From Streptomyces sp. NBC_01591 (GTDB lineage Bacteria; Actinomycetota; Actinomycetes; Streptomycetales; Streptomycetaceae), in NCBI RefSeq assembly GCF_035918155.1, contig NZ_CP109327.1:2728001-2792000 (forward strand): DNA of 64,000 nt. The letters are read 5' to 3'. The notes below the pieces were generated by a model, which saw nothing but the letters and a program-made list of their open reading frames with translations, ran no database searches and was not told the DNA's origin. Below are positions 1-64,000 of this stretch, piece after piece (position 1 is the stretch's first letter; each line of letters starts with the position of its first letter). The position numbers and the translations under genes were made by a program.

Positions 1-403
1 AGCGGGCGACGGTGACGCCGCGCTGCGCGGCGGCGGCAATGATCTCGGCTTTCTCGGCGTCGGACAGGCGGGTGGTCGTCTTGCGGGTGCGCTCGCTCGG
101 ATTACGGGTGCGGCGGCGCGGTGTGCGGTCGGGGAAGGCGGGCGTGCTCGGGCTCGGCTGCTCGCGCTGCTCGGCGCGGTTTGCTTCTCCCCCGGTGACC
201 GGCGCCCCCTGGTGCCGGTTGCCCGGCTGGTCCCCGTGCGCCCTCGCTCGGGGACCAGCCGGGCTTCCCCCGCCCTCCTGGGCGGGGGCAAGTGCGTGCG
301 ACGGGCCGTAGGACCGTCGTACGCGATAGCTTGCTCCGCCAGGAGCCGTCGTGGGGTCACGCTCTGGTCCGGGCGTGGTGACCGTCGGGTCGTTGGCGGT
401 CAC
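1..403 (-). CDS. MobC-like plasmid mobilization protein, partial (C-terminus beyond left edge)
   Basis: Open minus-strand frame running off the left edge, read directly from the sequence. The GTG start has a GGAGG ribosome binding site 8 bases upstream and overlaps the previous stop as GTGA, so it is translationally coupled to the 74-aa gene. The first ~100 residues are Pro/Gly/Arg-rich and look disordered. They are followed by a segment reading NPSERTRKTTTRLSDAEKAE, which resembles the ribbon-helix-helix start of MobC relaxosome accessory proteins. Such proteins bind the origin of transfer next to a relaxase gene, which would lie to the left. Family assignment rests on ~35 residues, so it is moderate. 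The frame alone is firm. Confidence 0.6.
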   Translation of the reverse strand, partial: MTANDPTVTTPGPERDPTTAPGGASYRVRRSYGPSHALAPAQEGGGSPAGPRARAHGDQPGNRHQGAPVTGGEANRAEQREQPSPSTPAFPDRTPRRRTRNPSERTRKTTTRLSDAEKAEIIAAAAQRGVTVAR

Positions 404-624
404 CGGCTAGCCTCCGGGTTCTGTTGCCGGATTTCGCGGACGAGTTCCTCGATCCAGTCCATGGCCAGGACCGGATGGTGCAGGGTCCAGGGGCGAGTAT
501 GCGGGGTTCGTTGCACGGTCCAGGTGTTGCCGGGGCCGGATTGGGCGCGATGGAGGTGGCCGTGCTGGTGCAGGACGGTCAGCCAGGAATCGACCTCGAC
601 AGGTGTGGCCGGGTGGGTGCGCAT
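400..624 (-). CDS. Small hypothetical protein of the mobilization module
   Basis: 74 residues, no recognised domain. It contains Trp/His-rich stretches (TLHHPVLAMDWIEELVREI) and ends in an acidic/basic helix. It lies between the DUF2637 gene and the MobC-like gene, and its stop overlaps the next GTG start by 4 bases. That coupling is the main evidence that it is real. Likely an accessory protein of the element's transfer or replication module; function unknown. Confidence 0.6.
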   Translation of the reverse strand: MRTHPATPVEVDSWLTVLHQHGHLHRAQSGPGNTWTVQRTPHTRPWTLHHPVLAMDWIEELVREIRQQNPEASR

Positions 625-725
625 GAGGTGCTCTCCGCTCCGCTTCGGGAGTCTGTGAAGGTGCGTGTCCGGGGCGGGTGACCGGCCAAGGTGTCCGGCT
701 CGGTCACCCGCTTCGGGCTGTCCGG

Positions 726-1703
726 TCAGTTCCGGGCGGAGGTGACCGGCTGTCCGTGCTGCTTGCGGAGCTGGGCCATCAGGGCGGTCAGCGTGTCGTT
801 GGACAGGGGGATCTGCTGGCCTCGGATCGCCTGGGCGACCACCTTGCGGGTCAGCTTGTCCTCGGCCCTGACCGCTGACCGGGCGATCTTCAGCAGCTCC
901 TCGGTGTCCGGGTCGGACTGCCGGTCGCTGGGTGTCCTGGTGTCCCGGCCGGTGACCGGCGGCGGAGTGTCCGACTGTCCGGGCAGGTCAGCGGTCTGGG
1001 GCGGCTGCTCGTAGTGACCGGTGACCGGATTACTGCTGTCCGCCGGAGCGCTGTCCCCGGTCAGTGACCGAGGACTCGGGGGCTGCTTGTCCAGGAACAG
1101 TCGCGGCCGGTCGGTCAGGGCGGTGACCGGCTGCCCGGCGCAGACCTGACCGGCCTGCGGCTGCTGCTGACCGATCCGGTCAGTCCGGGTGACCGCGATG
1201 TCCTCGAACTGGTCAGCCTCACCGACGTGATTGGCCTGACCGAGGCCCTCACGGTCACTGTCCTTGGCCGGGCCCCGGGCGATGAGGATGTAGAGGTGGA
1301 CCGCTCCGGCCAGCGCGAGCGGAGCGATGGTGGACAGCACCGCGACCACCATGTCTCCAAGCCGGAGTCCGGTGTCGGCGGCCGCATCCTCATTGAGCCG
1401 GACCGCGTGGAGAGCGTTGGCCCAGATGCTGGCAGCGGTGGCCGTGCCGAAGAGGGTCCAGACGTAAAGCCGGGCGCGCAGGGGCGCGTCGCGGAGGACC
1501 AGGAGTGCCCGGATGCCGTAGGCGATGAACCCGTCGATCACCAGGGGGAAGAGGTAGGTAAGGAAACCGCGGACGTGGACGGCGACGGCCATCTGCTGGA
1601 GTGCGTCGTACGACAGCGCGCATCCCGCGCCGCCCAGGGCGATGACGACCGCACGGTCCCAGCCGGTTATGTGTGCCGCCTTCGGCATGCTCGCGGTACT
1701 CAC
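726..1703 (-). CDS. DUF2637 domain membrane protein (SpdB-like spread protein candidate)
   Basis: 325 residues. The N-terminal ~150 residues carry about four hydrophobic segments, including ALGGAGCALSYDALQQMAV and FLTYLFPLVIDGFIAYGIRA, typical of DUF2637. The second half is a hydrophilic, Pro/Gln/Asp-rich cytoplasmic tail. DUF2637 proteins are frequent on actinobacterial plasmids and integrative elements next to replication and transfer genes; some are called SpdB or plasmid spread proteins. The start overlaps the WhiB stop (ATGA), so the two are coupled. A role in intramycelial spread is an inference from family and context. Confidence 0.75.
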   Translation of the reverse strand: MSTASMPKAAHITGWDRAVVIALGGAGCALSYDALQQMAVAVHVRGFLTYLFPLVIDGFIAYGIRALLVLRDAPLRARLYVWTLFGTATAASIWANALHAVRLNEDAAADTGLRLGDMVVAVLSTIAPLALAGAVHLYILIARGPAKDSDREGLGQANHVGEADQFEDIAVTRTDRIGQQQPQAGQVCAGQPVTALTDRPRLFLDKQPPSPRSLTGDSAPADSSNPVTGHYEQPPQTADLPGQSDTPPPVTGRDTRTPSDRQSDPDTEELLKIARSAVRAEDKLTRKVVAQAIRGQQIPLSNDTLTALMAQLRKQHGQPVTSARN

Positions 1704-2266
1704 GCCGCCGTCCCGAAGTCGTCGCAGCCCAGGCGCCCACCGCCGGTTTCTGAAGGCGCGGTGGTGTTCGTGGCCGGCTCCAGGTCACGGTGCACGAGGG
1801 CGCGGCGGGTCTCGCGGTACAACTTCTGGGCATGCTCCTCGGAGATCTTCAGAAGCCAGGCCAGACGCTGCTCGGTCGCCCCGTGGCGGTAGGCGGCGTA
1901 GACGACCGCGCGGCGCTCGGCCTTGGTGAGGTGGACGTCGCGCCCCGCGATCGTGTCGTTGACACGGCTGTAGTCGAGGCGGTGGGCGATCTTCTCGTGC
2001 AGGGGCCTGCGTTCTTCCTCGGTCAGCCCGCCCCGGATGCCGTCGGTGTTGCCGCCTTCCAGCGCGGCATCCAGGCAGGTGCGGCGGACCGGGCACTGGC
2101 CGCACAGCGCCTTCGCCGCGGTGATCTTGCCAGTCTCGTCGGGCTCCGGGAAGAAGATGTCAGGGTCCACCGGGTTGTACTCGGTGCTCTGGCAGACGGC
2201 CTGGTCCTGCCAGGTGTGGTCGCCGAGCGACCGGTGGCGGGCAGGGCTGATCGTCGTGGGGGTCAT
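1700..2266 (-). CDS. WhiB-family iron-sulfur transcriptional regulator (element-encoded)
   Basis: 188 residues. The four cluster-ligating cysteines are visible at C25, C55, C58 and C64 (CX2C within LCGQCPVRRTC), followed by the G(I/V)RGG-type turn (DGIRGGLTEEER), both diagnostic of Wbl proteins that bind a 4Fe-4S cluster and modulate sigma factor activity. The extra ~90-residue C-terminal part with a helix-turn-helix-like stretch (AERRAVVYAAYRHGATEQRL) is longer than in chromosomal Wbl proteins of 80-130 residues, and is usual for plasmid/phage-borne ones. It lies within the mobilization operon and probably controls replication or transfer genes. Confidence 0.9.
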   Translation of the reverse strand: MTPTTISPARHRSLGDHTWQDQAVCQSTEYNPVDPDIFFPEPDETGKITAAKALCGQCPVRRTCLDAALEGGNTDGIRGGLTEEERRPLHEKIAHRLDYSRVNDTIAGRDVHLTKAERRAVVYAAYRHGATEQRLAWLLKISEEHAQKLYRETRRALVHRDLEPATNTTAPSETGGGRLGCDDFGTAA

Positions 2267-2384
2267 GCGGTTGCTCCGATCGCTCTCCGCGCGTGGTGAG
2301 TATCGGCGGAGAGGTGTTGCTGGGTCGGGAAGTACGTGGGGCAGCGCGCTGGGTGCGCGGCTCGGCGTGGCGGCCTGCGGCAGG

Positions 2385-3080
2385 TCAGGCGGCGTGGGGC
2401 TGGCGTCTGCGGTCGATGGGCTCGAAGGTGACGCGGGTGGTCATCTCGGCGAGCCGGGAGGCAACGCGGTCCCCGAGGTGTTCGCGAAGGTCGCGCATGG
2501 CGAGGTTGGTGGTGATCAGCGTGGGGAGCATCAGGTTGTAGCGGCGGTTGATCAGTCGGTAGGTGATCTCCTCGACCCACTCGGAGGCCTTGGCCGCACC
2601 GAGGTCGTCCAGGATCAGCAGCGGGTAGCGGCTGACCATCTCGAGTTCGCGTTCGGTGTCGCGTCCGGGGCGTGGGCGCAGGTCGGCGTAGAGGTCGGCG
2701 GCTGTGGTGGCCCGCCACCGGACGACGATGCCCGTCTCGACGAGGGTTCGAACCGCGCCGTACACCTGGTGGGTCTTGCCCGCGCCGGTGACGCCGGCCA
2801 GGAGCAGGCTGGGGCCGGCGGTGATCTGCCGTCGCGCGCCGGGGTTGGGTGCCTCGGCCTGGGCGATCACACCGCGGGTCCAGGTCAGTACCTCGGGGTG
2901 GTCGGCGCGGGCGGTCCGGTAGCGCGGCGGCATCCGGGCGTCCAGCAGGCCCAGCGGGGTGTAGGGCTGGTCCTCGTCCGGGGCGTCGGGGAGGTGCTTT
3001 GGGTTCATGCCCCGGGCGGTGAGGATCCGCTGCAGTCGCTGGAGGGCTCCCGCGCCGAGGAGTTCGGGCTCGCGGCTCAT
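2385..3080 (-). CDS. DnaC-like ATP-binding helicase loader
   Basis: 231 residues from the ATG that overlaps the upstream stop as TGATG. An AAA+ ATPase: Walker A GVTGAGKT near residues 96-103, Walker B LLILDDLG near 154-161, and a sensor-1-like ITTNLAMRDL segment, matching IstB/DnaC-type loaders. In plasmids and prophages these proteins load the replicative helicase at the element's origin. Coupling to the upstream replication-type gene supports a two-gene replication module. An IstB role is unlikely because no IstA transposase is adjacent. Confidence 0.85.
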   Translation of the reverse strand: MSREPELLGAGALQRLQRILTARGMNPKHLPDAPDEDQPYTPLGLLDARMPPRYRTARADHPEVLTWTRGVIAQAEAPNPGARRQITAGPSLLLAGVTGAGKTHQVYGAVRTLVETGIVVRWRATTAADLYADLRPRPGRDTERELEMVSRYPLLILDDLGAAKASEWVEEITYRLINRRYNLMLPTLITTNLAMRDLREHLGDRVASRLAEMTTRVTFEPIDRRRQPHAA

Positions 3081-4081
3081 CACAGCTCCTCCGAGTAGGC
3101 GGCGGCCGCGTCGACCGGGTTGGTCCACGCTCGGTGCGTCGGGCCGGGCCGGGATGCAGTCTGGGCGGGGACGCGGGCATTCATGGCGTCGTTCACCAGG
3201 CTCGGCAGCCGGGAGGGATGGCCCTGGATCTCGGCGTAGCGGGCGAGGCCGGCGCGGATGTGGTCCACGTCGATGCCTTCGGCGAGCAGCTTCTTCAGCA
3301 GGCGCCCGAGGTGTCCGAGGACGTCACCGGGCGGGCGCTCGGTGCAGGATCCCACGTACTCGGCGAGGAGGCTCCCGGCTGTGACCGTGCCGTCGGACGC
3401 TGCGCGTCCCGTAGGTGAAGACGATCCAGGATCCATGATCCTGGATCCGGACGTCGAGGCTCCGGCGAGGGTTCGCGGAGGGTTCGTCGAAGCCTCCGCG
3501 AACCGGCCTTGACCTGCGGGTTCCCCTCCCGTTGGGGAGACCGTCCCGCCGGTGTCGGGATGGGTGTTGTCGCTGGTGCCCGGCGCCGTGGTGCGGTCGC
3601 CGTGCGGACGCGCGAGCTGTTCGGGGTGCGGGTCGACGGCTCGGTGGGGATTCGTCGATGGCTCGTCGAGTGCTCCCCGGGTGTTCGCCTCGGCCTCGAC
3701 GCAGACTCCCTTGCACGGGCCGCACCTCTTGTCGCTGCTGTGGGCGACGCAGACCGGGTGACGGGACTGGCTGGGCCGGTCGATCTTCTGGTGCTCGTAC
3801 CAGCCGGTGATGTGGAGATAGCGCTTGCCGTCGCAGCCGGTGTACCGGCAGATCAATCCGGCGTCGGCGAGCTGCTGGAGGTCCTCCTCCACATGTACGG
3901 GAGTGTGCTCGGCGCGCAGCGGCCACAGGAGGCCAGCGATGATCGCCGGGTTGTCCCGGTGCCTCCCGTGGTCGTCGGACTGGGTGAACAGGCCGATGTA
4001 GGTGACGACAGCGGAGACCGAGCAGGCCGCGACCCTTTCGTTGACGAACAGGTCGGGCTTGACTGTCCGGATGCGGGCCAT
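3080..4081 (-). CDS. Replication-associated protein of the element (phage replication-protein-like)
   Basis: 333 residues from the ATG at MARIRTVKP, chosen because GGGAGGG lies 6 bases upstream. An upstream in-frame start at 4123 lacks a site. The N-terminal ~110 residues (IRTVKPDLFVNERVAACSV ... YLHITGWYEHQKI) match winged-helix proteins found upstream of dnaC-like loaders in actinophages and integrative elements. A cysteine-rich patch (C-X5-C-X4-C around CVAHSSDKRCGPCKGVCV) may bind metal. The centre is a low-complexity linker and the C-terminus is helical. Probably the origin-recognition or primosome-recruiting protein of the element; exact function is inferred from the gene order. Confidence 0.65.
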   Translation of the reverse strand: MARIRTVKPDLFVNERVAACSVSAVVTYIGLFTQSDDHGRHRDNPAIIAGLLWPLRAEHTPVHVEEDLQQLADAGLICRYTGCDGKRYLHITGWYEHQKIDRPSQSRHPVCVAHSSDKRCGPCKGVCVEAEANTRGALDEPSTNPHRAVDPHPEQLARPHGDRTTAPGTSDNTHPDTGGTVSPTGGEPAGQGRFAEASTNPPRTLAGASTSGSRIMDPGSSSPTGRAASDGTVTAGSLLAEYVGSCTERPPGDVLGHLGRLLKKLLAEGIDVDHIRAGLARYAEIQGHPSRLPSLVNDAMNARVPAQTASRPGPTHRAWTNPVDAAAAYSEEL

Positions 4082-4453
4082 CAGCCCTCCCGACGAGCTC
4101 GACGACGCTGGAGCCGTTGGCACCGGCCCCGCGTCGAGGCTGCCGGGATTCCCTTGCTGGGTGGGTGCATGTGATACTCCGTCCTCGTGGACGGGGCTGC
4201 GCGGTTGTCGCCTGCAAGCTGGCCACGCGGCCCCGGATCATTGGGTGCCCTCGGCGAGGGCAGCCGACGGATGCCCGGGAGTTACCGCTCCCGGGCATCG
4301 TCGTTTAGCCCCACCCCGGCATGGACCGTTTTCATGGGTGGATGGCACGATGATCACACTAGACTGAGATGGGGCGCCGATGTCAACTGGCGAAAATGAA
4401 GACAGGGCCACCATCCACCCCTGTGAAGGCAACGCGACCGGAGGACGGCCACG
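4082..4453. other. Divergent intergenic region between replication operon and XRE cassette
   Basis: 372 bases without a convincing gene; ORFs here are short and lack codon bias. It must hold the promoters of both the minus-strand replication operon and the plus-strand XRE gene. It contains the hairpin at 4270-4299 and a TAGACT that could act as a -10 element near 4360. No tRNA or attachment core could be recognised by eye. Confidence 0.5.
4270..4299. terminator. Perfect 12-bp-stem hairpin in the divergent region
   Basis: GATGCCCGGGAG and its exact complement CTCCCGGGCATC flank a 6-base loop (TTACCG), followed by GTCGTTT. This has terminator form in the plus direction, yet it sits in a region where both flanking genes are transcribed outward. 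It could be a relic, an insulator or a replication-related structure. Confidence 0.55.
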
Positions 4454-4954
4454 ATGGACCACCAGAACAACCCACCTGCGACACAGGCGGGTGACGGGGC
4501 CACGCTTGCCGGCCGCCTGGACCGACTGTTCACCACCGTCCACCCGAAGGGTCGCGGCCCGTACAGCTACGAGGAAGCGGCGTCAGGCATCCGCCGGCAG
4601 GGCGGCCCGACCATCTCCGCGAGCTACATCTGGCAACTGAGGACCGGCGCCAAGGACAATCCGACCAAGCGCCACCTCGAGGCCCTCTCCGCCTTCTTCG
4701 GCGTGAAGCCCGCCTACTTCTTCGACGACGACGAATCGGAGAAGATCGCCGCCGAACTCGACGCGCTCGCCGCCATGCGCGATGCGGGCGTGAGATCAGT
4801 GGCTCTACGTGCATCCGGACTCTCTGACAAGAGCCTCAAGATCATTACCGAATTCATCGAACGCGCCCGCGAACTCGAAGGCCTCGGGGCCCCCGACGAC
4901 GATTCGACCATCAATATGAATTCCAGTGGCAAACATCACGACGACATGAAGTAA
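4454..4954 (+). CDS. XRE-type helix-turn-helix regulator (EspR-like)
   Basis: 166 residues. The N-terminal half is a Cro/C1-type helix-turn-helix in the long form used by EspR-like regulators: RLDRLFTTVHP, then YSYEEAASGIRRQGGPTIS and SYIWQLRTGAKDNPTKRHLE, ending with FFGVKPAYFFDDD. The C-terminus is helical and polar. A GGAGGA site lies upstream. It is followed by an ImmA/IrrE-type gene and a MAB_1171c-type membrane protein gene, a combination that recurs in Streptomyces. The neighbouring peptidase could cleave it, as ImmA cleaves ImmR; this is inference. Confidence 0.8.
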   Translation: MDHQNNPPATQAGDGATLAGRLDRLFTTVHPKGRGPYSYEEAASGIRRQGGPTISASYIWQLRTGAKDNPTKRHLEALSAFFGVKPAYFFDDDESEKIAAELDALAAMRDAGVRSVALRASGLSDKSLKIITEFIERARELEGLGAPDDDSTINMNSSGKHHDDMK

Positions 4955-5118
4955 CGCCCCATCGGTAAGGATTCACCACCCTACTTACACCTGATTGTCC
5001 GCATTTTCCCGGCGCAATCGACAACCCTCCAGATGTGCGACCGGAAATGATTCATATACTCGCCACGGCATCGCGGCAGTAAGCCGCACGTTCGAGAAGT
5101 ATCGGAGTCGGAGGGCAG

Positions 5119-5628
5119 ATGAAGTCCGGTCGTTCGGGGCCCTCCCAAGATCAGGAAATCCAACTCAAATCCGTCCTGGACGATCTCGACCTTCCCGACC
5201 CCTTCAAGATCGAGGAACTACTCGCCCGCGTGTCCAAGAAGCGCGGCCGGCCTATCCACCTGCACACGTTCCCAGCAATCACCGGTGACGAACTGCCCTG
5301 CGGAGCCTGGCTCGCCACGGAGAAGGCGGACCACATCCTCGTGGAGGACGCCACCAGCCCTCTCCACCGGGACCACATCGTGCTGCACGAGATCAGCCAC
5401 ATGCTCCTCGGACACACGCCTCGCCAAACCCTCGGCCGCGCCTTCCACCACCTCGACACCGATCTCGTGACGGGTGTCCTTGGCCGCACAAGCTACGAGA
5501 CCGAAGAGGAGCGGAGCGCGGAGACGCTGGCCGGCCTCATCGCGACCCGTGCCGCTCTGCGTGGAAACCGCGACCGGACTACCCCCAGCACCTTGCGCCG
5601 GCTCAATGCCGCGCTCAGCGACTCCTGA
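5119..5628 (+). CDS. ImmA/IrrE-type zinc metallopeptidase-like protein
   Basis: 169 residues with GGAGGG 3 bases before the ATG. The active-site signature HEISH (residues 90-94, HEXXH) sits in a helix with hydrophobic flanks, followed by LLGH and by an acidic EEERSAETLAG segment typical of the third zinc ligand region of ImmA/IrrE peptidases. Known members cleave XRE-type repressors of mobile elements or act in stress signalling. Position directly after an XRE gene supports a regulator-peptidase pair. The target is not proven. Confidence 0.8.
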   Translation: MKSGRSGPSQDQEIQLKSVLDDLDLPDPFKIEELLARVSKKRGRPIHLHTFPAITGDELPCGAWLATEKADHILVEDATSPLHRDHIVLHEISHMLLGHTPRQTLGRAFHHLDTDLVTGVLGRTSYETEEERSAETLAGLIATRAALRGNRDRTTPSTLRRLNAALSDS

Positions 5629-5641
5629 GACTCCCTGACAG

Positions 5642-6823
5642 ATGATTGACGCAATACCCGCCGTCCTGCTCTGGGCCGTCACCCTCTGGCGTGCCCGCTC
5701 CGCCTTCCGGAGACCCGAACGACTCAGTCTCTGGCTGGCCTTCGCGGCACTCGCTCTGGCCATGACGGTTCGGCCGGTCGCTATCGCGGCGGCGGTCGAC
5801 GATCACCTGCACGTCACCAACCTGTCGTTCCTGATCAAGCACATCTGCGGGACCGTCGCGGCGGCATCGGTCCTCACCTTCGTCGCCGACATGGCCGAGT
5901 CGAAGACCGGGATGCGTGTATCCAGGCTGCACAAGGCCGTGCCTACCGTCACGGTCGTCCTTCTGGCTGCCTGCTTCTTCGCCACGCCCCAACCTCACGA
6001 GGCGGAGGATCTCCTGGCGGACTACGCCGACCACGCCACGATCCTCGCGTACGGCGTCGTATGGACCTCCTACCTCGGCGCCGCCCTGCTGAGCGCCACG
6101 CTGCTCTGCTTCCGCTGGGGGCGCCGCCCCGACAGCGGACTCGTCGGCCGAGGGCTGATCCTCACCGGCACCGGCACCGCCGTCGGTCTCATATACGCCC
6201 TCCACCGCGTCGCCGTGCTGTTCATCGACTACGTCGGCAGCAGTCCCCTCGGCGAACACGTCAACCACGCGCTCAGCACGGGCCTGCTCTTCCTGGCCCT
6301 CCTACTGATCGTGCTGGGCAGCACCCTCCCCGCCGCCCCACGCGCCCTCGCCCGCGTCCGGTCCCACTGGCAGCTTGTCAGCCTCTACCCCCTGTGGCGC
6401 GCCCTCACCGACGCCGTCCCGGAGACCCGGCTCGACACCCCGCCAAGCCGCGCCGTCGACGCCACCAACCCACTGCGTACGCATGACCGGCTGTACCGGC
6501 GCACCATCGAGATCCGCGACTCGATCCTCACTCTCGCCGACCACGCACCGGCGGAACTGCGCGGACGCGCCTACGACCACGCCACCTCCCTCGGCTTCAT
6601 CGGCGCCCACGCCGACATCACCGCCGAGGCCTGCTGGCTCGCCGTCGCCCGCGAGGAACGGCTCCGCGGCGCGGTCACCGGCTCCGGCGAGCCCATGCCT
6701 CCTGCCAGCGGAGGCCGCGACCTCGCCACCGAGATCCGCGCCCTTACCACCCTCAACACCGCCTACCGCTCCCGCGCCACGCAGGACTTCCTCCGCGCCC
6801 ACCTTGAGGAGACACCGGCATGA
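5642..6823 (+). CDS. MAB_1171c-like multipass membrane protein
   Basis: 393 residues. About seven hydrophobic segments lie in the first 240 residues (for example LWLAFAALALAMTVRPVAI and LSTGLLFLALLLIVLGSTLP), followed by a ~150-residue soluble domain rich in Arg and Ala (RLYRRTIEIRDSILTLADHA). This layout matches the MAB_1171c family, annotated elsewhere as putative transporters without proven substrate. It starts 13 bases after the ImmA-like gene and overlaps the next gene by 4 bases, so the cassette is one operon. The soluble tail might sense or bind the regulator; function unknown. Confidence 0.75.
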   Translation: MIDAIPAVLLWAVTLWRARSAFRRPERLSLWLAFAALALAMTVRPVAIAAAVDDHLHVTNLSFLIKHICGTVAAASVLTFVADMAESKTGMRVSRLHKAVPTVTVVLLAACFFATPQPHEAEDLLADYADHATILAYGVVWTSYLGAALLSATLLCFRWGRRPDSGLVGRGLILTGTGTAVGLIYALHRVAVLFIDYVGSSPLGEHVNHALSTGLLFLALLLIVLGSTLPAAPRALARVRSHWQLVSLYPLWRALTDAVPETRLDTPPSRAVDATNPLRTHDRLYRRTIEIRDSILTLADHAPAELRGRAYDHATSLGFIGAHADITAEACWLAVAREERLRGAVTGSGEPMPPASGGRDLATEIRALTTLNTAYRSRATQDFLRAHLEETPA

Positions 6824-7437
6824 CCACCACCACGCAGCTTCCACCCACTGCTGCCGCTCCTCCCGAGCGGCGCTCCGCCCGCCTCATCACCGAGGTCCTG
6901 GCGCCCGCCAACCTGGTCATCGGCGTCCTGCTGGTCATCGGCTGGCACTCCACCAACTCCCCTGCGGGTGCGGGCTGGGGCCTGCTGGCCGGCGCCTTCT
7001 GCGGCGGCCTGCCGATCGCCTACATCGTCGCCGGAGTCCGCCGGGGCCGCTGGAGCGACAAGCACCTCAAGGTCCGCTCCCAGCGGTGGATACCGCTCTT
7101 CGTCACCCTGAGTTCCGTCCTCGTCGGCACGGGCCTGCTCCTGGCTCTCGACGCGCCGCGCGAGGTCGTCGCCCTGGTCGCCGCCATGATCGCTGGCCTG
7201 CTGCTGACCATGGCAGTCACCGTCTGGTGGAAGGTCAGCGTCCACACCGCCGTCGCCTCCGGCGTCGCCGTCGTCATCACCGTCGCCTACGGCTGGTGGG
7301 CCGCCCTCCTCTTCCTCGGCGTCGCCGCCGTCGGCTGGTCCCGGGTCTCGCTGCGCGACCACACGACGGCACAGGTGATCGCTGGCGCCATCCTGGGCGG
7401 CACGGCGGCAGCTGTGGTGTTCGTGGGGCTGCGCTGA
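6820..7437 (+). CDS. PAP2-superfamily-like membrane protein, degenerate active site
   Basis: 205 residues with six hydrophobic segments. The PAP2 phosphatase layout is recognisable: SVHTAVASG (H142) stands where PSGH is expected, and SRVSLRDHTTAQVIAGA (R175, H181) stands where SRxxxxxHxxxD is expected. The final Asp is replaced by Gln (Q185), and the first motif KX6RP is only loosely present (KHLKVRSQRWIP). The enzyme may therefore be altered in activity. A GAGGAG site precedes the ATG, which overlaps the previous stop. It is the last gene of the XRE cassette and could act on a polyprenyl or lipid phosphate at the membrane. Confidence 0.7.
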   Translation: MTTTTQLPPTAAAPPERRSARLITEVLAPANLVIGVLLVIGWHSTNSPAGAGWGLLAGAFCGGLPIAYIVAGVRRGRWSDKHLKVRSQRWIPLFVTLSSVLVGTGLLLALDAPREVVALVAAMIAGLLLTMAVTVWWKVSVHTAVASGVAVVITVAYGWWAALLFLGVAAVGWSRVSLRDHTTAQVIAGAILGGTAAAVVFVGLR

Positions 7438-7616
7438 CCCGTCCGCACAGGTTCGCCGCATCAGCGGACCGAGAAATGTCCGCCGGGTCAGGCAGCGGTT
7501 GGACAGTGTCGCTTGGCGCCGTCGTCCGGATCACCTTGGCACGAGCTGGGGTCGCAGACATCGGGCACCATTCCAGGTATGAGACCTGATGCGCGGGAGG
7601 TCACTCCGCCCGGGTT

Positions 7617-8837
7617 CTACTGTCGCACCTGAATCAGCGCGTGAGTTCCACTCGTACGCCAGGCAGCCCCGGACCGTTCGAGAGCGTCCAGCGTCCCCTG
7701 CTCCAGGCCGACGATGACATCGGACTTCAGGGTCCGGAGCGCCGCGACGGCCCCCGGGAAGTAGGCGGTGAGATCTGCGAAGGGCGCCGTGGCGTCCCAC
7801 AGCTGGTCGCCCACCAGGCGACGGTAGTTGAGGTCGCCCTTCAGGATGGTGAGCGTGGCGCTCTCGAACTCGTCTCGAAGGTCCTCGGGCATTTCCTCGT
7901 ACGGCAGCGGAGCGCAGAAGAACGGGTGGGTGTGGACCTCCAGGCTTCCTGCCGCCATGGCCTTCCACAGTCGGCTGCCGATCCGGCTGGCTTCGCTGGG
8001 AGCCTCGGTGAGGCGGCGGAGGCAGTCGACGACGTCAGTCGTCATCGCGTCGGAGACGTAGTAGGGGTGGGGCTTGACGTGAAGCAGGACCTGTTCGACA
8101 TGCTGCTGTTCGAGGAGGTGGTCGATGAGGATCAGGTCCGGGATGAGCTCTCGTCCCGCGTTGTCCGCCACCACGGCGACGGTGGAGGACGCTCCGGCGG
8201 GCAGAAGCTGCCACAGCAAGGCGCTGTCGTCGGCGACCAGCGTGGAGGTAGCGGCGTCACCGACCGCCGGCTCCCCCGCTGCAATGCGGAAGCCAAGGTC
8301 CGCGCGGTTGCCCCAGAGTGAGGCGTGGAGCAGGGCCGTGGACCGCTCGTCGGTCGGCGCGTCCGCGAGCGCGTCAAGGGCTCGCAGCTCCTCCTCCACC
8401 GCCTCGCCGCGCAGTTCGGCCTGCTTGAATGGCGCGAACGGATCAACTCCCTGCCATGGGCCGGTGCCGAAGTACTCGATGGCGGCGAGGAGCCTGCGGT
8501 AGAAGTAGCTCTCCGCCCACAGGAACGGAGCGTCGTACCACGAGTGCCCGAAGTGCTCCTGCCCCCAGTACGCCCAGCGGACGTGGTCGTGTTCCGCGGG
8601 GGCAAGCGTTTCGATGACGCCGTTGGTGATCTCGTCCAGCAGGGCGTCAAGGGCCTCGTGCTGCCGGCGACAGTACGGGAAGGCGTCTCGCACCTGCTGG
8701 ATGAGGGCAGGGTGGCGCTTGGCCAGCACATCCCAGGCGAACGAGCCAGGTTCGTTGCTCAGGATGACCGGAGCACCCATGGGGCCGGCGGCGCGAACGG
8801 CCTCGCCGCCCGAGGTTCGGGAAGTCTTCTCTGTCAT
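7617..8837 (-). CDS. DUF89 / ARMT1-type damage-control phosphatase family protein
   Basis: 406 residues from MTEKTSRTS, chosen because AAGGA lies about 10 bases upstream; an in-frame start at 8903 has none. DUF89 features are clear: VVADNAGRELIPDLILIDHL (the metal-binding D-N pair), HVKPHPYYVSDAMTTDV, and an N-terminal helical domain with FWAYWGQEHF-like aromatic clusters. Members are metal-dependent phosphatases that hydrolyse damaged or reactive sugar phosphates and phosphopantetheine derivatives; related ARMT1 proteins were also reported as carboxyl methyltransferases. It is transcribed alone and convergent to the PAP2-like gene. Substrate not predictable. Confidence 0.85.
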   Translation of the reverse strand: MTEKTSRTSGGEAVRAAGPMGAPVILSNEPGSFAWDVLAKRHPALIQQVRDAFPYCRRQHEALDALLDEITNGVIETLAPAEHDHVRWAYWGQEHFGHSWYDAPFLWAESYFYRRLLAAIEYFGTGPWQGVDPFAPFKQAELRGEAVEEELRALDALADAPTDERSTALLHASLWGNRADLGFRIAAGEPAVGDAATSTLVADDSALLWQLLPAGASSTVAVVADNAGRELIPDLILIDHLLEQQHVEQVLLHVKPHPYYVSDAMTTDVVDCLRRLTEAPSEASRIGSRLWKAMAAGSLEVHTHPFFCAPLPYEEMPEDLRDEFESATLTILKGDLNYRRLVGDQLWDATAPFADLTAYFPGAVAALRTLKSDVIVGLEQGTLDALERSGAAWRTSGTHALIQVRQ

Positions 8838-8862
8838 GGTGTCCAAATCCTTCGGTTCTCGC

Positions 8863-9225
8863 TCACGAGTCCATGATCCCCAGGGCCACAACGTCGGCCG
8901 CACTGCCTACGAGCACCTCGCCGTCGCGGGTTCGAAGGCCGCGCAGCTGACTGTCGCGGTCGTGGTGTCGATGACGCCGACGCCGCCAGCGCCGTCGCCG
9001 ACCACGGCAGTGCGTCCACCGGCCGCGAACTGTGTGGACCACACGGTGTTCGAGCCGCTGGCCAGAGTCCTGAGCCTGCTCTCCCTCAAGGTCCAGACGC
9101 GAACGGCGCCGTCCTCGCATCCAGCGATCACGGTGCCGCCGCTCATCCTGGCGAGTGAGCGCACCCAGCCCACGCCTGGCGGGAGCTGGGTCTCACTCAG
9201 GGACGCATCGACGAGAACCGGTCAG
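8863..9225 (-). pseudogene. WD40-repeat protein remnant, 5'-truncated and frameshifted
   Basis: An open frame without its own start reads a WD40 blade (GGTVIAGCEDGAVRVWTL, then TVWSTQFAAGGRTAVVGDGA) down to about 8940, where it ends in SCAAFEPATARCS. In the frame offset by two, the sequence continues as a plausible WD40 C-terminus (DGEVLVGSAADVVALGIM) until the stop at 8863. A stop precedes it at about 9226, so most of the propeller is missing. A small frameshift near 8930-8950 explains both halves. It directly abuts the DUF89 gene and is probably the scar of a rearrangement. Confidence 0.65.
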
Positions 9226-9450
9226 GCACGGTCCGCGACTGCGTGAGCGGCAACGTGGCTCTGGATCCCGCAGCAAGCGATGAGCCGCTGTCAGTGGCCC
9301 GCAGGAGAGCAAACACAGAGTTGACGCGGGTGCGCCCGGAGCATGAGGGAAAGACATCACGGAAGGTCCTCGTGTCAATCGAGAGCGATTGACACCTCTG
9401 GGTCGACTGATCCGCAGCAGGCAGGAGCGACGGCGTGACCGGGCAGTCGG

Positions 9451-9645
9451 CTAGAACTGAATCTGGCCGATCATGTCCGTAACACCAGATACGAACCGAT
9501 TGATATCCGGCGCCATCGATGTGCTGGCCAGAAAGAATCCGAAGAGCACGCTCACGATCGCGGGCCCAGCCTTCAAAGTGCCGCCTCGGATCAGCACGAC
9601 CAGGACGATGCCGAGTAGCAGAACGAGGGAGATGTTCAGGGTCAT
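9451..9645 (-). CDS. Small two-TM membrane protein
   Basis: 64 residues from the ATG overlapping the upstream stop as TGATG. Two hydrophobic segments, LNISLVLLLGIVLVVLI and AGPAIVSVLFGFFLAST, are separated by RGGTLK, followed by a short polar tail. Longer in-frame starts would overlap the upstream gene without a reason. No family function known; similar small proteins occur in Streptomyces accessory regions beside XRE regulators. Confidence 0.7.
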   Translation of the reverse strand: MTLNISLVLLLGIVLVVLIRGGTLKAGPAIVSVLFGFFLASTSMAPDINRFVSGVTDMIGQIQF

Positions 9646-10085
9646 CAGGAATCTGCGGCTTCCGCTGGCCCGCGCCGCTCCTTGCGCGCCCGGCGGAGTG
9701 CTCTGCGCAGCGGGCCGGGCTGCGTCAGCGACCTCGGGCCATGCGGGAGGACATGCCAGTGCAGTCCGGGCGGCTCCGTGGTTCCGGCGGGCGGCACGAC
9801 GACGTGGCACTTCTGTCCGAGGGGCACCGTTCCCGGCTCTTCCCAGTCAGTGGCAGTGCCGGGTGGCACGAGGAAGTACAGACGAGGCTCCGGCCCCCCG
9901 GGGTCAAGAATGACCGGGCCGACCTCTGTGCCGCCCTCCCGGAGGAGCTCTATCGCCCGCCGGCCAGTGATCTCTACTGCGCGGATGGCGTCCCACCATT
10001 GGCCCGCTGAGCACAGTTCGGGATCGTCGCCTATCGGCATCCACCGGGGCGGCAGAGCGGGAACACGTGGACTGACATCGGACAC
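9645..10085 (-). CDS. Hypothetical protein, translationally coupled to the two-TM protein
   Basis: 146 residues, GTG start with GAGGAGG 8 bases upstream. Sequence around QWWDAIRAVEITGRRAIELL and LYFLVPPGTATDWEEPGT resembles a small Streptomyces family frequently found next to XRE regulators, with a loose likeness to the N-terminal fold of prim-pol type proteins. The C-terminal 40 residues are basic (RRALRRARKERR). A CGGACA-GAT-TGTCCG palindrome lies 61 bases upstream, which links it to the neighbouring regulator. Function unknown. Confidence 0.65.
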   Translation of the reverse strand: MSDVSPRVPALPPRWMPIGDDPELCSAGQWWDAIRAVEITGRRAIELLREGGTEVGPVILDPGGPEPRLYFLVPPGTATDWEEPGTVPLGQKCHVVVPPAGTTEPPGLHWHVLPHGPRSLTQPGPLRRALRRARKERRGPAEAADS

Positions 10086-10145
10086 GGAAACGGCCTCCTC
10101 ACAACCATCTATGAGAAGACCATTCCACCCTGCTGGCTCCGTGCG

Positions 10146-10160
10146 CGGACAGATTGTCCG
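10146..10160. promoter_or_regulatory. Candidate operator CGGACA-GAT-TGTCCG
   Basis: Perfect inverted repeat with 6-base arms and 3-base spacer upstream of the 146-aa gene. The same motif recurs at 11476 and 11687. Confidence 0.5.
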
Positions 10161-10193
10161 TGGACTTCCTTCGCGAAGTCCTTTGACTGCTCC

Positions 10194-11432
10194 TCAGGTT
10201 GTGATAACTCCCGACCAACTACCAAACGCAGAAAGTTCGTTGGAGGGGTGTGCGTCCATCCGCAGAAGCGCCGCGGTCGTCTCGCGAGCTGAAGGGTGGA
10301 ATCGCGTGTGGTTCGGAGCGACCTTCCGCGCACGTCGAAGGTCCACAAATGCGCCCGCCCTGTCCCCCGCGGCCAGCTTCGCTGAAGCCACGTCGATGAA
10401 GTGGTGGCTTGACCGCTCACCCACCGTTGACGTTGGAGGCGCCCACTCCTCACCCGGCATGTCGGACCACTCCGTGAGTCGCGCCAGGGCTTGCTCCGTG
10501 TCGCCCAGGTCGATCATGGCGTGCACTTCGTGAATTCGGATGTTCGTCGGCCCGAAGGACATCTCGTAGGCGAGGGAGTCACGGTTGCCGGCCATCCTGG
10601 CCACGGTCTCGGCTTCGCGCAGGTAGTCGTCTGCGCGGTCCGGGTTGTTCTCCCTGGCTTCCAGCACGGCCAACTTCAGCAGCAGGGCCCCGTCCACCGC
10701 GAGCGCGTCGTCGGTGAATGAACGCTCCGGCTGCAGGCGCTCCAGTTCCTGGCGCAGCGCCTGGAGCTTGCGACGAGCCGATGAGTAAGCCCCCTGGCGA
10801 AGCATTGCCCCAGCGACCAGGTAACCAGCGGTGAACTTCATCAGCGGATCGCCGGACCGGTCCGCCGCCCACCGCACCCGTTCCAGCGCCGTGTTGGACA
10901 GGTCGTGATGCCCCATCTTGTGCGCGAGGGAGTTCACTGCCCGGTAGGCGCGGGCGAGGTGCCAGAACGCCCTGGCCTGGTCACCGTTGCGACCGTCGAG
11001 AGCGAGATGCGTCAGCTCCGTGAGAATGGGCGGCAGGAGCGGCCCCATGGGGGCGTAGCGCGCATCCCGTCGCAGAGCCGCCACCTGGTCGACCTCGGAC
11101 GCGAGAACCGGCAGTGCTCTTGGCGCGATCTCGAGTTCGTCCGGGGTGTCGTAGCACAACATGATCCTCCGGAGCTCGGGGACCACTGCGTGTACTCCGT
11201 CCTCAGCCTCCGGCTCACCGTAGTACGGCTGGCCGGTCAGAACCTCGGGACCGAAGTGGAGCGCCTTGGCGAGCGCCAGGACCAGAGACGGCGAAGCCTT
11301 GCGCGCGCCGGATTCGAGCTTCTGGACGTAGCTGGGCGATATCGCGACCTTCTGTGCCAGTTGAGCGGCAGACAGCTTCCGTGTTCGGCGGGCTATACGG
11401 AGACGGTCTCCCAGCGTCAGGTTTTCACTCAT
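10194..11432 (-). CDS. XRE-family regulator with C-terminal TPR-like sensor domain
   Basis: 412 residues from MSENLTLGDR, preceded by AAGGGA. The N-terminal 60 residues are a clear Cro/C1 helix-turn-helix (LGDRLRIARRTRKLSAAQLA, then ISPSYVQKLESGARKASPSL). The remaining ~340 residues are helical repeats rich in Ala/Leu/Arg resembling tetratricopeptide repeats (for example QARAFWHLARAYRAVNSLAH), the layout of peptide- or ligand-responsive Streptomyces regulators. It is transcribed away from the biosynthetic operon beginning at 11884. CGGACA palindromes in front of both promoters suggest that it controls itself and the operon. Confidence 0.85.
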   Translation of the reverse strand: MSENLTLGDRLRIARRTRKLSAAQLAQKVAISPSYVQKLESGARKASPSLVLALAKALHFGPEVLTGQPYYGEPEAEDGVHAVVPELRRIMLCYDTPDELEIAPRALPVLASEVDQVAALRRDARYAPMGPLLPPILTELTHLALDGRNGDQARAFWHLARAYRAVNSLAHKMGHHDLSNTALERVRWAADRSGDPLMKFTAGYLVAGAMLRQGAYSSARRKLQALRQELERLQPERSFTDDALAVDGALLLKLAVLEARENNPDRADDYLREAETVARMAGNRDSLAYEMSFGPTNIRIHEVHAMIDLGDTEQALARLTEWSDMPGEEWAPPTSTVGERSSHHFIDVASAKLAAGDRAGAFVDLRRARKVAPNHTRFHPSARETTAALLRMDAHPSNELSAFGSWSGVITT

Positions 11433-11475
11433 CGGTGGATCGTTCCCTTCGCGACGGAGCACTGCGCTCAGCGTA

Positions 11476-11487
11476 CGGACAATGTCC
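11476..11487. promoter_or_regulatory. Candidate operator CGGACA-A-TGTCC
   Basis: Inverted repeat 44 bases upstream of the XRE-TPR start, same half-sites as 10146 and 11687 but with a 1-base spacer. Suitable for autoregulation. Confidence 0.45.
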
Positions 11488-11686
11488 AGCCCTCACAGAT
11501 GTGCTCGCCAAGTGTTAACAGCATGGTCGCCCGCAGGTGCAGGCTCGATCATCAAGCACGCCTCGCGCACAAGAGTGAAGAAAACGGCACAAATTGCGCG
11601 ATTCGCCCCTGTGAATGCGATGCCAAAAGCGATCGGCTCCATATCGATAGTTGGTGGATCAGTCAATAGATACAGGCGAAGAAGGC

Positions 11687-11703
11687 GCGGACAATCTGTC
11701 CGC
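11687..11703. promoter_or_regulatory. Candidate operator GCGGACA-ATC-TGTCCGC
   Basis: Perfect inverted repeat with 7-base arms and 3-base spacer, about 180 bases before the first gene of the biosynthetic operon. It has the best arms of the three copies. Confidence 0.55.
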
Positions 11704-11883
11704 TCGCGCGCCTTCCCCGGTGGAATCGTTCTGTACACAACGCACACCGCCAGGGCCCGGTTCCCCAGAGAGCATTCCCCTTCCTTCGCCCCAGCGACCA
11801 AGACGTCGTCGGGCCGTAGATACCCAGCCGGCCGGAGAGTTCGGTTCTGCACACGACCACCGATCTACTGATGGAGCCCCAAC

Positions 11884-12696
11884 ATGCGCTATCCGCCGAC
11901 GAGTACCCACCCGTCGACGAGCCCGCTCGCGATCAGCACACACCCAATAGGTGACGTACCGCTTGGCACTTCCCTCCAGCGGAGTTCCGTGGCTCCGACT
12001 CCACGCCCGACAGCGGTGATACTCGATCTCTTCGGCACGCTCGTCCCGGCCCCGAGCGCAGTCGAACGGAGCGCCGCAGCCGCCGAGTTCGCCGAGGTCA
12101 TGCGCGTATCCGCGGAGGTCGTCGAGTCGGCTCTGTCCGGCAGTTGGCGGGCGCGGCACGACGGGCAGCTGAGGTCCACGACCGAAGTCGCGATTCGCCT
12201 TGCCGCCCGCTGCAACGCTTCCACCGCCTGCACGGACGAGCTCGAAGCGCTCCTGGCACGGCTCGCCCACAATCGGTTGCGGACCGATGAGACCCTGTTG
12301 CACGCACTGGATGAACTCCGCGACCGCGGAGTCAGGTTGGGCCTCCTCAGTGACGCTTCCCCTGACATCGCCGAGGTGTGGCGCCGCAGTGAACTCGCAC
12401 CGCACTTCGACGCCGTCGTGTTCAGCTGCCGGGCGGGTGCGGTGAAGCCCGACCGTCAGCTCTTTGTCGCGGCCCTCGGAGAGCTCCGTGTCGCGCCGAT
12501 TCAGACCCTCTACTGCGGCGATGGTGGCGGTGACGAGCTGGCCGGCGCGGAACGAGCCGGGATACGTGCTCTGCGCGTGGCCCGCCGGGGCGGGATGACC
12601 GGCCTGGCGTTCGGCGAGATCGTCTGGCATGGCACTGCCATACCCGACGTGGAGGCCCTCCCCTCCCTGCTGGACAGGTGGGGAATCAATGACTAA
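11884..12696 (+). CDS. HAD-superfamily hydrolase, first gene of the biosynthetic operon
   Basis: 270 residues; GGAG lies 7 bases before the ATG. Motif I is ILDLFGTLVP, giving the nucleophile Asp but with Phe in place of the usual second acidic residue; motif II is LLSDAS; the motif III Lys is in GAVKPDRQLF; motif IV is YCGDGGGDELAGA. The overall form is a cytosolic HAD phosphatase or dehalogenase-like enzyme with a helical cap after motif I. The first ~42 residues are a Thr/Pro/Ser-rich extension unusual for the family; a start nearer the core is possible. In this operon it may dephosphorylate a sugar- or nucleoside-phosphate intermediate. Its end overlaps the next gene by 8 bases. Confidence 0.85.
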   Translation: MRYPPTSTHPSTSPLAISTHPIGDVPLGTSLQRSSVAPTPRPTAVILDLFGTLVPAPSAVERSAAAAEFAEVMRVSAEVVESALSGSWRARHDGQLRSTTEVAIRLAARCNASTACTDELEALLARLAHNRLRTDETLLHALDELRDRGVRLGLLSDASPDIAEVWRRSELAPHFDAVVFSCRAGAVKPDRQLFVAALGELRVAPIQTLYCGDGGGDELAGAERAGIRALRVARRGGMTGLAFGEIVWHGTAIPDVEALPSLLDRWGIND

Positions 12697-13690
12697 CCCG
12701 CTTGCCTGGGCCGTTGAGGGCGGCATCCTCTGTCAGCTTCCGGCTCCGCTCGACGTGTCCTCCGAGCGCGAGACGATGATCATCGAGACCCGCTACACGG
12801 GATTGTGCGGAAGCGATGTCGCGAAGCTCAATCATCCCTGGCAGGGGCGATTACCGGAACCGTGGCACCCCGGGCACGAAATCGTCGGGGTTGACGCAGA
12901 GACGGGGGACTGGGCCGCAGTCGACCCGCTGGTCCCCTGTTTCTCGTGCCACTACTGCGACCGCGGCCATGTTCACCTCTGCCCGAGGCTCCGACGGATC
13001 GGATGGGATCTCCCCGGTGGCCTCGCCGACGCCGTGAGGGTGCCCCGCGACAACGTCGTCCCGCTGCCTCATCTGCACGATCCCGCGCACGGGGTCCTCG
13101 CCGACCCTGTAGCGGTGGCCTTGCACGGAGTCCGTTGCGGACTCCGGACGCCTCTTGGGCGGCTCGGCATCATCGGGGGCGGCGTCCTCGGAGTTTGCAC
13201 GGCCATCTGCGCGGCAGAGGCGGGGTGGGACGTCCACATGATGGTCAGGGAACCTTCGCGGTCGCATCAACTGAGATACGTCCTCGACTCGCACATCACC
13301 CTCCACTCCGCCGACATGCCACCGTGCGATGTCGTCGTGGACGCCGCGTCCGGTCTCAGTGACGCCCCGATACGCCAGGCGCTGAAGGCTGTTCGTGATG
13401 GCGGAACGGTGCTCGTGCAGAACGCCTACGCGCCCCGCGTCACGCTCTCCATCCCCTTGCGGGACATCTTCCGTCGCTCGATCACCCTGCGCGGCTCCTT
13501 CTCGTACTGCCGCGCCGATGGTCACGACGACTTCCGAGACGCCATCGACGTCATCGCCAGGGGCGGCGACTGGGCTGCCCTGATGACTCGGGACCGATTC
13601 CCCCTCATCGAGCTGCCACAAGGGCTGGCGGCCCTCGGCAGCCAAGCCCGTCATCGTCCGTTCAAGGTCCTGCTCACATGCGACACATGA
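12689..13690 (+). CDS. Zinc-dependent medium-chain alcohol/polyol dehydrogenase
   Basis: 333 residues from MTNPLAWAV, with AGGTGGGG just upstream. MDR-family features are intact: catalytic zinc ligands in TGLCGSDVAK and PGHEIVG, the structural zinc cysteines in CFSCHYCDRGHVHLC, and a Rossmann nucleotide site GIIGGGVLGV. Gene order resembles dehydrogenases in aminocyclitol and nucleoside clusters that oxidise a secondary hydroxyl to a ketone, which is inference. It is translated from inside the HAD gene's 3' end, so the pair is coupled. Confidence 0.85.
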   Translation: MTNPLAWAVEGGILCQLPAPLDVSSERETMIIETRYTGLCGSDVAKLNHPWQGRLPEPWHPGHEIVGVDAETGDWAAVDPLVPCFSCHYCDRGHVHLCPRLRRIGWDLPGGLADAVRVPRDNVVPLPHLHDPAHGVLADPVAVALHGVRCGLRTPLGRLGIIGGGVLGVCTAICAAEAGWDVHMMVREPSRSHQLRYVLDSHITLHSADMPPCDVVVDAASGLSDAPIRQALKAVRDGGTVLVQNAYAPRVTLSIPLRDIFRRSITLRGSFSYCRADGHDDFRDAIDVIARGGDWAALMTRDRFPLIELPQGLAALGSQARHRPFKVLLTCDT

Positions 13691-13707
13691 GGGAAGGAGC
13701 CCCCGCT

Positions 13708-14859
13708 GTGGCGGTCACAACGCCATTGCTGGCCCACAAGATCAACGCGTCGGCCGATATCGCACCCCACGACGTGCACGAAGGAATCACAAGCATCCTC
13801 GGGTTACCCGAAGGCCACACGCGCGACGTGATGCTGGGAAGCGTCCTGACGGGCCTGCTCCTGCGGGGGCCGAGACTGGAGGAGGTCGAGGCCGCAGTCC
13901 GGGCCGCGACGGCCCTGGACCGAAACGGCTGGGACTTCCACCATCCACCAGAGGGCATGCGGTTCGTCGGCTACACGGGCAGCGGGAAGAAGACCTTCAA
14001 GACGATCAACCTCAGTACCGCCGCCGCGCTGGTGGCGGCCACAGGGGGAGCACACGTCGCGAAACTCGGATCGCGCAGCGCGTCGTCAAAGACCGGGTCC
14101 CGCGACTTCATCGACCAGGTGGGCGCGACGAGCGACACGGTGCCGCATCAGGAGATGGTCGACATCACGGCGGAGACCGGCTTCGGATTCTTCTCCATCG
14201 AGAACCGGGTGCCCGAGTTCGACCGTCGCTACGGAGGCAGGTTCCAGGCCGTACACGCCCTCAGTCTGGCGTTTCCCGCCCTCCTCAGCCCGGTCGCCTG
14301 CCCCGCCTACGTGTACGGCCTCTCGCACCCCGCAGTCGGCGCTTCCGCTCGGCTGCTCTCCAGGCTCGGCCTGCCAGATGTGACGGTCATCAACTCCAGC
14401 CTCGGCCAGGCGGTCCAGGTCGACGAACTGATCCCCGGAAGCACGGTGCGGGCCTGCCGGATCAACGCCGGCCACGAGGATCTGGCGTTCAACAACGAGG
14501 TGCGCAAAGGCGCAGCCTCGATGCCGCAGGACCTGATGTCCGTCACCCAGTACGAGGACCCGCGGGAGAACGTCGCCGCCGCGATACGCGTGCTGGCAGG
14601 GCAGGACGTCAGTCGGGCGCGGAACGCGGTCGCCCTCAACGCGGGCCTGCTCATGCTGACCTCCGAGGTGGTTCCCACCATTCAGTCCGGTATTGACCGG
14701 GCACTCACGATCATCGACGCGGGCGCGGGTCTGGACACACTCCAGCAGTTCGTACGTCTCACGGGCGGTGCCCCGGACAAGCTTCGCTCGCTCCTGCGTC
14801 CCGCCTCCTCGACGGCCCTCCTGGTCAGCTCCGGGAGTAGGGAGAAGGCATCATGCTGA
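13708..14859 (+). CDS. TrpD-family (glycosyltransferase family 3) phosphoribosyltransferase/phosphorylase-like enzyme
   Basis: 383 residues from a GTG with AAGGAG 8 bases upstream; an ATG at 13678 would overlap the preceding gene and lacks a site. The segment GYTGSGKKTFKTINLSTAAA followed by GGAHVAKLGSRSASSKTGS corresponds to the PRPP/phosphate-binding loops of anthranilate phosphoribosyltransferase and pyrimidine phosphorylases (expected GTGGD... NISTA... KHGNR.. SS..GS). The Asp of the GTGGD loop is replaced by Lys, so the substrate likely differs from both. It would make or break an N- or C-glycosidic bond to ribose phosphate. It overlaps the radical SAM gene by 7 bases. Confidence 0.75.
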   Translation: MAVTTPLLAHKINASADIAPHDVHEGITSILGLPEGHTRDVMLGSVLTGLLLRGPRLEEVEAAVRAATALDRNGWDFHHPPEGMRFVGYTGSGKKTFKTINLSTAAALVAATGGAHVAKLGSRSASSKTGSRDFIDQVGATSDTVPHQEMVDITAETGFGFFSIENRVPEFDRRYGGRFQAVHALSLAFPALLSPVACPAYVYGLSHPAVGASARLLSRLGLPDVTVINSSLGQAVQVDELIPGSTVRACRINAGHEDLAFNNEVRKGAASMPQDLMSVTQYEDPRENVAAAIRVLAGQDVSRARNAVALNAGLLMLTSEVVPTIQSGIDRALTIIDAGAGLDTLQQFVRLTGGAPDKLRSLLRPASSTALLVSSGSREKASC

Positions 14860-15749
14860 CGCACGACGAGCTCGGGATCGTCCACCTGGTGCTCAACACC
14901 GACTGCAATGCCTGGGATCTGGCTCCGACCAGCGCCTCACCAGGCGTGTGCCGCTTCTGCTATCGCGAGCGCAACCGGGTCCGGACCGACGCGGACACGG
15001 TCCGCCGTGTCATCGACCGGGTCCGTTCCGAATCCGAGGCCCATCGGTGCGTCTTCACCGGCGGCGACCCCGTGATGCCGTACGACAACCACCTGGAGGT
15101 CGCCCTCCAGCACGCCACCGAGGTCGGCTTCGAGACGAACCTCCACACCAACGGGCTGCTCCTCAGCGATCGCTATGCCGGCGTCCGCGACCACGTGACC
15201 GTGTACTCCTTGGCGGTCGACGGACCGAACTCCGAGTCGGCTGACTGGTTCCGCGGGCAGGGGTACTTCGCACGCTTCCTCTCCAACGTCGAGTTCCTCG
15301 CCTCCGACCAGCGGCGGCTCGCCTTCAATACGTTCACCACGGCCGGCTCCGTGAAGGAGCTGCCGAGCCTCGCGCGGCTCATCTCCGGAGTGACCCAGCG
15401 GACGGACGTCGAGTACTGGCTGATCTCCCAGTACCGCCCCATCGGCCGCGCCAGCACGCGTAAGGCGGAGATCTACGGCTTCGAGCGGGACGACTTCGTA
15501 CGGGCCGTGGACAACGTGCGCGGCGACGTCAATGGCGTGACGGTCTACGCCCAGCCGACGCGCGCGCCGGAGGACCCGTACCCGTTCCGCGTCTGGGTCC
15601 TCGCCGACGGAACAGTCACAGCGGACCTCGGCAGCGTCGCGGCGCCTCGCAACACGGAGCTCGGCGATCTCCTGACCGACGGCTTCGAACCGCTGGTCCG
15701 TCGGGCCTTCGCCCTCCGTGATCAGACTCAGCTGGAAGGAATCGCATGA
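14853..15749 (+). CDS. Radical SAM enzyme with CX14CX2C cluster motif
   Basis: 298 residues; GAGAAGG precedes the ATG. Cysteines C18, C33 and C36 form CX14CX2C (NTDC ... GVCRFCYRER) rather than the usual CX3CX2C; the aromatic before the last Cys is kept. FTGGDPVMPY matches the GGE/GGDP SAM-binding motif, and the rest is a short partial barrel without a SPASM or other auxiliary-cluster cysteine set. A CX14CX2C motif is known from some QueE 7-carboxy-7-deazaguanine synthases, but no queC, queD or folE partner is here and the protein is longer. It probably performs the radical step of the pathway. Overlaps the next gene by 4 bases. Confidence 0.8.
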   Translation: MLTHDELGIVHLVLNTDCNAWDLAPTSASPGVCRFCYRERNRVRTDADTVRRVIDRVRSESEAHRCVFTGGDPVMPYDNHLEVALQHATEVGFETNLHTNGLLLSDRYAGVRDHVTVYSLAVDGPNSESADWFRGQGYFARFLSNVEFLASDQRRLAFNTFTTAGSVKELPSLARLISGVTQRTDVEYWLISQYRPIGRASTRKAEIYGFERDDFVRAVDNVRGDVNGVTVYAQPTRAPEDPYPFRVWVLADGTVTADLGSVAAPRNTELGDLLTDGFEPLVRRAFALRDQTQLEGIA

Positions 15750-16762
15750 AGTTCGACACCGCGTACTACGAGAGCGTCATCGACCAGCACAGTTACGAAC
15801 GTCTGGGGCTCGGCGCCATCGACTTCGGCCTCGCGGGGATGAGCCCCGACGACCTGCACACGAAATGGGTGTGCCATACCGGAGCGCGCCAGTTCGCGGA
15901 GGCGGTCGCGGACGGTCAGCCCACGATCGTCACCACCGGGGTCGGGCTCGGGGGGCCGCCCCACGCCGGCACCCTCTTTCAGCTGCTGCGCGCCGTCAAG
16001 CTGCAGCAGTGCGGGCTCGACGTGCAGATCGTGCTGGGCGATCTCGACTCCTACAACGCCCGCCGCACGCCCCTGGACTCGGTACGGAGACTCGCCGACC
16101 AGTACGAGGAGTTCGTCCTGCGTCTCGGGTTCGACGCCGTGCGGGGTGTGCTGCGCAGGCAGGAGGGCGAGACCGAGGTCCTGGCCACCGCGTTCCTGCT
16201 GTCACGCCACCTGGACGACGACGACTTCCAGTGGGCGGAGGAGGACCTCGCCGGTCTCTACCGCAACCACGGGGTCTTCGACCACCTCAACTACGGGATG
16301 AAGCAGGCAACCCTGCTCATGGCCGCGGACTTCGTCCATCTCCTCGGCGAAGGGCGTCACGTCCTGGTCTCCCTCGGGGTCGACGAGCACAAGTACGTCG
16401 CCCTCGCCCGGCGCGGGGCGAAGCGCTGGGGCCTGCCCGCGGAACGGCTGTCCGGCATCTACACCAAGATGATCCCGGGCTTCGGTGGCCTCCCCAAGAT
16501 GAGCAAGAGCATCCCCGGCTCCGGCATCGACGCCTCCATGTGCGCCGAGGACATCCGGGCCCTGCTCAGGGCGGACACCGACACCTCCCCCACCGACGAC
16601 GGCTCGGCACTCCTTCAGATGTACGCGTGCCTGCCCGAGGTCGACGGCCGGGAGTACGCCCGGGCCTCGACCGCGCGCCGTGCCGGCGGCACCGAATGGC
16701 ACACCGTTCGCAAACAGTTGGTCGAGCGGATGCTCTCGCTGTTCTCCCACTGGCCGAAGTAA
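15746..16762 (+). CDS. Free-standing class Ic aminoacyl-tRNA-synthetase-like enzyme (Trp/TyrRS fold)
   Basis: 338 residues. A Rossmann catalytic domain begins near residue 60 (VTTGVGLGGPPHAGTLFQL), where H73-A-G75 stands for the HIGH signature. The second signature is intact as KMSKS at 251-255, followed by IPGSGI. Spacing and the VLGDLDSYNARRT segment resemble archaeal-type TrpRS/TyrRS. No S4 or clear anticodon-binding domain is present. It is embedded between a radical SAM gene and a methyltransferase gene in one operon, so a role in activating an amino acid for a small molecule, with or without tRNA, is more likely than in translation. Specificity unknown. Confidence 0.8.
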   Translation: MKFDTAYYESVIDQHSYERLGLGAIDFGLAGMSPDDLHTKWVCHTGARQFAEAVADGQPTIVTTGVGLGGPPHAGTLFQLLRAVKLQQCGLDVQIVLGDLDSYNARRTPLDSVRRLADQYEEFVLRLGFDAVRGVLRRQEGETEVLATAFLLSRHLDDDDFQWAEEDLAGLYRNHGVFDHLNYGMKQATLLMAADFVHLLGEGRHVLVSLGVDEHKYVALARRGAKRWGLPAERLSGIYTKMIPGFGGLPKMSKSIPGSGIDASMCAEDIRALLRADTDTSPTDDGSALLQMYACLPEVDGREYARASTARRAGGTEWHTVRKQLVERMLSLFSHWPK

Positions 16763-16776
16763 GCAAGGAGCATCTC

Positions 16777-17487
16777 GTGCACACAGACACCACGACCGCC
16801 CGCCGACCCCTCGGCGACGCCGAGTCCTACTTCATCAGGAGCGGCTACCGCAGCCGGGACCGGGTGGAGTACTTCCTCGACGAGACGGACGAGGCCGTGA
16901 CTTGGCAGCCCGACGTCTATCCCTACGCCGCCGCTCGGGCCAGGGAGCTCGGCCGCGATGTCGTGATCGACATCGGCTGCGGCCGGGCGGGCAAACTGGC
17001 GTCGCTGGCCTACGAGTACCCGGCCTGGTCCTTCATCGGCGTGGACTTCGGGGACAACCTCGTGTGGTGCCGCGACAACCACCCCTTCGGCGAGTGGATC
17101 GAGGTCGATCTCGAATCGGCCGAGCGTCTGCCCATCGACCCCGCCCTGGTACGCCGGTCCATCGTGGTCTGCTCCGACGTGATCGAGCACCTGGTGAATC
17201 CGGTTCCGGCCCTGTCCCTGATCCGTGGCCTCCTCCTGGAGGGAAGCGCCGCCGCCGTACTTTCCACGCCTGCCCGCGAGTGCCGCAGCGGTTACGACAC
17301 TCCCGGACCGCCCCGCAATCCCAGTCATGTGCGGGAGTGGGCGAGCGACGAATTCCAGGCGCTGCTGAAGGCTTCGGGCTTCGCGATCCACCACGCCGAG
17401 CTCACGCGAAGCGACGACGCCTCCAACGGCCTCTCCACCCAGCTGCTCCTCGTCGGCGCGGAAGAGGCGGAGGTAGAACAGCGGTGA
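16777..17487 (+). CDS. SAM-dependent class I methyltransferase
   Basis: 236 residues from a GTG with AAGGAG 6 bases upstream, 14 bases after the synthetase-like gene. Motif I is VIDIGCGRAGKLAS, motif II is FIGVDFG, and SIVVCSDVIEHLVNP matches the post-II/III region of the Methyltransf_11/23 type that act on small molecules (O-, N- or C-methylation). The N-terminal SYFIRSGYRSRDRVEYFLDE helix is probably the substrate lid. It shares a 4-base GTGA overlap with the following glycosyltransferase gene. Confidence 0.85.
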   Translation: MHTDTTTARRPLGDAESYFIRSGYRSRDRVEYFLDETDEAVTWQPDVYPYAAARARELGRDVVIDIGCGRAGKLASLAYEYPAWSFIGVDFGDNLVWCRDNHPFGEWIEVDLESAERLPIDPALVRRSIVVCSDVIEHLVNPVPALSLIRGLLLEGSAAAVLSTPARECRSGYDTPGPPRNPSHVREWASDEFQALLKASGFAIHHAELTRSDDASNGLSTQLLLVGAEEAEVEQR

Positions 17488-18572
17488 CAGCGGTTCCCCG
17501 GTCCGAGGGCATGCGTGTCGTTCACCTCCCGGCTCGTACACCGTACGCGTGGAAACTACGGAGCCACGACTTCCACATCCTGAACGGAACCGAGATCCCC
17601 GGCGGCGACACGGTGCCGACGGCGGTCAACGCCACCTGGCTCCTCGAACATGCCCCTCTCACCTGGCTCGATGTCCTGCACCTGCACCACATCGACTTCG
17701 AGGACCCCGCCACTCTGGAGCGCCTGCTCGACGCGTGCGTGGGCGACGGAGTGAAGGTGGTCTTCACCGCCCACGACACTCGGCCCATGGTCGGCAGCGC
17801 CGAGGACTTCACCACACGGCTGCGGTTGCTCCACTCGGCCGAGGTGAGCTGGGTCTGCCTCACCGAAGGCTCTGTCACCAAACTGACCGAGGTCCTCAGC
17901 AAGCGTCCCGACGCGGCCGTCGTCCCCCACGGGTACGTCGCGGCCCCGGAGGAACTGGCCGGCCTGGAGCGCGAGCCCAGCGCCTCGCCCCGGTACCTCA
18001 TGTTCGGGGCCTCACGGGCCAGCCGGGACCAGTTATCCACCCTGGCCAACTGGAGTCTGGGGATCACGAACCCCGACAGCACCCTCCACGTCCTTCTGCG
18101 CGCCTTCAGTCCTGCCGACTTCGCCGACGGAGGCCGCGCTCCGCTGCTACTGGAGACGGCCCGGCGCGATCCCCGTATCCGTCTGACCATGCGCCCGTAT
18201 CCCACGGACGAGGAAGTGGTCGAAGCCGGCCTGGCATCGGACGCGCTGCTGCTCCCCTACCTCTGGGGCAGCCACTCCGGCCAGCTGGAGCTGGCCTTCG
18301 ACCTGAACCTGCTCCCGGTCTGCTCCCTCACGGGACACCTGACCGAGCAGTACGAGCAGCACAAGGGGCTGGTCGAGGAGCCTGAGTGGTTCGACTGGTC
18401 GCAGGGGCACCCCAATCTCTTCGGAGAGAGGTTCCTGACCGCCCTGGAGAACGCGGCGGCTCGGCTCGACTCCAGGCCACGCCGTCTGGATCGTGAGTTC
18501 CTCGACCACAGGGCTCAGGAACATCAAGCGATTCTGCGGCAGTACGCCCGCGTGTACGGAGGTGACCGATGA
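17484..18572 (+). CDS. GT-B fold glycosyltransferase (GT4-like)
   Basis: 362 residues from the GTG overlapping the methyltransferase stop. N-terminal domain has RVVHLPARTPYAWKL and VVFTAHDTRPM, the central linker includes AAVVPHGYV, and the C-terminal domain has DALLLPYLWGSHSGQLELA where GT4 enzymes bind the donor nucleotide. The domain order fits a retaining GT-B enzyme; the E-X7-E motif is not perfect. Cytosolic, presumably transferring a sugar to the pathway product or a lipid-linked precursor. Confidence 0.7.
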   Translation: MTAVPRSEGMRVVHLPARTPYAWKLRSHDFHILNGTEIPGGDTVPTAVNATWLLEHAPLTWLDVLHLHHIDFEDPATLERLLDACVGDGVKVVFTAHDTRPMVGSAEDFTTRLRLLHSAEVSWVCLTEGSVTKLTEVLSKRPDAAVVPHGYVAAPEELAGLEREPSASPRYLMFGASRASRDQLSTLANWSLGITNPDSTLHVLLRAFSPADFADGGRAPLLLETARRDPRIRLTMRPYPTDEEVVEAGLASDALLLPYLWGSHSGQLELAFDLNLLPVCSLTGHLTEQYEQHKGLVEEPEWFDWSQGHPNLFGERFLTALENAAARLDSRPRRLDREFLDHRAQEHQAILRQYARVYGGDR

Positions 18573-19486
18573 ACGGCCCGCCTCGTATTTCGTGCGTGAT
18601 CCTGTGCCACAACTACGGCCGGTATCTCGACCGGGCCATAACGAGCTGCCTGGAACAGGAACCCGGAGACTTCGTCCTGCACGAGGTGATCGTCATCGAC
18701 GACGGTTCCATCGACGAGACCGAAGACGTGTGCCTGCGCCACGCGGGAAACGACAAGGTCAAGATCCTTCGGAGGAACCAGCAGGGTTTCGGACAGACCC
18801 TGACCGACGCCTTTCTCGTCAGCACCGGTGACTGGGTGGCTCCGCTCGACGCCGACGACTGGTTCCACCCGTCGAAGCTGCGTACCTGCGCCGAGGCGAT
18901 GACAGGTGGGACGCTGTTCATCGAGCACTGGGAGCACGTGGTCGACTCCGACGGGAACCCGATGTTGAAGGAGCCGCACCCGGGCGGGAACACGAGCACG
19001 CTGGTGGTCCACCGCGATGCCGCCCTGAGCCTCCTTCCGGTGAGCAACGAGATCTTCTTCCACGCGTTGCGCGAGGCCGGCCGAGGCATCGCCCTCCGGG
19101 ATCCGTTGACCTTCTACCGGGTCCACCCCCGCAGCATGACCGACCGCGGTACGCCCGGCGTCTCACAGGACTACCGGGCCGAGGTCTGCGTCACGCTCTC
19201 GGACCGTCTCCGTGCGATGGACGGGAATCCTCCCGCGTGGGCGGACAGTCGCCGGCTACGAAGGAGCTCCTGGCATTTCCGCACGCTGGCCTTCGGCCAC
19301 CGGGTGGAATCCGCCATGCAGCGGGAGAAGCGCCTGTCCGCGGTGCTCCTGATTCCAGGAATGCTCATGGGCACGCTCCGTTCCCGTGACCCGATAAAGC
19401 CGTGGCTCCGGTCGCTTTCCAGTACGGTCGCGGGACGGCCGCTGGTGCGGCTGACTGCAGGCCCGGGACAACCGGGTCATTCATGA
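18569..19486 (+). CDS. Family 2 glycosyltransferase
   Basis: 305 residues, GGAGGTG 4 bases before the ATG, overlapping the previous gene by 4 bases. GT2 hallmarks: SCVILCHNYGRYLDRAITSC, EVIVIDDGSIDET for nucleotide-sugar binding, and the DXD-like LDADDWFHPSK. No transmembrane segment is evident, so it is a soluble inverting transferase. Last gene of the coupled operon; the next gene (TyrRS) follows after 99 bases. Confidence 0.85.
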   Translation: MNGPPRISCVILCHNYGRYLDRAITSCLEQEPGDFVLHEVIVIDDGSIDETEDVCLRHAGNDKVKILRRNQQGFGQTLTDAFLVSTGDWVAPLDADDWFHPSKLRTCAEAMTGGTLFIEHWEHVVDSDGNPMLKEPHPGGNTSTLVVHRDAALSLLPVSNEIFFHALREAGRGIALRDPLTFYRVHPRSMTDRGTPGVSQDYRAEVCVTLSDRLRAMDGNPPAWADSRRLRRSSWHFRTLAFGHRVESAMQREKRLSAVLLIPGMLMGTLRSRDPIKPWLRSLSSTVAGRPLVRLTAGPGQPGHS

Positions 19487-19585
19487 TCAATCCGACGATG
19501 TAATGAAGTTGGCGATGATAAAATTGCCGCTTCCAATCCCACTACTGGTCAGGCCAGTTGTCCGACGCAGGAGCGTATAGGCGCC

Positions 19586-20989
19586 ATGAGCCGTTTGAGC
19601 GAGTCCGTCACCCGTGTCATGCACATCCTCGATGGAGCGGACCTGGGCGCGGACTATACGGCCGCGCAGCTGCTCGGCGAGACAACAGCACGGCGCTCCC
19701 TCGACCTCTCCGACCTCTCCCCCCGCGAGCAGGCGGCCCTGGTCGAGGGGCGCGCGAACCACCTGATCCCCTCGGCCGCGGCACTCGCCGAGAAGATCGA
19801 GGCCGCGCAGGCGGCGGGACGACCGTTCGTCGTCAAGTACGGCATCGACCCGACCTCGCCCGATGTCCACCTCGGCCACGCGGTGCCGATCATCATCGCC
19901 AGCCGGTTCCAGCGGATGGGCCACCACGTCGTCTTCATCATCGGCGACGTCACGGCCAAGATCGGCGATCCGTCGGGACGCTCCTCGGAGCGACCGCCCC
20001 TCACCGACGAGGACATCGCTCGCAACCTGAGTGGCTACCAGCAGCAGGTCACACCGTTCATCGACTTCGAGCGGGCCGACCTGCGCTTCAACGGCGAGTG
20101 GCTGAACAAGGTCACCCTGCCGGAGCTCGTCGGGGTCCTGGCCCGGGTCCCGGTCTCCATGTCGCTCCAGCGCGAGGACTTCCGCACCCGGCTCGCCGAG
20201 GGCCACGGGCTGTCCATCGCCGAGCTCGTCTACTCCGTCGTCATGGCCTGGGACTCGGTGGCTATCGACGCCGATGTCGAACTCGGCGGCATGGACCAGC
20301 TGCTGAACCTCCAGATGTGCCGCAAGGTCATGGAGATCTCGGACCAGACCCCCGAGGTCGTCATCACCACCTCGCTCATCGAGGGTACCGACGGTACGGG
20401 CGCCAAGATGAGCAAGAGCAAGGGCAACTACGTGGGCCTGACGGCATCGCCTGATGACGTCTACGGCCGGCTGATGTCCATCCCCGACCACCTCACCGAG
20501 CCGTACCTCCAGCTGCTCACCGAGTGGACGGACGACGAGATCCGCGTGCTCACCAAGCGCCTGGAGGAGGGAACCGCGCACCCGATGGCGATCAAGCGGA
20601 TCCTCGCCGGGGAAGTGGTGGCAGCTCTCCACGGCCTGGACGCCGCTGCCGCCGCACGCGCGGAGTTCACGGCGCGCTTCTCCAAGCGCTCCTTCGGCGA
20701 CACTCAGAACCTCCCCGTCATCTCCCTGAAGGACCACTCCGAGGACACGCTCGGGGCACTGATCCGTCACACGCTGGACTTCGCTCCCAGCATCTCCGCC
20801 GTGCGCCGCGTGGCCCAGCAGAACGGCCTCCGCCTCATCCTCGAGTCGGACGGAGAGCAGCAGACCACGCAGCTCACGGAGGCTTCTGTCCAGCAGGTGC
20901 TCAGCGCGGTCGTGAGCGAGGTCGGGGCACTCGATGGTGCCGAGCTGTACCTCAAGGTGGGCCGCAAGGTCGCCCGCATCAACCTCTGA
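19586..20989 (+). CDS. tyrS: Tyrosyl-tRNA synthetase, second type; candidate self-resistance copy
   Basis: 467 residues. Class Ic synthetase with HLGH at 95-98, GDPSGRSSERPPL, the tyrosine-site segment GGMDQLLNLQMCR, KMSKS at 274-278 and a C-terminal ~70-residue S4-like RNA-binding part ending LKVGRKVARINL. Features such as RFNGEWLNKVT and the GTDGTGAKMSKSKGNY loop resemble the TyrZ-type enzyme seen in many Gram-negatives rather than the usual ~420-residue actinobacterial TyrRS. It lies directly after the biosynthetic operon, with its own strong terminator. Such placement fits a drug-tolerant duplicate protecting the producer, but a housekeeping role cannot be excluded from this window. Confidence 0.9.
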   Translation: MSRLSESVTRVMHILDGADLGADYTAAQLLGETTARRSLDLSDLSPREQAALVEGRANHLIPSAAALAEKIEAAQAAGRPFVVKYGIDPTSPDVHLGHAVPIIIASRFQRMGHHVVFIIGDVTAKIGDPSGRSSERPPLTDEDIARNLSGYQQQVTPFIDFERADLRFNGEWLNKVTLPELVGVLARVPVSMSLQREDFRTRLAEGHGLSIAELVYSVVMAWDSVAIDADVELGGMDQLLNLQMCRKVMEISDQTPEVVITTSLIEGTDGTGAKMSKSKGNYVGLTASPDDVYGRLMSIPDHLTEPYLQLLTEWTDDEIRVLTKRLEEGTAHPMAIKRILAGEVVAALHGLDAAAAARAEFTARFSKRSFGDTQNLPVISLKDHSEDTLGALIRHTLDFAPSISAVRRVAQQNGLRLILESDGEQQTTQLTEASVQQVLSAVVSEVGALDGAELYLKVGRKVARINL

Positions 20990-20998
20990 GGTCATGTG

Positions 20999-21030
20999 CG
21001 GCGCCGACTCACCTGCGTGAGTCGGCGCCG
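20999..21030 (+). terminator. Rho-independent terminator after TyrRS
   Basis: Perfect 13-base inverted repeat (CGGCGCCGACTCA ... TGAGTCGGCGCCG) with a 6-base loop, 10 bases after the TyrRS stop and followed by TTCTGTT. Confidence 0.85.
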
Positions 21031-21262
21031 TTCTGTTGCCTCCTCCGACGATCGAGGGATCACATGGCGTAGTTGGAAGCTGACGCATACATGGGTCGAG
21101 TTTCTGCCGCCTGGCCTCTGACGCAACCAGTTCTGGATGCCCGACCCGACCGCTGGGCACGCCCTTGCCTCACGGCAGTTGCAGAACGGCACGCGAACGC
21201 CAACAGCACTATGTCTGATCGCTCCGACCCAGCTCGGCGGCGTCCGTCGACCCCACACTCCT

Positions 21263-21313
21263 GGGACTTTTCAGGGACTTTCAACACTGTCTGAGGGACT
21301 TCCGAGGGACTTT
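21263..21313. repeat. Four GGGACTT repeats in two helically phased pairs
   Basis: GGGACTTT occurs at 21263, 21274 and 21306 and GGGACTTC at 21295. Start-to-start spacing is 11, 21 and 11 bases, so the copies lie on about the same face of the helix. Such phased direct repeats are typical of arm-type recombinase or accessory-factor sites. Confidence 0.6.
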
Positions 21314-21347
21314 CCGCCGCGTAACGCGGCAAGCCCCCGAAAGACCG

Positions 21348-21381
21348 GAAAGGGCCTCCGACGCAGGTCAGAGGCCCTTTC
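21348..21381 (-). terminator. Hairpin downstream of rnpB
   Basis: GAAAGGGCCTC and its exact complement GAGGCCCTTTC flank a 12-base loop, 22 bases beyond the 3' end of rnpB. The T-run within the stem makes it usable in both directions. Confidence 0.65.
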
Positions 21382-21402
21382 TCAGGCAAAACCGCAGATG
21401 GC

Positions 21403-21814
21403 GGCAGACGAGTCGGGCTGTACGCCGGGTTCTGTCGCCCGGTCGCCTCGCGGCGGCCGGGGAGACGGCCATCCATCTAGGACCGGCATTGCTGCCGGTC
21501 TCGTGCGGTCTACCCGCGAACTCGGGCGGGCCGCCCTCGATCATTCGCGCAGGGCTGCCTTGCGGCGGCCCCTCTTGACCTTGCTCCGGGTGGGGTTTAC
21601 CTAGCCGCCTGAGTCACCTCAGGCGCTGGTGGTCTCTTACACCACCGTTTCACCCTTACCGAGGACCGAAGTCCCCGGCGGTCTGTTTTCTGTGGCACTG
21701 TCCCGCGGGTCACCCCGGGTGGCCGTTAGCCATCACCCTGCCCTGTGGAGCCCGGACGTTCCTCGGGGAGATCCGAAGATCCCCACGCGGCCGTCCGCCC
21801 GGCTCGTCTGCCGT
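21403..21814 (-). ncRNA. rnpB: RNase P RNA (rnpB), bacterial type A
   Basis: On the minus strand the P1 stem pairs GGCAGACGAGCCGGG at the 5' end with CCCGACTCGTCTGCC at the 3' end with one mismatch. Conserved core elements read in order: GAGGAACGTCCGGGCTCCA (CR I region), ACAGAAAACAGACCGCC, GGTAAGGGTGAAACGGTGG, GTAAGAGACCACCAGC, and near the 3' end ACAGAACCCGGCGTACAG. These identify catalytic RNA of RNase P, which matures tRNA 5' ends. Boundaries are set by P1 and may be off by a few bases. Confidence 0.96.
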
Positions 21815-21819
21815 GCCGA

Positions 21820-21830
21820 CCATGCTACCC
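21820..21830 (-). promoter_or_regulatory. Candidate -10 element of rnpB
   Basis: TAGCAT (minus strand, 21827-21822) lies about 7 bases before the inferred 5' end of rnpB, the right distance for a sigma-70-type -10 hexamer. A clear -35 was not recognised. Confidence 0.4.
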
Positions 21831-21861
21831 GTCCGGCGAGAGCCGCCGACCGGGGCCGGGT

Positions 21862-22440
21862 TCAGATGAGTTCCTCGGTCTCCAGATCGAAGGCGAACGG
21901 CGCCGGGAGAGTGAGCCGCTTGCCGAACGGGATCGTGCAGTGCTGGCGGTAGTCGTCGCCCTCCGGGTCGCTGAACAGCGTCAGCGAGGACTGCTCCCGG
22001 TCGACCAGGAGGTAGAGCGGGATGGGTCCGCGGGCGTAACAGTGACGCTTGTCCGTGCGGTCCGCCCGGGGCTTGGTCGAGGTGACCTCGACGACGAGGG
22101 CTACTCCCTCGCACGGCATCCAAGGGTCGGCTCCCCGGTACAGACGCAGTTCGGTGGGGGCGAAGGTGCCGTCGGGAATGACGTGGTTCTTGGGACAGCG
22201 TCCGCCGCTCGTCAGCTTCAGTCCTTTGTTCCCGGAAAAATCCATATCGGTCTGAGCCAGCCTGATCACCTGCTTCATGATCAGGCTGATGTAGTCCTCG
22301 TGGTCCCCGTCCGGCGGCGGTGTCACGACGATTTCCCCCTCGATCAGCTCGGCCCGGAAGCCTTCCGGCGTATTCAGCGCCAGGAAGCCCTCCAGCAGGA
22401 CGTCGGCCTGCGTGAGCAGTTCATGCGGCATGGCAGTCAT
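21862..22440 (-). CDS. Uma2-family (DUF820) restriction-endonuclease-fold protein
   Basis: 192 residues from MTAMPHELL, with AAGGGG 8 bases upstream. The PD-(D/E)XK-like core is visible: RAELIEGEIVVTP near the N-terminus, NHVIPDGTF with the catalytic Asp, and ALVVEVTSTKPRADRTDK carrying the E-X-T-S-K element. Streptomyces carry many such paralogues, usually single genes without a methylase, and their biological role is unproven. Confidence 0.85.
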   Translation of the reverse strand: MTAMPHELLTQADVLLEGFLALNTPEGFRAELIEGEIVVTPPPDGDHEDYISLIMKQVIRLAQTDMDFSGNKGLKLTSGGRCPKNHVIPDGTFAPTELRLYRGADPWMPCEGVALVVEVTSTKPRADRTDKRHCYARGPIPLYLLVDREQSSLTLFSDPEGDDYRQHCTIPFGKRLTLPAPFAFDLETEELI

Positions 22441-22573
22441 GTCACGCCCCTTCCTCGGTCGCTCGCCAGATTGGGACATCGATGGGCCCGCCGTCCGTGA
22501 GATGGGAGTACGTCCTCCGATCGTGGCACAGGCGGGCCCGGAGTTGTCGGATACGGAGAGGGTGCAGTGAGCG

Positions 22574-22596
22574 CTTGACCCTGCCGCAGCGTCAAG
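22574..22596. promoter_or_regulatory. MerR-type operator/promoter (CTTGAC ... GTCAAG)
   Basis: Near-perfect 23-base palindrome: CTTGACC, a CTGCCGCAG core and CGTCAAG, ending 15 bases before the MerR ATG. CTTGAC as -35 inside a dyad is the classical MerR promoter form, so autoregulation is expected. Confidence 0.7.
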
Positions 22597-22611
22597 GTTT
22601 CTACTGGCTCC

Positions 22612-23355
22612 ATGCGCATCGGAGAGATAGCCGAACTCGTCGGGGTCACCTCGCGGGCGATCCGGCACTACCACCACATCGGGCTGCTTCCCGAGCCCGG
22701 ACGCCGGGCCAACGGCTACCGCGTCTACGGCGTGCGGGACGCCGTGGTGCTGGCCCGGATCCGGCGGCTCACCGAGATCGGGCTCGGGCTGGACGAGGTG
22801 CGGGACGTGCTCGCCGACGCGGAGGGGCGCGAGCTCATGGAAGTGCTCGCCGAGCTGGACGCGGATCTGGCCCGGCAGGAGAGCGGGATCCGGGAGCGGC
22901 GGCGTCGGCTGGCCCGGCTGCTGGACGGGCCGGTCTCCGCCGAGGAGCCCGTGTCGCCGGCCCTTGCCGAATTGCTCGGTACGGTCCCGGCGACCGGCTC
23001 CCCCACGGCCGCCAAGGACCGCGAGCATCTCGTACTGCTGGACACCACGGGCGGCGGCAGTGAGCTCTACGCCGCGCTGGCGCCGCTGGCCGAGGACCCG
23101 GCCGTGCACGCGCTGTACGAGCGGCTGGACGCGCTGGACGGGGCGCCCGTGGATGATCCGCGGATCCCTCCGCTCGCCGCCGATCTGGCGGCCGTCGTGC
23201 CGGACGGGGTGCTGGCGGCGATCCCCTCCGACGGGCCGGTCATGACGGGGTTCGGTGAGGCGCTGCTCGACGACTACGCGCCCGCGCAGGCCGAGGTGGT
23301 GCGCCGGATGATGGCGGCCCTGACGGCGCGCGTGGCGGGGAGGGCGGCGGGATGA
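22612..23355 (+). CDS. MerR-family transcriptional regulator
   Basis: 247 residues. A winged helix-turn-helix at the N-terminus (MRIGEIAELVGVTSRAIRHY, then HHIGLLPEPGRRANGYRVYG) followed by an antiparallel coiled-coil dimerisation helix (residues ~75-105), and a ~140-residue C-terminal domain (LAPLAEDPAVHALYERLDAL) that may bind a small molecule. No cysteine metal site is seen. It overlaps the next gene's ATG by 4 bases and is preceded by a dyad containing its own promoter. Confidence 0.9.
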   Translation: MRIGEIAELVGVTSRAIRHYHHIGLLPEPGRRANGYRVYGVRDAVVLARIRRLTEIGLGLDEVRDVLADAEGRELMEVLAELDADLARQESGIRERRRRLARLLDGPVSAEEPVSPALAELLGTVPATGSPTAAKDREHLVLLDTTGGGSELYAALAPLAEDPAVHALYERLDALDGAPVDDPRIPPLAADLAAVVPDGVLAAIPSDGPVMTGFGEALLDDYAPAQAEVVRRMMAALTARVAGRAAG

Positions 23356-23975
23356 GCGTGCGCCGGCTCGTCGGGCACGAGATGCGCGCCCTGCGCAGTC
23401 TCGGGCTGTGGGTGCTGCGACGGCGCCACGCCGTTCCCGGGGGCGCTCTCGCCGTCCCGTACACCGGGCCGCAGACGGCGATGATGTACGGCCTGCTCTT
23501 CGTCTCCGTGGTCGAGACGGTGATGCTGGCTCTGCTGGTCCCGTGGCCGGTCGTGCACGGGATTCTGCTCGTGCTCGATGTGTACGGGGTGGTGTTCGTC
23601 CTGGCGCTGCATGCCTCCTGCGTGACCCGGCCGCATGTGGTGGACGCCGACGGCGCGCTGCGGATTCGCTACGGCGGGCGGTTCGACCTGCGGATTCCCG
23701 CCGATGCGGTCGTCGGGGCGCGGGTCGAGCGACGCTTTCCCGAGGGCGGGCCGGTGCTGCTGGGCGCGGACGGGGTGCTCGACCTGGTCGTGGGCGGTCA
23801 GACGACGGTAACGGTGGAGCTGGCCGGTCCGGTGGAGTTCGTGCGGCCGATGGGGAAGCGGGGGTGGGCGCGGGCGGTCCGGTTCCACGCGGATGAACCG
23901 GGGGCCGCCGTGGCCGCGCTCACGCGGGGGCGAAGAGCACCTTCGCCGAACCAGGATCCGCCCGGGCCAGCCTGA
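23352..23975 (+). CDS. Two-TM membrane protein, coupled to MerR regulator
   Basis: 207 residues. Two hydrophobic segments (residues ~42-62 and ~66-88: MMYGLLFVSVVETVMLALLV and VVHGILLVLDVYGVVFVLAL) are followed by a beta-rich cytosolic domain (LRIRYGGRFDLRIPADAVVG). Likely the target gene of the adjacent MerR protein, since both are on one transcript. The 3' end overlaps the convergent ribonuclease gene by 56 bases. No known family function. Confidence 0.75.
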   Translation: MSVRRLVGHEMRALRSLGLWVLRRRHAVPGGALAVPYTGPQTAMMYGLLFVSVVETVMLALLVPWPVVHGILLVLDVYGVVFVLALHASCVTRPHVVDADGALRIRYGGRFDLRIPADAVVGARVERRFPEGGPVLLGADGVLDLVVGGQTTVTVELAGPVEFVRPMGKRGWARAVRFHADEPGAAVAALTRGRRAPSPNQDPPGPA

Positions 23976-25362
23976 CCCGCAGCCGCTCCCCCAGCGGGAG
24001 CTTCGCGTCGCCGCTCTCGATCCGGGCGACGACGGCCGGGTCGTCGATGTGGACGGTGCCGGTGGTGGGTTCCTGCTCCGACACGTCGACCACGTACGCG
24101 TCGAAGATCTCGCCGACCCGGTCCTTGAGCAGCGCGGCCTCGACCAGGTCGACGCACTCGCGCTCGACGGTGTTGGCGCGCCTGGTTCCGTCCGCCATCT
24201 CCTTCGGCAGACCGGGCTGCGCGGCACGGACCCACTCGGGCGGGTCCTGTTCCGCGACGGCGGCGAGGCACAGCTCGGCCGCGTACCGGTCGACGAGGCG
24301 GCGCAGCGGGGCGGTGCAGTGCGTGTAGAGGTCGGCGACGGCGGCGTGGACGGCGGGGGTGGGGAGTTCGCCGTGGTCGAAGACGGAGTAGCCGGCGCCT
24401 CGCAGGAGAGTGGTGCACTCCTGGAGGAACGCGGCATGGCTGGACTTCCGCGGGTCCAGGGAGCGGACGACCTCGGCGTACGGGACATGGTGCGGCCAGT
24501 CGATGTGCAGCGCCTCGGCGGAGCGGCGGAGCCGGGCCACGGCGCCGTCCGGGGCGACCGGCAGGGTGCGCAGGATGCCGGTGCCGGTCTCGGCCATGAG
24601 GTGGGCGGCGGCCATGCCGGTCAGCAGGGAGATCTGGGCGTTCCAGCCGTCGGCGGGCAGCGGGGCGCGGTATTCGAGGCTGTAGCCGCCGTCGCGCTCG
24701 ACGATCTCCTGCTCGGGCACGTTGAGGGAGATGCCGCCGCGGGCGACCTCCTGCTCCTCGCGGAGCCGTCCGATGTCTCGGAGCAGGGCCAGGGGTTCTT
24801 CGGCGGTGCCGGTGTCGATCTGCCGCTGGACGCCCGCGTAGTCGAGCTTGGCGCGGCTGCGGACGAGGGCCCGGCGCACCGAGGTGGCGACGACCCCGCC
24901 CTCGGTGTCGAGGTCGATCCGCCAGAGCGCGGCGGGGCGGGTCCGTCCCGGCAGGAGGCTCGCGGCACCTTCGGAGAGCAGGGTGGGGTGGAGCGGCACC
25001 TTGCCGTCGGGGAAGTAGAGGGTCGTCGCCCGGCGGTGGGCCTCGGTGTCGAGTGCGCCGCCGGGGCGTACGAAGGCGGCGACATCGGCGATGGCGTAGT
25101 GCACCCGGTAGCCGCGTCGGCGGCGTTCGAGGTACATGGCCTGGTCCAGGTCGGTCGAGGTGGGCGGGTCGATGGTGAGGAACGGCAGGTCCGTCGCGTC
25201 CTCGTGGGCCGATACCGCCGGGTCCTTCGCCGCCTGTGCCGCTTCGGCGAGGACCTCGGCCGGGAAGTCGTCGGGGAGGTCGAGCTCGGTGCGCAGTTTG
25301 CGCAGGGACGCCCCCAGCGGGGTGTCGGCCGGCCCGGTCATGCGGAGATGGCGGCGGGGCAT
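23920..25362 (-). CDS. RNB-domain exoribonuclease (RNase II/R family)
   Basis: 480 residues from MPRRHLRM; the further upstream open frame is antisense to another gene and has no site. The RNB catalytic signature is present: TIDPPTSTDLDQAMYLERR and HYAIADVAAFVRPGGALD, with the metal-binding Asp cluster, plus HPTLLSEGAASLLPG and YTHCTAPLRRLVDRY. N-terminal cold-shock domains and most of a C-terminal S1 domain are lacking, as in the short actinobacterial RNB proteins. Predicted 3'-5' processive RNA degradation in the cytosol. The C-terminal end overlaps the convergent membrane protein gene. Confidence 0.9.
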   Translation of the reverse strand: MPRRHLRMTGPADTPLGASLRKLRTELDLPDDFPAEVLAEAAQAAKDPAVSAHEDATDLPFLTIDPPTSTDLDQAMYLERRRRGYRVHYAIADVAAFVRPGGALDTEAHRRATTLYFPDGKVPLHPTLLSEGAASLLPGRTRPAALWRIDLDTEGGVVATSVRRALVRSRAKLDYAGVQRQIDTGTAEEPLALLRDIGRLREEQEVARGGISLNVPEQEIVERDGGYSLEYRAPLPADGWNAQISLLTGMAAAHLMAETGTGILRTLPVAPDGAVARLRRSAEALHIDWPHHVPYAEVVRSLDPRKSSHAAFLQECTTLLRGAGYSVFDHGELPTPAVHAAVADLYTHCTAPLRRLVDRYAAELCLAAVAEQDPPEWVRAAQPGLPKEMADGTRRANTVERECVDLVEAALLKDRVGEIFDAYVVDVSEQEPTTGTVHIDDPAVVARIESGDAKLPLGERLRVRLARADPGSAKVLFAPA

Positions 25363-25490
25363 GGACCGAGCGTAGGCCGGGGCGGGGCGGGCGGCATCCC
25401 GGACGGCGGCCCGGACGGCCCCGCCGTCCCCGTACGCTGGCGCGGGGAATCGGTCCCGCCCCCTGACCGTGCGTACGAAGGAGAACCGCC

Positions 25491-26291
25491 GTGCTCGTGC
25501 TGTTGCCGCCCTCCGAAGGAAAGGCCGCCTCGGGGCGCGGTGCTCCCCTGAAGCCGGAGTCGCTGTCGCTGCCGGGCCTGGCCGAGGCGCGGGCGGCGGT
25601 GCTCGACGAGCTGGTCGAGCTGTGTACGGCGGACGAGGAGAAGGCCCGTGAGGTGCTCGGGCTGAGCGAGGGGCTGCGCGGCGAGATCGCGAAGAACGTG
25701 GAGCTGCGGGCGGCCGGGACGCGTCCGGCCGGGGAGATCTACACGGGCGTGCTGTACGACGCACTGGACCTGGCCTCCCTGGACGCGGCGGCCAAACGGC
25801 GGGCCGGGAAGTCGCTGCTGGTCTTCTCCGGGCTGTGGGGCGCCGTGCGGGTGGGCGACCGGATTCCGTCGTACCGCTGCTCGATGGGTGTGAAGCTGCC
25901 GGGTCTGGGTGCGCTCGGGGCGTACTGGCGCGACCCGATGGCCCAGGTGATGCCGGAAGCGGCCGGGGACGGGCTCGTCCTGGACCTTCGGTCCTCCGCC
26001 TACACCGCGGCCTGGAAGCCGAAGGGCGAGGTGGCTGAGCGCACGGCGAGCGTGCGGGTGCTGCACTCCCAGCTGGTGGACGGGGTCGAGAAGCGGTCGG
26101 TGGTCAGCCACTTCAACAAGGCGACGAAGGGGCGGATGGTCCGCGATCTGCTGGTCTCCGGTGCGCGGCCGAAGGGGCCCGCGGAGCTGGTGGAGACCTT
26201 GCGCGGGCTCGGGTACGTGGTGGAGGCCGAGGCTCCGGCGCGGGCCGGGCGGGCGTGGTCGATCGATGTCGTGGTGACGGAGATTCACTGA
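25491..26291 (+). CDS. yaaA: Peroxide stress protein YaaA (DUF328)
   Basis: 266 residues, GTG start with AAGGAG 7 bases upstream. Conserved YaaA stretches: LLPPSEGKAA at the N-terminus, TGVLYDALDL, LVFSGLWGAVRVGDRIPSYR and the C-terminal VVSHFNKATKGRMVRDLL. Family members bind DNA and limit iron-mediated oxidative damage in Escherichia coli. Single gene here, divergent from the ribonuclease. Confidence 0.92.
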   Translation: MLVLLPPSEGKAASGRGAPLKPESLSLPGLAEARAAVLDELVELCTADEEKAREVLGLSEGLRGEIAKNVELRAAGTRPAGEIYTGVLYDALDLASLDAAAKRRAGKSLLVFSGLWGAVRVGDRIPSYRCSMGVKLPGLGALGAYWRDPMAQVMPEAAGDGLVLDLRSSAYTAAWKPKGEVAERTASVRVLHSQLVDGVEKRSVVSHFNKATKGRMVRDLLVSGARPKGPAELVETLRGLGYVVEAEAPARAGRAWSIDVVVTEIH

Positions 26292-26318
26292 GCCCACGGT
26301 CGGCCAGGTGACGTCGCC

Positions 26319-26350
26319 GAGCGTTGCACGTTGCATCATGCGCAACGCTC
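26319..26350. promoter_or_regulatory. Candidate IclR-type operator upstream of eda
   Basis: CGTTGC-ATCATGC-GCAACG (26329-26347) nested within a larger repeat whose outer arms are GAGCGTTGC and GCAACGCTC; another GTTGCG follows at 26351. The half-sites resemble GTTGC/GCAAC sites of IclR-family regulators of sugar-acid catabolism. Confidence 0.5.
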
Positions 26351-26386
26351 GTTGCGTACGGTGTGGCTGTCGCGCAAGATGAGCCC

Positions 26387-27007
26387 ATGACCTCCTCTGT
26401 GCTGGACCTTGCCCCCGTCGTGCCCGTAGTCGTCCTGGAGGACGCCGCCGACGCGGTGCCGCTCGCCCGGGCCCTGGTCGCGGGCGGGCTCCCGGCCATC
26501 GAGGTGACGCTGCGCACCGCCGCGGCGCTGGACGCGATCAGGGCGATCGCGGCCGAGGTGCCGGACGCGGTGGTCGGTGCCGGCACGGTGATCTCCGGGC
26601 AGAACGTCGCCGACACCGTCGCTGCGGGGGCCCGGTTCCTGGTCAGCCCCGGCTGGACGGACCAGTTGCTGGACGCGATGAAGGCGTCGGGGGTGCCGTT
26701 CCTGCCGGGTGTCTCCACGACGTCCGAGGTGGTCGCGCTGCTGGAGCGCGGGGTCACGGAGATGAAGTTCTTCCCGGCCGAGGCGGCCGGCGGCACGGCG
26801 TACCTGAAGGCGCTCTCCGCACCGCTGCCGCAGGCTCGGTTCTGCCCGACCGGCGGCATCTCGCTCGGCTCCGCGCCGTCCTATCTTGCGCTGCCCAACG
26901 TCGGCTGTGTGGGCGGCAGTTGGATGGTTCCGGCGGACGCGGTCGCGGCGAAGGACTGGGCGCGGGTGGAGCGGCTGGCGAGCGAGGCGGCGGGACTGCG
27001 CGGCTGA
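26387..27007 (+). CDS. eda: 2-keto-3-deoxy-6-phosphogluconate aldolase
   Basis: 206 residues from MTSSVLDL; upstream in-frame start would include the operator. TIM-barrel class I aldolase: PAIEVTLRT (catalytic Glu), GAGTVISGQ, FLVSPGWTDQ, TEMKFFPAEAAGG with the Schiff-base Lys, and FCPTGGIS phosphate-binding loop. It cleaves KDPG to pyruvate and glyceraldehyde 3-phosphate; paralogues use related keto-deoxy sugar acids. No kinase or dehydratase gene is adjacent, but a GTTGC palindrome in the promoter suggests substrate-responsive control. Confidence 0.93.
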   Translation: MTSSVLDLAPVVPVVVLEDAADAVPLARALVAGGLPAIEVTLRTAAALDAIRAIAAEVPDAVVGAGTVISGQNVADTVAAGARFLVSPGWTDQLLDAMKASGVPFLPGVSTTSEVVALLERGVTEMKFFPAEAAGGTAYLKALSAPLPQARFCPTGGISLGSAPSYLALPNVGCVGGSWMVPADAVAAKDWARVERLASEAAGLRG

Positions 27008-27084
27008 CTTTCCTCTACCCGCCCCTTCCCACCAGGAGCACCCCCGCACCCACCCGGGAGCACTGGCTCCCCCGGCTCACCGGC

Positions 27085-28344
27085 TCACCTCAGATGCGAC
27101 GTGTCATTGAGCAGTCGAACCGACACGTTCCCGTCCGCGTAGTACGCCACCGCCGAGACCGAGGCCGCCGAGAGTTCCATCCGGAACATGGCTTCCGGCG
27201 GGGCGCCGAGTGCCAGTCGGACCAGGGTCTTGATCGGCGTCACATGGGTGACCAGGAGGACCGTGCGGCCCGCGTAGCGGGTGGTGAGGCGGTCGCGCGT
27301 GGCCGCTACGCGGCGGGCGACCTCGGCGAAGCTCTCGCCGCCGCCCGTGGGGGCCGCCTTCGCGGAGGCGAGCCATGCGTCCAGGTCGGGGCCGTAACGC
27401 TCACGTACCTCGGTGAAGGTCAGGCCCTCCCAGGCGCCGAAGTCCGTCTCGCGCAGGCCGTCCTCGATCCGGACCTCCAGGCCGAGCCGGGCCGCCACCG
27501 CGGCCGCCGTCTCGCGGCAGCGGCGCAGCGGTGAGCTGACGATCTCCTCGATCGTGCCGCGGGCGGCCAGCGACTGGGCGATGCGTTCGGCCTGGTGGCG
27601 GCCGGCCGCCGAGAGTTCGGGGTCGCCGCCGCCGCTGCCCGAGAACCGCTTCTCGGGGGTGAGGGCCGTCTCGCCGTGCCGGAGCAGTACGAAGGTGGCA
27701 GGCGCCCCGAGGTCGGGTGCCGCGCCCCAGCCGACCTGGGGGGCCGCCGGGGCGACCGCGGTCGGCCTGGAGGCCAGGGCCGCGCGGGCCTTCGCCGCGC
27801 CCGCCGCCGCGTCACCGGGCGGACCGGACACGGGGGGCAGGTCCGCGGTGGTCGAGGGCCGGGGGGTGTCGAGGGCGGCCGTCGACGCGGACGGCTCCCA
27901 CTGCTTGCCGCGCTTGCCCGCGTCCATCGCCTCGTTGGCGAGCCGGTCGGCGTGCTTGTTCTTCTCGCGCGGGATCCACTCGTACGTGACGGCGGAGGCC
28001 GGCAGGATCCTGGCGGCCTCCGCCGCGAGCGGCTTCATGTCGGGGTGCTTGATCTTCCAGCGGCCCGACATCTGTTCCACGACCAGCTTGGAGTCCATCC
28101 GGACCCGCACCTGGACCGCGCCGTCCGCCGAGGCGTCCGGTACCAGCGCCTTCGCCGCCTTCAGGCCCGCGATGAGGCCCTTGTACTCGGCGACGTTGTT
28201 CGTCGCGACGCCGATGTACTCGGCGGCCTCGGCGAGGGTCTCCCCCGTCACCGGGTCGATGACGACGGCTCCGTAACCGGCGGGCCCCGGGTTGCCCCTG
28301 GATCCGCCGTCGGCCTCGATGACGAACTGGCGCGGCTGGGTCAT
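27085..28344 (-). CDS. Bifunctional RNase HI / acid phosphatase
   Basis: 419 residues. Residues 1-145 are RNase HI (VIEADGGSRGNPGPAGYG, NNVAEYKGL, MDSKLVVEQ, HADRLAN supplying the D-E-D-D metal site). A Pro/Ala linker of ~70 residues follows. Residues ~215-419 are a histidine phosphatase (FVLLRHGETALT, SPLRRCRETA, VLLVTHVTPI). The fusion is known from actinobacteria, where the second part shows alpha-ribazole phosphatase/CobC activity. Start overlaps the zinc-ribbon gene stop as TAATG. Confidence 0.93.
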   Translation of the reverse strand: MTQPRQFVIEADGGSRGNPGPAGYGAVVIDPVTGETLAEAAEYIGVATNNVAEYKGLIAGLKAAKALVPDASADGAVQVRVRMDSKLVVEQMSGRWKIKHPDMKPLAAEAARILPASAVTYEWIPREKNKHADRLANEAMDAGKRGKQWEPSASTAALDTPRPSTTADLPPVSGPPGDAAAGAAKARAALASRPTAVAPAAPQVGWGAAPDLGAPATFVLLRHGETALTPEKRFSGSGGGDPELSAAGRHQAERIAQSLAARGTIEEIVSSPLRRCRETAAAVAARLGLEVRIEDGLRETDFGAWEGLTFTEVRERYGPDLDAWLASAKAAPTGGGESFAEVARRVAATRDRLTTRYAGRTVLLVTHVTPIKTLVRLALGAPPEAMFRMELSAASVSAVAYYADGNVSVRLLNDTSHLR

Positions 28345-29087
28345 TACAGGCCCGACTCCGCCGTACGGACCAGGATGCGGTGGCAGTTCTCGCAGCGCAG
28401 GACGGTGTCCGGGGAGGCCGCCTTCACGTCGTTGACCTCGGTGATGTTCAGTTCGAGGCGGCAGCCCTCGCAGCGGCGCTGGTAGAGGCGGGCGGCGCCG
28501 ACCCCGCCCTGCTGGGCGCGGAGCTTGTCGTACAGCTTCAGCAGGTCCGCGGGGACGGAACCGGCGACGAGCTCGCGCTCCTTGGTGACGGTCGCGGCCT
28601 CCTCGTCGAGCTCCTTGGTCGCGGCGTCGCGGCGGGCGGTCGCGTCGTCGGCCTTGGCCTGGACGGCGGAGACCCGGTCGGACAGCTCGGTGACGCGCTC
28701 CTGGGCGGACTCGCGGCGCTCCATCACTTCGAGGACGACGTCCTCCAGGTCGCCCTGGCGCTTGGCCAGCGAGGTGATCTCGCGCTGGAGGCTCTCCAGG
28801 TCCTTCGGCGAGGTGACCGCGCCGGAGTCGAGGCGCTGCTGGTCGCGGGCGGCGCGCTGACGCACCTGGTCGACGTCCTGCTCCGCCTTGGTCTGCTCGC
28901 GGGCGGTGTCGCTCTCCTCGGTCTGCGAGGCGACCAGCAGGTCACGCAGTTGCGCGAGGTCGCTGGTGAGCGACTCGATCTCGGCGTGCTCGGGCAGCGA
29001 CTTGCGCCGGTGCGCGAGCTGCGACAGGCGTACGTCGAGGGCCTGGACGTCGAGAAGTCGGATCTGATCGGCGGGCGCGGCGTTCAG
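28344..29087 (-). CDS. C4-type zinc ribbon coiled-coil protein, CTG start
   Basis: 247 residues. A long coiled coil spans residues ~10-175 (LTSDLAQLRDLLVASQTEE and many heptads), followed by a zinc ribbon C-X2-C ... C-X2-C (RCEGCRLEL, LRCENCHRI). The conserved N-terminus NAAPADQIRLLDVQALDVRL begins right at CTG, whose last bases are shared with the Nif3 gene stop (CTGA). No ATG/GTG/TTG is available at the right place, so CTG initiation by coupling is the best reading. The family is conserved in actinobacteria beside RNase H genes; function unknown, structural likeness to chlamydial CT398. Confidence 0.9.
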   Translation of the reverse strand: MNAAPADQIRLLDVQALDVRLSQLAHRRKSLPEHAEIESLTSDLAQLRDLLVASQTEESDTAREQTKAEQDVDQVRQRAARDQQRLDSGAVTSPKDLESLQREITSLAKRQGDLEDVVLEVMERRESAQERVTELSDRVSAVQAKADDATARRDAATKELDEEAATVTKERELVAGSVPADLLKLYDKLRAQQGGVGAARLYQRRCEGCRLELNITEVNDVKAASPDTVLRCENCHRILVRTAESGL

Positions 29088-29926
29088 TTGGGGGCTCCAG
29101 AAGAGTGGTGGGTGGTGGTGGTCCAGGGGTCGGTGACCTGCTTCGAGACATGGACCCGCAGGTCCCATCCGTGGCGGTCGGAAATCGCGTCGAGCTCCGC
29201 CGCGGCCTGCTCGCACCAGGGCCACTCGGTGGCCCAGTGCGCGGCGTCGATCAGGCCGAGCGGGGAGTGCTGGATGGCCTCGGAGGCCGGGTGGTGGCGC
29301 AGGTCGGCGGTGAGGAAGGCGTCGACGCCCGCGGCGCGCACCGCGTCGAAGAGGCTGTCGCCGGAGCCACCGCTGACGGCGACGGTGCGCACCGTCGCCG
29401 ACGGGTCGCCCGCGAGCCGGATGCCCTGCGCGGTGGCGGGCAGCCGGGCGGCCGCGCGGGCGGCGAATTCGGCCAGGGTCTCGGGGTGGTCGAGCAGGCA
29501 GATCCGGCCGAGGCCGCGTCGGCCCCTGGGGTCGGCCGGGTCCGGTACGAGCGGCCGCTCGACGCGCAGGTCGAGGGCACCGGCGAGGGCGTCCGAGACG
29601 CCCGGGTCGGCGGTGTCGGCGTTGGTGTGGGCGACGTGCAGCGCGATGTCGTGCTTGATGAGGGTGTGCACGACCCGGCCCTTGAAGGTGTCGGCCGCGA
29701 CCGTCGTCGTACCCCGCAGATAGAGCGGGTGGTGGGTGACGATCAGCTGGGCGCCGAGCCGGATCGCCTCGTCGGCGATCTCGTGTACGGGGTCGACGGC
29801 GAAGAGCACACGGTCGACGACGGCGTCGGGGTCTCCGCAGACGGTGCCGACCGCGTCCCAGCTTTCGGCTCGCTCGGGCGGCCAGAGAGCGTCGAGCTCG
29901 GCGAGGACATCAGACAGACGGGGCAC
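29084..29926 (-). CDS. Nif3-like dinuclear metal center protein
   Basis: 280 residues from a GTG (PRLSDVLAELDALWPP); a TTG two codons upstream at 29932 is also possible. Metal ligands are in VTHHPLYLRG, VAHTNADTADPG, and the C-terminal LIDAAHWATEWPW, matching the GTP cyclohydrolase I type 2/YbgI family that forms a hexameric toroid. Biochemical role is unsettled. First gene of a three-gene coupled operon with the zinc-ribbon and RNase H genes. Confidence 0.92.
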   Translation of the reverse strand: MPRLSDVLAELDALWPPERAESWDAVGTVCGDPDAVVDRVLFAVDPVHEIADEAIRLGAQLIVTHHPLYLRGTTTVAADTFKGRVVHTLIKHDIALHVAHTNADTADPGVSDALAGALDLRVERPLVPDPADPRGRRGLGRICLLDHPETLAEFAARAAARLPATAQGIRLAGDPSATVRTVAVSGGSGDSLFDAVRAAGVDAFLTADLRHHPASEAIQHSPLGLIDAAHWATEWPWCEQAAAELDAISDRHGWDLRVHVSKQVTDPWTTTTHHSSGAPN

Positions 29927-30010
29927 AAGCAAAGGCTACCTGCCCTCCGTGCCCCGTCGCCCATGGCTGTGGCGGTCCGTGCGGACCGGCCACAGCCTGC
30001 TCGGGAGTCG

Positions 30011-31051
30011 TTACTTCACGAGGTCGGCGCGGAGGTCGTCGAGGACCAGGTTCGCGGCCGTGACACCGAGGCCGAGGTACCAGGTCTCGTCGGAGACGTT
30101 CTTGGCCCGGCCCTCCTTGACGGCCTTCAGGTTCTTCCACAGCGGGTTGGCCTGGGTGGTGTCGCGCTTGGTGGCCTTCACGTCGCCGTAGACGCCGGTG
30201 AAGATCCAGTCGGCGTCGGCCTCGTCGATCTTCTCCGGGCTGATCTCCGCGGCGAGGTCGTTGATCTGCTGGTTCTTGGGCCGCGGCAGACCGGTGTCGT
30301 CGAGGATGGTGCCGATGAAGGACGCCTTGGCGTAGAGGCGGATGCGGTCCGGCAGGTAGCGGACCATGGAGATGGTCGGCTTGTTCGGGCCGATGTCCTC
30401 GCCGAGCTTCTCGGCCTTCGCCTCGTAGGCGCCGAGTTCGCTCTCCGCCTTGGCCGTCCTGTCCAGCGCCGCGGCGTTGAGGAGGTAGTTCTCCTTCCAG
30501 GTGAAGCCCGGACGGATGGAGAACACGGTCGGCGCGATCTTGGAGAGCGCGTCGTACTTGTCGGCGGCGCGCAGCTGGCTGCCGAGGATCAGGTCGGGCT
30601 TCAGGCCGGCGATCGCCTCAAGGTTGAGGTTGTTGATCGTGCCGACGTTCTTCGGGTTGCCCGCGTCCTTCTTCAGGTACGAGGGGATGGCCGCGTCACC
30701 CTCGGAGGGGGCGTAGCCGACCGGCTTCACACCCAGCGAGACGACGTTGTCGAACTCGCCGACGTCCAGCACGACGACGCGCTTGGGGGCGGACTTGATC
30801 TCGGTCTTGCCCATGGCGTGGGTGAGGGTCCGGGGGAACTGGCCGGCCTTGGCGTCCGTGCCGTACTCCGCCGTCTTCTTCGCGGCGTCACCGAAGTCCT
30901 TGCCGCCCGTCGCGACGGCCGCCTTCTTGTCGCCGCCCTCGGACTTGGCCGCGCCGCCCGATCCTCCGTCGTCGCTCCCGCAGGCCGAGAGGGAAAGGGC
31001 GGCAGCCACCGCCAGGCCGACTGCGGCGGTACCGCGACGACGAAGGGACAT
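30011..31051 (-). CDS. Iron-siderophore ABC transporter substrate-binding lipoprotein
   Basis: 346 residues from MSLRRRGTA. Lipoprotein signal peptide with lipobox LSAC, then Gly/Ser linker. The mature part is a class III binding protein: KRVVVLDVGEFDNVVSLGV, NLEAIAGLKPDLIL, and KIAPTVFSIRPG are typical of FepB/FhuD-type proteins. An iron box lies 39 bases upstream of the start, so iron represses it. No permease or ATPase genes follow, so it is an orphan component. Confidence 0.92.
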   Translation of the reverse strand: MSLRRRGTAAVGLAVAAALSLSACGSDDGGSGGAAKSEGGDKKAAVATGGKDFGDAAKKTAEYGTDAKAGQFPRTLTHAMGKTEIKSAPKRVVVLDVGEFDNVVSLGVKPVGYAPSEGDAAIPSYLKKDAGNPKNVGTINNLNLEAIAGLKPDLILGSQLRAADKYDALSKIAPTVFSIRPGFTWKENYLLNAAALDRTAKAESELGAYEAKAEKLGEDIGPNKPTISMVRYLPDRIRLYAKASFIGTILDDTGLPRPKNQQINDLAAEISPEKIDEADADWIFTGVYGDVKATKRDTTQANPLWKNLKAVKEGRAKNVSDETWYLGLGVTAANLVLDDLRADLVK

Positions 31052-31089
31052 CACTTGCTCCAGTTGCAACAGGGTCACACAGGTATCAC

Positions 31090-31108
31090 TTAGGGCCGCC
31101 TAACCTTA
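31090..31108. promoter_or_regulatory. Iron box (DmdR/IdeR-type)
   Basis: On the minus strand TAAGGTTAGGCGGCCCTAA matches the 19-base actinobacterial iron-box dyad (TTAGGTTAG-type half plus inverse), directly upstream of the siderophore-binding lipoprotein gene. Confidence 0.8.
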
Positions 31109-31252
31109 CTCACGCGCCTCACCTCCAGCACACCCACCCCCTCCTTCTCAGGCGAATCCGGGCATCGCCACCCTTATGTGTGAAGTGGCGGGTCTCGTGT
31201 TGTTCGGCAGGAAGTGCGAAAACTAGCTTCGATTGCCGGAGGTGACCAATCC

Positions 31253-32575
31253 ATGACTGTCTGTGCCATCGAGAAGAAGACCGTAGGCGCGACCGGGGCC
31301 GCCAAGGACCACGGGGATGCGGTCCTGGAGGACAGCGAGCCGGAGGCGCCCGGTGCGCCGGACGACCCGCCGGACGAAGCGGGTGGGGCGGGTGGAGCAG
31401 GTGGAGCGGGGGTGCCCCTCGGGGCAGTCCCTGCCCCGCCCGCGCTCACGATCGCCGCGGACGGTTCGTACGCGGCCCGGCTCGCCCTCGCGGAAGTGGC
31501 GGAAGCGGCGACGGAGGCGTCCGGTGAGGCCGGCGGGGCGTGGTTCGTGGAGCGCTGGACGCTCGACGGGCCCGAGCCGTACGCCGTGCCGCTCCCCCTC
31601 GACCAGCCGGAGGAGCCGGACTCCGAGGTGCTGCCGCTGGCCGACGGGCGGGTGCTGATCCGGCGCCGGGTCGCGGACCGGCACGCGGTGTCGCTGCTCT
31701 ATCCGACCGGCCCCGGGACCGGTGAACTCCCGCTCGGCGCCGTCGAATGCCCGGATCTGACCCTGCTGCCGCCCACGCCGGACGGCGTGAGCGCGTACGC
31801 GCTGTCGTCCGGTGCGCACTCCACCTCCGTCTGGCTGGTGGCGGGCGGCGCCTTCGGTCCCGAGGTGGTCGCGGAGGTTCCGGGGCACTGCTCCGGCGGT
31901 GTCTGGCTGGACCGGGCGGGCCGGATGCTGGCCCTGGACCGGGAGATGCCGGGCGGCGGCCCGGTCAAGGCGGTCGCCGTGGACCTGGAGCGGGGCGGCG
32001 AGGTGACGCCGCTGCTGCAGATCGCCCCGAACAGCAATGACCGGCTGCTGCTCGCCGATCCGGACAGCGGACTGCTGCTGATCCGCTCGGACGCGCCGGG
32101 ACACGACCGGCTGGGGTGGGGCGTGCTCGGCAGCTGTCTGCCGGTGCGCTTCCCGGAGTCCCTGCGCCCGGCCGATGTCGCGGTGACGCCGTTCGCCGTG
32201 CAGCCGGGCCAGATGCTGATGCCGGAGAGCTGCGCGGTGGCGCTGCGGATCGACGGCGCGGCGGGCAGCTGGGTCGGGGTGTGGCGCCCGGCCGGGCGCC
32301 GGCTGCATCAACTCGCCGCCCCCCAGGGGTGGCAGGCCGGTCGCGGGGTGTGGACCCGGGACGGCGTACTCAGACTTCCGTACGCCGACGGGAACGTGGC
32401 GTGCGGTGTGGCCCTGCTGGAGGCACCGGTGGACGACGAGCGCGGCGCGCGGCCGTCGGCGGAACCCGGTGCGGAAAGCGGTATGCAACCGTCCGCCACC
32501 GCCGCGCCTCTACCCGTGTGCAAGCCGATTCCGCTGGGGCAGGCGCCTCTCACGGGGCGCACGGTGCCTGGTTAA
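31253..32575 (+). CDS. Hypothetical protein, probably beta-propeller-like
   Basis: 440 residues from the ATG after GGAGGTG. The first ~65 residues are acidic and Gly/Ala/Pro-rich (GGAGGAGGAG run). The rest shows repeating beta-rich blocks such as ADGRVLIRRRVADRHAVSLL and DSGLLLIRSDAPGHDRLGWG with recurrent Asp-Gly turns, consistent with a propeller. No signal peptide or TM. It is a widely seen Streptomyces hypothetical as far as I recall; function unknown. Confidence 0.75.
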   Translation: MTVCAIEKKTVGATGAAKDHGDAVLEDSEPEAPGAPDDPPDEAGGAGGAGGAGVPLGAVPAPPALTIAADGSYAARLALAEVAEAATEASGEAGGAWFVERWTLDGPEPYAVPLPLDQPEEPDSEVLPLADGRVLIRRRVADRHAVSLLYPTGPGTGELPLGAVECPDLTLLPPTPDGVSAYALSSGAHSTSVWLVAGGAFGPEVVAEVPGHCSGGVWLDRAGRMLALDREMPGGGPVKAVAVDLERGGEVTPLLQIAPNSNDRLLLADPDSGLLLIRSDAPGHDRLGWGVLGSCLPVRFPESLRPADVAVTPFAVQPGQMLMPESCAVALRIDGAAGSWVGVWRPAGRRLHQLAAPQGWQAGRGVWTRDGVLRLPYADGNVACGVALLEAPVDDERGARPSAEPGAESGMQPSATAAPLPVCKPIPLGQAPLTGRTVPG

Positions 32576-32698
32576 AATCTGGGCCTGGGCTACGCAGCCG
32601 TATCTGCCGGTCGCCGACGGTGGCCGCGTCGTGTTGCGGTTGGCGTGATCGGCCCTGGTGACACACACGTAAGCGATCACAACGGGGTGACTTCCCAC

Positions 32699-32866
32699 AT
32701 GTCTGAAGCCCGAACCGACACGCCCCAGACGCGTCCGGCGGACGCGGACCGGGCCGAAGCCGACGGCTACGGAAAGCACCGAGGGGGTGAGTCGATGGAC
32801 GACACGTCTGCACAGCCGCACGGCCGCCACCGCCGCCCCTCCGAAGGGGACAGCCGGGCGGCCTGA
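32699..32866 (+). CDS. Small hydrophilic hypothetical protein
   Basis: 55 residues, very polar, rich in Asp, Arg, His and Ala (MDDTSAQPHGRHRRPSEGD). Upstream has no strong ribosome binding site, but the frame has good codon bias and the His-Arg C-terminal motif (HGRHRRP) recurs in small Streptomyces proteins. A strong hairpin follows. Function unknown. Confidence 0.45.
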   Translation: MSEARTDTPQTRPADADRAEADGYGKHRGGESMDDTSAQPHGRHRRPSEGDSRAA

Positions 32867-32890
32867 CCGCGCGGAGACATCAACGAGGGA

Positions 32891-32932
32891 CGGGTGGGCC
32901 CCGGCAGCCGGACGGCTGCCGGGGCCCACCCG
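32891..32932. terminator. Strong bidirectional terminator hairpin
   Basis: A perfect 19-base stem, starting CGGGTGGGCCCCGG, with a 4-base loop (GGAC), located between the small ORF and the convergent SDR gene. Confidence 0.85.
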
Positions 32933-32950
32933 TTCCCCCGGGCGTCGTTG

Positions 32951-33892
32951 TCAGCCCCGTTTCAGACCGAGCACCTCCGCCGCGGCGAAGGTCTCGTTCG
33001 GCGGGCGGTCCTCGTAGTACGGCGAGATCAACTCGTCCAGTTCGTCGAAGGAGAATGTCTCCTTCGAGGAGTCGAACTTCGCCGCCACCCTGGGGCGTTC
33101 GACGATCGCGACCATCCCGCCGTGCACCACGAGCAGTTGCCCGTTGACCTTGGCGGCGGCCGGGGAGGCCAGATAGCCGACCAGCGGCGCGACGTGCTCG
33201 GGGGCGAGCGCGTCGAGCCGGCCGTCCGTCGGTTCCTGGAAGCCCGCGAAGACGTCCTCGGTCATCCGGGTGCGGGCCCGCGGGCAGATGGCGTTGGCGG
33301 TGACGCCGTACCTGGCCAGGGCCAGGGCCGTGGAGGTGGTGAGGCCGACGATGCCGCCCTTGGCCGCCGCGTAGTTCGGCTGGCCCGCCGAACCGGCCAG
33401 GAACGCCTCCGACGAGGTGTTGACGATCCGGCCGTGGACCGGGCCGCCGGACTCCTTGGAGCGGGTGCGCCAGTGCGCGGCGGCGAAGTGCGTGGTGTTG
33501 AAGTGGCCCTTGAGATGGACCCTGATGACCGAGTCCCACTCGTCCTCGGTCATCGAGAAGATCATCCGGTCGCGCAGGATGCCCGCGTTGTTGACCAGGA
33601 TGTCGAGCTTTCCGTAGGTGTCGACGGCCAGCTCCACCAGGGCGCGGGCCTGCTCGTGGTCGGAGACGTCGCCGAGGTGCGCGACCGCCCGGCCGCCCGC
33701 GGCCCGGATCTCCTCGGCGACCTCCTCGGCGGGCGTCGCGGACGCCTCGCCGGAGCCGTCGCGGCCCGGCTGCCCGTAGTCGTTGACGATCACGGACGCG
33801 CCGAGCCCCGCCAGTTCCAGCGCTTCGGCGCGCCCGAGGCCGCGGCCCGCGCCCGTGACGATCGCGGACATGCCGTCCAGGGGAAGTGACAT
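32951..33892 (-). CDS. Short-chain dehydrogenase/reductase (hydroxyacyl-CoA dehydrogenase type)
   Basis: 313 residues from MSLPLDGM, GGAG 8 bases upstream. Cofactor loop AIVTGAGRGLGRAEALE, NNAGI, and the catalytic Ser/Tyr/Lys in VNTSSEAFLAGSAGQPNYAA (S, Y-X3-K). The N-terminal VIVNDYGQPGRDG and the C-terminal ~55-residue extension (KFDSSKETFSFDELDELI) resemble the dehydrogenase part of peroxisomal type multifunctional enzyme 2. Predicted to oxidise a 3-hydroxyacyl-CoA. Last gene of the KstR-site operon with the zinc dehydrogenase and MaoC hydratase. Confidence 0.9.
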   Translation of the reverse strand: MSLPLDGMSAIVTGAGRGLGRAEALELAGLGASVIVNDYGQPGRDGSGEASATPAEEVAEEIRAAGGRAVAHLGDVSDHEQARALVELAVDTYGKLDILVNNAGILRDRMIFSMTEDEWDSVIRVHLKGHFNTTHFAAAHWRTRSKESGGPVHGRIVNTSSEAFLAGSAGQPNYAAAKGGIVGLTTSTALALARYGVTANAICPRARTRMTEDVFAGFQEPTDGRLDALAPEHVAPLVGYLASPAAAKVNGQLLVVHGGMVAIVERPRVAAKFDSSKETFSFDELDELISPYYEDRPPNETFAAAEVLGLKRG

Positions 33893-33933
33893 CGGAATCT
33901 CTCCAGTCCTCTCGGGAGGGGGCGGGGCAGGGG

Positions 33934-35010
33934 TCAGAGTTCGATGCAGGTGCGCAGCGAATCGCCGGTCCGCATCTGGTCGAGTGCGTCGTTGATCCCG
34001 TCGAGCCGCACCCGGTGGGTGATCATCGATTCGAGGTCGATCCGGCCGGCCCGCCAGAGCGCGATGGCCCGTTCGTACGAGCGGAGCACATCGCCTCCCC
34101 CGTACATGGAGGGCAGGATCCGCTTCTCGTCGAAGAACAGCTCGAACATGTTGACCTGGAAGTTGTCGTCCATCGCGCCCGCGCCAACGATGCACAGGGT
34201 GCCGCCGCGCCGGGTGTGGTCGTACGCGGTGCGTGCGGTGGCCGACTTGCCGACGACCTCGAAGACGTAGTCGAAGCCCTCGCCCGCGGTGATCCGCTGC
34301 TTGGCATCGGCGAACTCGTCGGGCGACACCGCCTCGGTCGCGCCGAACCGCAGCGCCGCCTCGCGCCGCGACGCGACCGGGTCCACGGCCACGATCTGGG
34401 CGGCACCCTGCACCCTGGCGCCCTGGATCGTGGAGATGCCGACGCCGCCGCAGCCGATCACGGCGACCGACGAACCCGCCTCCACCTGTGCGGTGTTGAT
34501 GGCCGCGCCGAGCCCGGTGGTCACCCCGCAGCCGATCAGCGCGGCGATCTCGAACGGTACGTCGTCGGGGATCGGCACCGCGCAGCCCGCGCCGACGACG
34601 ACCTCCTCGGTGAAGGTGCCGGTGCCCGCGAAGCCGAACACATCGCCGCCGGGGCGCTTGAAGTTGGGGGTGCCCGCGTTCATGAAACCGGCCAGGCAGA
34701 GCTGGGTCTGGCCACGCTTGCAGGACGGGCACGCCCCGCAGGCGGGCAGCCAGCAGACCAGCACCCGGTCCCCCGCACTCAGTCCGGTGACGCCGTCACC
34801 GACGTCCATGACCTCGCCGGCGCCCTCGTGGCCCGGGATGAACGGGGCGGGCTGCGGCAGCACCCCGCTCATCGCGGAGACGTCGGAGTGGCACAGTCCG
34901 GTGGCCCTGATACGGAGCCTGACCTTGCCGGGGCCGAAGCCCACCGCCTCGATGTCGTCGAGGACTTCCAGTTTGTCCTGGCCTATCTCGTGCAGTACGG
35001 CTGCGCGCAT
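33934..35010 (-). CDS. Zinc-dependent alcohol dehydrogenase (MDR family)
   Basis: 358 residues. Catalytic zinc ligands in TGLCHSDVSA and IPGHEGAGEV, structural zinc cysteines in CGACPSCKRGQTQLC, and Rossmann motif VIGCGGVGISTIQGA. Closest in form to class III-like/NDMA-dependent-type actinobacterial ADHs. It oxidises a primary or secondary alcohol with NAD, perhaps a sterol or side-chain alcohol as suggested by the operon. 41 bases before the SDR gene. Confidence 0.9.
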   Translation of the reverse strand: MRAAVLHEIGQDKLEVLDDIEAVGFGPGKVRLRIRATGLCHSDVSAMSGVLPQPAPFIPGHEGAGEVMDVGDGVTGLSAGDRVLVCWLPACGACPSCKRGQTQLCLAGFMNAGTPNFKRPGGDVFGFAGTGTFTEEVVVGAGCAVPIPDDVPFEIAALIGCGVTTGLGAAINTAQVEAGSSVAVIGCGGVGISTIQGARVQGAAQIVAVDPVASRREAALRFGATEAVSPDEFADAKQRITAGEGFDYVFEVVGKSATARTAYDHTRRGGTLCIVGAGAMDDNFQVNMFELFFDEKRILPSMYGGGDVLRSYERAIALWRAGRIDLESMITHRVRLDGINDALDQMRTGDSLRTCIEL

Positions 35011-35092
35011 GGTGCGGCTCCCCTCATGGGCCTGTGGAACGTGGGCCGGTGGTCCTCTTGGAGTCGGTTCGGGCTCGGGTTGGGCTTCGGGT

Positions 35093-35965
35093 TCAGGAGT
35101 GTTCGACGAAGGTGTCGCCGAGGACCATGGTGTTGTCCCGCTCCACGACCCTCACCTCGACCCGCACCTGGTTCCCGGACGTCCACATCTCGATGCGGAG
35201 GGTCTCACCGGGGAAGACGACACCGACGAAACGGGTGCGGCAGGAGCGGATCCGGGTCACATCGCCGCCGAGGACCGTGTCGGTGACGGCCTTGAGCGTC
35301 ATGCCGTAGGTGCACAGTCCGTGCAGGATCGGCCGGTCGAAGCCGGCCCGCGCGGCGAATTCGGGGTCGGCGTGCAGCGGGTTCCAGTCCCCGGAGAGGC
35401 GGTACAGCAGCGCCTGGTCCGGCCGGACGGGTCGCCGCACGATGTGGTTCGGGGCGATGGCGGGGTAGGCGACCCGCTCGGACGGGCCGCGTTCACCGCC
35501 GAAGCCGCCCTCGCCCCGGACGTAGATCTGGGCGTCGTTGGTCCACAGCGGGCCCTCGTCGTCGGCGGCCTCGGTGCGCAGCACCAGCACGGCGGCCTTG
35601 CCCTTGTCGTACACCGCGGCGACCTTCGAGGTCTGTACGGCGCTGCCGCTCACCGGGATCGGCCGGTGCACCCGTACGCTCTGCCCGCCGTGCAGGACGG
35701 CGGCGAGGTCGATGTCGATGCCGGGCGAGGAGAGTCCGCCGACGACGCCCATGCCCGCGCCCGCGACGGTGGCGAAGGAGGGCAGCACATGGAGCCGGGA
35801 CTCCAGCGTGTAGCGCAGCTCGTGGGGGTCGATCGCGGCGTCGGCACGGTCGGGGTCGGCGCCGGCACCGATTCCGAGGTGGTAGAGCTGGACGTCCTTG
35901 TGGCCCCAGCTGATCCGGGTGGAGCGGGGTTCGGCGGCGAGAGCCTTTTCGGCATCAATGGGCAT
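35093..35965 (-). CDS. MaoC-family (R)-enoyl-CoA hydratase 2
   Basis: 290 residues, AAGGAG 10 bases before the ATG. Double hot-dog protein: N-terminal half with RYTLESRLHVLPSFATVAG and C-terminal half with the hydratase-2 motif YRLSGDWNPLHADPEFA (catalytic D-X4-H). Such enzymes hydrate trans-2-enoyl-CoAs, including cholesterol side-chain intermediates in mycobacteria. First gene of the three-gene operon; a KstR-type site lies about 100 bases upstream. Confidence 0.92.
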   Translation of the reverse strand: MPIDAEKALAAEPRSTRISWGHKDVQLYHLGIGAGADPDRADAAIDPHELRYTLESRLHVLPSFATVAGAGMGVVGGLSSPGIDIDLAAVLHGGQSVRVHRPIPVSGSAVQTSKVAAVYDKGKAAVLVLRTEAADDEGPLWTNDAQIYVRGEGGFGGERGPSERVAYPAIAPNHIVRRPVRPDQALLYRLSGDWNPLHADPEFAARAGFDRPILHGLCTYGMTLKAVTDTVLGGDVTRIRSCRTRFVGVVFPGETLRIEMWTSGNQVRVEVRVVERDNTMVLGDTFVEHS

Positions 35966-36061
35966 GGGAGAGCTGCTCCTTGATGGTGGGAAGACCTCGG
36001 CGCGGCCGTCCGCACCGTCGGCCGCACCGAGGTCGCGCGGGACCGGCCGCCACGCCTGTTC

Positions 36062-36075
36062 TAGAACGCGTTCTA
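36062..36075. promoter_or_regulatory. KstR-type operator 1
   Basis: TAGAACGCGTTCTA fits TNNAACNNGTTNNA exactly and is a perfect palindrome, extended by C/G to 16 bases. It lies 97-110 bases upstream of the MaoC start. Confidence 0.75.
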
Positions 36076-36166
36076 GCCGATGAACCCATGTATAACGCAG
36101 CGCCCAGCCGTTGGGAAGACCACTGCTGATGAAGCGTCAGATTCCTCCGTGGGCCGGCGTCCGGCG

Positions 36167-36180
36167 ATGACATATGTCAT
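36167..36180. promoter_or_regulatory. Palindrome ATGACATATGTCAT
   Basis: Perfect 14-base palindrome 60 bases before the truncated response regulator ORF. Motifs like TGACATNTGTCA are common at promoters of NarL-type two-component/ABC operons in Streptomyces. Confidence 0.45.
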
Positions 36181-36239
36181 GGCGAAGTCCGTACACAGAC
36201 ATCTGCCGGGGCCCGGGCCGCCTCCGTAGCGTCGTATTC

Positions 36240-36560
36240 ATGACGCAGACAACGGGGAGCGGAGCCGCGGTGGTCCTCACCGGGGCGGTCAAGGCCTTCG
36301 GCCGGGCGGGGCGCGGCGTGCGGGCCGTGGACGGGAAGGACGGCCCGGTCGAGGAGCTCGCCGCCGCGATCCGCCGGGTGCTGAGCGAGCGGGACGCGCT
36401 GAACGCCTCGGTGGACGGGGCGACGGTCGCCGACATCGCGGCGAAGCTGCATCTGTCCGAGTCGACGGTGCGCAACTATCTGTCCGCAGCGATCGGCAAG
36501 ACAGGTACCCGCAACCGGATGGAGGCGGTGCGGGCGGCGCGGCAGCAGGGGTGGTTGTAA
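36240..36560 (+). pseudogene. Truncated NarL/DesR-type response regulator (LuxR HTH retained)
   Basis: 106 residues. The C-terminal ~60 residues are an intact LuxR-type DNA-binding domain (GATVADIAAKLHLSESTVRN, then GKTGTRNRMEAV). Upstream, only the last receiver helix (GPVEELAAAIRRVLSE) is left, fused directly to ERDALNASVDG, so the segment that normally contains the linker and the start of the HTH domain is deleted, and the phosphoacceptor part is absent. The first ~25 residues look random. It may be a free DNA-binding domain or a relic; no kinase gene is adjacent. Confidence 0.65.
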
Positions 36561-36579
36561 GGCCTACGGGCCCTGCGCC

Positions 36580-38010
36580 TCAGCGCCGGTCCGACCGGTG
36601 GCGGGGCAGCCAGAGCGCCATGAGCAGCAGTCCGCCCAGCAGTACCGTTCCGGCCGTCCGGAAGGCGAGTGCGTACCCGGCCGTGAGCTCCTCCGGTCCG
36701 GTGCCGCCCGCGGTGCGGGCCGCCGCGACGGTGGAGAGCACGGCGAGACCGAGCGCACCGCCCATCGTGCGGGAGGTGCCGACGAGGCCGGAGACCAGAC
36801 CGGCTTCGCCGGGGGCCGCGCCGGTGATGGCCAGCGAGGCGAGCGGAGTGGCCGCCAGGCCCGTACCTGCCATCATCAGGACCCCGGGCAGGCAGACCGA
36901 GGTGAGGTACGAACCGTCGGCGCCCATCGTGGACTGCCAGCCGAAGCCGGCCGCGGCGATCGCCGTGCCGATGAGCGCCAGGTTCTTCGCACCGGTCACG
37001 GCCATCACCCGGGGCGCGCACTTCGAGCCGAGGACTACGGCCAACGACGTGGGCATCAGGGCGAGTCCGGCCTCCAGCGGGGTGTAGCCCAGCACGGCCT
37101 GGGCGTACACGGTCATGAAGTACCACATCGAGAACGTCGCCGAACCGATCACGAACGTCGCCGCGTTGGCCGACGTCACCGCCCGCGCCCCGAGCACCCG
37201 GAGCGGCATCAGCGGCTCCGCCGTCCGGGCCTCCACCACCACGAAGACGCCCAGCAGGACCACTCCGCCGAGCAGCGGCGCCAGGGTCGCCGTCGCGGTC
37301 CACCCCGACTCCTCGGTCTGCACAATGCCGTACGCGACGCAGGCGAGGCCCACCGTGACGAGTACCGCGCCCAGGAGGTCGATCCGCCGCCGGTCCCCGG
37401 CCCTGCCCTCCGCGAGCCGGACGGCGGCGCCGGCCAGGACGAGCACCCCGACCGGCACATTGATCAGCAGGACCCAGCGCCAGGAGAGCAGATCGGTGAG
37501 CACCCCGCCGATCAGCCCGCCGGCCGCACCGCCGCCCGCACCGACGGCCATCCAGGTGCCGATCGCCTTCGTCCGGGCCGGGCCCTCGGGGACGGTGGTG
37601 GTGAGCAGGGTCAGGGTGGCGGGGGCGAGCACGGCGGCACCGAGCCCCTGCGCCGCGCGGGCGGCGAGCAGTTGCCAGCCCTCCTGGGCGAGCCCACCGG
37701 CCAGAGAGGCGGCGGTGAACAGGCCGAGGCCTATGAGGAACATCCGCTTGCGGCCGTAGATGTCCGCGGCGCGTCCGCCGAGGAGCATGAATCCGGCGAA
37801 CGCGATCGAGTAGGCGTTGAGCACCCACTGGAGTCCGGCCGTACTCATCCCGAGGTCGGAACGCATGGACGGCAGGGCGACGTTGACGACGGACACGTCG
37901 AGCACGACGAGGAACTGGCCGACGCAGGCGGCGAGTACCGGCGCCCAGTTGTGGGTACGGGTCCGCTCTCGCGGCGGCGCGGGCGTCGTGACATCAGCCA
38001 TGCCCGTCAT
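36580..38010 (-). CDS. MFS drug efflux transporter, DHA2 (14-TM) family
   Basis: 476 residues; a second ATG at 38001 is an equally possible start. Fourteen hydrophobic segments. Motif A-like GGRAADIYGRKRMFLIGL after TM2 and motif C in TM5 (LTLLTTTVP... GGAAGGLIGGVL) identify EmrB/QacA-type proton-coupled exporters. Stand-alone gene, convergent to the response regulator relic. Substrate unknown. Confidence 0.92.
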   Translation of the reverse strand: MTGMADVTTPAPPRERTRTHNWAPVLAACVGQFLVVLDVSVVNVALPSMRSDLGMSTAGLQWVLNAYSIAFAGFMLLGGRAADIYGRKRMFLIGLGLFTAASLAGGLAQEGWQLLAARAAQGLGAAVLAPATLTLLTTTVPEGPARTKAIGTWMAVGAGGGAAGGLIGGVLTDLLSWRWVLLINVPVGVLVLAGAAVRLAEGRAGDRRRIDLLGAVLVTVGLACVAYGIVQTEESGWTATATLAPLLGGVVLLGVFVVVEARTAEPLMPLRVLGARAVTSANAATFVIGSATFSMWYFMTVYAQAVLGYTPLEAGLALMPTSLAVVLGSKCAPRVMAVTGAKNLALIGTAIAAAGFGWQSTMGADGSYLTSVCLPGVLMMAGTGLAATPLASLAITGAAPGEAGLVSGLVGTSRTMGGALGLAVLSTVAAARTAGGTGPEELTAGYALAFRTAGTVLLGGLLLMALWLPRHRSDRR

Positions 38011-38080
38011 ACTCGCACCCGCGCATCGCCCCGTACATCGGTATTCGGGCCGACCCGGGCGGTGATCCGCCGGACAGGCG

Positions 38081-39358
38081 CTAACGCCGCAGCAGCGTCA
38101 CCACCGCCGCCCCGCCGAGCCCGATGTTGTGGGCCAGGCCGACCCGGGCGTCCTTCACCTGCCTGCCCTGGGCCTCGCCCCTGAGCTGCCAGGTCAGTTC
38201 GGCGGTCTGGGCGATTCCGGTGGCGCCGAGCGGGTGTCCCTTGGAGATCAGCCCGCCGGACGGGTTGACCACCCAGCGGCCGCCGTACGTGGTGGCGCCG
38301 GACTCGACGAGCTTTCCGGACTCGCCCTCGCCGCACAGCCCGAGCGCCTCGTAGGTGAGGAGTTCGTTGATGGAGAAGCAGTCGTGCAGTTCGATGACGT
38401 CCAGGTCGGCGGCCGAGAGCCCCGAGGCCTCGTAGACCTGCCGGGCGGCGGCCCGCGACATCGGCAGGCCCACCGCGTCGATGCAGGTCCCCGAGGCGAA
38501 GGAGTCGCCGGTGTCGGTGGTCATCGCCTGGGCGACGATCTCCACCGCCCGGTCACCCAGACCGTGGCTCTCGACGAAGCGTTCCGACACGACGACGGCG
38601 GCGGCCGCGCCGTCGGAGGTGGGTGAGCACTGGAGCTTGGTCAGCGGGCTGTGGATGGTCTTCGCGGCGAGTATCTCCTCGACCGTGTACGGGTCCTGGA
38701 ACTGGGCGTACGGATTGTTCACCGAGTGCCGGTGGTTCTTGGCGCCCACGGCGGCGAGTTGCGCCTCGGTCGTCCCGTACCGCTTCATGTGCTCGCGGGC
38801 CGCGTTGCCGAATATCTGGGCGGTGGGCGGGCTCATCTCGAAGCCGTGGGCAGCGGCCATGATCCCGTAGTGCCGGGCGACGGGCGATGTCCTGAAGCCG
38901 TCCGCACCCCCGTCCGCGCCACCGCCGCCGAGTGCGCCGCGCGTCATCTTCTCGAAGCCGAGCGCGAGGACGCAGTCGCTGCCGCCGCCCTCGACGAACT
39001 GCCGGGCCATCATCAGGGCGGTGGAGCCGGTGGCGCAGTTGTTGTTGACGTTGTAGACGGGGACTCCGGTCAGACCGAGTCCGTACACCGCGCGCTGACC
39101 GGCGGTGGAGGGCTGGAAGCAGTAGCCGACGACGGCCTGCTGGATCTGCTCGTACGCGAGGGAGGCATCGGCGAGCGCCGCCGTCCCGGCCTCCTTCGCC
39201 ATGTCCCAGTACTGCCAGTCGCGCGTCTCGGGTTTCTCGAACTTCGTCATGCCGACGCCGACGACGTACGCCTTCATGAGCTTCATGGGCTTCATGAGCT
39301 TCATGGGCTTCGCGTGGTTCGTGGGCTTCGCGTGGTTCGTGGGCTTCGCGGGCTTCAT
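38081..39358 (-). CDS. Thiolase-like lipid-transfer protein (SCP-x thiolase family)
   Basis: 425 residues if started at 39358, where AAGGGA lies 6 bases upstream. The conserved protein begins at [17 protein letters not shown] (39277), so residues 1-27 are a repeat-coded extension of Lys-Pro/Asn-His units. Thiolase landmarks: [16 protein letters not shown] with the nucleophilic Cys, [12 protein letters not shown], and [17 protein letters not shown]. Related enzymes cleave the cholesterol side chain (Ltp/SCP-x type). It shares the operon with the acyl-CoA dehydrogenase 17 bases upstream. Confidence 0.88.
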
Positions 39359-39375
39359 GGCAAGTCCCTTCGATT

Positions 39376-41556
39376 TCAATCGCGCGGGAGGCCGAGGATG
39401 CGCTCGGCGACGACATTGAGCTGGACCTGGGTGGTGCCGCCCGCGATGGTCAGGCAGCGGGACATCAGGAAGCCGTGCAGGGCCCGCTCCCCCGGCCCCT
39501 CGCCGGCCGCGCCCGCCGGGCCGAGGAGTTCGAGGGCGAGTTCGGCGACCTTCTGCTGGTGGGTGGTCTGGACGAGCTTGCGGATGGAGGCTCCCGCGCC
39601 GGGTTCGAGCCCGGAGACCTGCTGCATCGTGGTCCGCAGTCCGATGCAGCCGAGCGCGTGGGCCTCGGCGGCGAGCGCTCCGATGCGGGCCCGGCAGGCG
39701 CCGTCGAGTTCGCCGGAGCGGGCGATCAGCGCCTCCAGGCCGGTGTCGAAGGCCATCTGGTCGGCCATGTGGACGCGCTCGTTGCCCAGGGTGTTGCGGG
39801 CGACCCGCCAGCCGCCGTCGGCCTCGCCCACGACGGCGTCGGCGGGCAGCAGCACGTCGTCGAAGTACACCTCGTTGAAGAGGGAGTCGCCGGTGATCTC
39901 CTTCAGCGGCCGGATGTCGATGCCCGGGGTGTTCTTCATGTCGACCAGGAAGTAGCCGATCCCCTGGTGCTTGGGAGCGTCCGGGTCGGTCCTGGCGAGC
40001 AGGATCCCGTGGTCGGCCCATTGGGCGGCGCTCGTCCACACCTTCTGCCCGTTGATCCGCCAGCCCTCGTCGGTCCGCTCCGCCTTCGTACGGAGCGAGG
40101 CGAGGTCGGATCCCGCACCGGGCTCCGAGAACAGCTGGCACCACAGGAGTTCGCCGCGCAGGGTGGGCAGCAGATAGCGGTCCTGCTGCTCGGCCGTCCC
40201 ATGGGCGATGAGCGAGGGCACCACCCAGGTGGCGATCCCGAGATCGCTCAGCTTCACCCCCTGTTCCACCAACTCCTGCTGTATGGCCAGTTGTTGTACG
40301 GGACCGGCGCCCAGGCCGTAGGGAGCGGGGAGGTACGGGGCCGCGTAGCCGGTCGGGGCGAGGGCACGGCGGGCGGCCTTCGGGTCCAGGCCGCGGGCGG
40401 CGGCGACGGCCTCGCGCGCCCCGGCCCGGTGAGCGGCCGCCTCGGCGGGGAGTTCGAGGGCGAGTTCGCGGCGCGCCCCGCCCTCGGCCAGCCGGACGGC
40501 CCGCAGCCGGTGGGCGTCACCGGACCCCAGCAGTTGCCGGGCCACCAGGGCCCGGCGCAGATACAGATGGGCGTCGTGCTCCCAGGTGAAGCCGATCCCG
40601 CCGAGGATCTGGACGCAGTCCTTGGCGCAGCCGTACGCGGCGTCGAGGGCGTCCGACGCGGCGAGGGCGGCGACCATGGACCGTACGTCCGGGTCCGTCT
40701 CCTCGTCGGCGGCGCGGGCCGCGTCCCACACCAGCGCGCGGGCCCGCTCGACCCGTACGAGCATGTCGGCGCAGAGGTGCTTGACGCCCTGGAACTGCCC
40801 GATGGGGCGGCCGAACTGTTCGCGGACCTTGGCGTATTCGGCGGCGGTGTGCAGCGCTCTGGCCGCGGTTCCACAGGCTTCCGCGGCAAGGAGGGCTGCG
40901 GCGAGGTCGCGGACGTGTGCGGCGGAGGTCCGTACGACGCGTTCCGCCGGGACCAGTACGCCCTCGGCGCGGATCTCGGCGGTGGGCCGGGTCGGGTCGG
41001 CGCCGCGGTGCGGGCGTGCGGTCAGGCCCGCGGTGGCGGAGTCGACGGCGAACCAGAGGGTGCCGGTGGCCGATTCGGCGGGGAGGAGGAGCAGGTCGGC
41101 GTCGGCCCCGGAGAGGACGGGCGGTGCCGTGCCGTCGAGCAGATGGCCGTCCTCGTGCTCGACGGCGGTGAGGGTGCCGGGGCCGAGGGCGACGGCGCCG
41201 ATGCGGGTACCGGCCGCGAGCTCGCGCACCAGGTCGTGCGGCCCCGCCGTGTGCAGTACGGCGGAGGCGAGGGAGCTCGACAGGTACGGGCCGGGGAGCG
41301 CGGCCCGGCCCGCTTCTTCGAGGACCACGGCCAGGTCGAGGAGCCGGCCGCCCCCGCCCCCGTACTCCTCGGGCAGATGGATGGCGAGCAGGCCCTGTTC
41401 CGCGAGCCCGTCCCAGTACCCGGGGCGCACGCCGGGGGTACCGGGAGCATCCGCGTCGAGCAGCCTGCGGATCTCCTGCGGCGGCACGGCGCGCGCCAGC
41501 CAGCCCCGTACGGCCTGCGCCAACTCCCTGTGTTCTTCGGTGATTCCGATGCCCAT
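39376..41556 (-). CDS. Fused two-domain acyl-CoA dehydrogenase (FadE34-like)
   Basis: 726 residues from [16 protein letters not shown] upstream. Two acyl-CoA dehydrogenase modules are fused: residues ~1-345 ([53 protein letters not shown]) and ~380-726 ([75 protein letters not shown]). Fused ACADs such as mycobacterial FadE34 act on steroid side-chain CoA esters, replacing two-gene heterotetramers. A KstR-type site is 42-55 bases upstream. First gene of its operon. Confidence 0.93.
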
Positions 41557-41597
41557 GCGGATCCTCGCCGGTCGCAGCCACTGGAACGGCGCAAGAG

Positions 41598-41611
41598 TAG
41601 AACACGTTCCA
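41598..41611. promoter_or_regulatory. KstR-type operator 2
   Basis: TAGAACACGTTCCA fits TNNAACNNGTTNNA exactly. It lies between the acyl-CoA dehydrogenase gene and the divergent MFS gene, nearer to the former. Confidence 0.75.
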
Positions 41612-41817
41612 TTCTGACGGAAGGTCAGATGACGGCCGGATCTCCGCACGCTTCGGGCCGAGCGCGCCGTCGTGCCCCGTTCGCACCGCGTTCACCGGAA
41701 TACCTCGGGCACCGGGAAGGTTTCACCCTGCACGCACTTGGCGGTGCGGGCGCTTCCCGCCCGCACCGCCCGCACGCCTCTTCAGAACCTCGATCACGCC
41801 GCCCGGAGGCCGCACGT

Positions 41818-43614
41818 ATGCCAGAGACGACGAACGGACAGCACACCGGGGAACTCCCCGATCCGAGGCCGCGCAAGGCGGGCGGCGGTGTCGTCCCCGT
41901 GCTCGCCTTCGCGGGCATCACCGTCGCGGTGATGCAGACCTTGCTCGTCCCCGTCATCAAGGACCTGCCCGCCCTTCTGCACACCGACCCGTCGAACGCC
42001 ACCTGGGTGATGACCGCGACGCTGCTCGCGGGCGCCGTCGCCACCCCGATCATGGGGCGGCTCGGTGACCTCTACGGCAAGCGGAAGATGCTGCTCGCCA
42101 GCCTCGCCGTGATGGTGATCGGCTCACTGATATGCGCCTTCACCGACGACCTCGTGGTCATGATCGTGGGACGCGCGCTCCAGGGCTTCGCCATGGGCGC
42201 CATCCCGCTGGGCATCGGCATCATGCGCGACGAGCTGCCGCGCGAGAAGCTCGGCTCGGCGATGGCGCTCATGAGCTCCTCGATCGGGGTCGGCGGCGGC
42301 CTGGCACTGCCCGCCGCCGCGCTGATCGCCCAGCACTCCGACTGGCACACCCTGTTCTTCGGCGCGGCCGGTCTCGGTGTGCTGTCGATGGCGCTCACCG
42401 TCCTGGTCGTACCGGAGACCACGCTGCGCGCCCCCGGCCGGTTCGACCTCGTCGGCGCGCTGGGACTCTCGCTCGGACTGGTCTGCCTGCTGCTTCCCAT
42501 CACCAAGGGCAGCGACTGGGGCTGGACCTCGGGCAGCACGCTCGGACTGATCGCCGCCGCGCTGGTGATCCTCGTCCTGTGGGGCCTGTTCGAGCTGCGC
42601 AGCCCGGCCCCGCTGGTCGATCTGCGGACCACGGCCCGGCGCGAGGTGCTGCTCACCAACCTCTCCTCGATCATGGTCGGGGTCGCCTTCTACGCCGTCT
42701 CGCTGGTCCTGCCGCAGCTGCTCCAGCTGCCGACGTCGACGGGGTACGGCCTCGGGCAGTCGATGGTGGTCGCGGGGCTGTGCGTGGCGCCGCTCGGCCT
42801 GACGATGATGTTCGTCGCCCCGCTGTACGCCCGGCTGTCCGCCCGCCGGGGCCCCAAGGTCTCCCTGATGCTCGGCATGCTGATCATCGCGATCGGCTAC
42901 GGGGCGGGGCTGGGCCTGATGAGCGCCGCCTGGCAGACCGTGGTGATCGCGGTGGTGCTCGGGGCCGGCATCGGGCTCGCGTACTCCTCGCTGCCCGCGC
43001 TGATCATCGGGGCCGTCGACCCGTCCGAGACCGGTGCGGCCAACGGCCTGAACACCCTGATGCGGTCGATCGGCACGTCGGTGTCGAGCGCCATGATCGG
43101 CATGGTGCTGGCGAACACCTCGGTGCGCACGGGCGGGGTGCCGCTGCCCTCGATGGAGGGGTTCCGCATCTCGTTCCTGATCGCGACGGGTGCGGTGCTG
43201 ATCGGGCTGGTGCTGGCCTCGTTCCTGCCGTCGCAGCGCGAGGCGATGCGCCCGGCGCTGCTGGCGAGCAGCGACGAGGACGCCCCGGCCCCGGTGCTCA
43301 ACGCCTCCCGCCCGGTGGCCGGTTCGGGCGGCTTCCGCGGCCGGGTGCTGGACGCGGACGGCGCCCCGGTGGCCCGCGCCAATGTCACGCTGATCGACCA
43401 CCGGGGCCGGCAGGCCGGTCTCGCCGTGGCGGACGAGGACGGCCACTACACGCTGGCCGCCCCGCACGGCGGGAACTTCGTGCTGGCCGGGTCGGCCACC
43501 GGGTACGCGCCGAGCGCCCGCCCGGCCGCGTACCCGGGCGACGGCCTGCCGGTCGATGCCGATCTGGTGCTGGGCGTCAGCGCACCGGAGCGTCGAACCG
43601 CGGTGTCGTCGTGA
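41818..43614 (+). CDS. MFS transporter (DHA2) fused to C-terminal carboxypeptidase-regulatory-like domain
   Basis: 598 residues from the ATG with GGAGG 8 bases upstream. The first ~480 residues form 14 TM segments, with motif A GRLGDLYGKRKMLLASLA and a DHA2-type motif C (GIGVGGGLALPAAAL region). The last ~95 residues, after a Pro/Ala linker, are a beta-sandwich: GSGGFRGRVLDADGAPVARA, then VTLIDHRGRQAGLAVADEDG and HYTLAAPHGGNFVLAG, the pattern of CarboxypepD_reg domains. This domain usually sits outside the cytosol; here topology would place it after TM14. Divergent from the sterol-type operon. The gene's 3' end overlaps the convergent pepE gene by 38 bases. Confidence 0.9.
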   Translation: MPETTNGQHTGELPDPRPRKAGGGVVPVLAFAGITVAVMQTLLVPVIKDLPALLHTDPSNATWVMTATLLAGAVATPIMGRLGDLYGKRKMLLASLAVMVIGSLICAFTDDLVVMIVGRALQGFAMGAIPLGIGIMRDELPREKLGSAMALMSSSIGVGGGLALPAAALIAQHSDWHTLFFGAAGLGVLSMALTVLVVPETTLRAPGRFDLVGALGLSLGLVCLLLPITKGSDWGWTSGSTLGLIAAALVILVLWGLFELRSPAPLVDLRTTARREVLLTNLSSIMVGVAFYAVSLVLPQLLQLPTSTGYGLGQSMVVAGLCVAPLGLTMMFVAPLYARLSARRGPKVSLMLGMLIIAIGYGAGLGLMSAAWQTVVIAVVLGAGIGLAYSSLPALIIGAVDPSETGAANGLNTLMRSIGTSVSSAMIGMVLANTSVRTGGVPLPSMEGFRISFLIATGAVLIGLVLASFLPSQREAMRPALLASSDEDAPAPVLNASRPVAGSGGFRGRVLDADGAPVARANVTLIDHRGRQAGLAVADEDGHYTLAAPHGGNFVLAGSATGYAPSARPAAYPGDGLPVDADLVLGVSAPERRTAVSS

Positions 43615-44305
43615 GCAGATGAGAGACGTCCGACCCCACCGGAAGCTCCTGCGGCTGCGCGCCGCGGGTGAACAGCCGGGCGGGGCGGGCGCCCTGCACC
43701 CGGGCCTGGCGTCCGTCGACCCGCAGCCATGAACCCTCGCGCAGGCCGAGCACCGGCACGTCGTTCTCCTCCAGGAATTCGCTGAGCCGCTCCTCGCGGG
43801 TCTCGCCCTTGTGGGTGCTGGCCGGGTCCGGGTCCAGATAGTGCGGGTTGATCTGGAACGGGACGAGGCCGAGCGTCTCGAAGGACGGCGGCTGCACGAT
43901 GGGCATGTCGTTGGTGGTGCGCAGGGTGGGCGCCGCCATGTTCGTCCCCGCGCTGGCCCCCATGTACGGCAGCCCGTCCCGTACCGCCTGGGTCACGGCG
44001 CCCCGCAGGCCGGTCCGGTACAGGGCGCTCAGCAGCCGGAAGGAGTTGCCGCCGCCGATGAACACGGCGTCGGACGCGGCGAGTTCGGCTACCGGATCGG
44101 CGTTCTCGTGGACCCCGCGGACGCTGATGCCGGACGGCGCGAGGGCCTCGCGGACGCGTGCGGTGTAGGCGGTGTAGTCGGCGAGCGCGTACGGGACGAA
44201 GGCCAGCCGGGCACCGGCGGGCAGGAACGCGGTGACGGTGTCGAGGGCGTGTTCCAGATAACCCCGGCCGTACTGGGTGGAGTTGGAGAGCAGCAGCAGA
44301 TTCAT
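43577..44305 (-). CDS. pepE: Dipeptidase E-like serine peptidase (S51)
   Basis: 242 residues from MNLLLLSNS, with AGAGGA before the ATG. Family S51 motifs: VFIGGGNSFRLLSAL, GLPYMGASAGTNMAAPT (nucleophile Ser in the GASAG elbow), and INPHYLDPDP. The characterised enzyme hydrolyses Asp-X dipeptides. It lies 26 bases after the IclR regulator on the same strand, facing the permease/peptidase operon, which suggests joint control. Confidence 0.9.
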   Translation of the reverse strand: MNLLLLSNSTQYGRGYLEHALDTVTAFLPAGARLAFVPYALADYTAYTARVREALAPSGISVRGVHENADPVAELAASDAVFIGGGNSFRLLSALYRTGLRGAVTQAVRDGLPYMGASAGTNMAAPTLRTTNDMPIVQPPSFETLGLVPFQINPHYLDPDPASTHKGETREERLSEFLEENDVPVLGLREGSWLRVDGRQARVQGARPARLFTRGAQPQELPVGSDVSHLLTTTPRFDAPVR

Positions 44306-44331
44306 GGGGTTCCTCTTGGTTCTCTTCCGGG

Positions 44332-45162
44332 TCATCGGTCGGTACGGGGACGGCGGGTGCGGGGCTTCGGGCGCTGCGGAGGGTGGGTGAGGCGCCGTTC
44401 CAGCAGCTGGGCCGCGTGGCGCAGCGCGTCGAGCCGGTCGTCCGGCGCCTCCCGGAAAAGCTCCTCGGCGCCGCCGAGGCTGAGGCTGCCGTACGGTTCG
44501 CGCCCGAGGAAGACCGGTACGGCGACGGTCGCGATGCCGGTGTCGTACTCGCCGACCGTCCAGGCGTACCCCTGGGCGCGGATCTTGAGGAACTCCTCCT
44601 CCAGCCGGTCCGGGTCGGTGACCGTCCGGTCGGTGAAGCGGGCCATCGGGCGGCCCCGGAAGAGCCGGTGGCGCTGCTCGTCGGGCAGATACGCGTAGTA
44701 CGACTTGCTGGTCGCCCCGGCGTGCGCCGGGTAGAGCTCGCCGACCAGCGGGTAGTAGCGCAGCGGCCCGGCCTCTCCCTCCTCCGCGGCGACGCACCGC
44801 ATGTGGAAGCTGTCCGGCAGGCAGAACAGGACGGTGTCGCCGGTGACCCTGCGCAGCTCCTCCAGGACCGGCCCTGCCAGCAGTTCCAGCGATCCGGAGC
44901 GCTCCCAGAGCCTGCCCAGGCGCAGCACGGCCGGGCCGATGCGGTAACGGCGGGTGACCGGGTCGGAGACCAGGAAGCCGCGCCCGGCGAGGGTGGCGAG
45001 CAGCCGCTGGGCCACCGAGGTGTCCCAGCCGAACTCCTCGGCGACCTCGGTGACGCCCCAGTCGGGTCTGGTCCGCTCGAAGGCGAGCAGCACGAGGAGC
45101 GCCCGGTCGACGGTTTGCAGGGCTCCGGCGGGGGTGCGCCGGTCCAGATCGAACTCCGCCAT
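44332..45162 (-). CDS. IclR-family transcriptional regulator
   Basis: 276 residues from MAEFDLDRR (a start at 45168 is possible but the GGTGAG site fits 45162 better). N-terminal winged HTH (LQTVDRALLVLLAFERTRPD, WGVTEVAEEFGWDTSVAQRL) and C-terminal effector domain with HAGATSKSYYAYL and EGEAGPLRYYPLVGELYP. Divergently transcribed from the DUF1177-permease-peptidase operon, which it likely controls together with pepE. Confidence 0.92.
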   Translation of the reverse strand: MAEFDLDRRTPAGALQTVDRALLVLLAFERTRPDWGVTEVAEEFGWDTSVAQRLLATLAGRGFLVSDPVTRRYRIGPAVLRLGRLWERSGSLELLAGPVLEELRRVTGDTVLFCLPDSFHMRCVAAEEGEAGPLRYYPLVGELYPAHAGATSKSYYAYLPDEQRHRLFRGRPMARFTDRTVTDPDRLEEEFLKIRAQGYAWTVGEYDTGIATVAVPVFLGREPYGSLSLGGAEELFREAPDDRLDALRHAAQLLERRLTHPPQRPKPRTRRPRTDR

Positions 45163-45337
45163 CGTCATCTCACCATTCAGACCTGAATTGCAAATAACGG
45201 GAAACAGTTGCGTTCAACGCTATCCGATCCCGAATGTGGCCTCAGCACCCCGCCCCGCGCTTCCTCGTCGAGGCCCTGATCCGCCGGACAGGCCCCAGCG
45301 CCGGCCCGGGTGCCTGGATGAGCGAGAAAGGCCCCCC
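45163..45337. promoter_or_regulatory. Divergent promoter region, IclR/pepE versus DUF1177 operon
   Basis: Within it are imperfect, related half-sites: TTGCAAATAACGG and GTTGCGTTCAACGC near 45186-45222, with GTTGC/CAAC elements that suit an IclR operator. No exact operator can be fixed by eye. Confidence 0.4.
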
Positions 45338-46291
45338 ATGTTGAAGTACGTGCTGGACATCGTCGATCTTCTGGACGATCCCCAGGTCAATGGCAAGACG
45401 GTCGTCGAGTACCTCGACTCGGTGAGCGGGGCCGAGGGCTCGTCCTCACAGGTCACCACGGTCGCCGGCGAGCAGGGCTCGACGGACTTCGTGATGGTCC
45501 GCATCCCGGGCGCCCGAGGGCGTACGTCCGGGGGCAGCGCCCGCACGCTGGGCGTGGTGGGCCGGCTCGGCGGCATCGGCGCCCGGCCCGAGGTGACCGG
45601 TCTGGTCTCCGACGCCGACGGCGCGGTCTCGGCGATCGCCACCGCCGCCAAGCTGCTCGACATGCGCCGCCGCGGCGACGTGCTGCCCGGCGATGTCATC
45701 GTCGCCACCCACATCTGCCCGAACGCGCCGACCGAGCCGCACGACCCGGTGCCGTTCATGGGCTCGCCCGTGGACATCGCCACCATGAACCGCCACGAGG
45801 TGACCGGCGAGATGGAGGCCGTGCTCTCCATCGACACCACCAAGGGCAACCGGATCATCAACCACAAGGGCCTCGCCCTCTCGCCCACCGTCAAGGAGGG
45901 CTGGGTGCTCCGGGTCAGCGAGCAGCTCGGCGAGCTGCTGGCCGTGGTGACCGGTGAGCCGTTGGTCACGTACCCCGTGACCACGCAGGACATCACCCCG
46001 TACGGTAATGGGGCACACCACATCAATTCGATCCTGCAGCCCTCCACCGCGACGGCCGCCCCGGTCGTCGGTCTGGCCATCACCTCGGCCGCCGCGGTGC
46101 CGGGCTGCGGTACGGGCGCGAGCCACGAGACGGACATCGCGTCCGCCGCCCGCTACGCCGTGGAGGTCGCCAAGGCCTTCGGCGGCGGCCAACTGGACTT
46201 CCACGACGCGGTGGAGTTCGACAACCTCGTCAACCGCTACGGGTCGCTGGCACACCTGCAGACCTCCGGCCGCACCCCCCAGGAGTCCTGA
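45338..46291 (+). CDS. DUF1177 domain protein
   Basis: 317 residues; GAAAGG 6 bases before the ATG. Conserved blocks such as DIVDLLDDPQVNGKTVVEYL, GGIGARPEVTGLVSDADGA, DVIVATHICPNAPTEPHDPV and GCGTGASHETDIASAARYAV cover the whole length and match DUF1177. His/Asp/Cys-rich motifs suggest a metal-dependent enzyme, but no activity is established. First gene of a three-gene coupled operon; its stop overlaps the permease start by one base. Perhaps a hydrolase or racemase for the imported compound. Confidence 0.85.
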   Translation: MLKYVLDIVDLLDDPQVNGKTVVEYLDSVSGAEGSSSQVTTVAGEQGSTDFVMVRIPGARGRTSGGSARTLGVVGRLGGIGARPEVTGLVSDADGAVSAIATAAKLLDMRRRGDVLPGDVIVATHICPNAPTEPHDPVPFMGSPVDIATMNRHEVTGEMEAVLSIDTTKGNRIINHKGLALSPTVKEGWVLRVSEQLGELLAVVTGEPLVTYPVTTQDITPYGNGAHHINSILQPSTATAAPVVGLAITSAAAVPGCGTGASHETDIASAARYAVEVAKAFGGGQLDFHDAVEFDNLVNRYGSLAHLQTSGRTPQES

Positions 46292-47676
46292 TGGCAGCCG
46301 CCCCGCAGGCCGAGGCCCACGAGACCAAGAGCATCGGCAGCGACGACTACTCGCTCTCCCGCGTCCCGCGCGACAAGCGGTTCGGCTTCTGGTCGATGCT
46401 GCTCCAGTGGCTGGCCCAGTCCGGCTCGATATCGCAGTTCACCCTCGGCGCCACCATCGGTGTCGGCATGACCTTCGGGGACGCCTTCCTCGCCTTCACG
46501 CTCGGCGCGGTGATCCTGGAGGTCGTGATCTTCGCGATCGGCCTGGCCGGTATGCGCGAGGGCCTGGCGACGCCGATGCTGACCCGCTGGGTCGGCTTCG
46601 GCCGCAACGGCTCGGCGCTGGTCAGCTTCGTCATCGCGGTCAGCCTGGTCGGCTGGTTCGGCGTCCAGAACACGATCTTCGGCAACAGCGTCTCGGCGCT
46701 GGTCGGCGGCCCGTCCTGGATGTGGTGCGTGCTGGCCGGTATCGCCATCACCGCGCTGGTGATCTTCGGCTTCAAGTACATGGCCGTCTTCGCCAAGATC
46801 GTGACGCCGCTGTTCTTCGCGATGGTCGCCTGGTCGATCGTCTCGACGCTGAAGGACCACTCGCTCAGCGAGCTGATCCACTCGCCGCCCCCCGGCCAGA
46901 CGATCCCGCTCGCCGTCGCCGCCACCGCCATCGCGGGTGGCTACATGACCGGTGCGATCGTTTCCCCGGAGATGACCCGGTACAACCGGAAGGGCTCGCA
47001 CGTCTTCCTGCAGAGCGCCTCGTCGATGATCCTCTCCGAGTACATCGTCGGCATGACCGGTGTGCTCCTCGGCCACCTGGTGAAGAGCAACGAGGTCTCG
47101 CACATCGTGCTCTCCACCTCCGGTGCCTTCGGCGTCATCGTGGTCCTGATGTCTACCGCCAAGATCAACGACTGGAACCTGTACGGCTCCTCGCTCGGCG
47201 TCGTCAACTTCTTCCAGGTCGTCTTCGGCAAGCGGATCCACCGCGGCGCGGTCACGATCGTCCTCGGCATCGCGGGCACGGTGCTGTCCGCGGTCGGGAT
47301 CATGACCCACTTCACCGAGTTCCTCTCCATCCTCGGCGTCGCGATCCCGCCGATCGGCGGCATCATCGTGGCCGAGTACTGGGTCGTGAAGAAGATGCGC
47401 AAGCCGCTGGACGAGACCCGCGAGTCCGAGACCCTGCCGAAGACCTCGCCGACCTGGGTGCCGATGTCCATCGCCATCTGGATCGCGGCGTTCTGCGTCG
47501 GCAAGTTCTACGAAGGCGGCATCCCGGCCCTGAACTCGCTGGCCACCGCCTTCATCCTGTACAGCGCCCTCGGCCTGCTGGGCTGGGTGAAGCCGTACGG
47601 CACCTCCACCCTGGACGACGAGGACGACACCGCCGCCCCCGCCGCCCGCGCGACAACCCCTGTGGGAGCAGCATGA
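46291..47676 (+). CDS. NCS1-family (purine-cytosine permease-like) transporter
   Basis: 461 residues, about twelve TM segments. The N-terminus DYSLSRVPRDKRFGFWSMLL followed by SQFTLGATIGVGMTFGDAFL and the TM6 region AGGYMTGAIVSPEMTRYNRK are typical of cytosine/allantoin/hydantoin-type NCS1 symporters. Charged Pro/Ala-rich C-terminal tail. Partner genes (DUF1177, M20 peptidase, PepE) point to a nitrogen-rich amide, dipeptide or ureide substrate rather than a nucleobase; inference only. Confidence 0.88.
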   Translation: MAAAPQAEAHETKSIGSDDYSLSRVPRDKRFGFWSMLLQWLAQSGSISQFTLGATIGVGMTFGDAFLAFTLGAVILEVVIFAIGLAGMREGLATPMLTRWVGFGRNGSALVSFVIAVSLVGWFGVQNTIFGNSVSALVGGPSWMWCVLAGIAITALVIFGFKYMAVFAKIVTPLFFAMVAWSIVSTLKDHSLSELIHSPPPGQTIPLAVAATAIAGGYMTGAIVSPEMTRYNRKGSHVFLQSASSMILSEYIVGMTGVLLGHLVKSNEVSHIVLSTSGAFGVIVVLMSTAKINDWNLYGSSLGVVNFFQVVFGKRIHRGAVTIVLGIAGTVLSAVGIMTHFTEFLSILGVAIPPIGGIIVAEYWVVKKMRKPLDETRESETLPKTSPTWVPMSIAIWIAAFCVGKFYEGGIPALNSLATAFILYSALGLLGWVKPYGTSTLDDEDDTAAPAARATTPVGAA

Positions 47677-49001
47677 CCACCCCCGACCCCACCGCCCCGC
47701 TCGTCCCGGCCTCGGCCGAGGCCCAGGACGAGGTCATCGAACTCTGCGCCGAGCTGATCAGGTTCGACACCTCCAACCCCACCAGCAACGAGCGCGCGAG
47801 CGCCGACTGGGTGGTGGGCCGCCTCGCCGAGGTGGGCATCGAGTCCGAGCTGGTCGAGTCCGCACCGGGCCGCGCCAATGTCATCGCCCGGATCGCGGGC
47901 GCCGACCCTGAGCGCGGCGCCCTCCTGGTCCACGGCCATCTGGACGTGGTCCCCGCCGACGCCTCCGAGTGGCAGGTCCCGCCGTTCTCCGGCGAGATCC
48001 GCGACGGCTATCTGTGGGGCCGCGGCGCGATCGACATGAAGGACACGGTGGCGGTCATGCTGGCCACCGCCCGCCACTTCGCCCGCACCGGCACCAGGCC
48101 GTCCCGCGATCTGGTCCTGGCCTTCCTCGCCGACGAGGAGGCGGGCGGCAAGTTCGGCGCGCACTGGCTGGTCGAGCACCGCCCGGAGCTGTTCGCCGGG
48201 GCCACCGAGGCGATCGGCGAGGGCGGCGGCTTCTCCTTCGCCATCGACGACACCCGCCGCCTCTACCCGATCGAGAACGCCCAGCGCGGCATGGCCTGGA
48301 TGGAGCTCACCGCGACCGGCCGGGCCGGCCACGGCTCGTCCCCGAACGACGAGAACGCGGTCACCGACCTCGCCGAGTCGTTGACCCGCATCGGCCGCGA
48401 GACCTTCCCGATCCGGCTGATCGAGCCGGTCCGCGCCCTGCTGGAGGAGGCGGCCCGCCTCTACGGTGTCGAGTTCGACGAGAACGACATCGAGGGCAGC
48501 CTCGCGAAGCTGGGCCCGGTCTCCGACTTCATGCAGGTGGTGCTCCGCAACTCCGCGAACCCCACCATGTTCAATGCCGGCTACCAGACCAACGTCATCC
48601 CCGGAAAGGCGACCGCCCGGGTGGACGGCCGCTTCCTGCCCGGCCACGAGCAGGAGCTGATCGACACCATCGACAAGCTGCTGCTCCCCTCGGTCAGCCG
48701 GGAGTGGGTCAACCACGACATCGCGCTGGAGACGACCTTCGACGGCCCGCTGGTCGACGCCATGTGCGAGGCCGTGCGCGCCGAGGACCCGGACGGCCAC
48801 CCCGTCCCGTACTGCAACCCGGGCGGCACCGACGCCAAGGCCTTCACCCACCTCGGCATCCGCTGCTTCGGCTTCAAGGGCCTCAAGCTCCCGCACGACC
48901 TGGACTACGGCCGGCTCTTCCACGGCGTGGACGAGCGCGTCCCGCTGGAGGGCCTGCGCTTCGGCGTCCGTGTCATGACCCGACTCTGGCAGAGCTGCTG
49001 A
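47673..49001 (+). CDS. M20-family metallopeptidase/deacylase
   Basis: 442 residues, GGGAG before the ATG, 4-base overlap with the permease. Zinc ligands: LVHGHLDVVPA (His), GRGAIDMKDTVA (bridging Asp), FLADEEAGG (general base Glu and ligand), NPGGTDAKAF and the C-terminal LFHGVDERVP (His). The dimerisation domain insert includes GRAGHGSSPNDENAV. Family covers dipeptidases, N-acyl-amino acid deacylases and ureidohydrolases. It likely hydrolyses the compound imported by the permease. Confidence 0.92.
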   Translation: MTTPDPTAPLVPASAEAQDEVIELCAELIRFDTSNPTSNERASADWVVGRLAEVGIESELVESAPGRANVIARIAGADPERGALLVHGHLDVVPADASEWQVPPFSGEIRDGYLWGRGAIDMKDTVAVMLATARHFARTGTRPSRDLVLAFLADEEAGGKFGAHWLVEHRPELFAGATEAIGEGGGFSFAIDDTRRLYPIENAQRGMAWMELTATGRAGHGSSPNDENAVTDLAESLTRIGRETFPIRLIEPVRALLEEAARLYGVEFDENDIEGSLAKLGPVSDFMQVVLRNSANPTMFNAGYQTNVIPGKATARVDGRFLPGHEQELIDTIDKLLLPSVSREWVNHDIALETTFDGPLVDAMCEAVRAEDPDGHPVPYCNPGGTDAKAFTHLGIRCFGFKGLKLPHDLDYGRLFHGVDERVPLEGLRFGVRVMTRLWQSC

Positions 49002-49043
49002 CGTCCCGGCCCCACCGACCAGCCCCGACCCGGGCTCACCCCT

Positions 49044-49088
49044 CGTACGCCCCTGCCGAGCACACACTGTGCCCGGCGGGGGCGTACG
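49044..49088. terminator. Terminator hairpin after the M20 gene
   Basis: Arms beginning CGTACGCCCCTGCCG and ending GGCGGGGGCGTACG with a few internal mismatches, centred at 49066, between the M20 gene and the convergent VOC gene. Confidence 0.75.
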
Positions 49089-49120
49089 GCCTTGCGGCCG
49101 GGCCCGGCGCCACCGGCCCG

Positions 49121-49555
49121 TCACGCAGCGGCCGCGCCGACGCAGAACTCGTTGCCCTCCGGGTCCGCCATCACCACGTGGTGCCCGTCGAACTTCTCCA
49201 GGACGGTCCCGCCGGCCCGCACCAGGCGTTCGGACTCGGCCTCGATCCGTGCCCATCGCTCGTCGGGACCGCCGTGCCCCGGCACCCGGACGTCGATGTG
49301 GAGACGGTTCTTCGCCGTCTTGGGCTCGGGGACCTTGAGGATGCACAGGCGGGGGCCGACGCCGTCGGGATCGCGGAGCCACGCTCCGTCGTCCACGGAG
49401 TCGTCCTCCGGCAGGTCGAAGGACGCGAACCACTCCGCGCGTGTTCTGAAAGGGGCCGGCGGCGGCTCGTCGACGTAGCCGAGGGCCGTCTTCCAGAAAA
49501 CGGCGAGGAGTTGTGCGTCCGCACAGTCAAGCGTCAGGTCGATCACGGCTGCCAT
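49121..49555 (-). CDS. VOC-superfamily (glyoxalase-like) protein
   Basis: 144 residues from MAAVIDLTLDCADAQ. The two beta-alpha-beta-beta-beta modules of the VOC fold are visible: LDCADAQLLAVFWKTALGYV, then RLCILKVPEPKTAKNRLHID and HVVMADPEGNEFCVG. Metal site residues expected at His and Glu (LHIDV, NEFCV) are present. Streptomyces have dozens; substrate unknown. Single gene. Confidence 0.85.
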   Translation of the reverse strand: MAAVIDLTLDCADAQLLAVFWKTALGYVDEPPPAPFRTRAEWFASFDLPEDDSVDDGAWLRDPDGVGPRLCILKVPEPKTAKNRLHIDVRVPGHGGPDERWARIEAESERLVRAGGTVLEKFDGHHVVMADPEGNEFCVGAAAA

Positions 49556-49677
49556 GGGGCGACCGTACTGCGCACCTCTGACAGTCGGGTCATGGCCGTA
49601 CGAAGAGACCTGAAGCCGGCGCCTCAGTCGTCGAGCAGGTCGCCGACCCGCTGCATGTGGGCACCCTGATCGTCGCG

Positions 49678-49708
49678 GAGGCCCCTGCCGCACGTGGCAG
49701 GGGCCTCC
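49678..49708 (-). terminator. Terminator hairpin after DUF397 gene
   Basis: GGAGGCCCCTGCC and exact complement GGCAGGGGCCTCC with a 5-base loop, 12 bases beyond the stop of the DUF397 gene. Confidence 0.75.
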
Positions 49709-49720
49709 GTTCAGGAAACA

Positions 49721-49930
49721 TCAGGCAACGGTGTCGCCGGACTTGACCTCATCGACGAACGCCGACCAGGCAACGGCAGGAAAGACACAAGCGCCCTGTC
49801 CTGGGTCCTTGGAGTCGCGAACGGCCATCCGGTGCCCGTCGAGCCGGGCGCCCTCGACGCATTGACCGCCCTGGTCGTTGCTGTAACTGGACCTGAACCA
49901 GCGGGCACCGGCGGGCTCGTGAGTGGTCAT
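49721..49930 (-). CDS. DUF397 domain protein
   Basis: 69 residues from MTTHEPAG, with GGAG 11 bases upstream. DUF397 hallmarks: ARWFRSSYSNDQGGQCVEGA, VRDSKDPGQGACVFPAVAW, FVDEVKSG. These small proteins are encoded with XRE/DUF5753 regulators throughout Streptomyces and can act as antagonist partners of the regulator (as in BldB-Whi systems such as WhiJ/SCO4542). Directly downstream of the XRE gene at 49936. Confidence 0.92.
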   Translation of the reverse strand: MTTHEPAGARWFRSSYSNDQGGQCVEGARLDGHRMAVRDSKDPGQGACVFPAVAWSAFVDEVKSGDTVA

Positions 49931-49935
49931 GTGAA

Positions 49936-50808
49936 TCAATGCTCCTTGATCGCTTCTCTGATCATGCCGAAAGATTCCTCTGGCCCCACGGCAAGAATCT
50001 GGAGGTCGTTGAACGCCTCTTCGTACAGGGCCACATCAGCGCGCCTCCGCGTGACCGACGCCCCGCCGAGATTCTCCAGGTAGGCGATGGACTGCGCATC
50101 GTCGAACCGGAGCAACGTGAAGGCGCCATTCATTCCAGGGTGTGCGCCCGCCTTGAAGGGGATGATCTGCACCCGCACCGAGGGCAGCTCGGCCACCTCC
50201 GCCAGATGCTCTATCTGCGCACGCATGACGGCCGGACCACCGACCCGGCGGTGGAGAACCGCCTCGTTGATGACTGCCGCAAACCTGAGCGGCGCCAGCT
50301 CGCGGCGGAGCGCCTCCTGTCGCGTCATCCGGACCGCGACGAGTCGATCGATCTCGTCGGCGGAAAGTCTCTCGTGTGCGCGCCGGTGGATGGTGCGCAC
50401 GTAGTCATCGGTCTGGAGAAGACCGGGGACGAACTCGCCCTCGTAGTTGTGCAGAGCCGCAGCCGTGGCCTCCAGCCCCAAGTACGCCTTGAACGTGGGC
50501 GCGATGGCCGGCCTGTGCTCGGGCGACTGCCACCAGTCCTTCTTGGTCTTGGTGACAGCGGCGTACCCGAGCAGCAGGGCACGCTTCTCAGGAGCCGCCC
50601 CGTAGATCTCGCAGAGCGCCATCACGTCTGCGGTCTCCACCACCGCGTTCTCGCCTGTCTCCAGCCGCGTCAGCTTCGACGGGCTACAGATCAAGGTGCG
50701 GACGACCTGGGTCGAAGTGAGCCCGGCTGCCTGCCGGAGCTGTCGGAGTTCGCGACCTAACTGAAGACGGCAGAGTGCGGGCGTCGCCGACTCCACATCC
50801 GTGATCAT
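49936..50808 (-). CDS. XRE-family regulator with DUF5753 domain
   Basis: 290 residues from MITDVESATP, GGAGG 7 bases upstream. N-terminal HTH (LGRELRQLRQAAGLTSTQVV, SPSKLTRLETGENAVVETAD) and a ~170-residue DUF5753 domain (EGEFVPGLLQTDDYVRTIHR; EAVLHRRVGGPAVMRAQIEH; VQIIPFKAGAHPGMNGAFTL). WhiJ-like regulators of this type are paired with DUF397 proteins and influence development or secondary metabolism; here the partner follows at once. Confidence 0.93.
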   Translation of the reverse strand: MITDVESATPALCRLQLGRELRQLRQAAGLTSTQVVRTLICSPSKLTRLETGENAVVETADVMALCEIYGAAPEKRALLLGYAAVTKTKKDWWQSPEHRPAIAPTFKAYLGLEATAAALHNYEGEFVPGLLQTDDYVRTIHRRAHERLSADEIDRLVAVRMTRQEALRRELAPLRFAAVINEAVLHRRVGGPAVMRAQIEHLAEVAELPSVRVQIIPFKAGAHPGMNGAFTLLRFDDAQSIAYLENLGGASVTRRRADVALYEEAFNDLQILAVGPEESFGMIREAIKEH

Positions 50809-51080
50809 CTTCATGCCTCCCAGGGCCTGTTACCCAGTGTGACTGAGAATGTCCCGCTGCCGCAAGGCACATTCTGCGTCGCAGCAGAAGGTTCCATCCG
50901 CAGGCATGAGCGCACTGCCGTGACGCAGATCCTCGCGCGGAAACCCGCTCGCAGAAAACCGCTGCGACAGTTCCACGCTACCGCCCGCGCTGACACGATT
51001 ACCCAAGGTTGCCAAAACGGTGTGCAGTCCAACACCGAGACACAGCCCTTCCGCCTGCACCCCAGGGCCAGGAGTCCCCC

Positions 51081-51527
51081 ATGACAGACCCCACGCCGAC
51101 CCGGCCATCGGAACCGGCCGCGAAAGCCGACATCCCCCGCACCGCCGACCTCCCCCTGGACGTCGAAGCCGCGGCACAAGCCGCCGACGACGCCCTGCGG
51201 CTCCGGCTCGGCACCACCACCCGCCGAGAGATCGACACGTGGACGGCCGAACTGCGAGGACGTATCAGCCTCTTCGCCGAAGAGGTGCTCGACCTCCCGC
51301 AGACCACCGCAACACGTACCGCCCGCTGGGACGTTGACCACCTGCTCGCCTCCGCGCCGAAGGACGACGTCCTCGTCTTCAGCTCCTACCAGCACCTCTG
51401 CGACCTCGCCCGGATGCTGCGCCGGCTGGTCGCCGAGCACCAAGCGCGGACGGAAACAGCCCTCGTCGGCTCCGCACCGGAGCACCTGACCATGTCGGCG
51501 ACGAGCGGGAACGGGAACGGGACATGA
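51081..51527 (+). CDS. Hypothetical protein (DUF6415-like)
   Basis: 148 residues, AGGAG 6 bases before the ATG. Mostly helical (AAAQAADDALRLRLGTTTRR; EEVLDLPQTTATRTARWDVD; DLARMLRRLVAEHQARTETA), without TM or signal peptide. The sequence resembles a Streptomyces family often found with XRE/DUF397 pairs and near metabolite clusters (DUF6415), but I hold this only moderately. Stop overlaps the next start (ATGA). Confidence 0.7.
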   Translation: MTDPTPTRPSEPAAKADIPRTADLPLDVEAAAQAADDALRLRLGTTTRREIDTWTAELRGRISLFAEEVLDLPQTTATRTARWDVDHLLASAPKDDVLVFSSYQHLCDLARMLRRLVAEHQARTETALVGSAPEHLTMSATSGNGNGT

Positions 51528-51766
51528 CCGAGATCCCTCCACCCGTGCCCGAGCCGGGCAAGACCTCCCGCACGGACGCGCGACGGTGGGAGTACACGAC
51601 GTTCGCTCCCTCGGGGGAAACCTGTCCCGCGTGCCTGAAGCCGATCGAGCCCCTTGAGCGCTGCCGGCGCGGTGAGATCGAGCGCACGCCCGGAAGCCCG
51701 GTCACGTTCTACCGGCACGTCGACTGCGAGAACCCGCAGGGGCTCAGAAGACGGCCCCGCCGATGA
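51524..51766 (+). CDS. Small putative zinc-binding protein
   Basis: 80 residues. CPACLKPIEPLERC and RHVDCEN give a C-X2-C ... H-X2-C arrangement suggestive of a zinc site. Coupled by a 4-base overlap to the preceding gene. No known function. Confidence 0.65.
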   Translation: MTEIPPPVPEPGKTSRTDARRWEYTTFAPSGETCPACLKPIEPLERCRRGEIERTPGSPVTFYRHVDCENPQGLRRRPRR

Positions 51767-51781
51767 CAGGCTGACCCGCCG

Positions 51782-51810
51782 CGCCCCCGCCGACACCTTC
51801 GGCGGGGGCG
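51782..51810 (+). terminator. Terminator hairpin
   Basis: CGCCCCCGCCG and exact complement CGGCGGGGGCG around a 7-base loop, 15 bases after the small zinc-binding ORF. Confidence 0.75.
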
Positions 51811-51874
51811 TACGGCACGATGGGGCGCCGTCGAAACGCGCACCCCCGACCACCGTCCCCACCAGGAGGAACCC

Positions 51875-52537
51875 GTGCCCGCCGAGTCCGCCGTCGAGCC
51901 GTCGCCCGAGATTCTCGCCGCCTTCCAGGCCGCCAAGGGCTTCATGCCGGTGGGCGAAGGACTCGCGCTGTACGCGGCCGCCGCCGAGGCCGCCGCGCTG
52001 GGGCTGCCGATCCTGGAGGTCGGCACTTACTGCGGGCGGTCCACGATCCTGCTCGCCGACGTGGCGCGGGCGGCCGGCGTGACGGCCCTCACCGTCGACC
52101 ACCACCGGGGCAGCGAGGAGCAGCAGCCGGGCTGGGAGTACCACGACCCGACCGTGGTGGACCCGGAGGTCGGCCGGATGGACACGCTGCCGACCTTCCG
52201 CAGGACCCTGCACGCGGCGGGCCTGGAGGACCACGTCGTGGCGCTGGTCGGACGGTCGCCGCAGGTCGCGGCGGTCTGGGGCGGGCAGCTCGGCTTCGTC
52301 TTCATCGACGGCGGTCACACCGACGAGCACGCGAACGGTGACTACGAGGGCTGGGCGCCGCATGTCGCCGAGGGCGGGCTGCTGGTGATCCACGATGTGT
52401 TCCCGGACCCCGCGCACGGCGGCCAGGCCCCGTACCGCGTCTGTCTGCGGGCGTTGGAGTCCGGTGCGTTCACCGAGGTCTCGGTGACGGATTCGCTGCG
52501 GGTGCTGCGGCGGACGGGGGCGGGGACGGAGATCTGA
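51875..52537 (+). CDS. Class I SAM-dependent methyltransferase
   Basis: 220 residues, GTG start with AGGAGGA 4 bases upstream. Methyltransf_24-type features: ILEVGTYCGRSTILLADVAR (motif I), LTVDHHRGSEEQQPGWEYHD, and FVFIDGGHTDEHANGDYEGW followed by GGLLVIHDVF, the pattern of cephalosporin hydroxylase/catechol-type small-molecule methyltransferases with a metal-binding D-H. Stand-alone gene upstream of an amidase; substrate unknown. Confidence 0.88.
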   Translation: MPAESAVEPSPEILAAFQAAKGFMPVGEGLALYAAAAEAAALGLPILEVGTYCGRSTILLADVARAAGVTALTVDHHRGSEEQQPGWEYHDPTVVDPEVGRMDTLPTFRRTLHAAGLEDHVVALVGRSPQVAAVWGGQLGFVFIDGGHTDEHANGDYEGWAPHVAEGGLLVIHDVFPDPAHGGQAPYRVCLRALESGAFTEVSVTDSLRVLRRTGAGTEI

Positions 52538-52569
52538 GGCGGGCCGTCCGGGTGCCCGGATAGCATCGC

Positions 52570-53505
52570 GTGGTGCCGTACGACGAGAGTGTTCCCCCCA
52601 CCCGGCGCCGCCGGTCCCTGCTCGCCGCCACCGTGTTCGTCGCCGTGTGCCTGACCGCCGCGGGCTGCGGCGCCGGCGACGACAGTGCCGGCGCACCGGC
52701 CCGGCCCGGCCCGAGCGGCAGTGCCGCCGCCACGTCACCGTCGCCTTCGAAGAGCGCTCCGGCGCCGAAGAAGCCGTCCGCCTCCCCCACCCCGTCCGCC
52801 TCCCGCTCCAAGCCCGCGGGCGGCAACTCCGGCCCACTGTCCGGGAAGACCGTCGTCATCGACCCCGGGCACAACCCGAACAACCACCTGCACACCCGCG
52901 AGATCAACCGCCAGGTGGACATCGGCACCACGCACAAGGAGTGCGACACCACCGGGACCTCGACCAATGCCGGATACGCCGAGGCCCGGTTCACCCTCGA
53001 TGTGTCGCACCGGCTGCGCACGCTCCTCCAGGCACAGGGCGCGAAGGTCGTGCTGACGTACGACAACGACCGCCCGTTCGGGCCGTGCGTGGACGAGCGG
53101 GCCCGGATCGGCAACGAGGCGCGGGCCGACGCGGTGGTTTCGGTGCACGCGGACGGCTCCGCGGTCGGCAACCGCGGTTTCCATGTGATCCTCCCCGGGC
53201 CGGTACGGGGCGGGGCGGCGGACACCTCGAAGATCGTCGAGCCGTCGCGCGACCTCGGCACCCGGATCGCGGGGCTTTTCGTCCGCGCTACCGGAAGTGC
53301 GCCTTCCAATTACGTCGGTGGCAATACCGGATTGGACATCCGCAAGGACCTGGGCGGACTGAATTTGTCGACCGTGCCCAAAGTGTTCATCGAATGCGGC
53401 AATATGCGTGATCCGAAGGACGCCGCCCTGCTCACCAGCGCGGGCTGGCGCCAGAAGGCGGCGCAGGGCATTGCCGATGGCATCAGCAGCTTCCTCAACG
53501 GGTAG
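52570..53505 (+). CDS. N-acetylmuramoyl-L-alanine amidase lipoprotein (Amidase_3)
   Basis: 311 residues; GTG at 52570 or the next codon 52573 may start. Lipoprotein signal with lipobox TAAGC, then a Ser/Pro/Ala-rich linker to residue ~85. The zinc amidase domain carries VVIDPGHNPNN (His), AVVSVHADGSA (His) and VFIECGNMRDPKDAALL (catalytic Glu). It cleaves the amide between MurNAc and the stem peptide in the cell wall, and is exported to the outer face of the membrane. Confidence 0.93.
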   Translation: MVPYDESVPPTRRRRSLLAATVFVAVCLTAAGCGAGDDSAGAPARPGPSGSAAATSPSPSKSAPAPKKPSASPTPSASRSKPAGGNSGPLSGKTVVIDPGHNPNNHLHTREINRQVDIGTTHKECDTTGTSTNAGYAEARFTLDVSHRLRTLLQAQGAKVVLTYDNDRPFGPCVDERARIGNEARADAVVSVHADGSAVGNRGFHVILPGPVRGGAADTSKIVEPSRDLGTRIAGLFVRATGSAPSNYVGGNTGLDIRKDLGGLNLSTVPKVFIECGNMRDPKDAALLTSAGWRQKAAQGIADGISSFLNG

Positions 53506-53697
53506 CAAGAGGTAGTTCTGAGGCGAAATTGGGGGGATGTGCGTCCGCTGTCCGGGCAGGGACACAACCCGCCCGGGCAGACGATAGATTCATCCGTACT
53601 ATGGGGGCCGCCCCCCGAGCTTCTTGCCGTGCCCGCCGTACCCGTGCAGGCGGCAGCGACGACCGCCCCGACGAGACGACCGACTAAGGACCTTCAC

Positions 53698-54528
53698 GTG
53701 AATATCCGCTCCCTCACTCGAGGCGACGGCGTGGTGATCGGAGCAGCGGTCGTGCTGTTCATCGCCTCTTTCCTCGACCTCTTCGGCTTCGACTGCCCCG
53801 CGGGCATCAACTGCTCCAACTACGACGCCCCGAACGCCTGGGACGCGCTCGGTGTTCTGATGAGCATCTTCCTCGCCGGAATCATCGGTGCGGCGCTGGT
53901 CGTTGTCGGCCGCGCCATGCCGGCCCGCAAGGTCGTCGGTTTCGACCTCGGTCAATTCGGAGCCGCCTTCTGCGTCTTCGCACTGTGGGCGGCCTTCTGG
54001 ACGACCATCGACGCCAACGACACGGGCGCCGGAATGATCCTCGGCCTGCTCGCCTCGATCGTGCTCGCGGGCGGCGCGGTCGCCACCCCGCTGGTCCCCG
54101 CACTCAAGGCCCCGCTGGTGAGCGCCCCGCGTCCGCAGGCCGTGCAGCCGCCGTACGGCGGTCAGCCGCAGCCCGGCCAGGGATACGGCTACCCGGGCGC
54201 CCAGCAGCCGTCGTACGGCGGCCAGCCGGGTCAGCAGCAGCCGTACGGTGCACAGCCGCAGCCCGGTCAGCCGGAGCCGCAGCCCCAGGCGCAGACCCAG
54301 CAGGCTCCCGCCGCAGGTGCGCCGGCCGGTGACTTCACGCCGTTCTGGTTCGCGGTGCCGGTGGCCCGCCCGCTGTACGGGGAGGACGGTTCGCCGTCGC
54401 CGATCGCCGAACTGGCGCCCGGCACCTGGTACCTCGCGGTGGAGCAGCGCGGTCCAAGCCTGGTCGCCCAGACCCAGGACGGCCGTCGCGGTGTGCTCCA
54501 GGACACCACGGGCATCCAGCGCGGCTGA
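53698..54528 (+). CDS. DUF5336-like four-TM membrane protein with Pro/Gln/Tyr-rich tail
   Basis: 276 residues from a GTG with AAGGA 7 bases upstream. Four TM segments in the first ~150 residues (VVIGAAVVLFIASFLDLFGF; ALGVLMSIFLAGIIGAALVV; AAFCVFALWAAFWTTI; MILGLLASIVLAGGAVATPL), then low-complexity YGGQPQPGQGYGYPGAQQP repeats, and a folded ~45-residue end with PFWFAVPVARPLYGEDGS. Common in Streptomyces; role unknown. Confidence 0.8.
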   Translation: MNIRSLTRGDGVVIGAAVVLFIASFLDLFGFDCPAGINCSNYDAPNAWDALGVLMSIFLAGIIGAALVVVGRAMPARKVVGFDLGQFGAAFCVFALWAAFWTTIDANDTGAGMILGLLASIVLAGGAVATPLVPALKAPLVSAPRPQAVQPPYGGQPQPGQGYGYPGAQQPSYGGQPGQQQPYGAQPQPGQPEPQPQAQTQQAPAAGAPAGDFTPFWFAVPVARPLYGEDGSPSPIAELAPGTWYLAVEQRGPSLVAQTQDGRRGVLQDTTGIQRG

Positions 54529-54548
54529 GCCCACATCGGCAGTACGAC

Positions 54549-54583
54549 AGCGGCCCTCCGCCCCTTCCGGGCGGGGGGCCGCT
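54549..54583 (+). terminator. Terminator hairpin
   Basis: AGCGGCCCTCCGCCC pairs with GGGCGGGGGGCCGCT (one mismatch) around a short loop, 21 bases after the membrane protein gene. Confidence 0.75.
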
Positions 54584-54647
54584 GCCGTACCCTCCGTCCG
54601 TACTCATTCATCTGACGCCATGTCAGAACTACTGGGAGGCGGCGGAG

Positions 54648-55655
54648 ATGCGGCTCGGACTCGCGCTCGGATACTGGGGCCGCGGCCCGAATCCCGCCCA
54701 TCTGGAGCTGGCCGGGGAGGCCGAGGCGCTGGGGTACGCGTCGGTGTGGACGGCGGAGGCCTGGGGGTCGGACGCGTTCACCCCGCTGACCTGGATCGCC
54801 GCGCACACCTCCCGGATCCGGCTGGGCACCGGCATCGCGCAGATGGCGGCGCGCACCCCGACCGCGACCGCCATGCACGCCCTCACCCTCGACCATCTCT
54901 CCGGCGGCCGGATGATGCTCGGCCTCGGGCTCTCCGGGCCGCAGGTGGTGGAGGGCTGGTACGGGCGGCCGTTCCCGCGGAGCCCGCTGACCGCGACCCG
55001 GGAGTACGTCGACGTCATCCGCCAAGTGCTCCGCCGCGAGGCGCCTGTCGAGCTGGACGGCCGGTTCCACTCCCACCCGTACAACGGTCCGGACGCCACC
55101 GGTCTGGGCAAGCCGCTGAAGCCGATCACCCATCCGCTGCGGTCGCGGCTGCCCGTGCTGCTCGGGGCGGAGGGGCCGAAGAACATCGCGCAGACGACAC
55201 GGATCGCCGACGGCTGGCTGCCGCTGTACTGGTCGCCGATGCGCACCGATGTGTACGAGGCCTCGCTCACCGGCCTCCCCGGCGGATTCATGATCGCGCC
55301 GATGGCCCGTGCGCGGGTCTGTGACGATGTCGCCGAGGGGCTGCTGCCGGTGAAGGCGATGCTCGGCTTCTACATCGGGGGGATGGGCCACGCGGCCCGT
55401 AACTTCCACGCCGATCTGATGGCGCGGATGGGTTTCGAGGAGGAGGCGCGGCGGATCCAGCGGCTGTTCCTCGAAGGGCGCAAGGAGGAGGCGGTGCTGG
55501 CGGTGCCGGACGCGTTCGCGGACGAGATCTCGCTCGTCGGTCCGCGCGAACGCATCGCGGAGCGGCTGGAGTTGTGGCGCAAGGGACCGGTCACCGATCT
55601 GCTGGTGACGGCACCGGACCCGCACACCCTGCGGGTGCTCGCGGAGCTCAACTAG
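54648..55655 (+). CDS. LLM-class F420-dependent oxidoreductase
   Basis: 335 residues, GGAGG upstream. Luciferase-like TIM barrel: LGLALGYWGRGPNPAHLELA, SVWTAEAWGSDAF, RIRLGTGIAQMAARTPTATA, DHLSGGRMMLGLGLSGPQVV and ADGWLPLYWSP. The set of motifs is the actinobacterial F420 branch rather than FMN luciferases. Reaction unspecified. The end overlaps the convergent VOC gene by 8 bases. Confidence 0.92.
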   Translation: MRLGLALGYWGRGPNPAHLELAGEAEALGYASVWTAEAWGSDAFTPLTWIAAHTSRIRLGTGIAQMAARTPTATAMHALTLDHLSGGRMMLGLGLSGPQVVEGWYGRPFPRSPLTATREYVDVIRQVLRREAPVELDGRFHSHPYNGPDATGLGKPLKPITHPLRSRLPVLLGAEGPKNIAQTTRIADGWLPLYWSPMRTDVYEASLTGLPGGFMIAPMARARVCDDVAEGLLPVKAMLGFYIGGMGHAARNFHADLMARMGFEEEARRIQRLFLEGRKEEAVLAVPDAFADEISLVGPRERIAERLELWRKGPVTDLLVTAPDPHTLRVLAELN

Positions 55656-56238
55656 GGCCTGGCCGGGTCCCTGGCCGGGCCGGGTCGGTCGGCCAGGTAT
55701 CGGTGCCGCCCTGCGCGGGGCGGGCGCTCCGTCGTGGCGTGGTGCGCTGCCAGGGCTGGGGGTCGGGGTAGGTCAGGAGTTGCAGGGTGCTGCCCCATGG
55801 GGTGCGCAGATACGCGAACCGGTTGTGCTCCCCCGCCTCCGGGCCCGGCAACGGCTGCGGCTCGGCGAGCAGCGAGGCGCCCGCGGCCACGCAGTCCCGT
55901 ACGGCCGCGTCCAGGTCGTCGGCGTACAGCGCCACATGCTGCCAGCCGAAGTCGCAGGGCAGCGCCGGGGGTTCACGGCGGGGGCCCTCGAACTCGCACA
56001 GCTCGATGCCCGGACCGCCGCCGGGGAGCGCCAGCATCCTGATCGCCAGCTGCTGGGTGCCCGCCGGAACGCCGAGCCGCCGCTCGACGTCCCGTCCGCC
56101 GTTCGGCCCGTCCTGGCGGCGCAGGGCGTCGTAGAGCACCTCGGCGCCGAAGGCCCTCACGAGGAAGAAGGTCGCGGTCTCCAGATCGGGGACCGTGACC
56201 CCGATGTGGTCGATGCCTCGCACGCTTGTCGCCGTCAT
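55648..56238 (-). CDS. VOC-superfamily (glyoxalase/bleomycin-resistance-like) protein
   Basis: 196 residues. VOC modules: IDHIGVTVPDLETATFFLVR, IELCEFEGPRREPP, WQHVALYADDLDAAVRDCVA, YLRTPWGSTLQLLTYPDPQP with metal-ligand candidates H (DHIGV, QHVAL) and E (IELCE). C-terminal ~30 residues are Pro/Thr/Arg-rich. It starts 4 bases after the end of the PHP gene, so the two are an operon. Confidence 0.88.
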   Translation of the reverse strand: MTATSVRGIDHIGVTVPDLETATFFLVRAFGAEVLYDALRRQDGPNGGRDVERRLGVPAGTQQLAIRMLALPGGGPGIELCEFEGPRREPPALPCDFGWQHVALYADDLDAAVRDCVAAGASLLAEPQPLPGPEAGEHNRFAYLRTPWGSTLQLLTYPDPQPWQRTTPRRSARPAQGGTDTWPTDPARPGTRPGPS

Positions 56239-56242
56239 GGCT

Positions 56243-57319
56243 TCACCGCTCCTGTCCCGGGGCTGCGCCGACGGCCCCGTCCACCCCGAAGCGGGCCCGC
56301 TCCGGGGTCGTGCCCTCGCGCGACCAGGCCAGGAGATCCTCGGCCGGCCACGTGGTGACGACGCGTTCCGCCGGGACCCGGCACTCCTCGGCGCGGGCGC
56401 AGCCGTTGATCTGCCAGTCCAGCTGTCCGGGCGCGTGGGCGTCGGTGTCGATGGCGAAGAGGGTGCCCGCCGCGACGGCGCGGCTCAGCAGCCGGCGGGG
56501 CGGGTCGAGCCGTTCCGGCCGGCTGTTGATCTCCACCGCGGTACCGGCCTCCGCGCACGCGGCGAAGACCTCGTCCGCGTCGAACCGGGACTCCGGACGA
56601 TTCCGGTCCGCGAGCAGCCGCCCCGTGCAGTGCCCGAGGATGTTCGCCCGGGGATGGCGGACGGCCGCGATCAGGCGTCTGGTCATCGGGGCCGGGTCCA
56701 TCCGCAGCTCGGAATGGGCGGAGACCACCACGACGTCCAGCTGTTCCAGCAGCTCCTCCTCCTGGTCGAGGGAGCCGTCGGGGAGGATGTCGCACTCGAT
56801 GCCGGTGAGCAGCCGGAACGGCGCCCACCGGGCGTTGAGCTCGGCGACCTCCGCCAGCTGCCGGCGCAGCCGGTCCGGGGAGAGCCCGTTCGCGACGGTC
56901 AGCCGGGGCGAGTGGTCGGTGAGGGCCGCCCATTCGTGGCCGAGCTCCGCCGCGGTGCGGCCCATCTCCTCGATCGGGCTGCCGCCGTCCGACCAGTCGG
57001 AGTGCAGATGGCAGTCGCCGCGCTGGAGCGCGAGGAGCTCCTCGCCGCCCTCGGCGGGCCGGGCCGCGGCCTCCTCCTCCAGCCGTTCCAGATAGCCGGG
57101 CACCTCCCCGGCCAGCGCCTCCCGGATCACCTGCGCGGTCTTCGGCCCGATGCCCTGGACCGACTCCAGCGAACCGGCCGCCGCCCGCCGCCCGGCCTCA
57201 CCGTCCGCCATCGCGGCCACCGCGTCGGCGGCAGCACGGAAGGCCCGCACGCGGTAGGTGTCGGCCCTGCCGCGTTCCAGCAGGAAGGCGATCCGTTTCA
57301 GGGCGCGGACTGGCTCCAT
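56243..57319 (-). CDS. PHP-domain phosphoesterase with N-terminal helix-hairpin-helix
   Basis: 358 residues from MEPVRALKR, GGAGG 5 bases upstream. The first ~75 residues are a DNA polymerase X-like helical/HhH part (ESVQGIGPKTAQVIREALAG). Residues ~100-340 form the PHP barrel: GDCHLHSDWSDGGSP, LTDHSPRLTVANGL, VVSAHSELR, ILGHCTGR and FAIDTDAHAP supply the metal-binding His/Asp set. Similar to the C-terminal half of bacterial PolX but without polymerase domain; a histidinol phosphatase or 3' phosphoesterase role is possible. Confidence 0.88.
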   Translation of the reverse strand: MEPVRALKRIAFLLERGRADTYRVRAFRAAADAVAAMADGEAGRRAAAGSLESVQGIGPKTAQVIREALAGEVPGYLERLEEEAAARPAEGGEELLALQRGDCHLHSDWSDGGSPIEEMGRTAAELGHEWAALTDHSPRLTVANGLSPDRLRRQLAEVAELNARWAPFRLLTGIECDILPDGSLDQEEELLEQLDVVVVSAHSELRMDPAPMTRRLIAAVRHPRANILGHCTGRLLADRNRPESRFDADEVFAACAEAGTAVEINSRPERLDPPRRLLSRAVAAGTLFAIDTDAHAPGQLDWQINGCARAEECRVPAERVVTTWPAEDLLAWSREGTTPERARFGVDGAVGAAPGQER

Positions 57320-57445
57320 CGGCACCTCCACGGGGCCGCCGGACACTACGTACTGTCCCATCCAGCTTCGCTCAGCCCGGGCCGGCCCGCACAACGGGCA
57401 CGGAGGCCGCGGCGGGCCGCGGCCGGGCGCCACCGGGTGGGCGCA

Positions 57446-58222
57446 TCAGCCGAACGCGGCGCGCTCCAGCCAGAAGTCCAGCAGCTCCGCGTCACCGAGC
57501 ACCTCGACCCGGTCGCTGTCCGCCGCCAGGCGCCGGTTGAAGACCAGCATGACGTCGGTGAGCGGGCCGCGCAGTGCGACGGTGGCCTTCTCGTGGGCGC
57601 GTCGCCAGGCGAAGCCGTCCTCGCCGAACTCGATCAGCCATTCGGCGCCGGGCACGTCCGTGGCGTGCAGATGGATGGAGCGCCCGGCCCCGGTCAGCCC
57701 GGCGGCCTCCTTGTCGCCCGCGGCCCGCACGAAGGCGACGATCTCCAGCCACTCCTCGATCGTGTCGGCGGCCAGCTCCGGCGCCACCTCGTACCCGGTC
57801 CGCGCGGTGAGCGCCGCGTCGGCGTGGTGGACGATCGTCTCGTGCGCCATCCGGCGCGCCCAGAAGCCCGTGCTCCGCTCCCAGGCCCAGGACCACACCT
57901 TCTCGTCCGGGCCCTCGGCCCGCAGCGCCTCGACGGTCCGGGCCGCGCCCTCCGCCAGCCAGGCGTCGAGCACGGCGGGGTCGTCGCTCCCGGGAGTGAA
58001 CTCCGGTACCCGCTCGTCCGGGACCTCCTCGGTGGCCCGGGTGCGTACGATCTCGCCGACCCAGCGATGGGCTCCGCCGATGTGGACGGCGAGCTCGCGC
58101 AGGGTCCAGTCGGGGCAGGTCGGGACGGTCGCGCCGAGGTCGGCGCCGCGGATCGTGTTCCTCAACGCGTCGGTGCGGGCGATGATTTCGTCACAGTAGA
58201 GGTCATGCGGAAGTCGGCTCAT
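57446..58222 (-). CDS. Maleylpyruvate isomerase family mycothiol-dependent enzyme (MDMPI/DinB fold)
   Basis: 258 residues. The DinB-like four-helix bundle appears in CPDWTLRELAVHIGGAHRWV and TGFWARRMAHETIVHHADAA, with the three metal-binding His expected for the family; the C-terminal SCP-like domain is VALRGPLTDVMLVFNRRLAA. Members use mycothiol, the actinobacterial thiol, to transfer or isomerise reactive compounds. Single gene, start set where the upstream sequence offers AGGG. Confidence 0.9.
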   Translation of the reverse strand: MSRLPHDLYCDEIIARTDALRNTIRGADLGATVPTCPDWTLRELAVHIGGAHRWVGEIVRTRATEEVPDERVPEFTPGSDDPAVLDAWLAEGAARTVEALRAEGPDEKVWSWAWERSTGFWARRMAHETIVHHADAALTARTGYEVAPELAADTIEEWLEIVAFVRAAGDKEAAGLTGAGRSIHLHATDVPGAEWLIEFGEDGFAWRRAHEKATVALRGPLTDVMLVFNRRLAADSDRVEVLGDAELLDFWLERAAFG

Positions 58223-58263
58223 GCCGCGCACCCTAGTTCGATCACATGTCGAACCCAACCGAG

Positions 58264-58824
58264 TCACCCGCCGAGTTGCGAGGCGCTGGGCACCTTGTCC
58301 TTCACCTCGGCGCCCGCGCTGCTGCCCGCGGCCTTGATGTTGTTGATCACGCTCTCGAAGGCGCCGATGTCGCCCGCGCCCGCCTCGCCCTTGCGGAGCT
58401 TGTCGCCGAGCCCCTTGAGCGATTCGATGCCCGCCGTCAGCGGCGCGACCGCCTTGGACAGCAGCGGATCCCCCTTGGCGTTGACCACCGCCGCCTTCAG
58501 CCGGTTGTAGGCGAAGCCGCCCGCGAGCCCGGCCTTGACCAGAGCGAACGTCCGCCCGTCGGCGCCCTTCTTGAACTTGCCCGCCCGGTACGGCTTCACG
58601 ATCCACTGGTACGTCGCACCGGCCGCGAGCCCCGCGTTGGCGACGAACCGCGTCTTGGCGAACTTCTGCGCCTCGGCCGATGACGTACCGCTCGGGGACA
58701 CGGAGCTGCTCGCGCTGTCGCCGTCGCCGCACGCGGTGGCGCCCACGACCAGGGCGCAGGACAGCAGCAACGAGACGAGCAGACGGCGGAGCGGTACGGA
58801 GCCGGTCGCGGCGGAACTGGGCAC
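58264..58824 (-). CDS. Lipoprotein, hypothetical
   Basis: 186 residues, GTG with AGGGAGG 6 bases upstream. Signal peptide LVSLLLSCALVVGATAC with lipobox ATAC. Mature domain helical: RFVANAGLAAGATYQWIVKP, ALVKAGLAGGFAYNRLKAAV and KKAP-like basic stretches. A Streptomyces-type surface lipoprotein of unknown role. Confidence 0.8.
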   Translation of the reverse strand: MPSSAATGSVPLRRLLVSLLLSCALVVGATACGDGDSASSSVSPSGTSSAEAQKFAKTRFVANAGLAAGATYQWIVKPYRAGKFKKGADGRTFALVKAGLAGGFAYNRLKAAVVNAKGDPLLSKAVAPLTAGIESLKGLGDKLRKGEAGAGDIGAFESVINNIKAAGSSAGAEVKDKVPSASQLGG

Positions 58825-59004
58825 AGCGGGCCTCCCTGGCCGGGCGCATCAGGGCGATCTCTACGGTGAGTGACGACTTCGGCCACTCTCGGTAAGGTTC
58901 GCCCGGCCCGGAACGGTGTGCCACCCGGGAAACGCCGTCCGGGTCTCCCCCGCCCCCCGGTCAGTCCTGGTGCCCCTCCCGGCAGGCTTTGCCCCGTCAC
59001 GGCA

Positions 59005-60078
59005 CTAGCTACAGCAGTCCGGCTCCAGTCCGCGCGGCAGGTGTTCGCCGCCGAAGACCGCCGTGGTCGCCTCGTCGCCGCCGAGCGCGGCCACGGCGAG
59101 CAGCAGCGATCCGGCCGTCCAGGTGGTGAGCTCCTGGGGCCAGAAGGCCCGGTCGCCCTCGAAGACGTACCCCGTCCAGTACATGCCGCCCTCGGCGCGC
59201 AGATGCTGGATGGACTGGAGGATCTCCAGCGCCCGGTCGGACTCGCCCATCACCCAGAGCGCCAGGGCGAGTTCGCAGCTCTCGCCGCCGGTCACCCACG
59301 GGTTGGGCAGCACGCAGCGCACCCCGAGGCCGGGGACCACGAAGCGGTCCCAGCTCTCCTCCATCCGCTCCTTGGCGGCCGCTCCGGTCAGCGCGCCACC
59401 GAGGACCGGGTAGTACCAGTCCATCGAGTAGCGGCTCTTGTCCAGGAAGCGTTCCGGGTGGTTGCGGATCGCATGGCTCAGCGCACCCGTCGCCAACTCC
59501 CAGTCGGGCTGCGGCTCTTCGCGCCGTTCGGCGATGGCGAGCGCGCAGCGCAGCGCCTGGTGGATGGAGGAGCAGCCGGTCAGCAGCGCGTCGTCGACGG
59601 GGGTTCCGTCGGCTTCGCGCTTCCAGCCGATCTGACCGCCGGGCTGCTGGAGCCGCAGGACGAATTCGACGGCGGCGAAGACGGTCGGCCACATCCGGTC
59701 GACGAAGGCGTCGTCGCCGGTGGCGAGGTAGTGGTGCCAGACGCCGACGGCCACGTACGCGCAGAAGTTGGTCTCCAGCGAGCGGTCGGTCGGCCGGTCC
59801 GGGTCCCCGTCGTGGTACGCGGCGTACCAGGAGCCGTCCTCGTTCTGATGCCGGGCCAGCCAGTCGTACGCGCGCTCCGCGGCGGCGTGCTCGCCCGCCG
59901 CGTCGAGGGCCATGGCGGCCTCGGTGTGGTCCCAGGGGTCGAGGTGGTGGCCGCGGAACCAGGGCAGGGCGCCGTCCTCGCGCTGCACGGCGAGGAGTGC
60001 GGCGACGGTCTCGGCGGCCTGCTCGGCGGTGAGGACTCCGGGCAGTACGAGGTGCTCGGTCTGCTCGGGAACGGTCAC
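59005..60078 (-). CDS. Prenyltransferase/squalene-cyclase-like alpha-alpha barrel protein
   Basis: 357 residues from a GTG overlapping the methyltransferase stop. Repeated helical hairpins with QW-like motifs (VAALLAVQREDGALPWFRGH; YDWLARHQNEDGSWYAAYHD; FVLRLQQPGGQIGW) place it in the six-hairpin/terpene cyclase-like superfamily (also glycosidase-like). No DXDD or DXXDD motif is obvious, so true cyclase chemistry is doubtful. Third gene of an operon with a glycosyltransferase and methyltransferase. Confidence 0.8.
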   Translation of the reverse strand: MTVPEQTEHLVLPGVLTAEQAAETVAALLAVQREDGALPWFRGHHLDPWDHTEAAMALDAAGEHAAAERAYDWLARHQNEDGSWYAAYHDGDPDRPTDRSLETNFCAYVAVGVWHHYLATGDDAFVDRMWPTVFAAVEFVLRLQQPGGQIGWKREADGTPVDDALLTGCSSIHQALRCALAIAERREEPQPDWELATGALSHAIRNHPERFLDKSRYSMDWYYPVLGGALTGAAAKERMEESWDRFVVPGLGVRCVLPNPWVTGGESCELALALWVMGESDRALEILQSIQHLRAEGGMYWTGYVFEGDRAFWPQELTTWTAGSLLLAVAALGGDEATTAVFGGEHLPRGLEPDCCS

Positions 60079-60839
60079 GCCTCGGCCTCGGTGAGGTCCT
60101 CGGCGGCGGCCACGGGCAGGTGCGGCTTGGTCGCGTACGCCACGAAGCTCTTGCCGACGACCGGGTTGAGCAGCTGCTCGGCGACCCGGGTCGCCATCGG
60201 CTTCTTCATGATGTCCCAGACCAGCAGCTTGTGGTACGCGCGGACCGGCAGCGCTGCGTCCTTGCCGTCGCGGCCCACTCCGAATGCGCACTTGAGCCAC
60301 CAGTACGGCGAGTGCAGGGCGTGGGCGTGGTGGGTGCCGTACGGCTTGAGGCCGGCGCCGCGGATCTTGCCGAGCAGTTCGTCGGCCTTGTAGATGCGGA
60401 TGTGGCCGCCCTCGACCTCGTGGTAGGCGTCGGAGAGCGTCCAGCAGACCTTCTCGGGGCCGTACCGCGGCACGGTGATCGCGATCCGGCCGCCGGGCCT
60501 GAGGACCCGGACCATCTCGGCGAGGACGCCCTTGTCGTCGGGGATGTGCTCCATGACCTCGGAGATGATCACGACGTCGAAGGACTCGTCGGGGAACGGC
60601 AGGTTGAGCGCGTCGCCCTCCATCGCGGTGGCCGTGGCGCCCTCCGGGGCCTCACCGGCCTCCTTCATCGCGGCGAACCACTTCGCGACCTCGCGGATCT
60701 CCTCGCCGTTCTGGTCGAGGGCCACGACCTGGGCGCCGCGCCGGTAGCACTCGAAGGCGTGGCGTCCGGCGCCGCAGCCCAGGTCGAGCACTCGGTCACC
60801 TGCGGCGAGCGGGAAGCGGGTGAAGTCCACGGTCAGCAC
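60075..60839 (-). CDS. Class I SAM-dependent methyltransferase
   Basis: 254 residues, GTG start. Motif I RVLDLGCGAGRHAFECYRRG, VALDQNGEEI, GDALNLPFPDESFDVVIISE, LRPGGRIAITVPRYGPE. UbiE/COQ5-like Methyltransf_11 enzyme acting on a small or lipid substrate. It lies between a glycosyltransferase and an alpha-alpha barrel protein, with stop-start overlap to the latter. Confidence 0.88.
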   Translation of the reverse strand: MLTVDFTRFPLAAGDRVLDLGCGAGRHAFECYRRGAQVVALDQNGEEIREVAKWFAAMKEAGEAPEGATATAMEGDALNLPFPDESFDVVIISEVMEHIPDDKGVLAEMVRVLRPGGRIAITVPRYGPEKVCWTLSDAYHEVEGGHIRIYKADELLGKIRGAGLKPYGTHHAHALHSPYWWLKCAFGVGRDGKDAALPVRAYHKLLVWDIMKKPMATRVAEQLLNPVVGKSFVAYATKPHLPVAAAEDLTEAEA

Positions 60840-60901
60840 GAATGCCTGCTTTCGCGGTCGAGGGGGTCAGGGGGCGGGTACGACGGCAAAGGGCGGCGGT
60901 G

Positions 60902-62233
60902 TCAACGACGGCCGCCGGGGCGCGTGGCGCCGGACCGGGCGGCGATCGCCTCGCGGTAGAGCGCGGCGGTGCCGATGGCGGCCTGCTTCCAGGTGAAGCG
61001 GGAGAGCACCCGGTCACGGCCCGCGGCACCGAGCCGGGCCCGCAGCTCCGGGTCGGCGAGCAGCCGGGCGAGCGCGTCGGCCAGTGCCCCGGCGTCGGCG
61101 GGCGGGACGGCCAGGCAGGTCTCGCCGTCCGGGCCCGCGACCTCGGGGATCGCGCCACCGGTGGTGGCGACCAGGGGGGTGCCGGTGGCCATGGCCTCGG
61201 CGGCGGGCAGCGAGAAGCCTTCGTACAGCGAGGGGACGCAGGCGATCTGGGCGCCGCGCACCAGGTCGACGAGTTCGGCGTCGCTGATGCCCTTGACGAA
61301 CTCGACGGCGTCCTGGAGTCCGTGCCGCTCGATGGCCTGGGCGACCGGTCCGTCCTCGGCCCGCTTGCCGACGACCACGAGGTGCGCCTTCGGGTTCCCG
61401 GTACGGAGCTTGGCGAGCGCCTCGACGAGGTGGACGAGGCCCTTCAGCGGAACGTCGGCGCTGGAGGTGGTGACGATCCTGCCGGGCACCTCGGCGACCG
61501 AGGGGTCGGGCGACCAGAGATCGGTGTCCGCGCCGATGTGCACGACGTGGATGCGGTCCTGGCGCACCCCGAGGTGGTCGACTATCTCCTGCTTGGAGGA
61601 GCCGGAGACGGTGAGCACCGACGGCAGCCGGCGCGCGACCCGCTTCTGCATGCGGGTGAAGCCGTACCAGCGGCGTACGGAGGCGCGCCGGCGGCGGCTC
61701 TCGGCGGCGTCCAGGTCCAGCTGCCGGTCGACGGTGATGGGGTGGTGGATCGTGGTGACGAGCGGGGCGCCGAGGTCCGCGAGCAGCCCGTAGCCGAGGG
61801 TCTGGTTGTCGTGGATGACGTCGAACTCGCCGCGGCGGGCGGCGAGATGGCGTCGGGCGCGCAGGCTGAAGGTGAGCGGTTCCGGGAAGCCGCCGGTCCA
61901 CATGGTGGCGACCTCGGCGGCGTCGATCCAGTCCCGGTACTCGCCGCGCTTGGGGGTGCGGAACGGGTCGGGCTGGCGGTAGAGGTCCAGGCTCGGCAGC
62001 TCGGTGAGCGGGACGCCCTCGTCGAGCACCGGATAGGGCTGGGCGCCGATCACCTCGACGCTGTGGCCGAGGCGGGCGAGCTCGCGGGCGAGGTGGCGTA
62101 CGTAGACACCCTGGCCGCCGCAGAAGGGGTTGCCCTTGTAGGTGAGGAGTGCGATGCGCAACGGACGTTCGTCGGCGGTGCCGGACGTGTCGCTGCCCGT
62201 GCGGGGGCCCGACTCTATGGCCTCAGCGGTCAC
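60902..62233 (-). CDS. Family 4 glycosyltransferase
   Basis: 443 residues from GTG (MTAEAIESG) with AAGGGGG upstream. GT-B enzyme: IALLTYKGNPFCGGQGVYVR, VIHDNQTLGYGL, VTTIHHPITVDRQLD, VHIGADTDLW, and the donor-binding IACVPSLYEGFSLPAAEAMA (E-X7-E). Retaining transferase using a nucleotide sugar. First gene of the minus-strand operon; the third KstR-type site is 55-68 bases upstream. Confidence 0.92.
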   Translation of the reverse strand: MTAEAIESGPRTGSDTSGTADERPLRIALLTYKGNPFCGGQGVYVRHLARELARLGHSVEVIGAQPYPVLDEGVPLTELPSLDLYRQPDPFRTPKRGEYRDWIDAAEVATMWTGGFPEPLTFSLRARRHLAARRGEFDVIHDNQTLGYGLLADLGAPLVTTIHHPITVDRQLDLDAAESRRRRASVRRWYGFTRMQKRVARRLPSVLTVSGSSKQEIVDHLGVRQDRIHVVHIGADTDLWSPDPSVAEVPGRIVTTSSADVPLKGLVHLVEALAKLRTGNPKAHLVVVGKRAEDGPVAQAIERHGLQDAVEFVKGISDAELVDLVRGAQIACVPSLYEGFSLPAAEAMATGTPLVATTGGAIPEVAGPDGETCLAVPPADAGALADALARLLADPELRARLGAAGRDRVLSRFTWKQAAIGTAALYREAIAARSGATRPGGRR

Positions 62234-62287
62234 ACTCGGCCCCCTTCTCACTGCGTGTTCGCCGGAGCGTAACCGCTCACGCTAATC

Positions 62288-62301
62288 TAGAACAAGTTTC
62301 A
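62288..62301. promoter_or_regulatory. KstR-type operator 3
   Basis: TAGAACAAGTTTCA fits TNNAACNNGTTNNA exactly. It is placed between the glycosyltransferase operon and the divergent TetR gene, so both could be controlled. Confidence 0.75.
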
Positions 62302-62464
62302 GACTGGATCGTTCAATGAGCTACGAATCTACCGGCAGGTAGCGTCGGTGCAACGTGCCGGATCAGGTGATTCGCGCCACCACCGGGCACGCTGGCATGC
62401 TGTGCGCCCCCGGGAGACCGAGCGCCTCCCTCCGGTCGCGGACAGAAGCCATGGATGGGGACAC

Positions 62465-63076
62465 ATGACAGCGGAAGCCAAGCCGGCATCGCCGCCCCTG
62501 ACCGAACGGCAGGAGGCCCGCCGCCGCCGCATCCTGCACGCCAGCGCCCAGCTCGCCGGCCGGGGCGGCTTCGAGGCGGTGCAGATGCGTGAGGTCGCGG
62601 AGGAGGCCGGGGTCGCCCTGGGCACGCTGTACCGCTACTTCCCGTCCAAGATCCATCTGCTGGTCGCCACCATGCAGGACCAGCTCCAGCACATGCACGC
62701 GACCCTGCACAAACGCCCCCCGGCCGGCCAGGACCCGGCGCAGCGGGTCGCCGACACCCTGATGCGGGCCTTCCGCGCACTCCAGCGCGAGCCGCATCTG
62801 GCGGACGCGATGGTGCGGGCGCTGACCTTCGCGGACCGCAGCGTCAGCCCGGAGGTGGACACCGTCTCGCGGATCACGACGGCGATCATCCTGGACGCGA
62901 TGGGCCTGGAGCATCCGACGCCGGAACAGCTGTCCGCGGTCCGGGTCATCGAACACACCTGGCACTCGGCGCTGATCACCTGGCTGTCGGGGCGGGCGTC
63001 GATCGCCCAGGTGAAGATAGACATCGATACCGTGTGCCGGCTGATCGACGTGACGAAACCCACGGAAGCCCCATAG
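62465..63076 (+). CDS. TetR-family regulator, KstR-like
   Basis: 203 residues from MTAEAKPASPP. TetR HTH: RRRRILHASAQLAGRGGFEA, VQMREVAEEAGVALGTLYRY and FPSKIHLLVATMQDQLQHMH; this extended recognition helix region resembles KstR, the repressor of cholesterol catabolism in mycobacteria and rhodococci, relieved by a steroid CoA thioester. The C-terminal ligand domain is helical. An exact KstR-type site lies in its own upstream region, and two further sites sit before sterol-type operons in this window. Confidence 0.85.
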   Translation: MTAEAKPASPPLTERQEARRRRILHASAQLAGRGGFEAVQMREVAEEAGVALGTLYRYFPSKIHLLVATMQDQLQHMHATLHKRPPAGQDPAQRVADTLMRAFRALQREPHLADAMVRALTFADRSVSPEVDTVSRITTAIILDAMGLEHPTPEQLSAVRVIEHTWHSALITWLSGRASIAQVKIDIDTVCRLIDVTKPTEAP

Positions 63077-63158
63077 CACACAGGGCCCCGTTTCGCGGCG
63101 TTTTCATCACACTCCCCTCACCGTTCTGACCGAAAGGGCCACAAGCCGCTCCTTACCA

Positions 63159-63187
63159 TGGTCATGACCAGATCATGGTCATGACCA
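63159..63187. promoter_or_regulatory. Tandem perfect palindromes TGGTCATGACCA
   Basis: Two identical 12-base palindromes at 63159-63170 and 63176-63187, 17 bases apart start to start, 21 bases upstream of the DUF4190 gene start. Probably paired operators. Confidence 0.6.
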
Positions 63188-63207
63188 GCACCGACGGAGA
63201 GGAAGAC

Positions 63208-63558
63208 ATGGCTGACCAGTCAGGCATTGCAGGCGGAGCGACGGGGACGCAGGCCCCGGGCGGACCGGGATACGGCGCCCAGCCCCCGGCCGGCTACGGG
63301 TACCCCGGCGGTGCCACGCTGCCCAGCGGCAAGGCGACTGCCTCGATGGTGCTCGGCATCCTCGGCCTGGTGCTCATCCCGATCATCCTGCCGATCATCG
63401 CGCTGTGCCTCGGCATCTCGGCCAGGCGCATGGCGGACCGGGGCGAGGGCGGCGGCCGCGGCCAGGCGGTCGCCGGCATCGTGATGGGCAGCGTCGGCAT
63501 CGCCTTCGCCCTGCTCGGCGTGACCGTGGCCACGATCCAGGGCATCAGCGCGATGTGA
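63208..63558 (+). CDS. DUF4190 domain membrane protein
   Basis: 116 residues from MADQSGIAG with GGAGAGGAAG upstream; in-frame ATGs further 5' lie within the palindromes. A Gly/Pro/Tyr-rich N-terminus (GYGAQPPAGYGYPGG) followed by two TM segments (ASMVLGILGLVLIPIILPII and AVAGIVMGSVGIAFALLGVT) with a short basic loop, exactly the DUF4190 pattern. Role unknown. Confidence 0.88.
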   Translation: MADQSGIAGGATGTQAPGGPGYGAQPPAGYGYPGGATLPSGKATASMVLGILGLVLIPIILPIIALCLGISARRMADRGEGGGRGQAVAGIVMGSVGIAFALLGVTVATIQGISAM

Positions 63559-63647
63559 CGGGCCACCGCCCGCGACGCGCACACCGAGTACCGGGCCGCG
63601 CCGGAGGAACCGTACGATCCGGTTCCCCGGCGCGGCCCGCGGTTTCG

Positions 63648-63672
63648 GCGCATGTGCGGCCCCCACATGCGC
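63648..63672 (+). terminator. Hairpin between DUF4190 and ABC-transporter genes
   Basis: GCGCATGTG and exact complement CACATGCGC with a 7-base loop. Lacks a T-run; terminator or regulatory structure. Confidence 0.45.
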
Positions 63673-63768
63673 ACCGCGTCAGGTGGGGGGCCCTGCACCA
63701 TGTCGACGGCGGCAGGGTGTTCATACGGTTCGGCGACATCACATGAACACGCCGAGGAGCCGGTCACC

Positions 63769-64000
63769 ATGCGTCGCAGAGCCATAGGCACCGTCCGTCA
63801 CCGCAGATCCCTCTCCACCGTCGTCGCGCTGACCTCCGCCGGTCTCGTGCTGGCCGGCTGCACCGCCGCCGGAAAGGCGGGCGAGAGCGGCTCTTCCGGC
63901 GGGGGCGCGAAGGACGGGACCGTCAAGGTGGGCCTGGTGTACTCCCGGACCGGGCTCCTCGCGGACTACGGGAAGCAGTACCGCGACGGGTTCATGGCGG
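63769..64000 (+). CDS. ABC-transporter substrate-binding lipoprotein, partial (branched-chain amino acid/urea type)
   Basis: 77 codons visible; continues past the right edge. GAGGAG 9 bases before the ATG. Lipoprotein signal peptide (basic start, VVALTSAGLVLAGC lipobox LAGC), a Gly/Ser linker, then TVKVGLVYSRTGLLADYGKQ, the opening of periplasmic-binding type 1 proteins such as LivK or UrtA. Outside face of the membrane; permease and ATPase genes are expected beyond the window. Confidence 0.85.
   Translation, partial: MRRRAIGTVRHRRSLSTVVALTSAGLVLAGCTAAGKAGESGSSGGGAKDGTVKVGLVYSRTGLLADYGKQYRDGFMA

Follow-up and report, generated by a model that had tools for sequence, protein, structure and literature searches.

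TyrRS and TrpRS are antibiotic targets for which, to our knowledge, few natural inhibitors are known. In SB-219383, a product of Micromonospora, tyrosine is joined through an amide bond to a bicyclic amino acid resembling a sugar. Like the product proposed below, it is a tyrosine analogue targeting TyrRS, as stated in the available part of its account (PMC7916415); a search of open-licence papers found no gene cluster for it. In the ascamycin acm cluster, according to the portion of the source at hand, the synthetase-like protein AcmF couples a nucleoside sulfamate with an amino acid, and AcmD is an extra synthetase copy, which is more resistant than the canonical enzyme (PMC12945691). The same excerpt describes the SB-203207/SB-203208 cluster (sbz), in which an aminoacyl-tRNA synthetase inhibitor is made beside an extra copy of its target, the IleRS SbzA (PMC12945691).

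The locus reported here lies in a window of 64,000 nucleotides, i.e. the whole stretch of Streptomyces sp. NBC_01591 DNA that was analysed. It resembles acm in that a synthetase-like, putative joining enzyme stands beside an extra synthetase copy, and sbz in that this copy is one of the predicted target. However, AcmF and AcmD are AlaRS-type, whereas the window enzymes belong to class Ic; AcmF has lost most ATP-binding residues, whereas the TrpRS-like family retains KMSKS or KFSKS; and the excerpted acm account does not mention a core of TrpD-like enzyme and zinc dehydrogenase (PMC12945691). In sbz, the resistant SbzA itself transfers isoleucine from Ile-tRNA, as far as the excerpt goes (PMC12945691), whereas the window encodes a separate TrpRS-like enzyme, and the target there is IleRS, whereas here it is predicted to be TyrRS or TrpRS.

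As a previous sequence-only reading had described, the operon comprises eight plus-strand genes (11884-19486), followed by the TyrRS gene (19586-20989), and the enzyme families it had named agree with the Pfam and NCBIfam profile matches (Table 1). The start of the HAD gene is uncertain, HAD homology beginning around residue 43, and ATG 13678 is an alternative start of the TrpD-like gene. The methyltransferase-like protein of the window has no Pfam match itself, but 4 of 5 tested homologues match Methyltransf_23. None of the nine proteins gave a profile match to an NRPS, PKS, RiPP or terpene family, again as that reading had it, and common cluster rules may therefore miss the operon. A limited search of open-licence papers found no description of a pathway with this gene set, which that reading had likewise failed to recognise.

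Table 1. Genes of the operon and the divergent gene preceding it (window positions).
Feature	Position	Strand	Evidence
HTH_31-type regulator (probable), divergent	10194..11462	-	Pfam HTH_31 1e-13 and weak TPR match
HAD-family phosphatase	11884..12696	+	PF00702 3e-15
Zinc-binding medium-chain dehydrogenase, core gene	12680..13690	+	PF08240 2e-14
TrpD-like (PF00591) phosphoribosyltransferase-type enzyme, core gene	13708..14859	+	PF00591 3.5e-24
Radical SAM enzyme, CX14CX2C	14853..15749	+	PF04055 2e-11
TrpRS-like class Ic synthetase homologue, core gene, predicted aminoacyl ligase	15746..16762	+	
SAM-dependent methyltransferase-like protein	16779..17487	+	Methyltransf_23 matches in homologues
GT-B glycosyltransferase, GT4-like	17484..18572	+	
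GT2 glycosyltransferase	18569..19486	+	PF00535 7e-24
Second TyrRS, predicted self-resistance copy	19586..20989	+	TIGR00234 260.1 bits; extra copy; Q173M

The TrpRS-like, TrpD-like and zinc dehydrogenase genes form a core, which is present in Actinobacteria, Clostridia, candidate-phylum bacteria and DPANN archaea, such loci occurring rarely in the distant bacteria and archaea. Among the 48 loci compared with the window, the TrpD-like gene is found in 44, the dehydrogenase in 45 (two as fragments) and a nearby TyrRS in 42. Three of the four loci in which the TrpRS-like gene has no adjoining TrpD-like gene are short or truncated stretches; of the six loci without nearby TyrRS, this also applies to L026 and L049, but not to L038, L046, L051 and L053. 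The tree distances of the core genes are correlated (r 0.59-0.88; 0/5000 permutations), as calculated for 28-29 rows drawn from the 48 loci plus the window. Duplicates (L116, L123, L124) and one fragment (L145) were taken out of the compared sequence sets. The genes are thus co-inherited, core genes standing together at 44-45 of the 48 loci, rather than occurring separately, which corroborates the earlier view of a coherent biosynthetic operon. All nine genes occur in the same order as in the window in 15 of 19 close loci. Judged by similarity to the window's own proteins, as all counts for HAD, radical SAM, glycosyltransferase and methyltransferase genes are, the radical SAM enzyme is present in 19/19 close and 3/29 more distant loci, and the HAD protein in 19/19 (the L019 copy being a fragment) and 9/29; of the 29 more distant loci, 12 have GT-B and 9 have GT2. 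We regard radical SAM, GT-B and GT2 as mainly actinobacterial additions to the core. A phylum-wide survey for further branches matched only this genome out of 396 at E 1e-30, and 10 of 300 sampled Micromonosporaceae genomes carry the TrpRS-like gene, TyrRS-linked in 3 of these.

The TrpD-like enzyme has the PF00591 domain and shares conserved Thr, Asn, Ser, Lys and Asp-Glu positions with genomic TrpD. However, its TIGR01245 (trpD) score of 124.8 bits lies under the equivalog cut-off of 199.05, and GSGKK replaces GTGGD, which we take to be the TrpD phosphate-binding loop, in 19 aligned family rows; the TrpD encoded elsewhere in the L005 genome does have GTGGD. Two other TrpD-like genes are present in this genome. 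The TrpRS-like enzyme has HIGH-type and KMSKS motifs, but remains far under the cut-offs of all listed NCBIfam TrpRS models (e.g. 31.9 vs 176.75 bits) and thus outside the TrpRS equivalog, possesses invariant residues of its own and adjoins the TrpD-like gene in 44/48 loci. KMSKS or KFSKS is present in 32/32 rows and Asp195 in 31/32. A form without the anticodon part was considered, since profile matches end early, yet was rejected: the predicted model aligns with class Ic synthetases over its whole length, C-terminal part included, and contact with tRNA is therefore possible. We predict that the enzyme is an aminoacyl ligase joining an amino acid to the inhibitor scaffold.

The window TyrRS contains HLGH and KMSKS motifs and clearly exceeds the TIGR00234 (tyrS equivalog) cut-off of 113.8 bits. 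The sequence-only reading had called it an extra TyrRS, which is correct in terms of copy number, the housekeeping TyrRS being encoded elsewhere in this genome; it is no accessory gene, given its cross-phylum linkage, altered pocket and exchange for TrpRS (see below). Two full TyrRSs were detected only in this genome among 119 Actinomycetota surveyed, and in other hosts at least two strong matches (E 1e-10 or better) were obtained in 26 of the 34 genomes searched, counts that leave out G833 and G726. In the metagenome-assembled genomes G302, G311 and G317, no strong match besides the linked TyrRS was obtained, so it is not established as extra there. Grouping of the linked TyrRSs in one clade was rejected (p-AU 2e-70) in a test that left out L120 and the linked class Ic proteins of L032 and L043 (second copy), which are too divergent to judge, and that treated L055 as unlinked. 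Different TyrRS lineages have therefore been recruited.

In the window TyrRS, Met220 occupies the position of Gln173 of the B. stearothermophilus enzyme (Q173M), a residue that presumably belongs to the amino-acid pocket. In S. aureus TyrRS, the equivalent Gln174 is among the pocket residues marked in a simulation that used a different ligand. Of 31 conventional linked TyrRSs, 28 carry a pocket substitution, with Met or Val in place of Gln173 or Cys or Ile in place of Gly191. L055, L120 and the divergent proteins of L032 and L043 (second copy) are not part of this count, to which the 19 close loci contribute only 6. In 30 unlinked TyrRSs these positions vary little or not at all; all 30 retain Gln173, as do 30/30 background copies, the latter being the 30 best-scoring of the Actinomycetota survey; the housekeeping TyrRS of this genome belongs to both sets, and L055 and L120, both with Met, were grouped with the linked copies outside the 30 controls. 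Neither substitution is seen in the tandem TyrRSs of L030 or in the first L050 copy. Two further linked TyrRSs, found after the idea had been formed, both carry Met173. As sequence counts do not equal independent events, we estimate about 3-5 pocket changes.

It is likely, in our judgement, that the operon makes a small-molecule TyrRS inhibitor and that the TyrRS encoded in it provides self-resistance. Alternatively, the linked TyrRS could be mainly biosynthetic, providing Tyr-tRNA as tyrosyl donor for the TrpRS-like enzyme, with protection being secondary. According to the excerpted account, AcmD does both jobs and AcmF uses Ala-tRNA (PMC12945691), and the full-length alignment of the TrpRS-like model would permit tRNA contact. 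We nevertheless consider this unlikely: TyrRS is linked in 42/48 loci and not always, its lineage changes repeatedly, and the pocket substitutions are not required for such a role because the housekeeping TyrRS already makes Tyr-tRNA. Moreover, the synthetase motif is kept throughout the TrpRS-like rows, whereas AcmF has lost most ATP-binding residues in the account as excerpted (PMC12945691).

In a sister branch (2 Streptomyces and 8 Micromonosporaceae loci), a TrpRS is linked in place of TyrRS. Once the idea had been formed, ten further loci came to light: 2 have a linked TyrRS and 8 a linked TrpRS, and the genomes of the latter contain at least two TrpRS copies in 8/8. Some gene calls, including those at TrpRS-linked loci, followed a simple GC3 rule that misses genes; all ten further loci were re-checked. 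Two family members without the TrpRS-linked branch have a single TrpRS each, but this genome, also without it, has two, so possession of a second TrpRS is in itself unremarkable. Several conserved TrpRS-like positions differ between the branches and have changed as a block; among the other branch's 22 rows are L038 and L051, which have no nearby TyrRS, and the "pocket" and "site" positions are taken from the alignment, not from a bound structure. Nothing is claimed regarding an altered pocket in linked TrpRSs, of which 2 were compared by eye with 5 others.

Linkage of TyrRS across phyla, the altered pocket and the replacement by TrpRS in the sister branch together argue that the TyrRS points to the target of the product. 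That the core makes some other small molecule (a signal, cofactor or storage glycoside), and that the linked TyrRS or TrpRS serves regulation, appears improbable to us, since neither the pocket substitutions nor the joint switch of linked synthetase and TrpRS-like block would be predicted. Nonetheless, the HAD protein, dehydrogenase and glycosyltransferases are generic, and in Olsenella (L051) the core stands beside an NRPS module, with no TyrRS nearby. Some host lineages are not known for antibiotics; candidate-phylum bacteria and DPANN archaea would be unusual producers, which counts against the inhibitor reading.

At the sequence level, the system thus combines a conserved, co-inherited core with a linked extra TyrRS of altered pocket and a TrpRS-bearing sister branch. 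Our best reading, by analogy with the ascamycin and SB-203208 clusters, is a tyrosyl-adenylate-like core product accompanied by a self-resistance TyrRS. The TrpD-like enzyme would transfer the 5-phosphoribosyl group of PRPP onto an unspecified nucleophile, the HAD protein may remove the phosphate and the dehydrogenase may oxidise a sugar hydroxyl. The TrpRS-like enzyme would activate an amino acid, tyrosine here but tryptophan in the sister branch, and couple it to the ribose-derived head group, yielding a stable aminoacyl-adenylate mimic. In Actinobacteria, radical SAM enzyme, methyltransferase and the two glycosyltransferases may tailor the product, perhaps so that it can be stored, exported or taken up. 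It would block normal TyrRS; the linked copy, with its substitution at Gln173 (at Gly191 in other lineages), would bind the inhibitor less while still charging tRNA(Tyr). The "glycosylated" and "nucleoside-like" product of the sequence-only reading is likewise putative, its nucleoside or ribosyl character being predicted from the TrpD-like and HAD proteins only. The structure of SB-219383 would fit this logic; a link to the TrpRS-like/TrpD-like family is a guess. If the linked synthetase names the target, producers are easy to choose and the product is easy to assay, and if the target switch has a matching ligase change, ligase specificity can be read from sequence.

The window TyrRS lineage also occurs in 44 Streptomyces without a Y-type core or remnant. 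In 13 of these, which were sampled, the stand-alone relative is the only TyrRS found; this lineage therefore charges tRNA as a working TyrRS. Residue 173 is Met in 7 and Gln in 6, Gln being nested inside Met, and no core branch was seen in 5 of the 7 Met genomes; this occurrence of Met173 in stand-alone copies counts against the self-resistance reading. As sole TyrRS found there, the Met form must charge ordinary tyrosine, which argues against the linked TyrRS charging a core-made modified amino acid for special use in translation. Q173M in the presumed amino-acid pocket and the presence of two class Ic enzymes in one operon would suit that idea, but no tRNA gene was found in the window and TrpRS is linked in the sister branch; we hold it to be highly improbable. 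Coming back to self-resistance, a wider version is evenly balanced in our view: a sparse but widespread core builds aminoacyl-adenylate mimics, ligase and linked resistance synthetase switch together between Tyr and Trp, and the resistant TyrRS replaced the housekeeping copy in some Streptomyces, with Gln173 later reverting. A resistance enzyme that apparently turned into the only TyrRS and then reverted its pocket residue would be an evolutionary point standing on its own.

Three other ideas were discarded. A 984-aa gene in L051, considered as a third kind of synthetase, is an NRPS module. Plasmid-borne spread was rejected as no plasmid matched in a search for near matches only, as was conserved insertion beside the RNase P RNA gene: rnpB adjoins here, but blastn found none at the other loci searched. 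The operon of the window contains no exporter gene, a further point against the inhibitor reading; elsewhere, one MFS gene is present in L051 and ABC genes lie near L026. Several loci have other HAD proteins close to the core. The HTH_31-type protein is probably a regulator of the cluster; at the protein level it has homologues with 30-95% identity at 10 of 49 loci, and its gene is conserved over the full length with 86-89% DNA identity in five close loci.

In the window, which spans C1:2728001-2792000, profile matches and gene layout bore out the nine operon genes described by the sequence-only reading, at the same coordinates, within a genome of 10.25 Mb. The radical SAM protein carries the CX14CX2C motif, and the methyltransferase assignment is backed by four of the five homologues tested. 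The putative GT-B protein gave no Pfam glycosyltransferase match; its assignment draws on the similarity of its predicted model to BshA, SenB and MshA. A divergent HTH_31 regulator lies upstream of the operon and an RNase P RNA downstream, the latter adjacency not being seen among the related loci.

Coordinates of features in the window, elsewhere in its genome and in homologous loci
Feature	Location	Strand	Remark
ARMT1-like damage-control phosphatase	window 7617-8903	minus	
RNase P RNA	window 21405-21806	minus	
1379-aa open frame	window 39475-43614		MFS transporter and carboxypeptidase-regulatory-like domains; may comprise more than one gene
Other (housekeeping) TyrRS of the window's genome	C1:2137666		
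TrpRSs of the window's genome	C1:4274990, C1:5327125		different lineages; neither beside the operon
Olsenella locus	L051:8644-15921		core plus MFS transporter and 984-aa NRPS protein (adenylation, carrier, condensation)
Dojkabacterium locus	L032:16055-17176		very divergent class Ic synthetase-like protein near core
Nanoarchaeote locus	L043:8942-9949		very divergent class Ic synthetase-like protein near core

Gene neighbourhoods were counted over 48 homologous loci, with the decayed locus L055 kept apart. The core consists of the TrpRS-like, TrpD-like and Zn-dehydrogenase genes. A TrpD-like gene is present in 44 loci, the exceptions being L053 and three loci on short or truncated stretches, and a Zn-dehydrogenase gene in 45, two of them fragments (L046, L054). 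TyrRS lies at most 6.5 kb from the TrpRS-like gene in 42 of the 48 loci, in one of which (L032) it is a divergent class Ic protein; six loci have no nearby TyrRS. All nine genes occur in the window's order in 15 of the 19 close loci. Several distant loci also have HAD phosphatases close to the core; radical SAM, GT-B and GT2 genes are mainly actinobacterial, with 3, 12 and 9 occurrences, respectively, among the 29 distant loci. Distances in the three core-gene trees correlate (r 0.59 to 0.88, 0/5000 permutations), which, as judged from these trees, shows co-inheritance and not function, because host relatedness accounts for part of the correlation. In the Olsenella locus the NRPS and MFS genes sit between the TrpD-like and Zn-dehydrogenase genes; this combination of exporter and NRPS module suggests that the core is usable for other ends.

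We favour the reading that the operon would make a TyrRS inhibitor, with the linked TyrRS as a self-resistance copy. At least two strong TyrRS matches were detected in 26 of the 34 host genomes searched, and in three metagenome-assembled genomes (G302, G311, G317) the linked TyrRS is the only strong match. Of 119 Actinomycetota genomes, the window's is the only one in which two full TyrRSs exceed the family cut-off; in G443 a single gene is split into two pieces. Pocket residues were numbered according to B. stearothermophilus TyrRS via alignment with 2ts1. Gln173, which we take to contact the amino group of tyrosine, is conserved in all 30 unlinked TyrRSs compared, most of which come from genomes that also carry the linked copies; of the 31 linked conventional TyrRSs, 22 have Met and one has Val at the equivalent position. 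Five other linked copies have Cys or Ile in place of Gly191, a residue retained in 29 of the 30 unlinked controls. In a further background set of 30 Actinomycetota TyrRSs, Gln173 and Gly191 are invariant (30/30 each), and the later-found linked TyrRSs of loci L236 and L238 both carry Met at 173. The pocket is unchanged in three of the 31 linked copies, i.e. two in L030 and one of two in L050, the latter possibly being the housekeeping copy of its genome. These sequence counts are not independent events, and we estimate the pocket changes at about three to five events. A simulation of S. aureus TyrRS with another ligand marks Gln174, the equivalent of Gln173, and also Gly193, which adjoins the Gly191 equivalent (PMC9686979).

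The linked copies comprise several TyrRS lineages, as grouping the 31 linked against 31 other TyrRSs was rejected (p-AU 2e-70, five changes). An enzyme of the pathway itself should be inherited along with it, and a self-resistance gene may be recruited afresh.

TyrRS of the window's linked lineage occurs in 54 of 295 Streptomyces genomes, as compared to only seven with the TrpRS-like gene (E 1e-30), all of which also have this TyrRS. Three of the 54 carry cluster remnants: L172 (TyrRS plus a TrpRS-like fragment), L174 (partial TyrRS plus a GT2 fragment) and L173 (partial TyrRS only) look like decayed clusters by their gene content. From the other 44, 13 were sampled (L166-L171, L177-L183). In 13/13 the cluster-lineage enzyme is the only TyrRS found, and it resides in a common chromosomal neighbourhood. 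Residue 173 is Met in seven and Gln in six of these stand-alone enzymes, the Gln173 forms nesting within the Met173 forms. On the simplest reading of this phylogeny, a resistant TyrRS would have become the housekeeping enzyme in some Streptomyces and later reverted at position 173. As it is the only TyrRS found in those genomes, the Met173 form can charge ordinary tyrosine. The TrpRS-linked branch of the core occurs elsewhere in two of the seven Met173 genomes (G145, G202), and no branch was seen in the other five; Met173 by itself is not proof of a linked cluster.

In this sister branch, exemplified by L175 and L176 from two Streptomyces, the TrpD-like (GSGKE in L175) and TrpRS-like genes adjoin genes for an FAD oxidoreductase and a TrpRS, and each host genome has another TrpRS. 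A second TrpRS alone means little, because the window's genome also has two; comparison genome G043 has one. A search of 300 genomes from the family of G316 yielded ten new places besides the known L042, two TyrRS-linked (L236, L238) and eight TrpRS-linked (L237, L239-L245), with both branches present in G833. Each of the eight TrpRS-linked genomes has two or more TrpRSs, as compared to one each in G316 and G726, which lack this branch, if a weak cross-match to TyrRS is disregarded. Within the TrpRS-like proteins, those of the TrpRS-linked branch fall into a single clade (10/10, support 100), and conserved positions shift as a block between the branches, examples being 70 Gly to Asn, 73 His to Thr, 101 Asp to Gly and 103 mostly Tyr to Trp. 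Asp195 is conserved in 31 of the 32 TrpRS-like rows and aligns with the Asp of TyrRS and TrpRS that we take to be the aromatic-recognition residue.

The simplest pathway using the core would start with phosphoribosyl transfer by the TrpD-like enzyme, followed by dephosphorylation by the HAD protein, oxidation by the Zn-dehydrogenase and aminoacylation by the TrpRS-like enzyme, the amino acid being either activated with ATP directly or taken from tRNA. The predicted end product is a non-hydrolysable aminoacyl-adenylate mimic. The phosphate-binding loop of the TrpD-like family is unlike that of anthranilate phosphoribosyltransferase, so that donor and acceptor may differ as well. Clusters for aminoacyl-tRNA synthetase inhibitors that carry a resistant extra synthetase are already known, i.e. 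those of ascamycin (AcmF, AcmD) and SB-203208 (SbzA) (PMC12945691). The core family resembles these by gene arrangement, with a product that is predicted to inhibit the synthetase. SB-219383, a tyrosine analogue targeting TyrRS (PMC7916415), is a candidate relative by target only.

Among the matches listed, the TrpD-like protein has at least 81 relatives with at least 56% identity, those named being nearly all from Streptomyces and Kitasatospora, in addition to a Jiangella, a Longispora and a Micromonosporaceae genome. The TrpRS-like protein is spread more widely, with 323 relatives from 8000 candidates scored, the best 120 of which were listed. Its 49 loci in named genomes include actinobacterial hosts (Streptomyces, Jiangella, Amycolatopsis, Saccharopolyspora, Frankia) as well as Clostridia, Bacilli, Alphaproteobacteria, an Acidobacterium, candidate-phylum bacteria, a Woesearchaeote and a Nanoarchaeote. 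The gene is nevertheless rare, within Streptomyces (7/295 genomes), across the phylum (1/396) and in the Micromonosporaceae (10/300), the family of G316, in which L042 lies. In two database proteins (P0180, P0196) a tyrosine recombinase domain is fused to TrpD-like sequence, perhaps through insertion of a mobile element into the TrpD-like gene.
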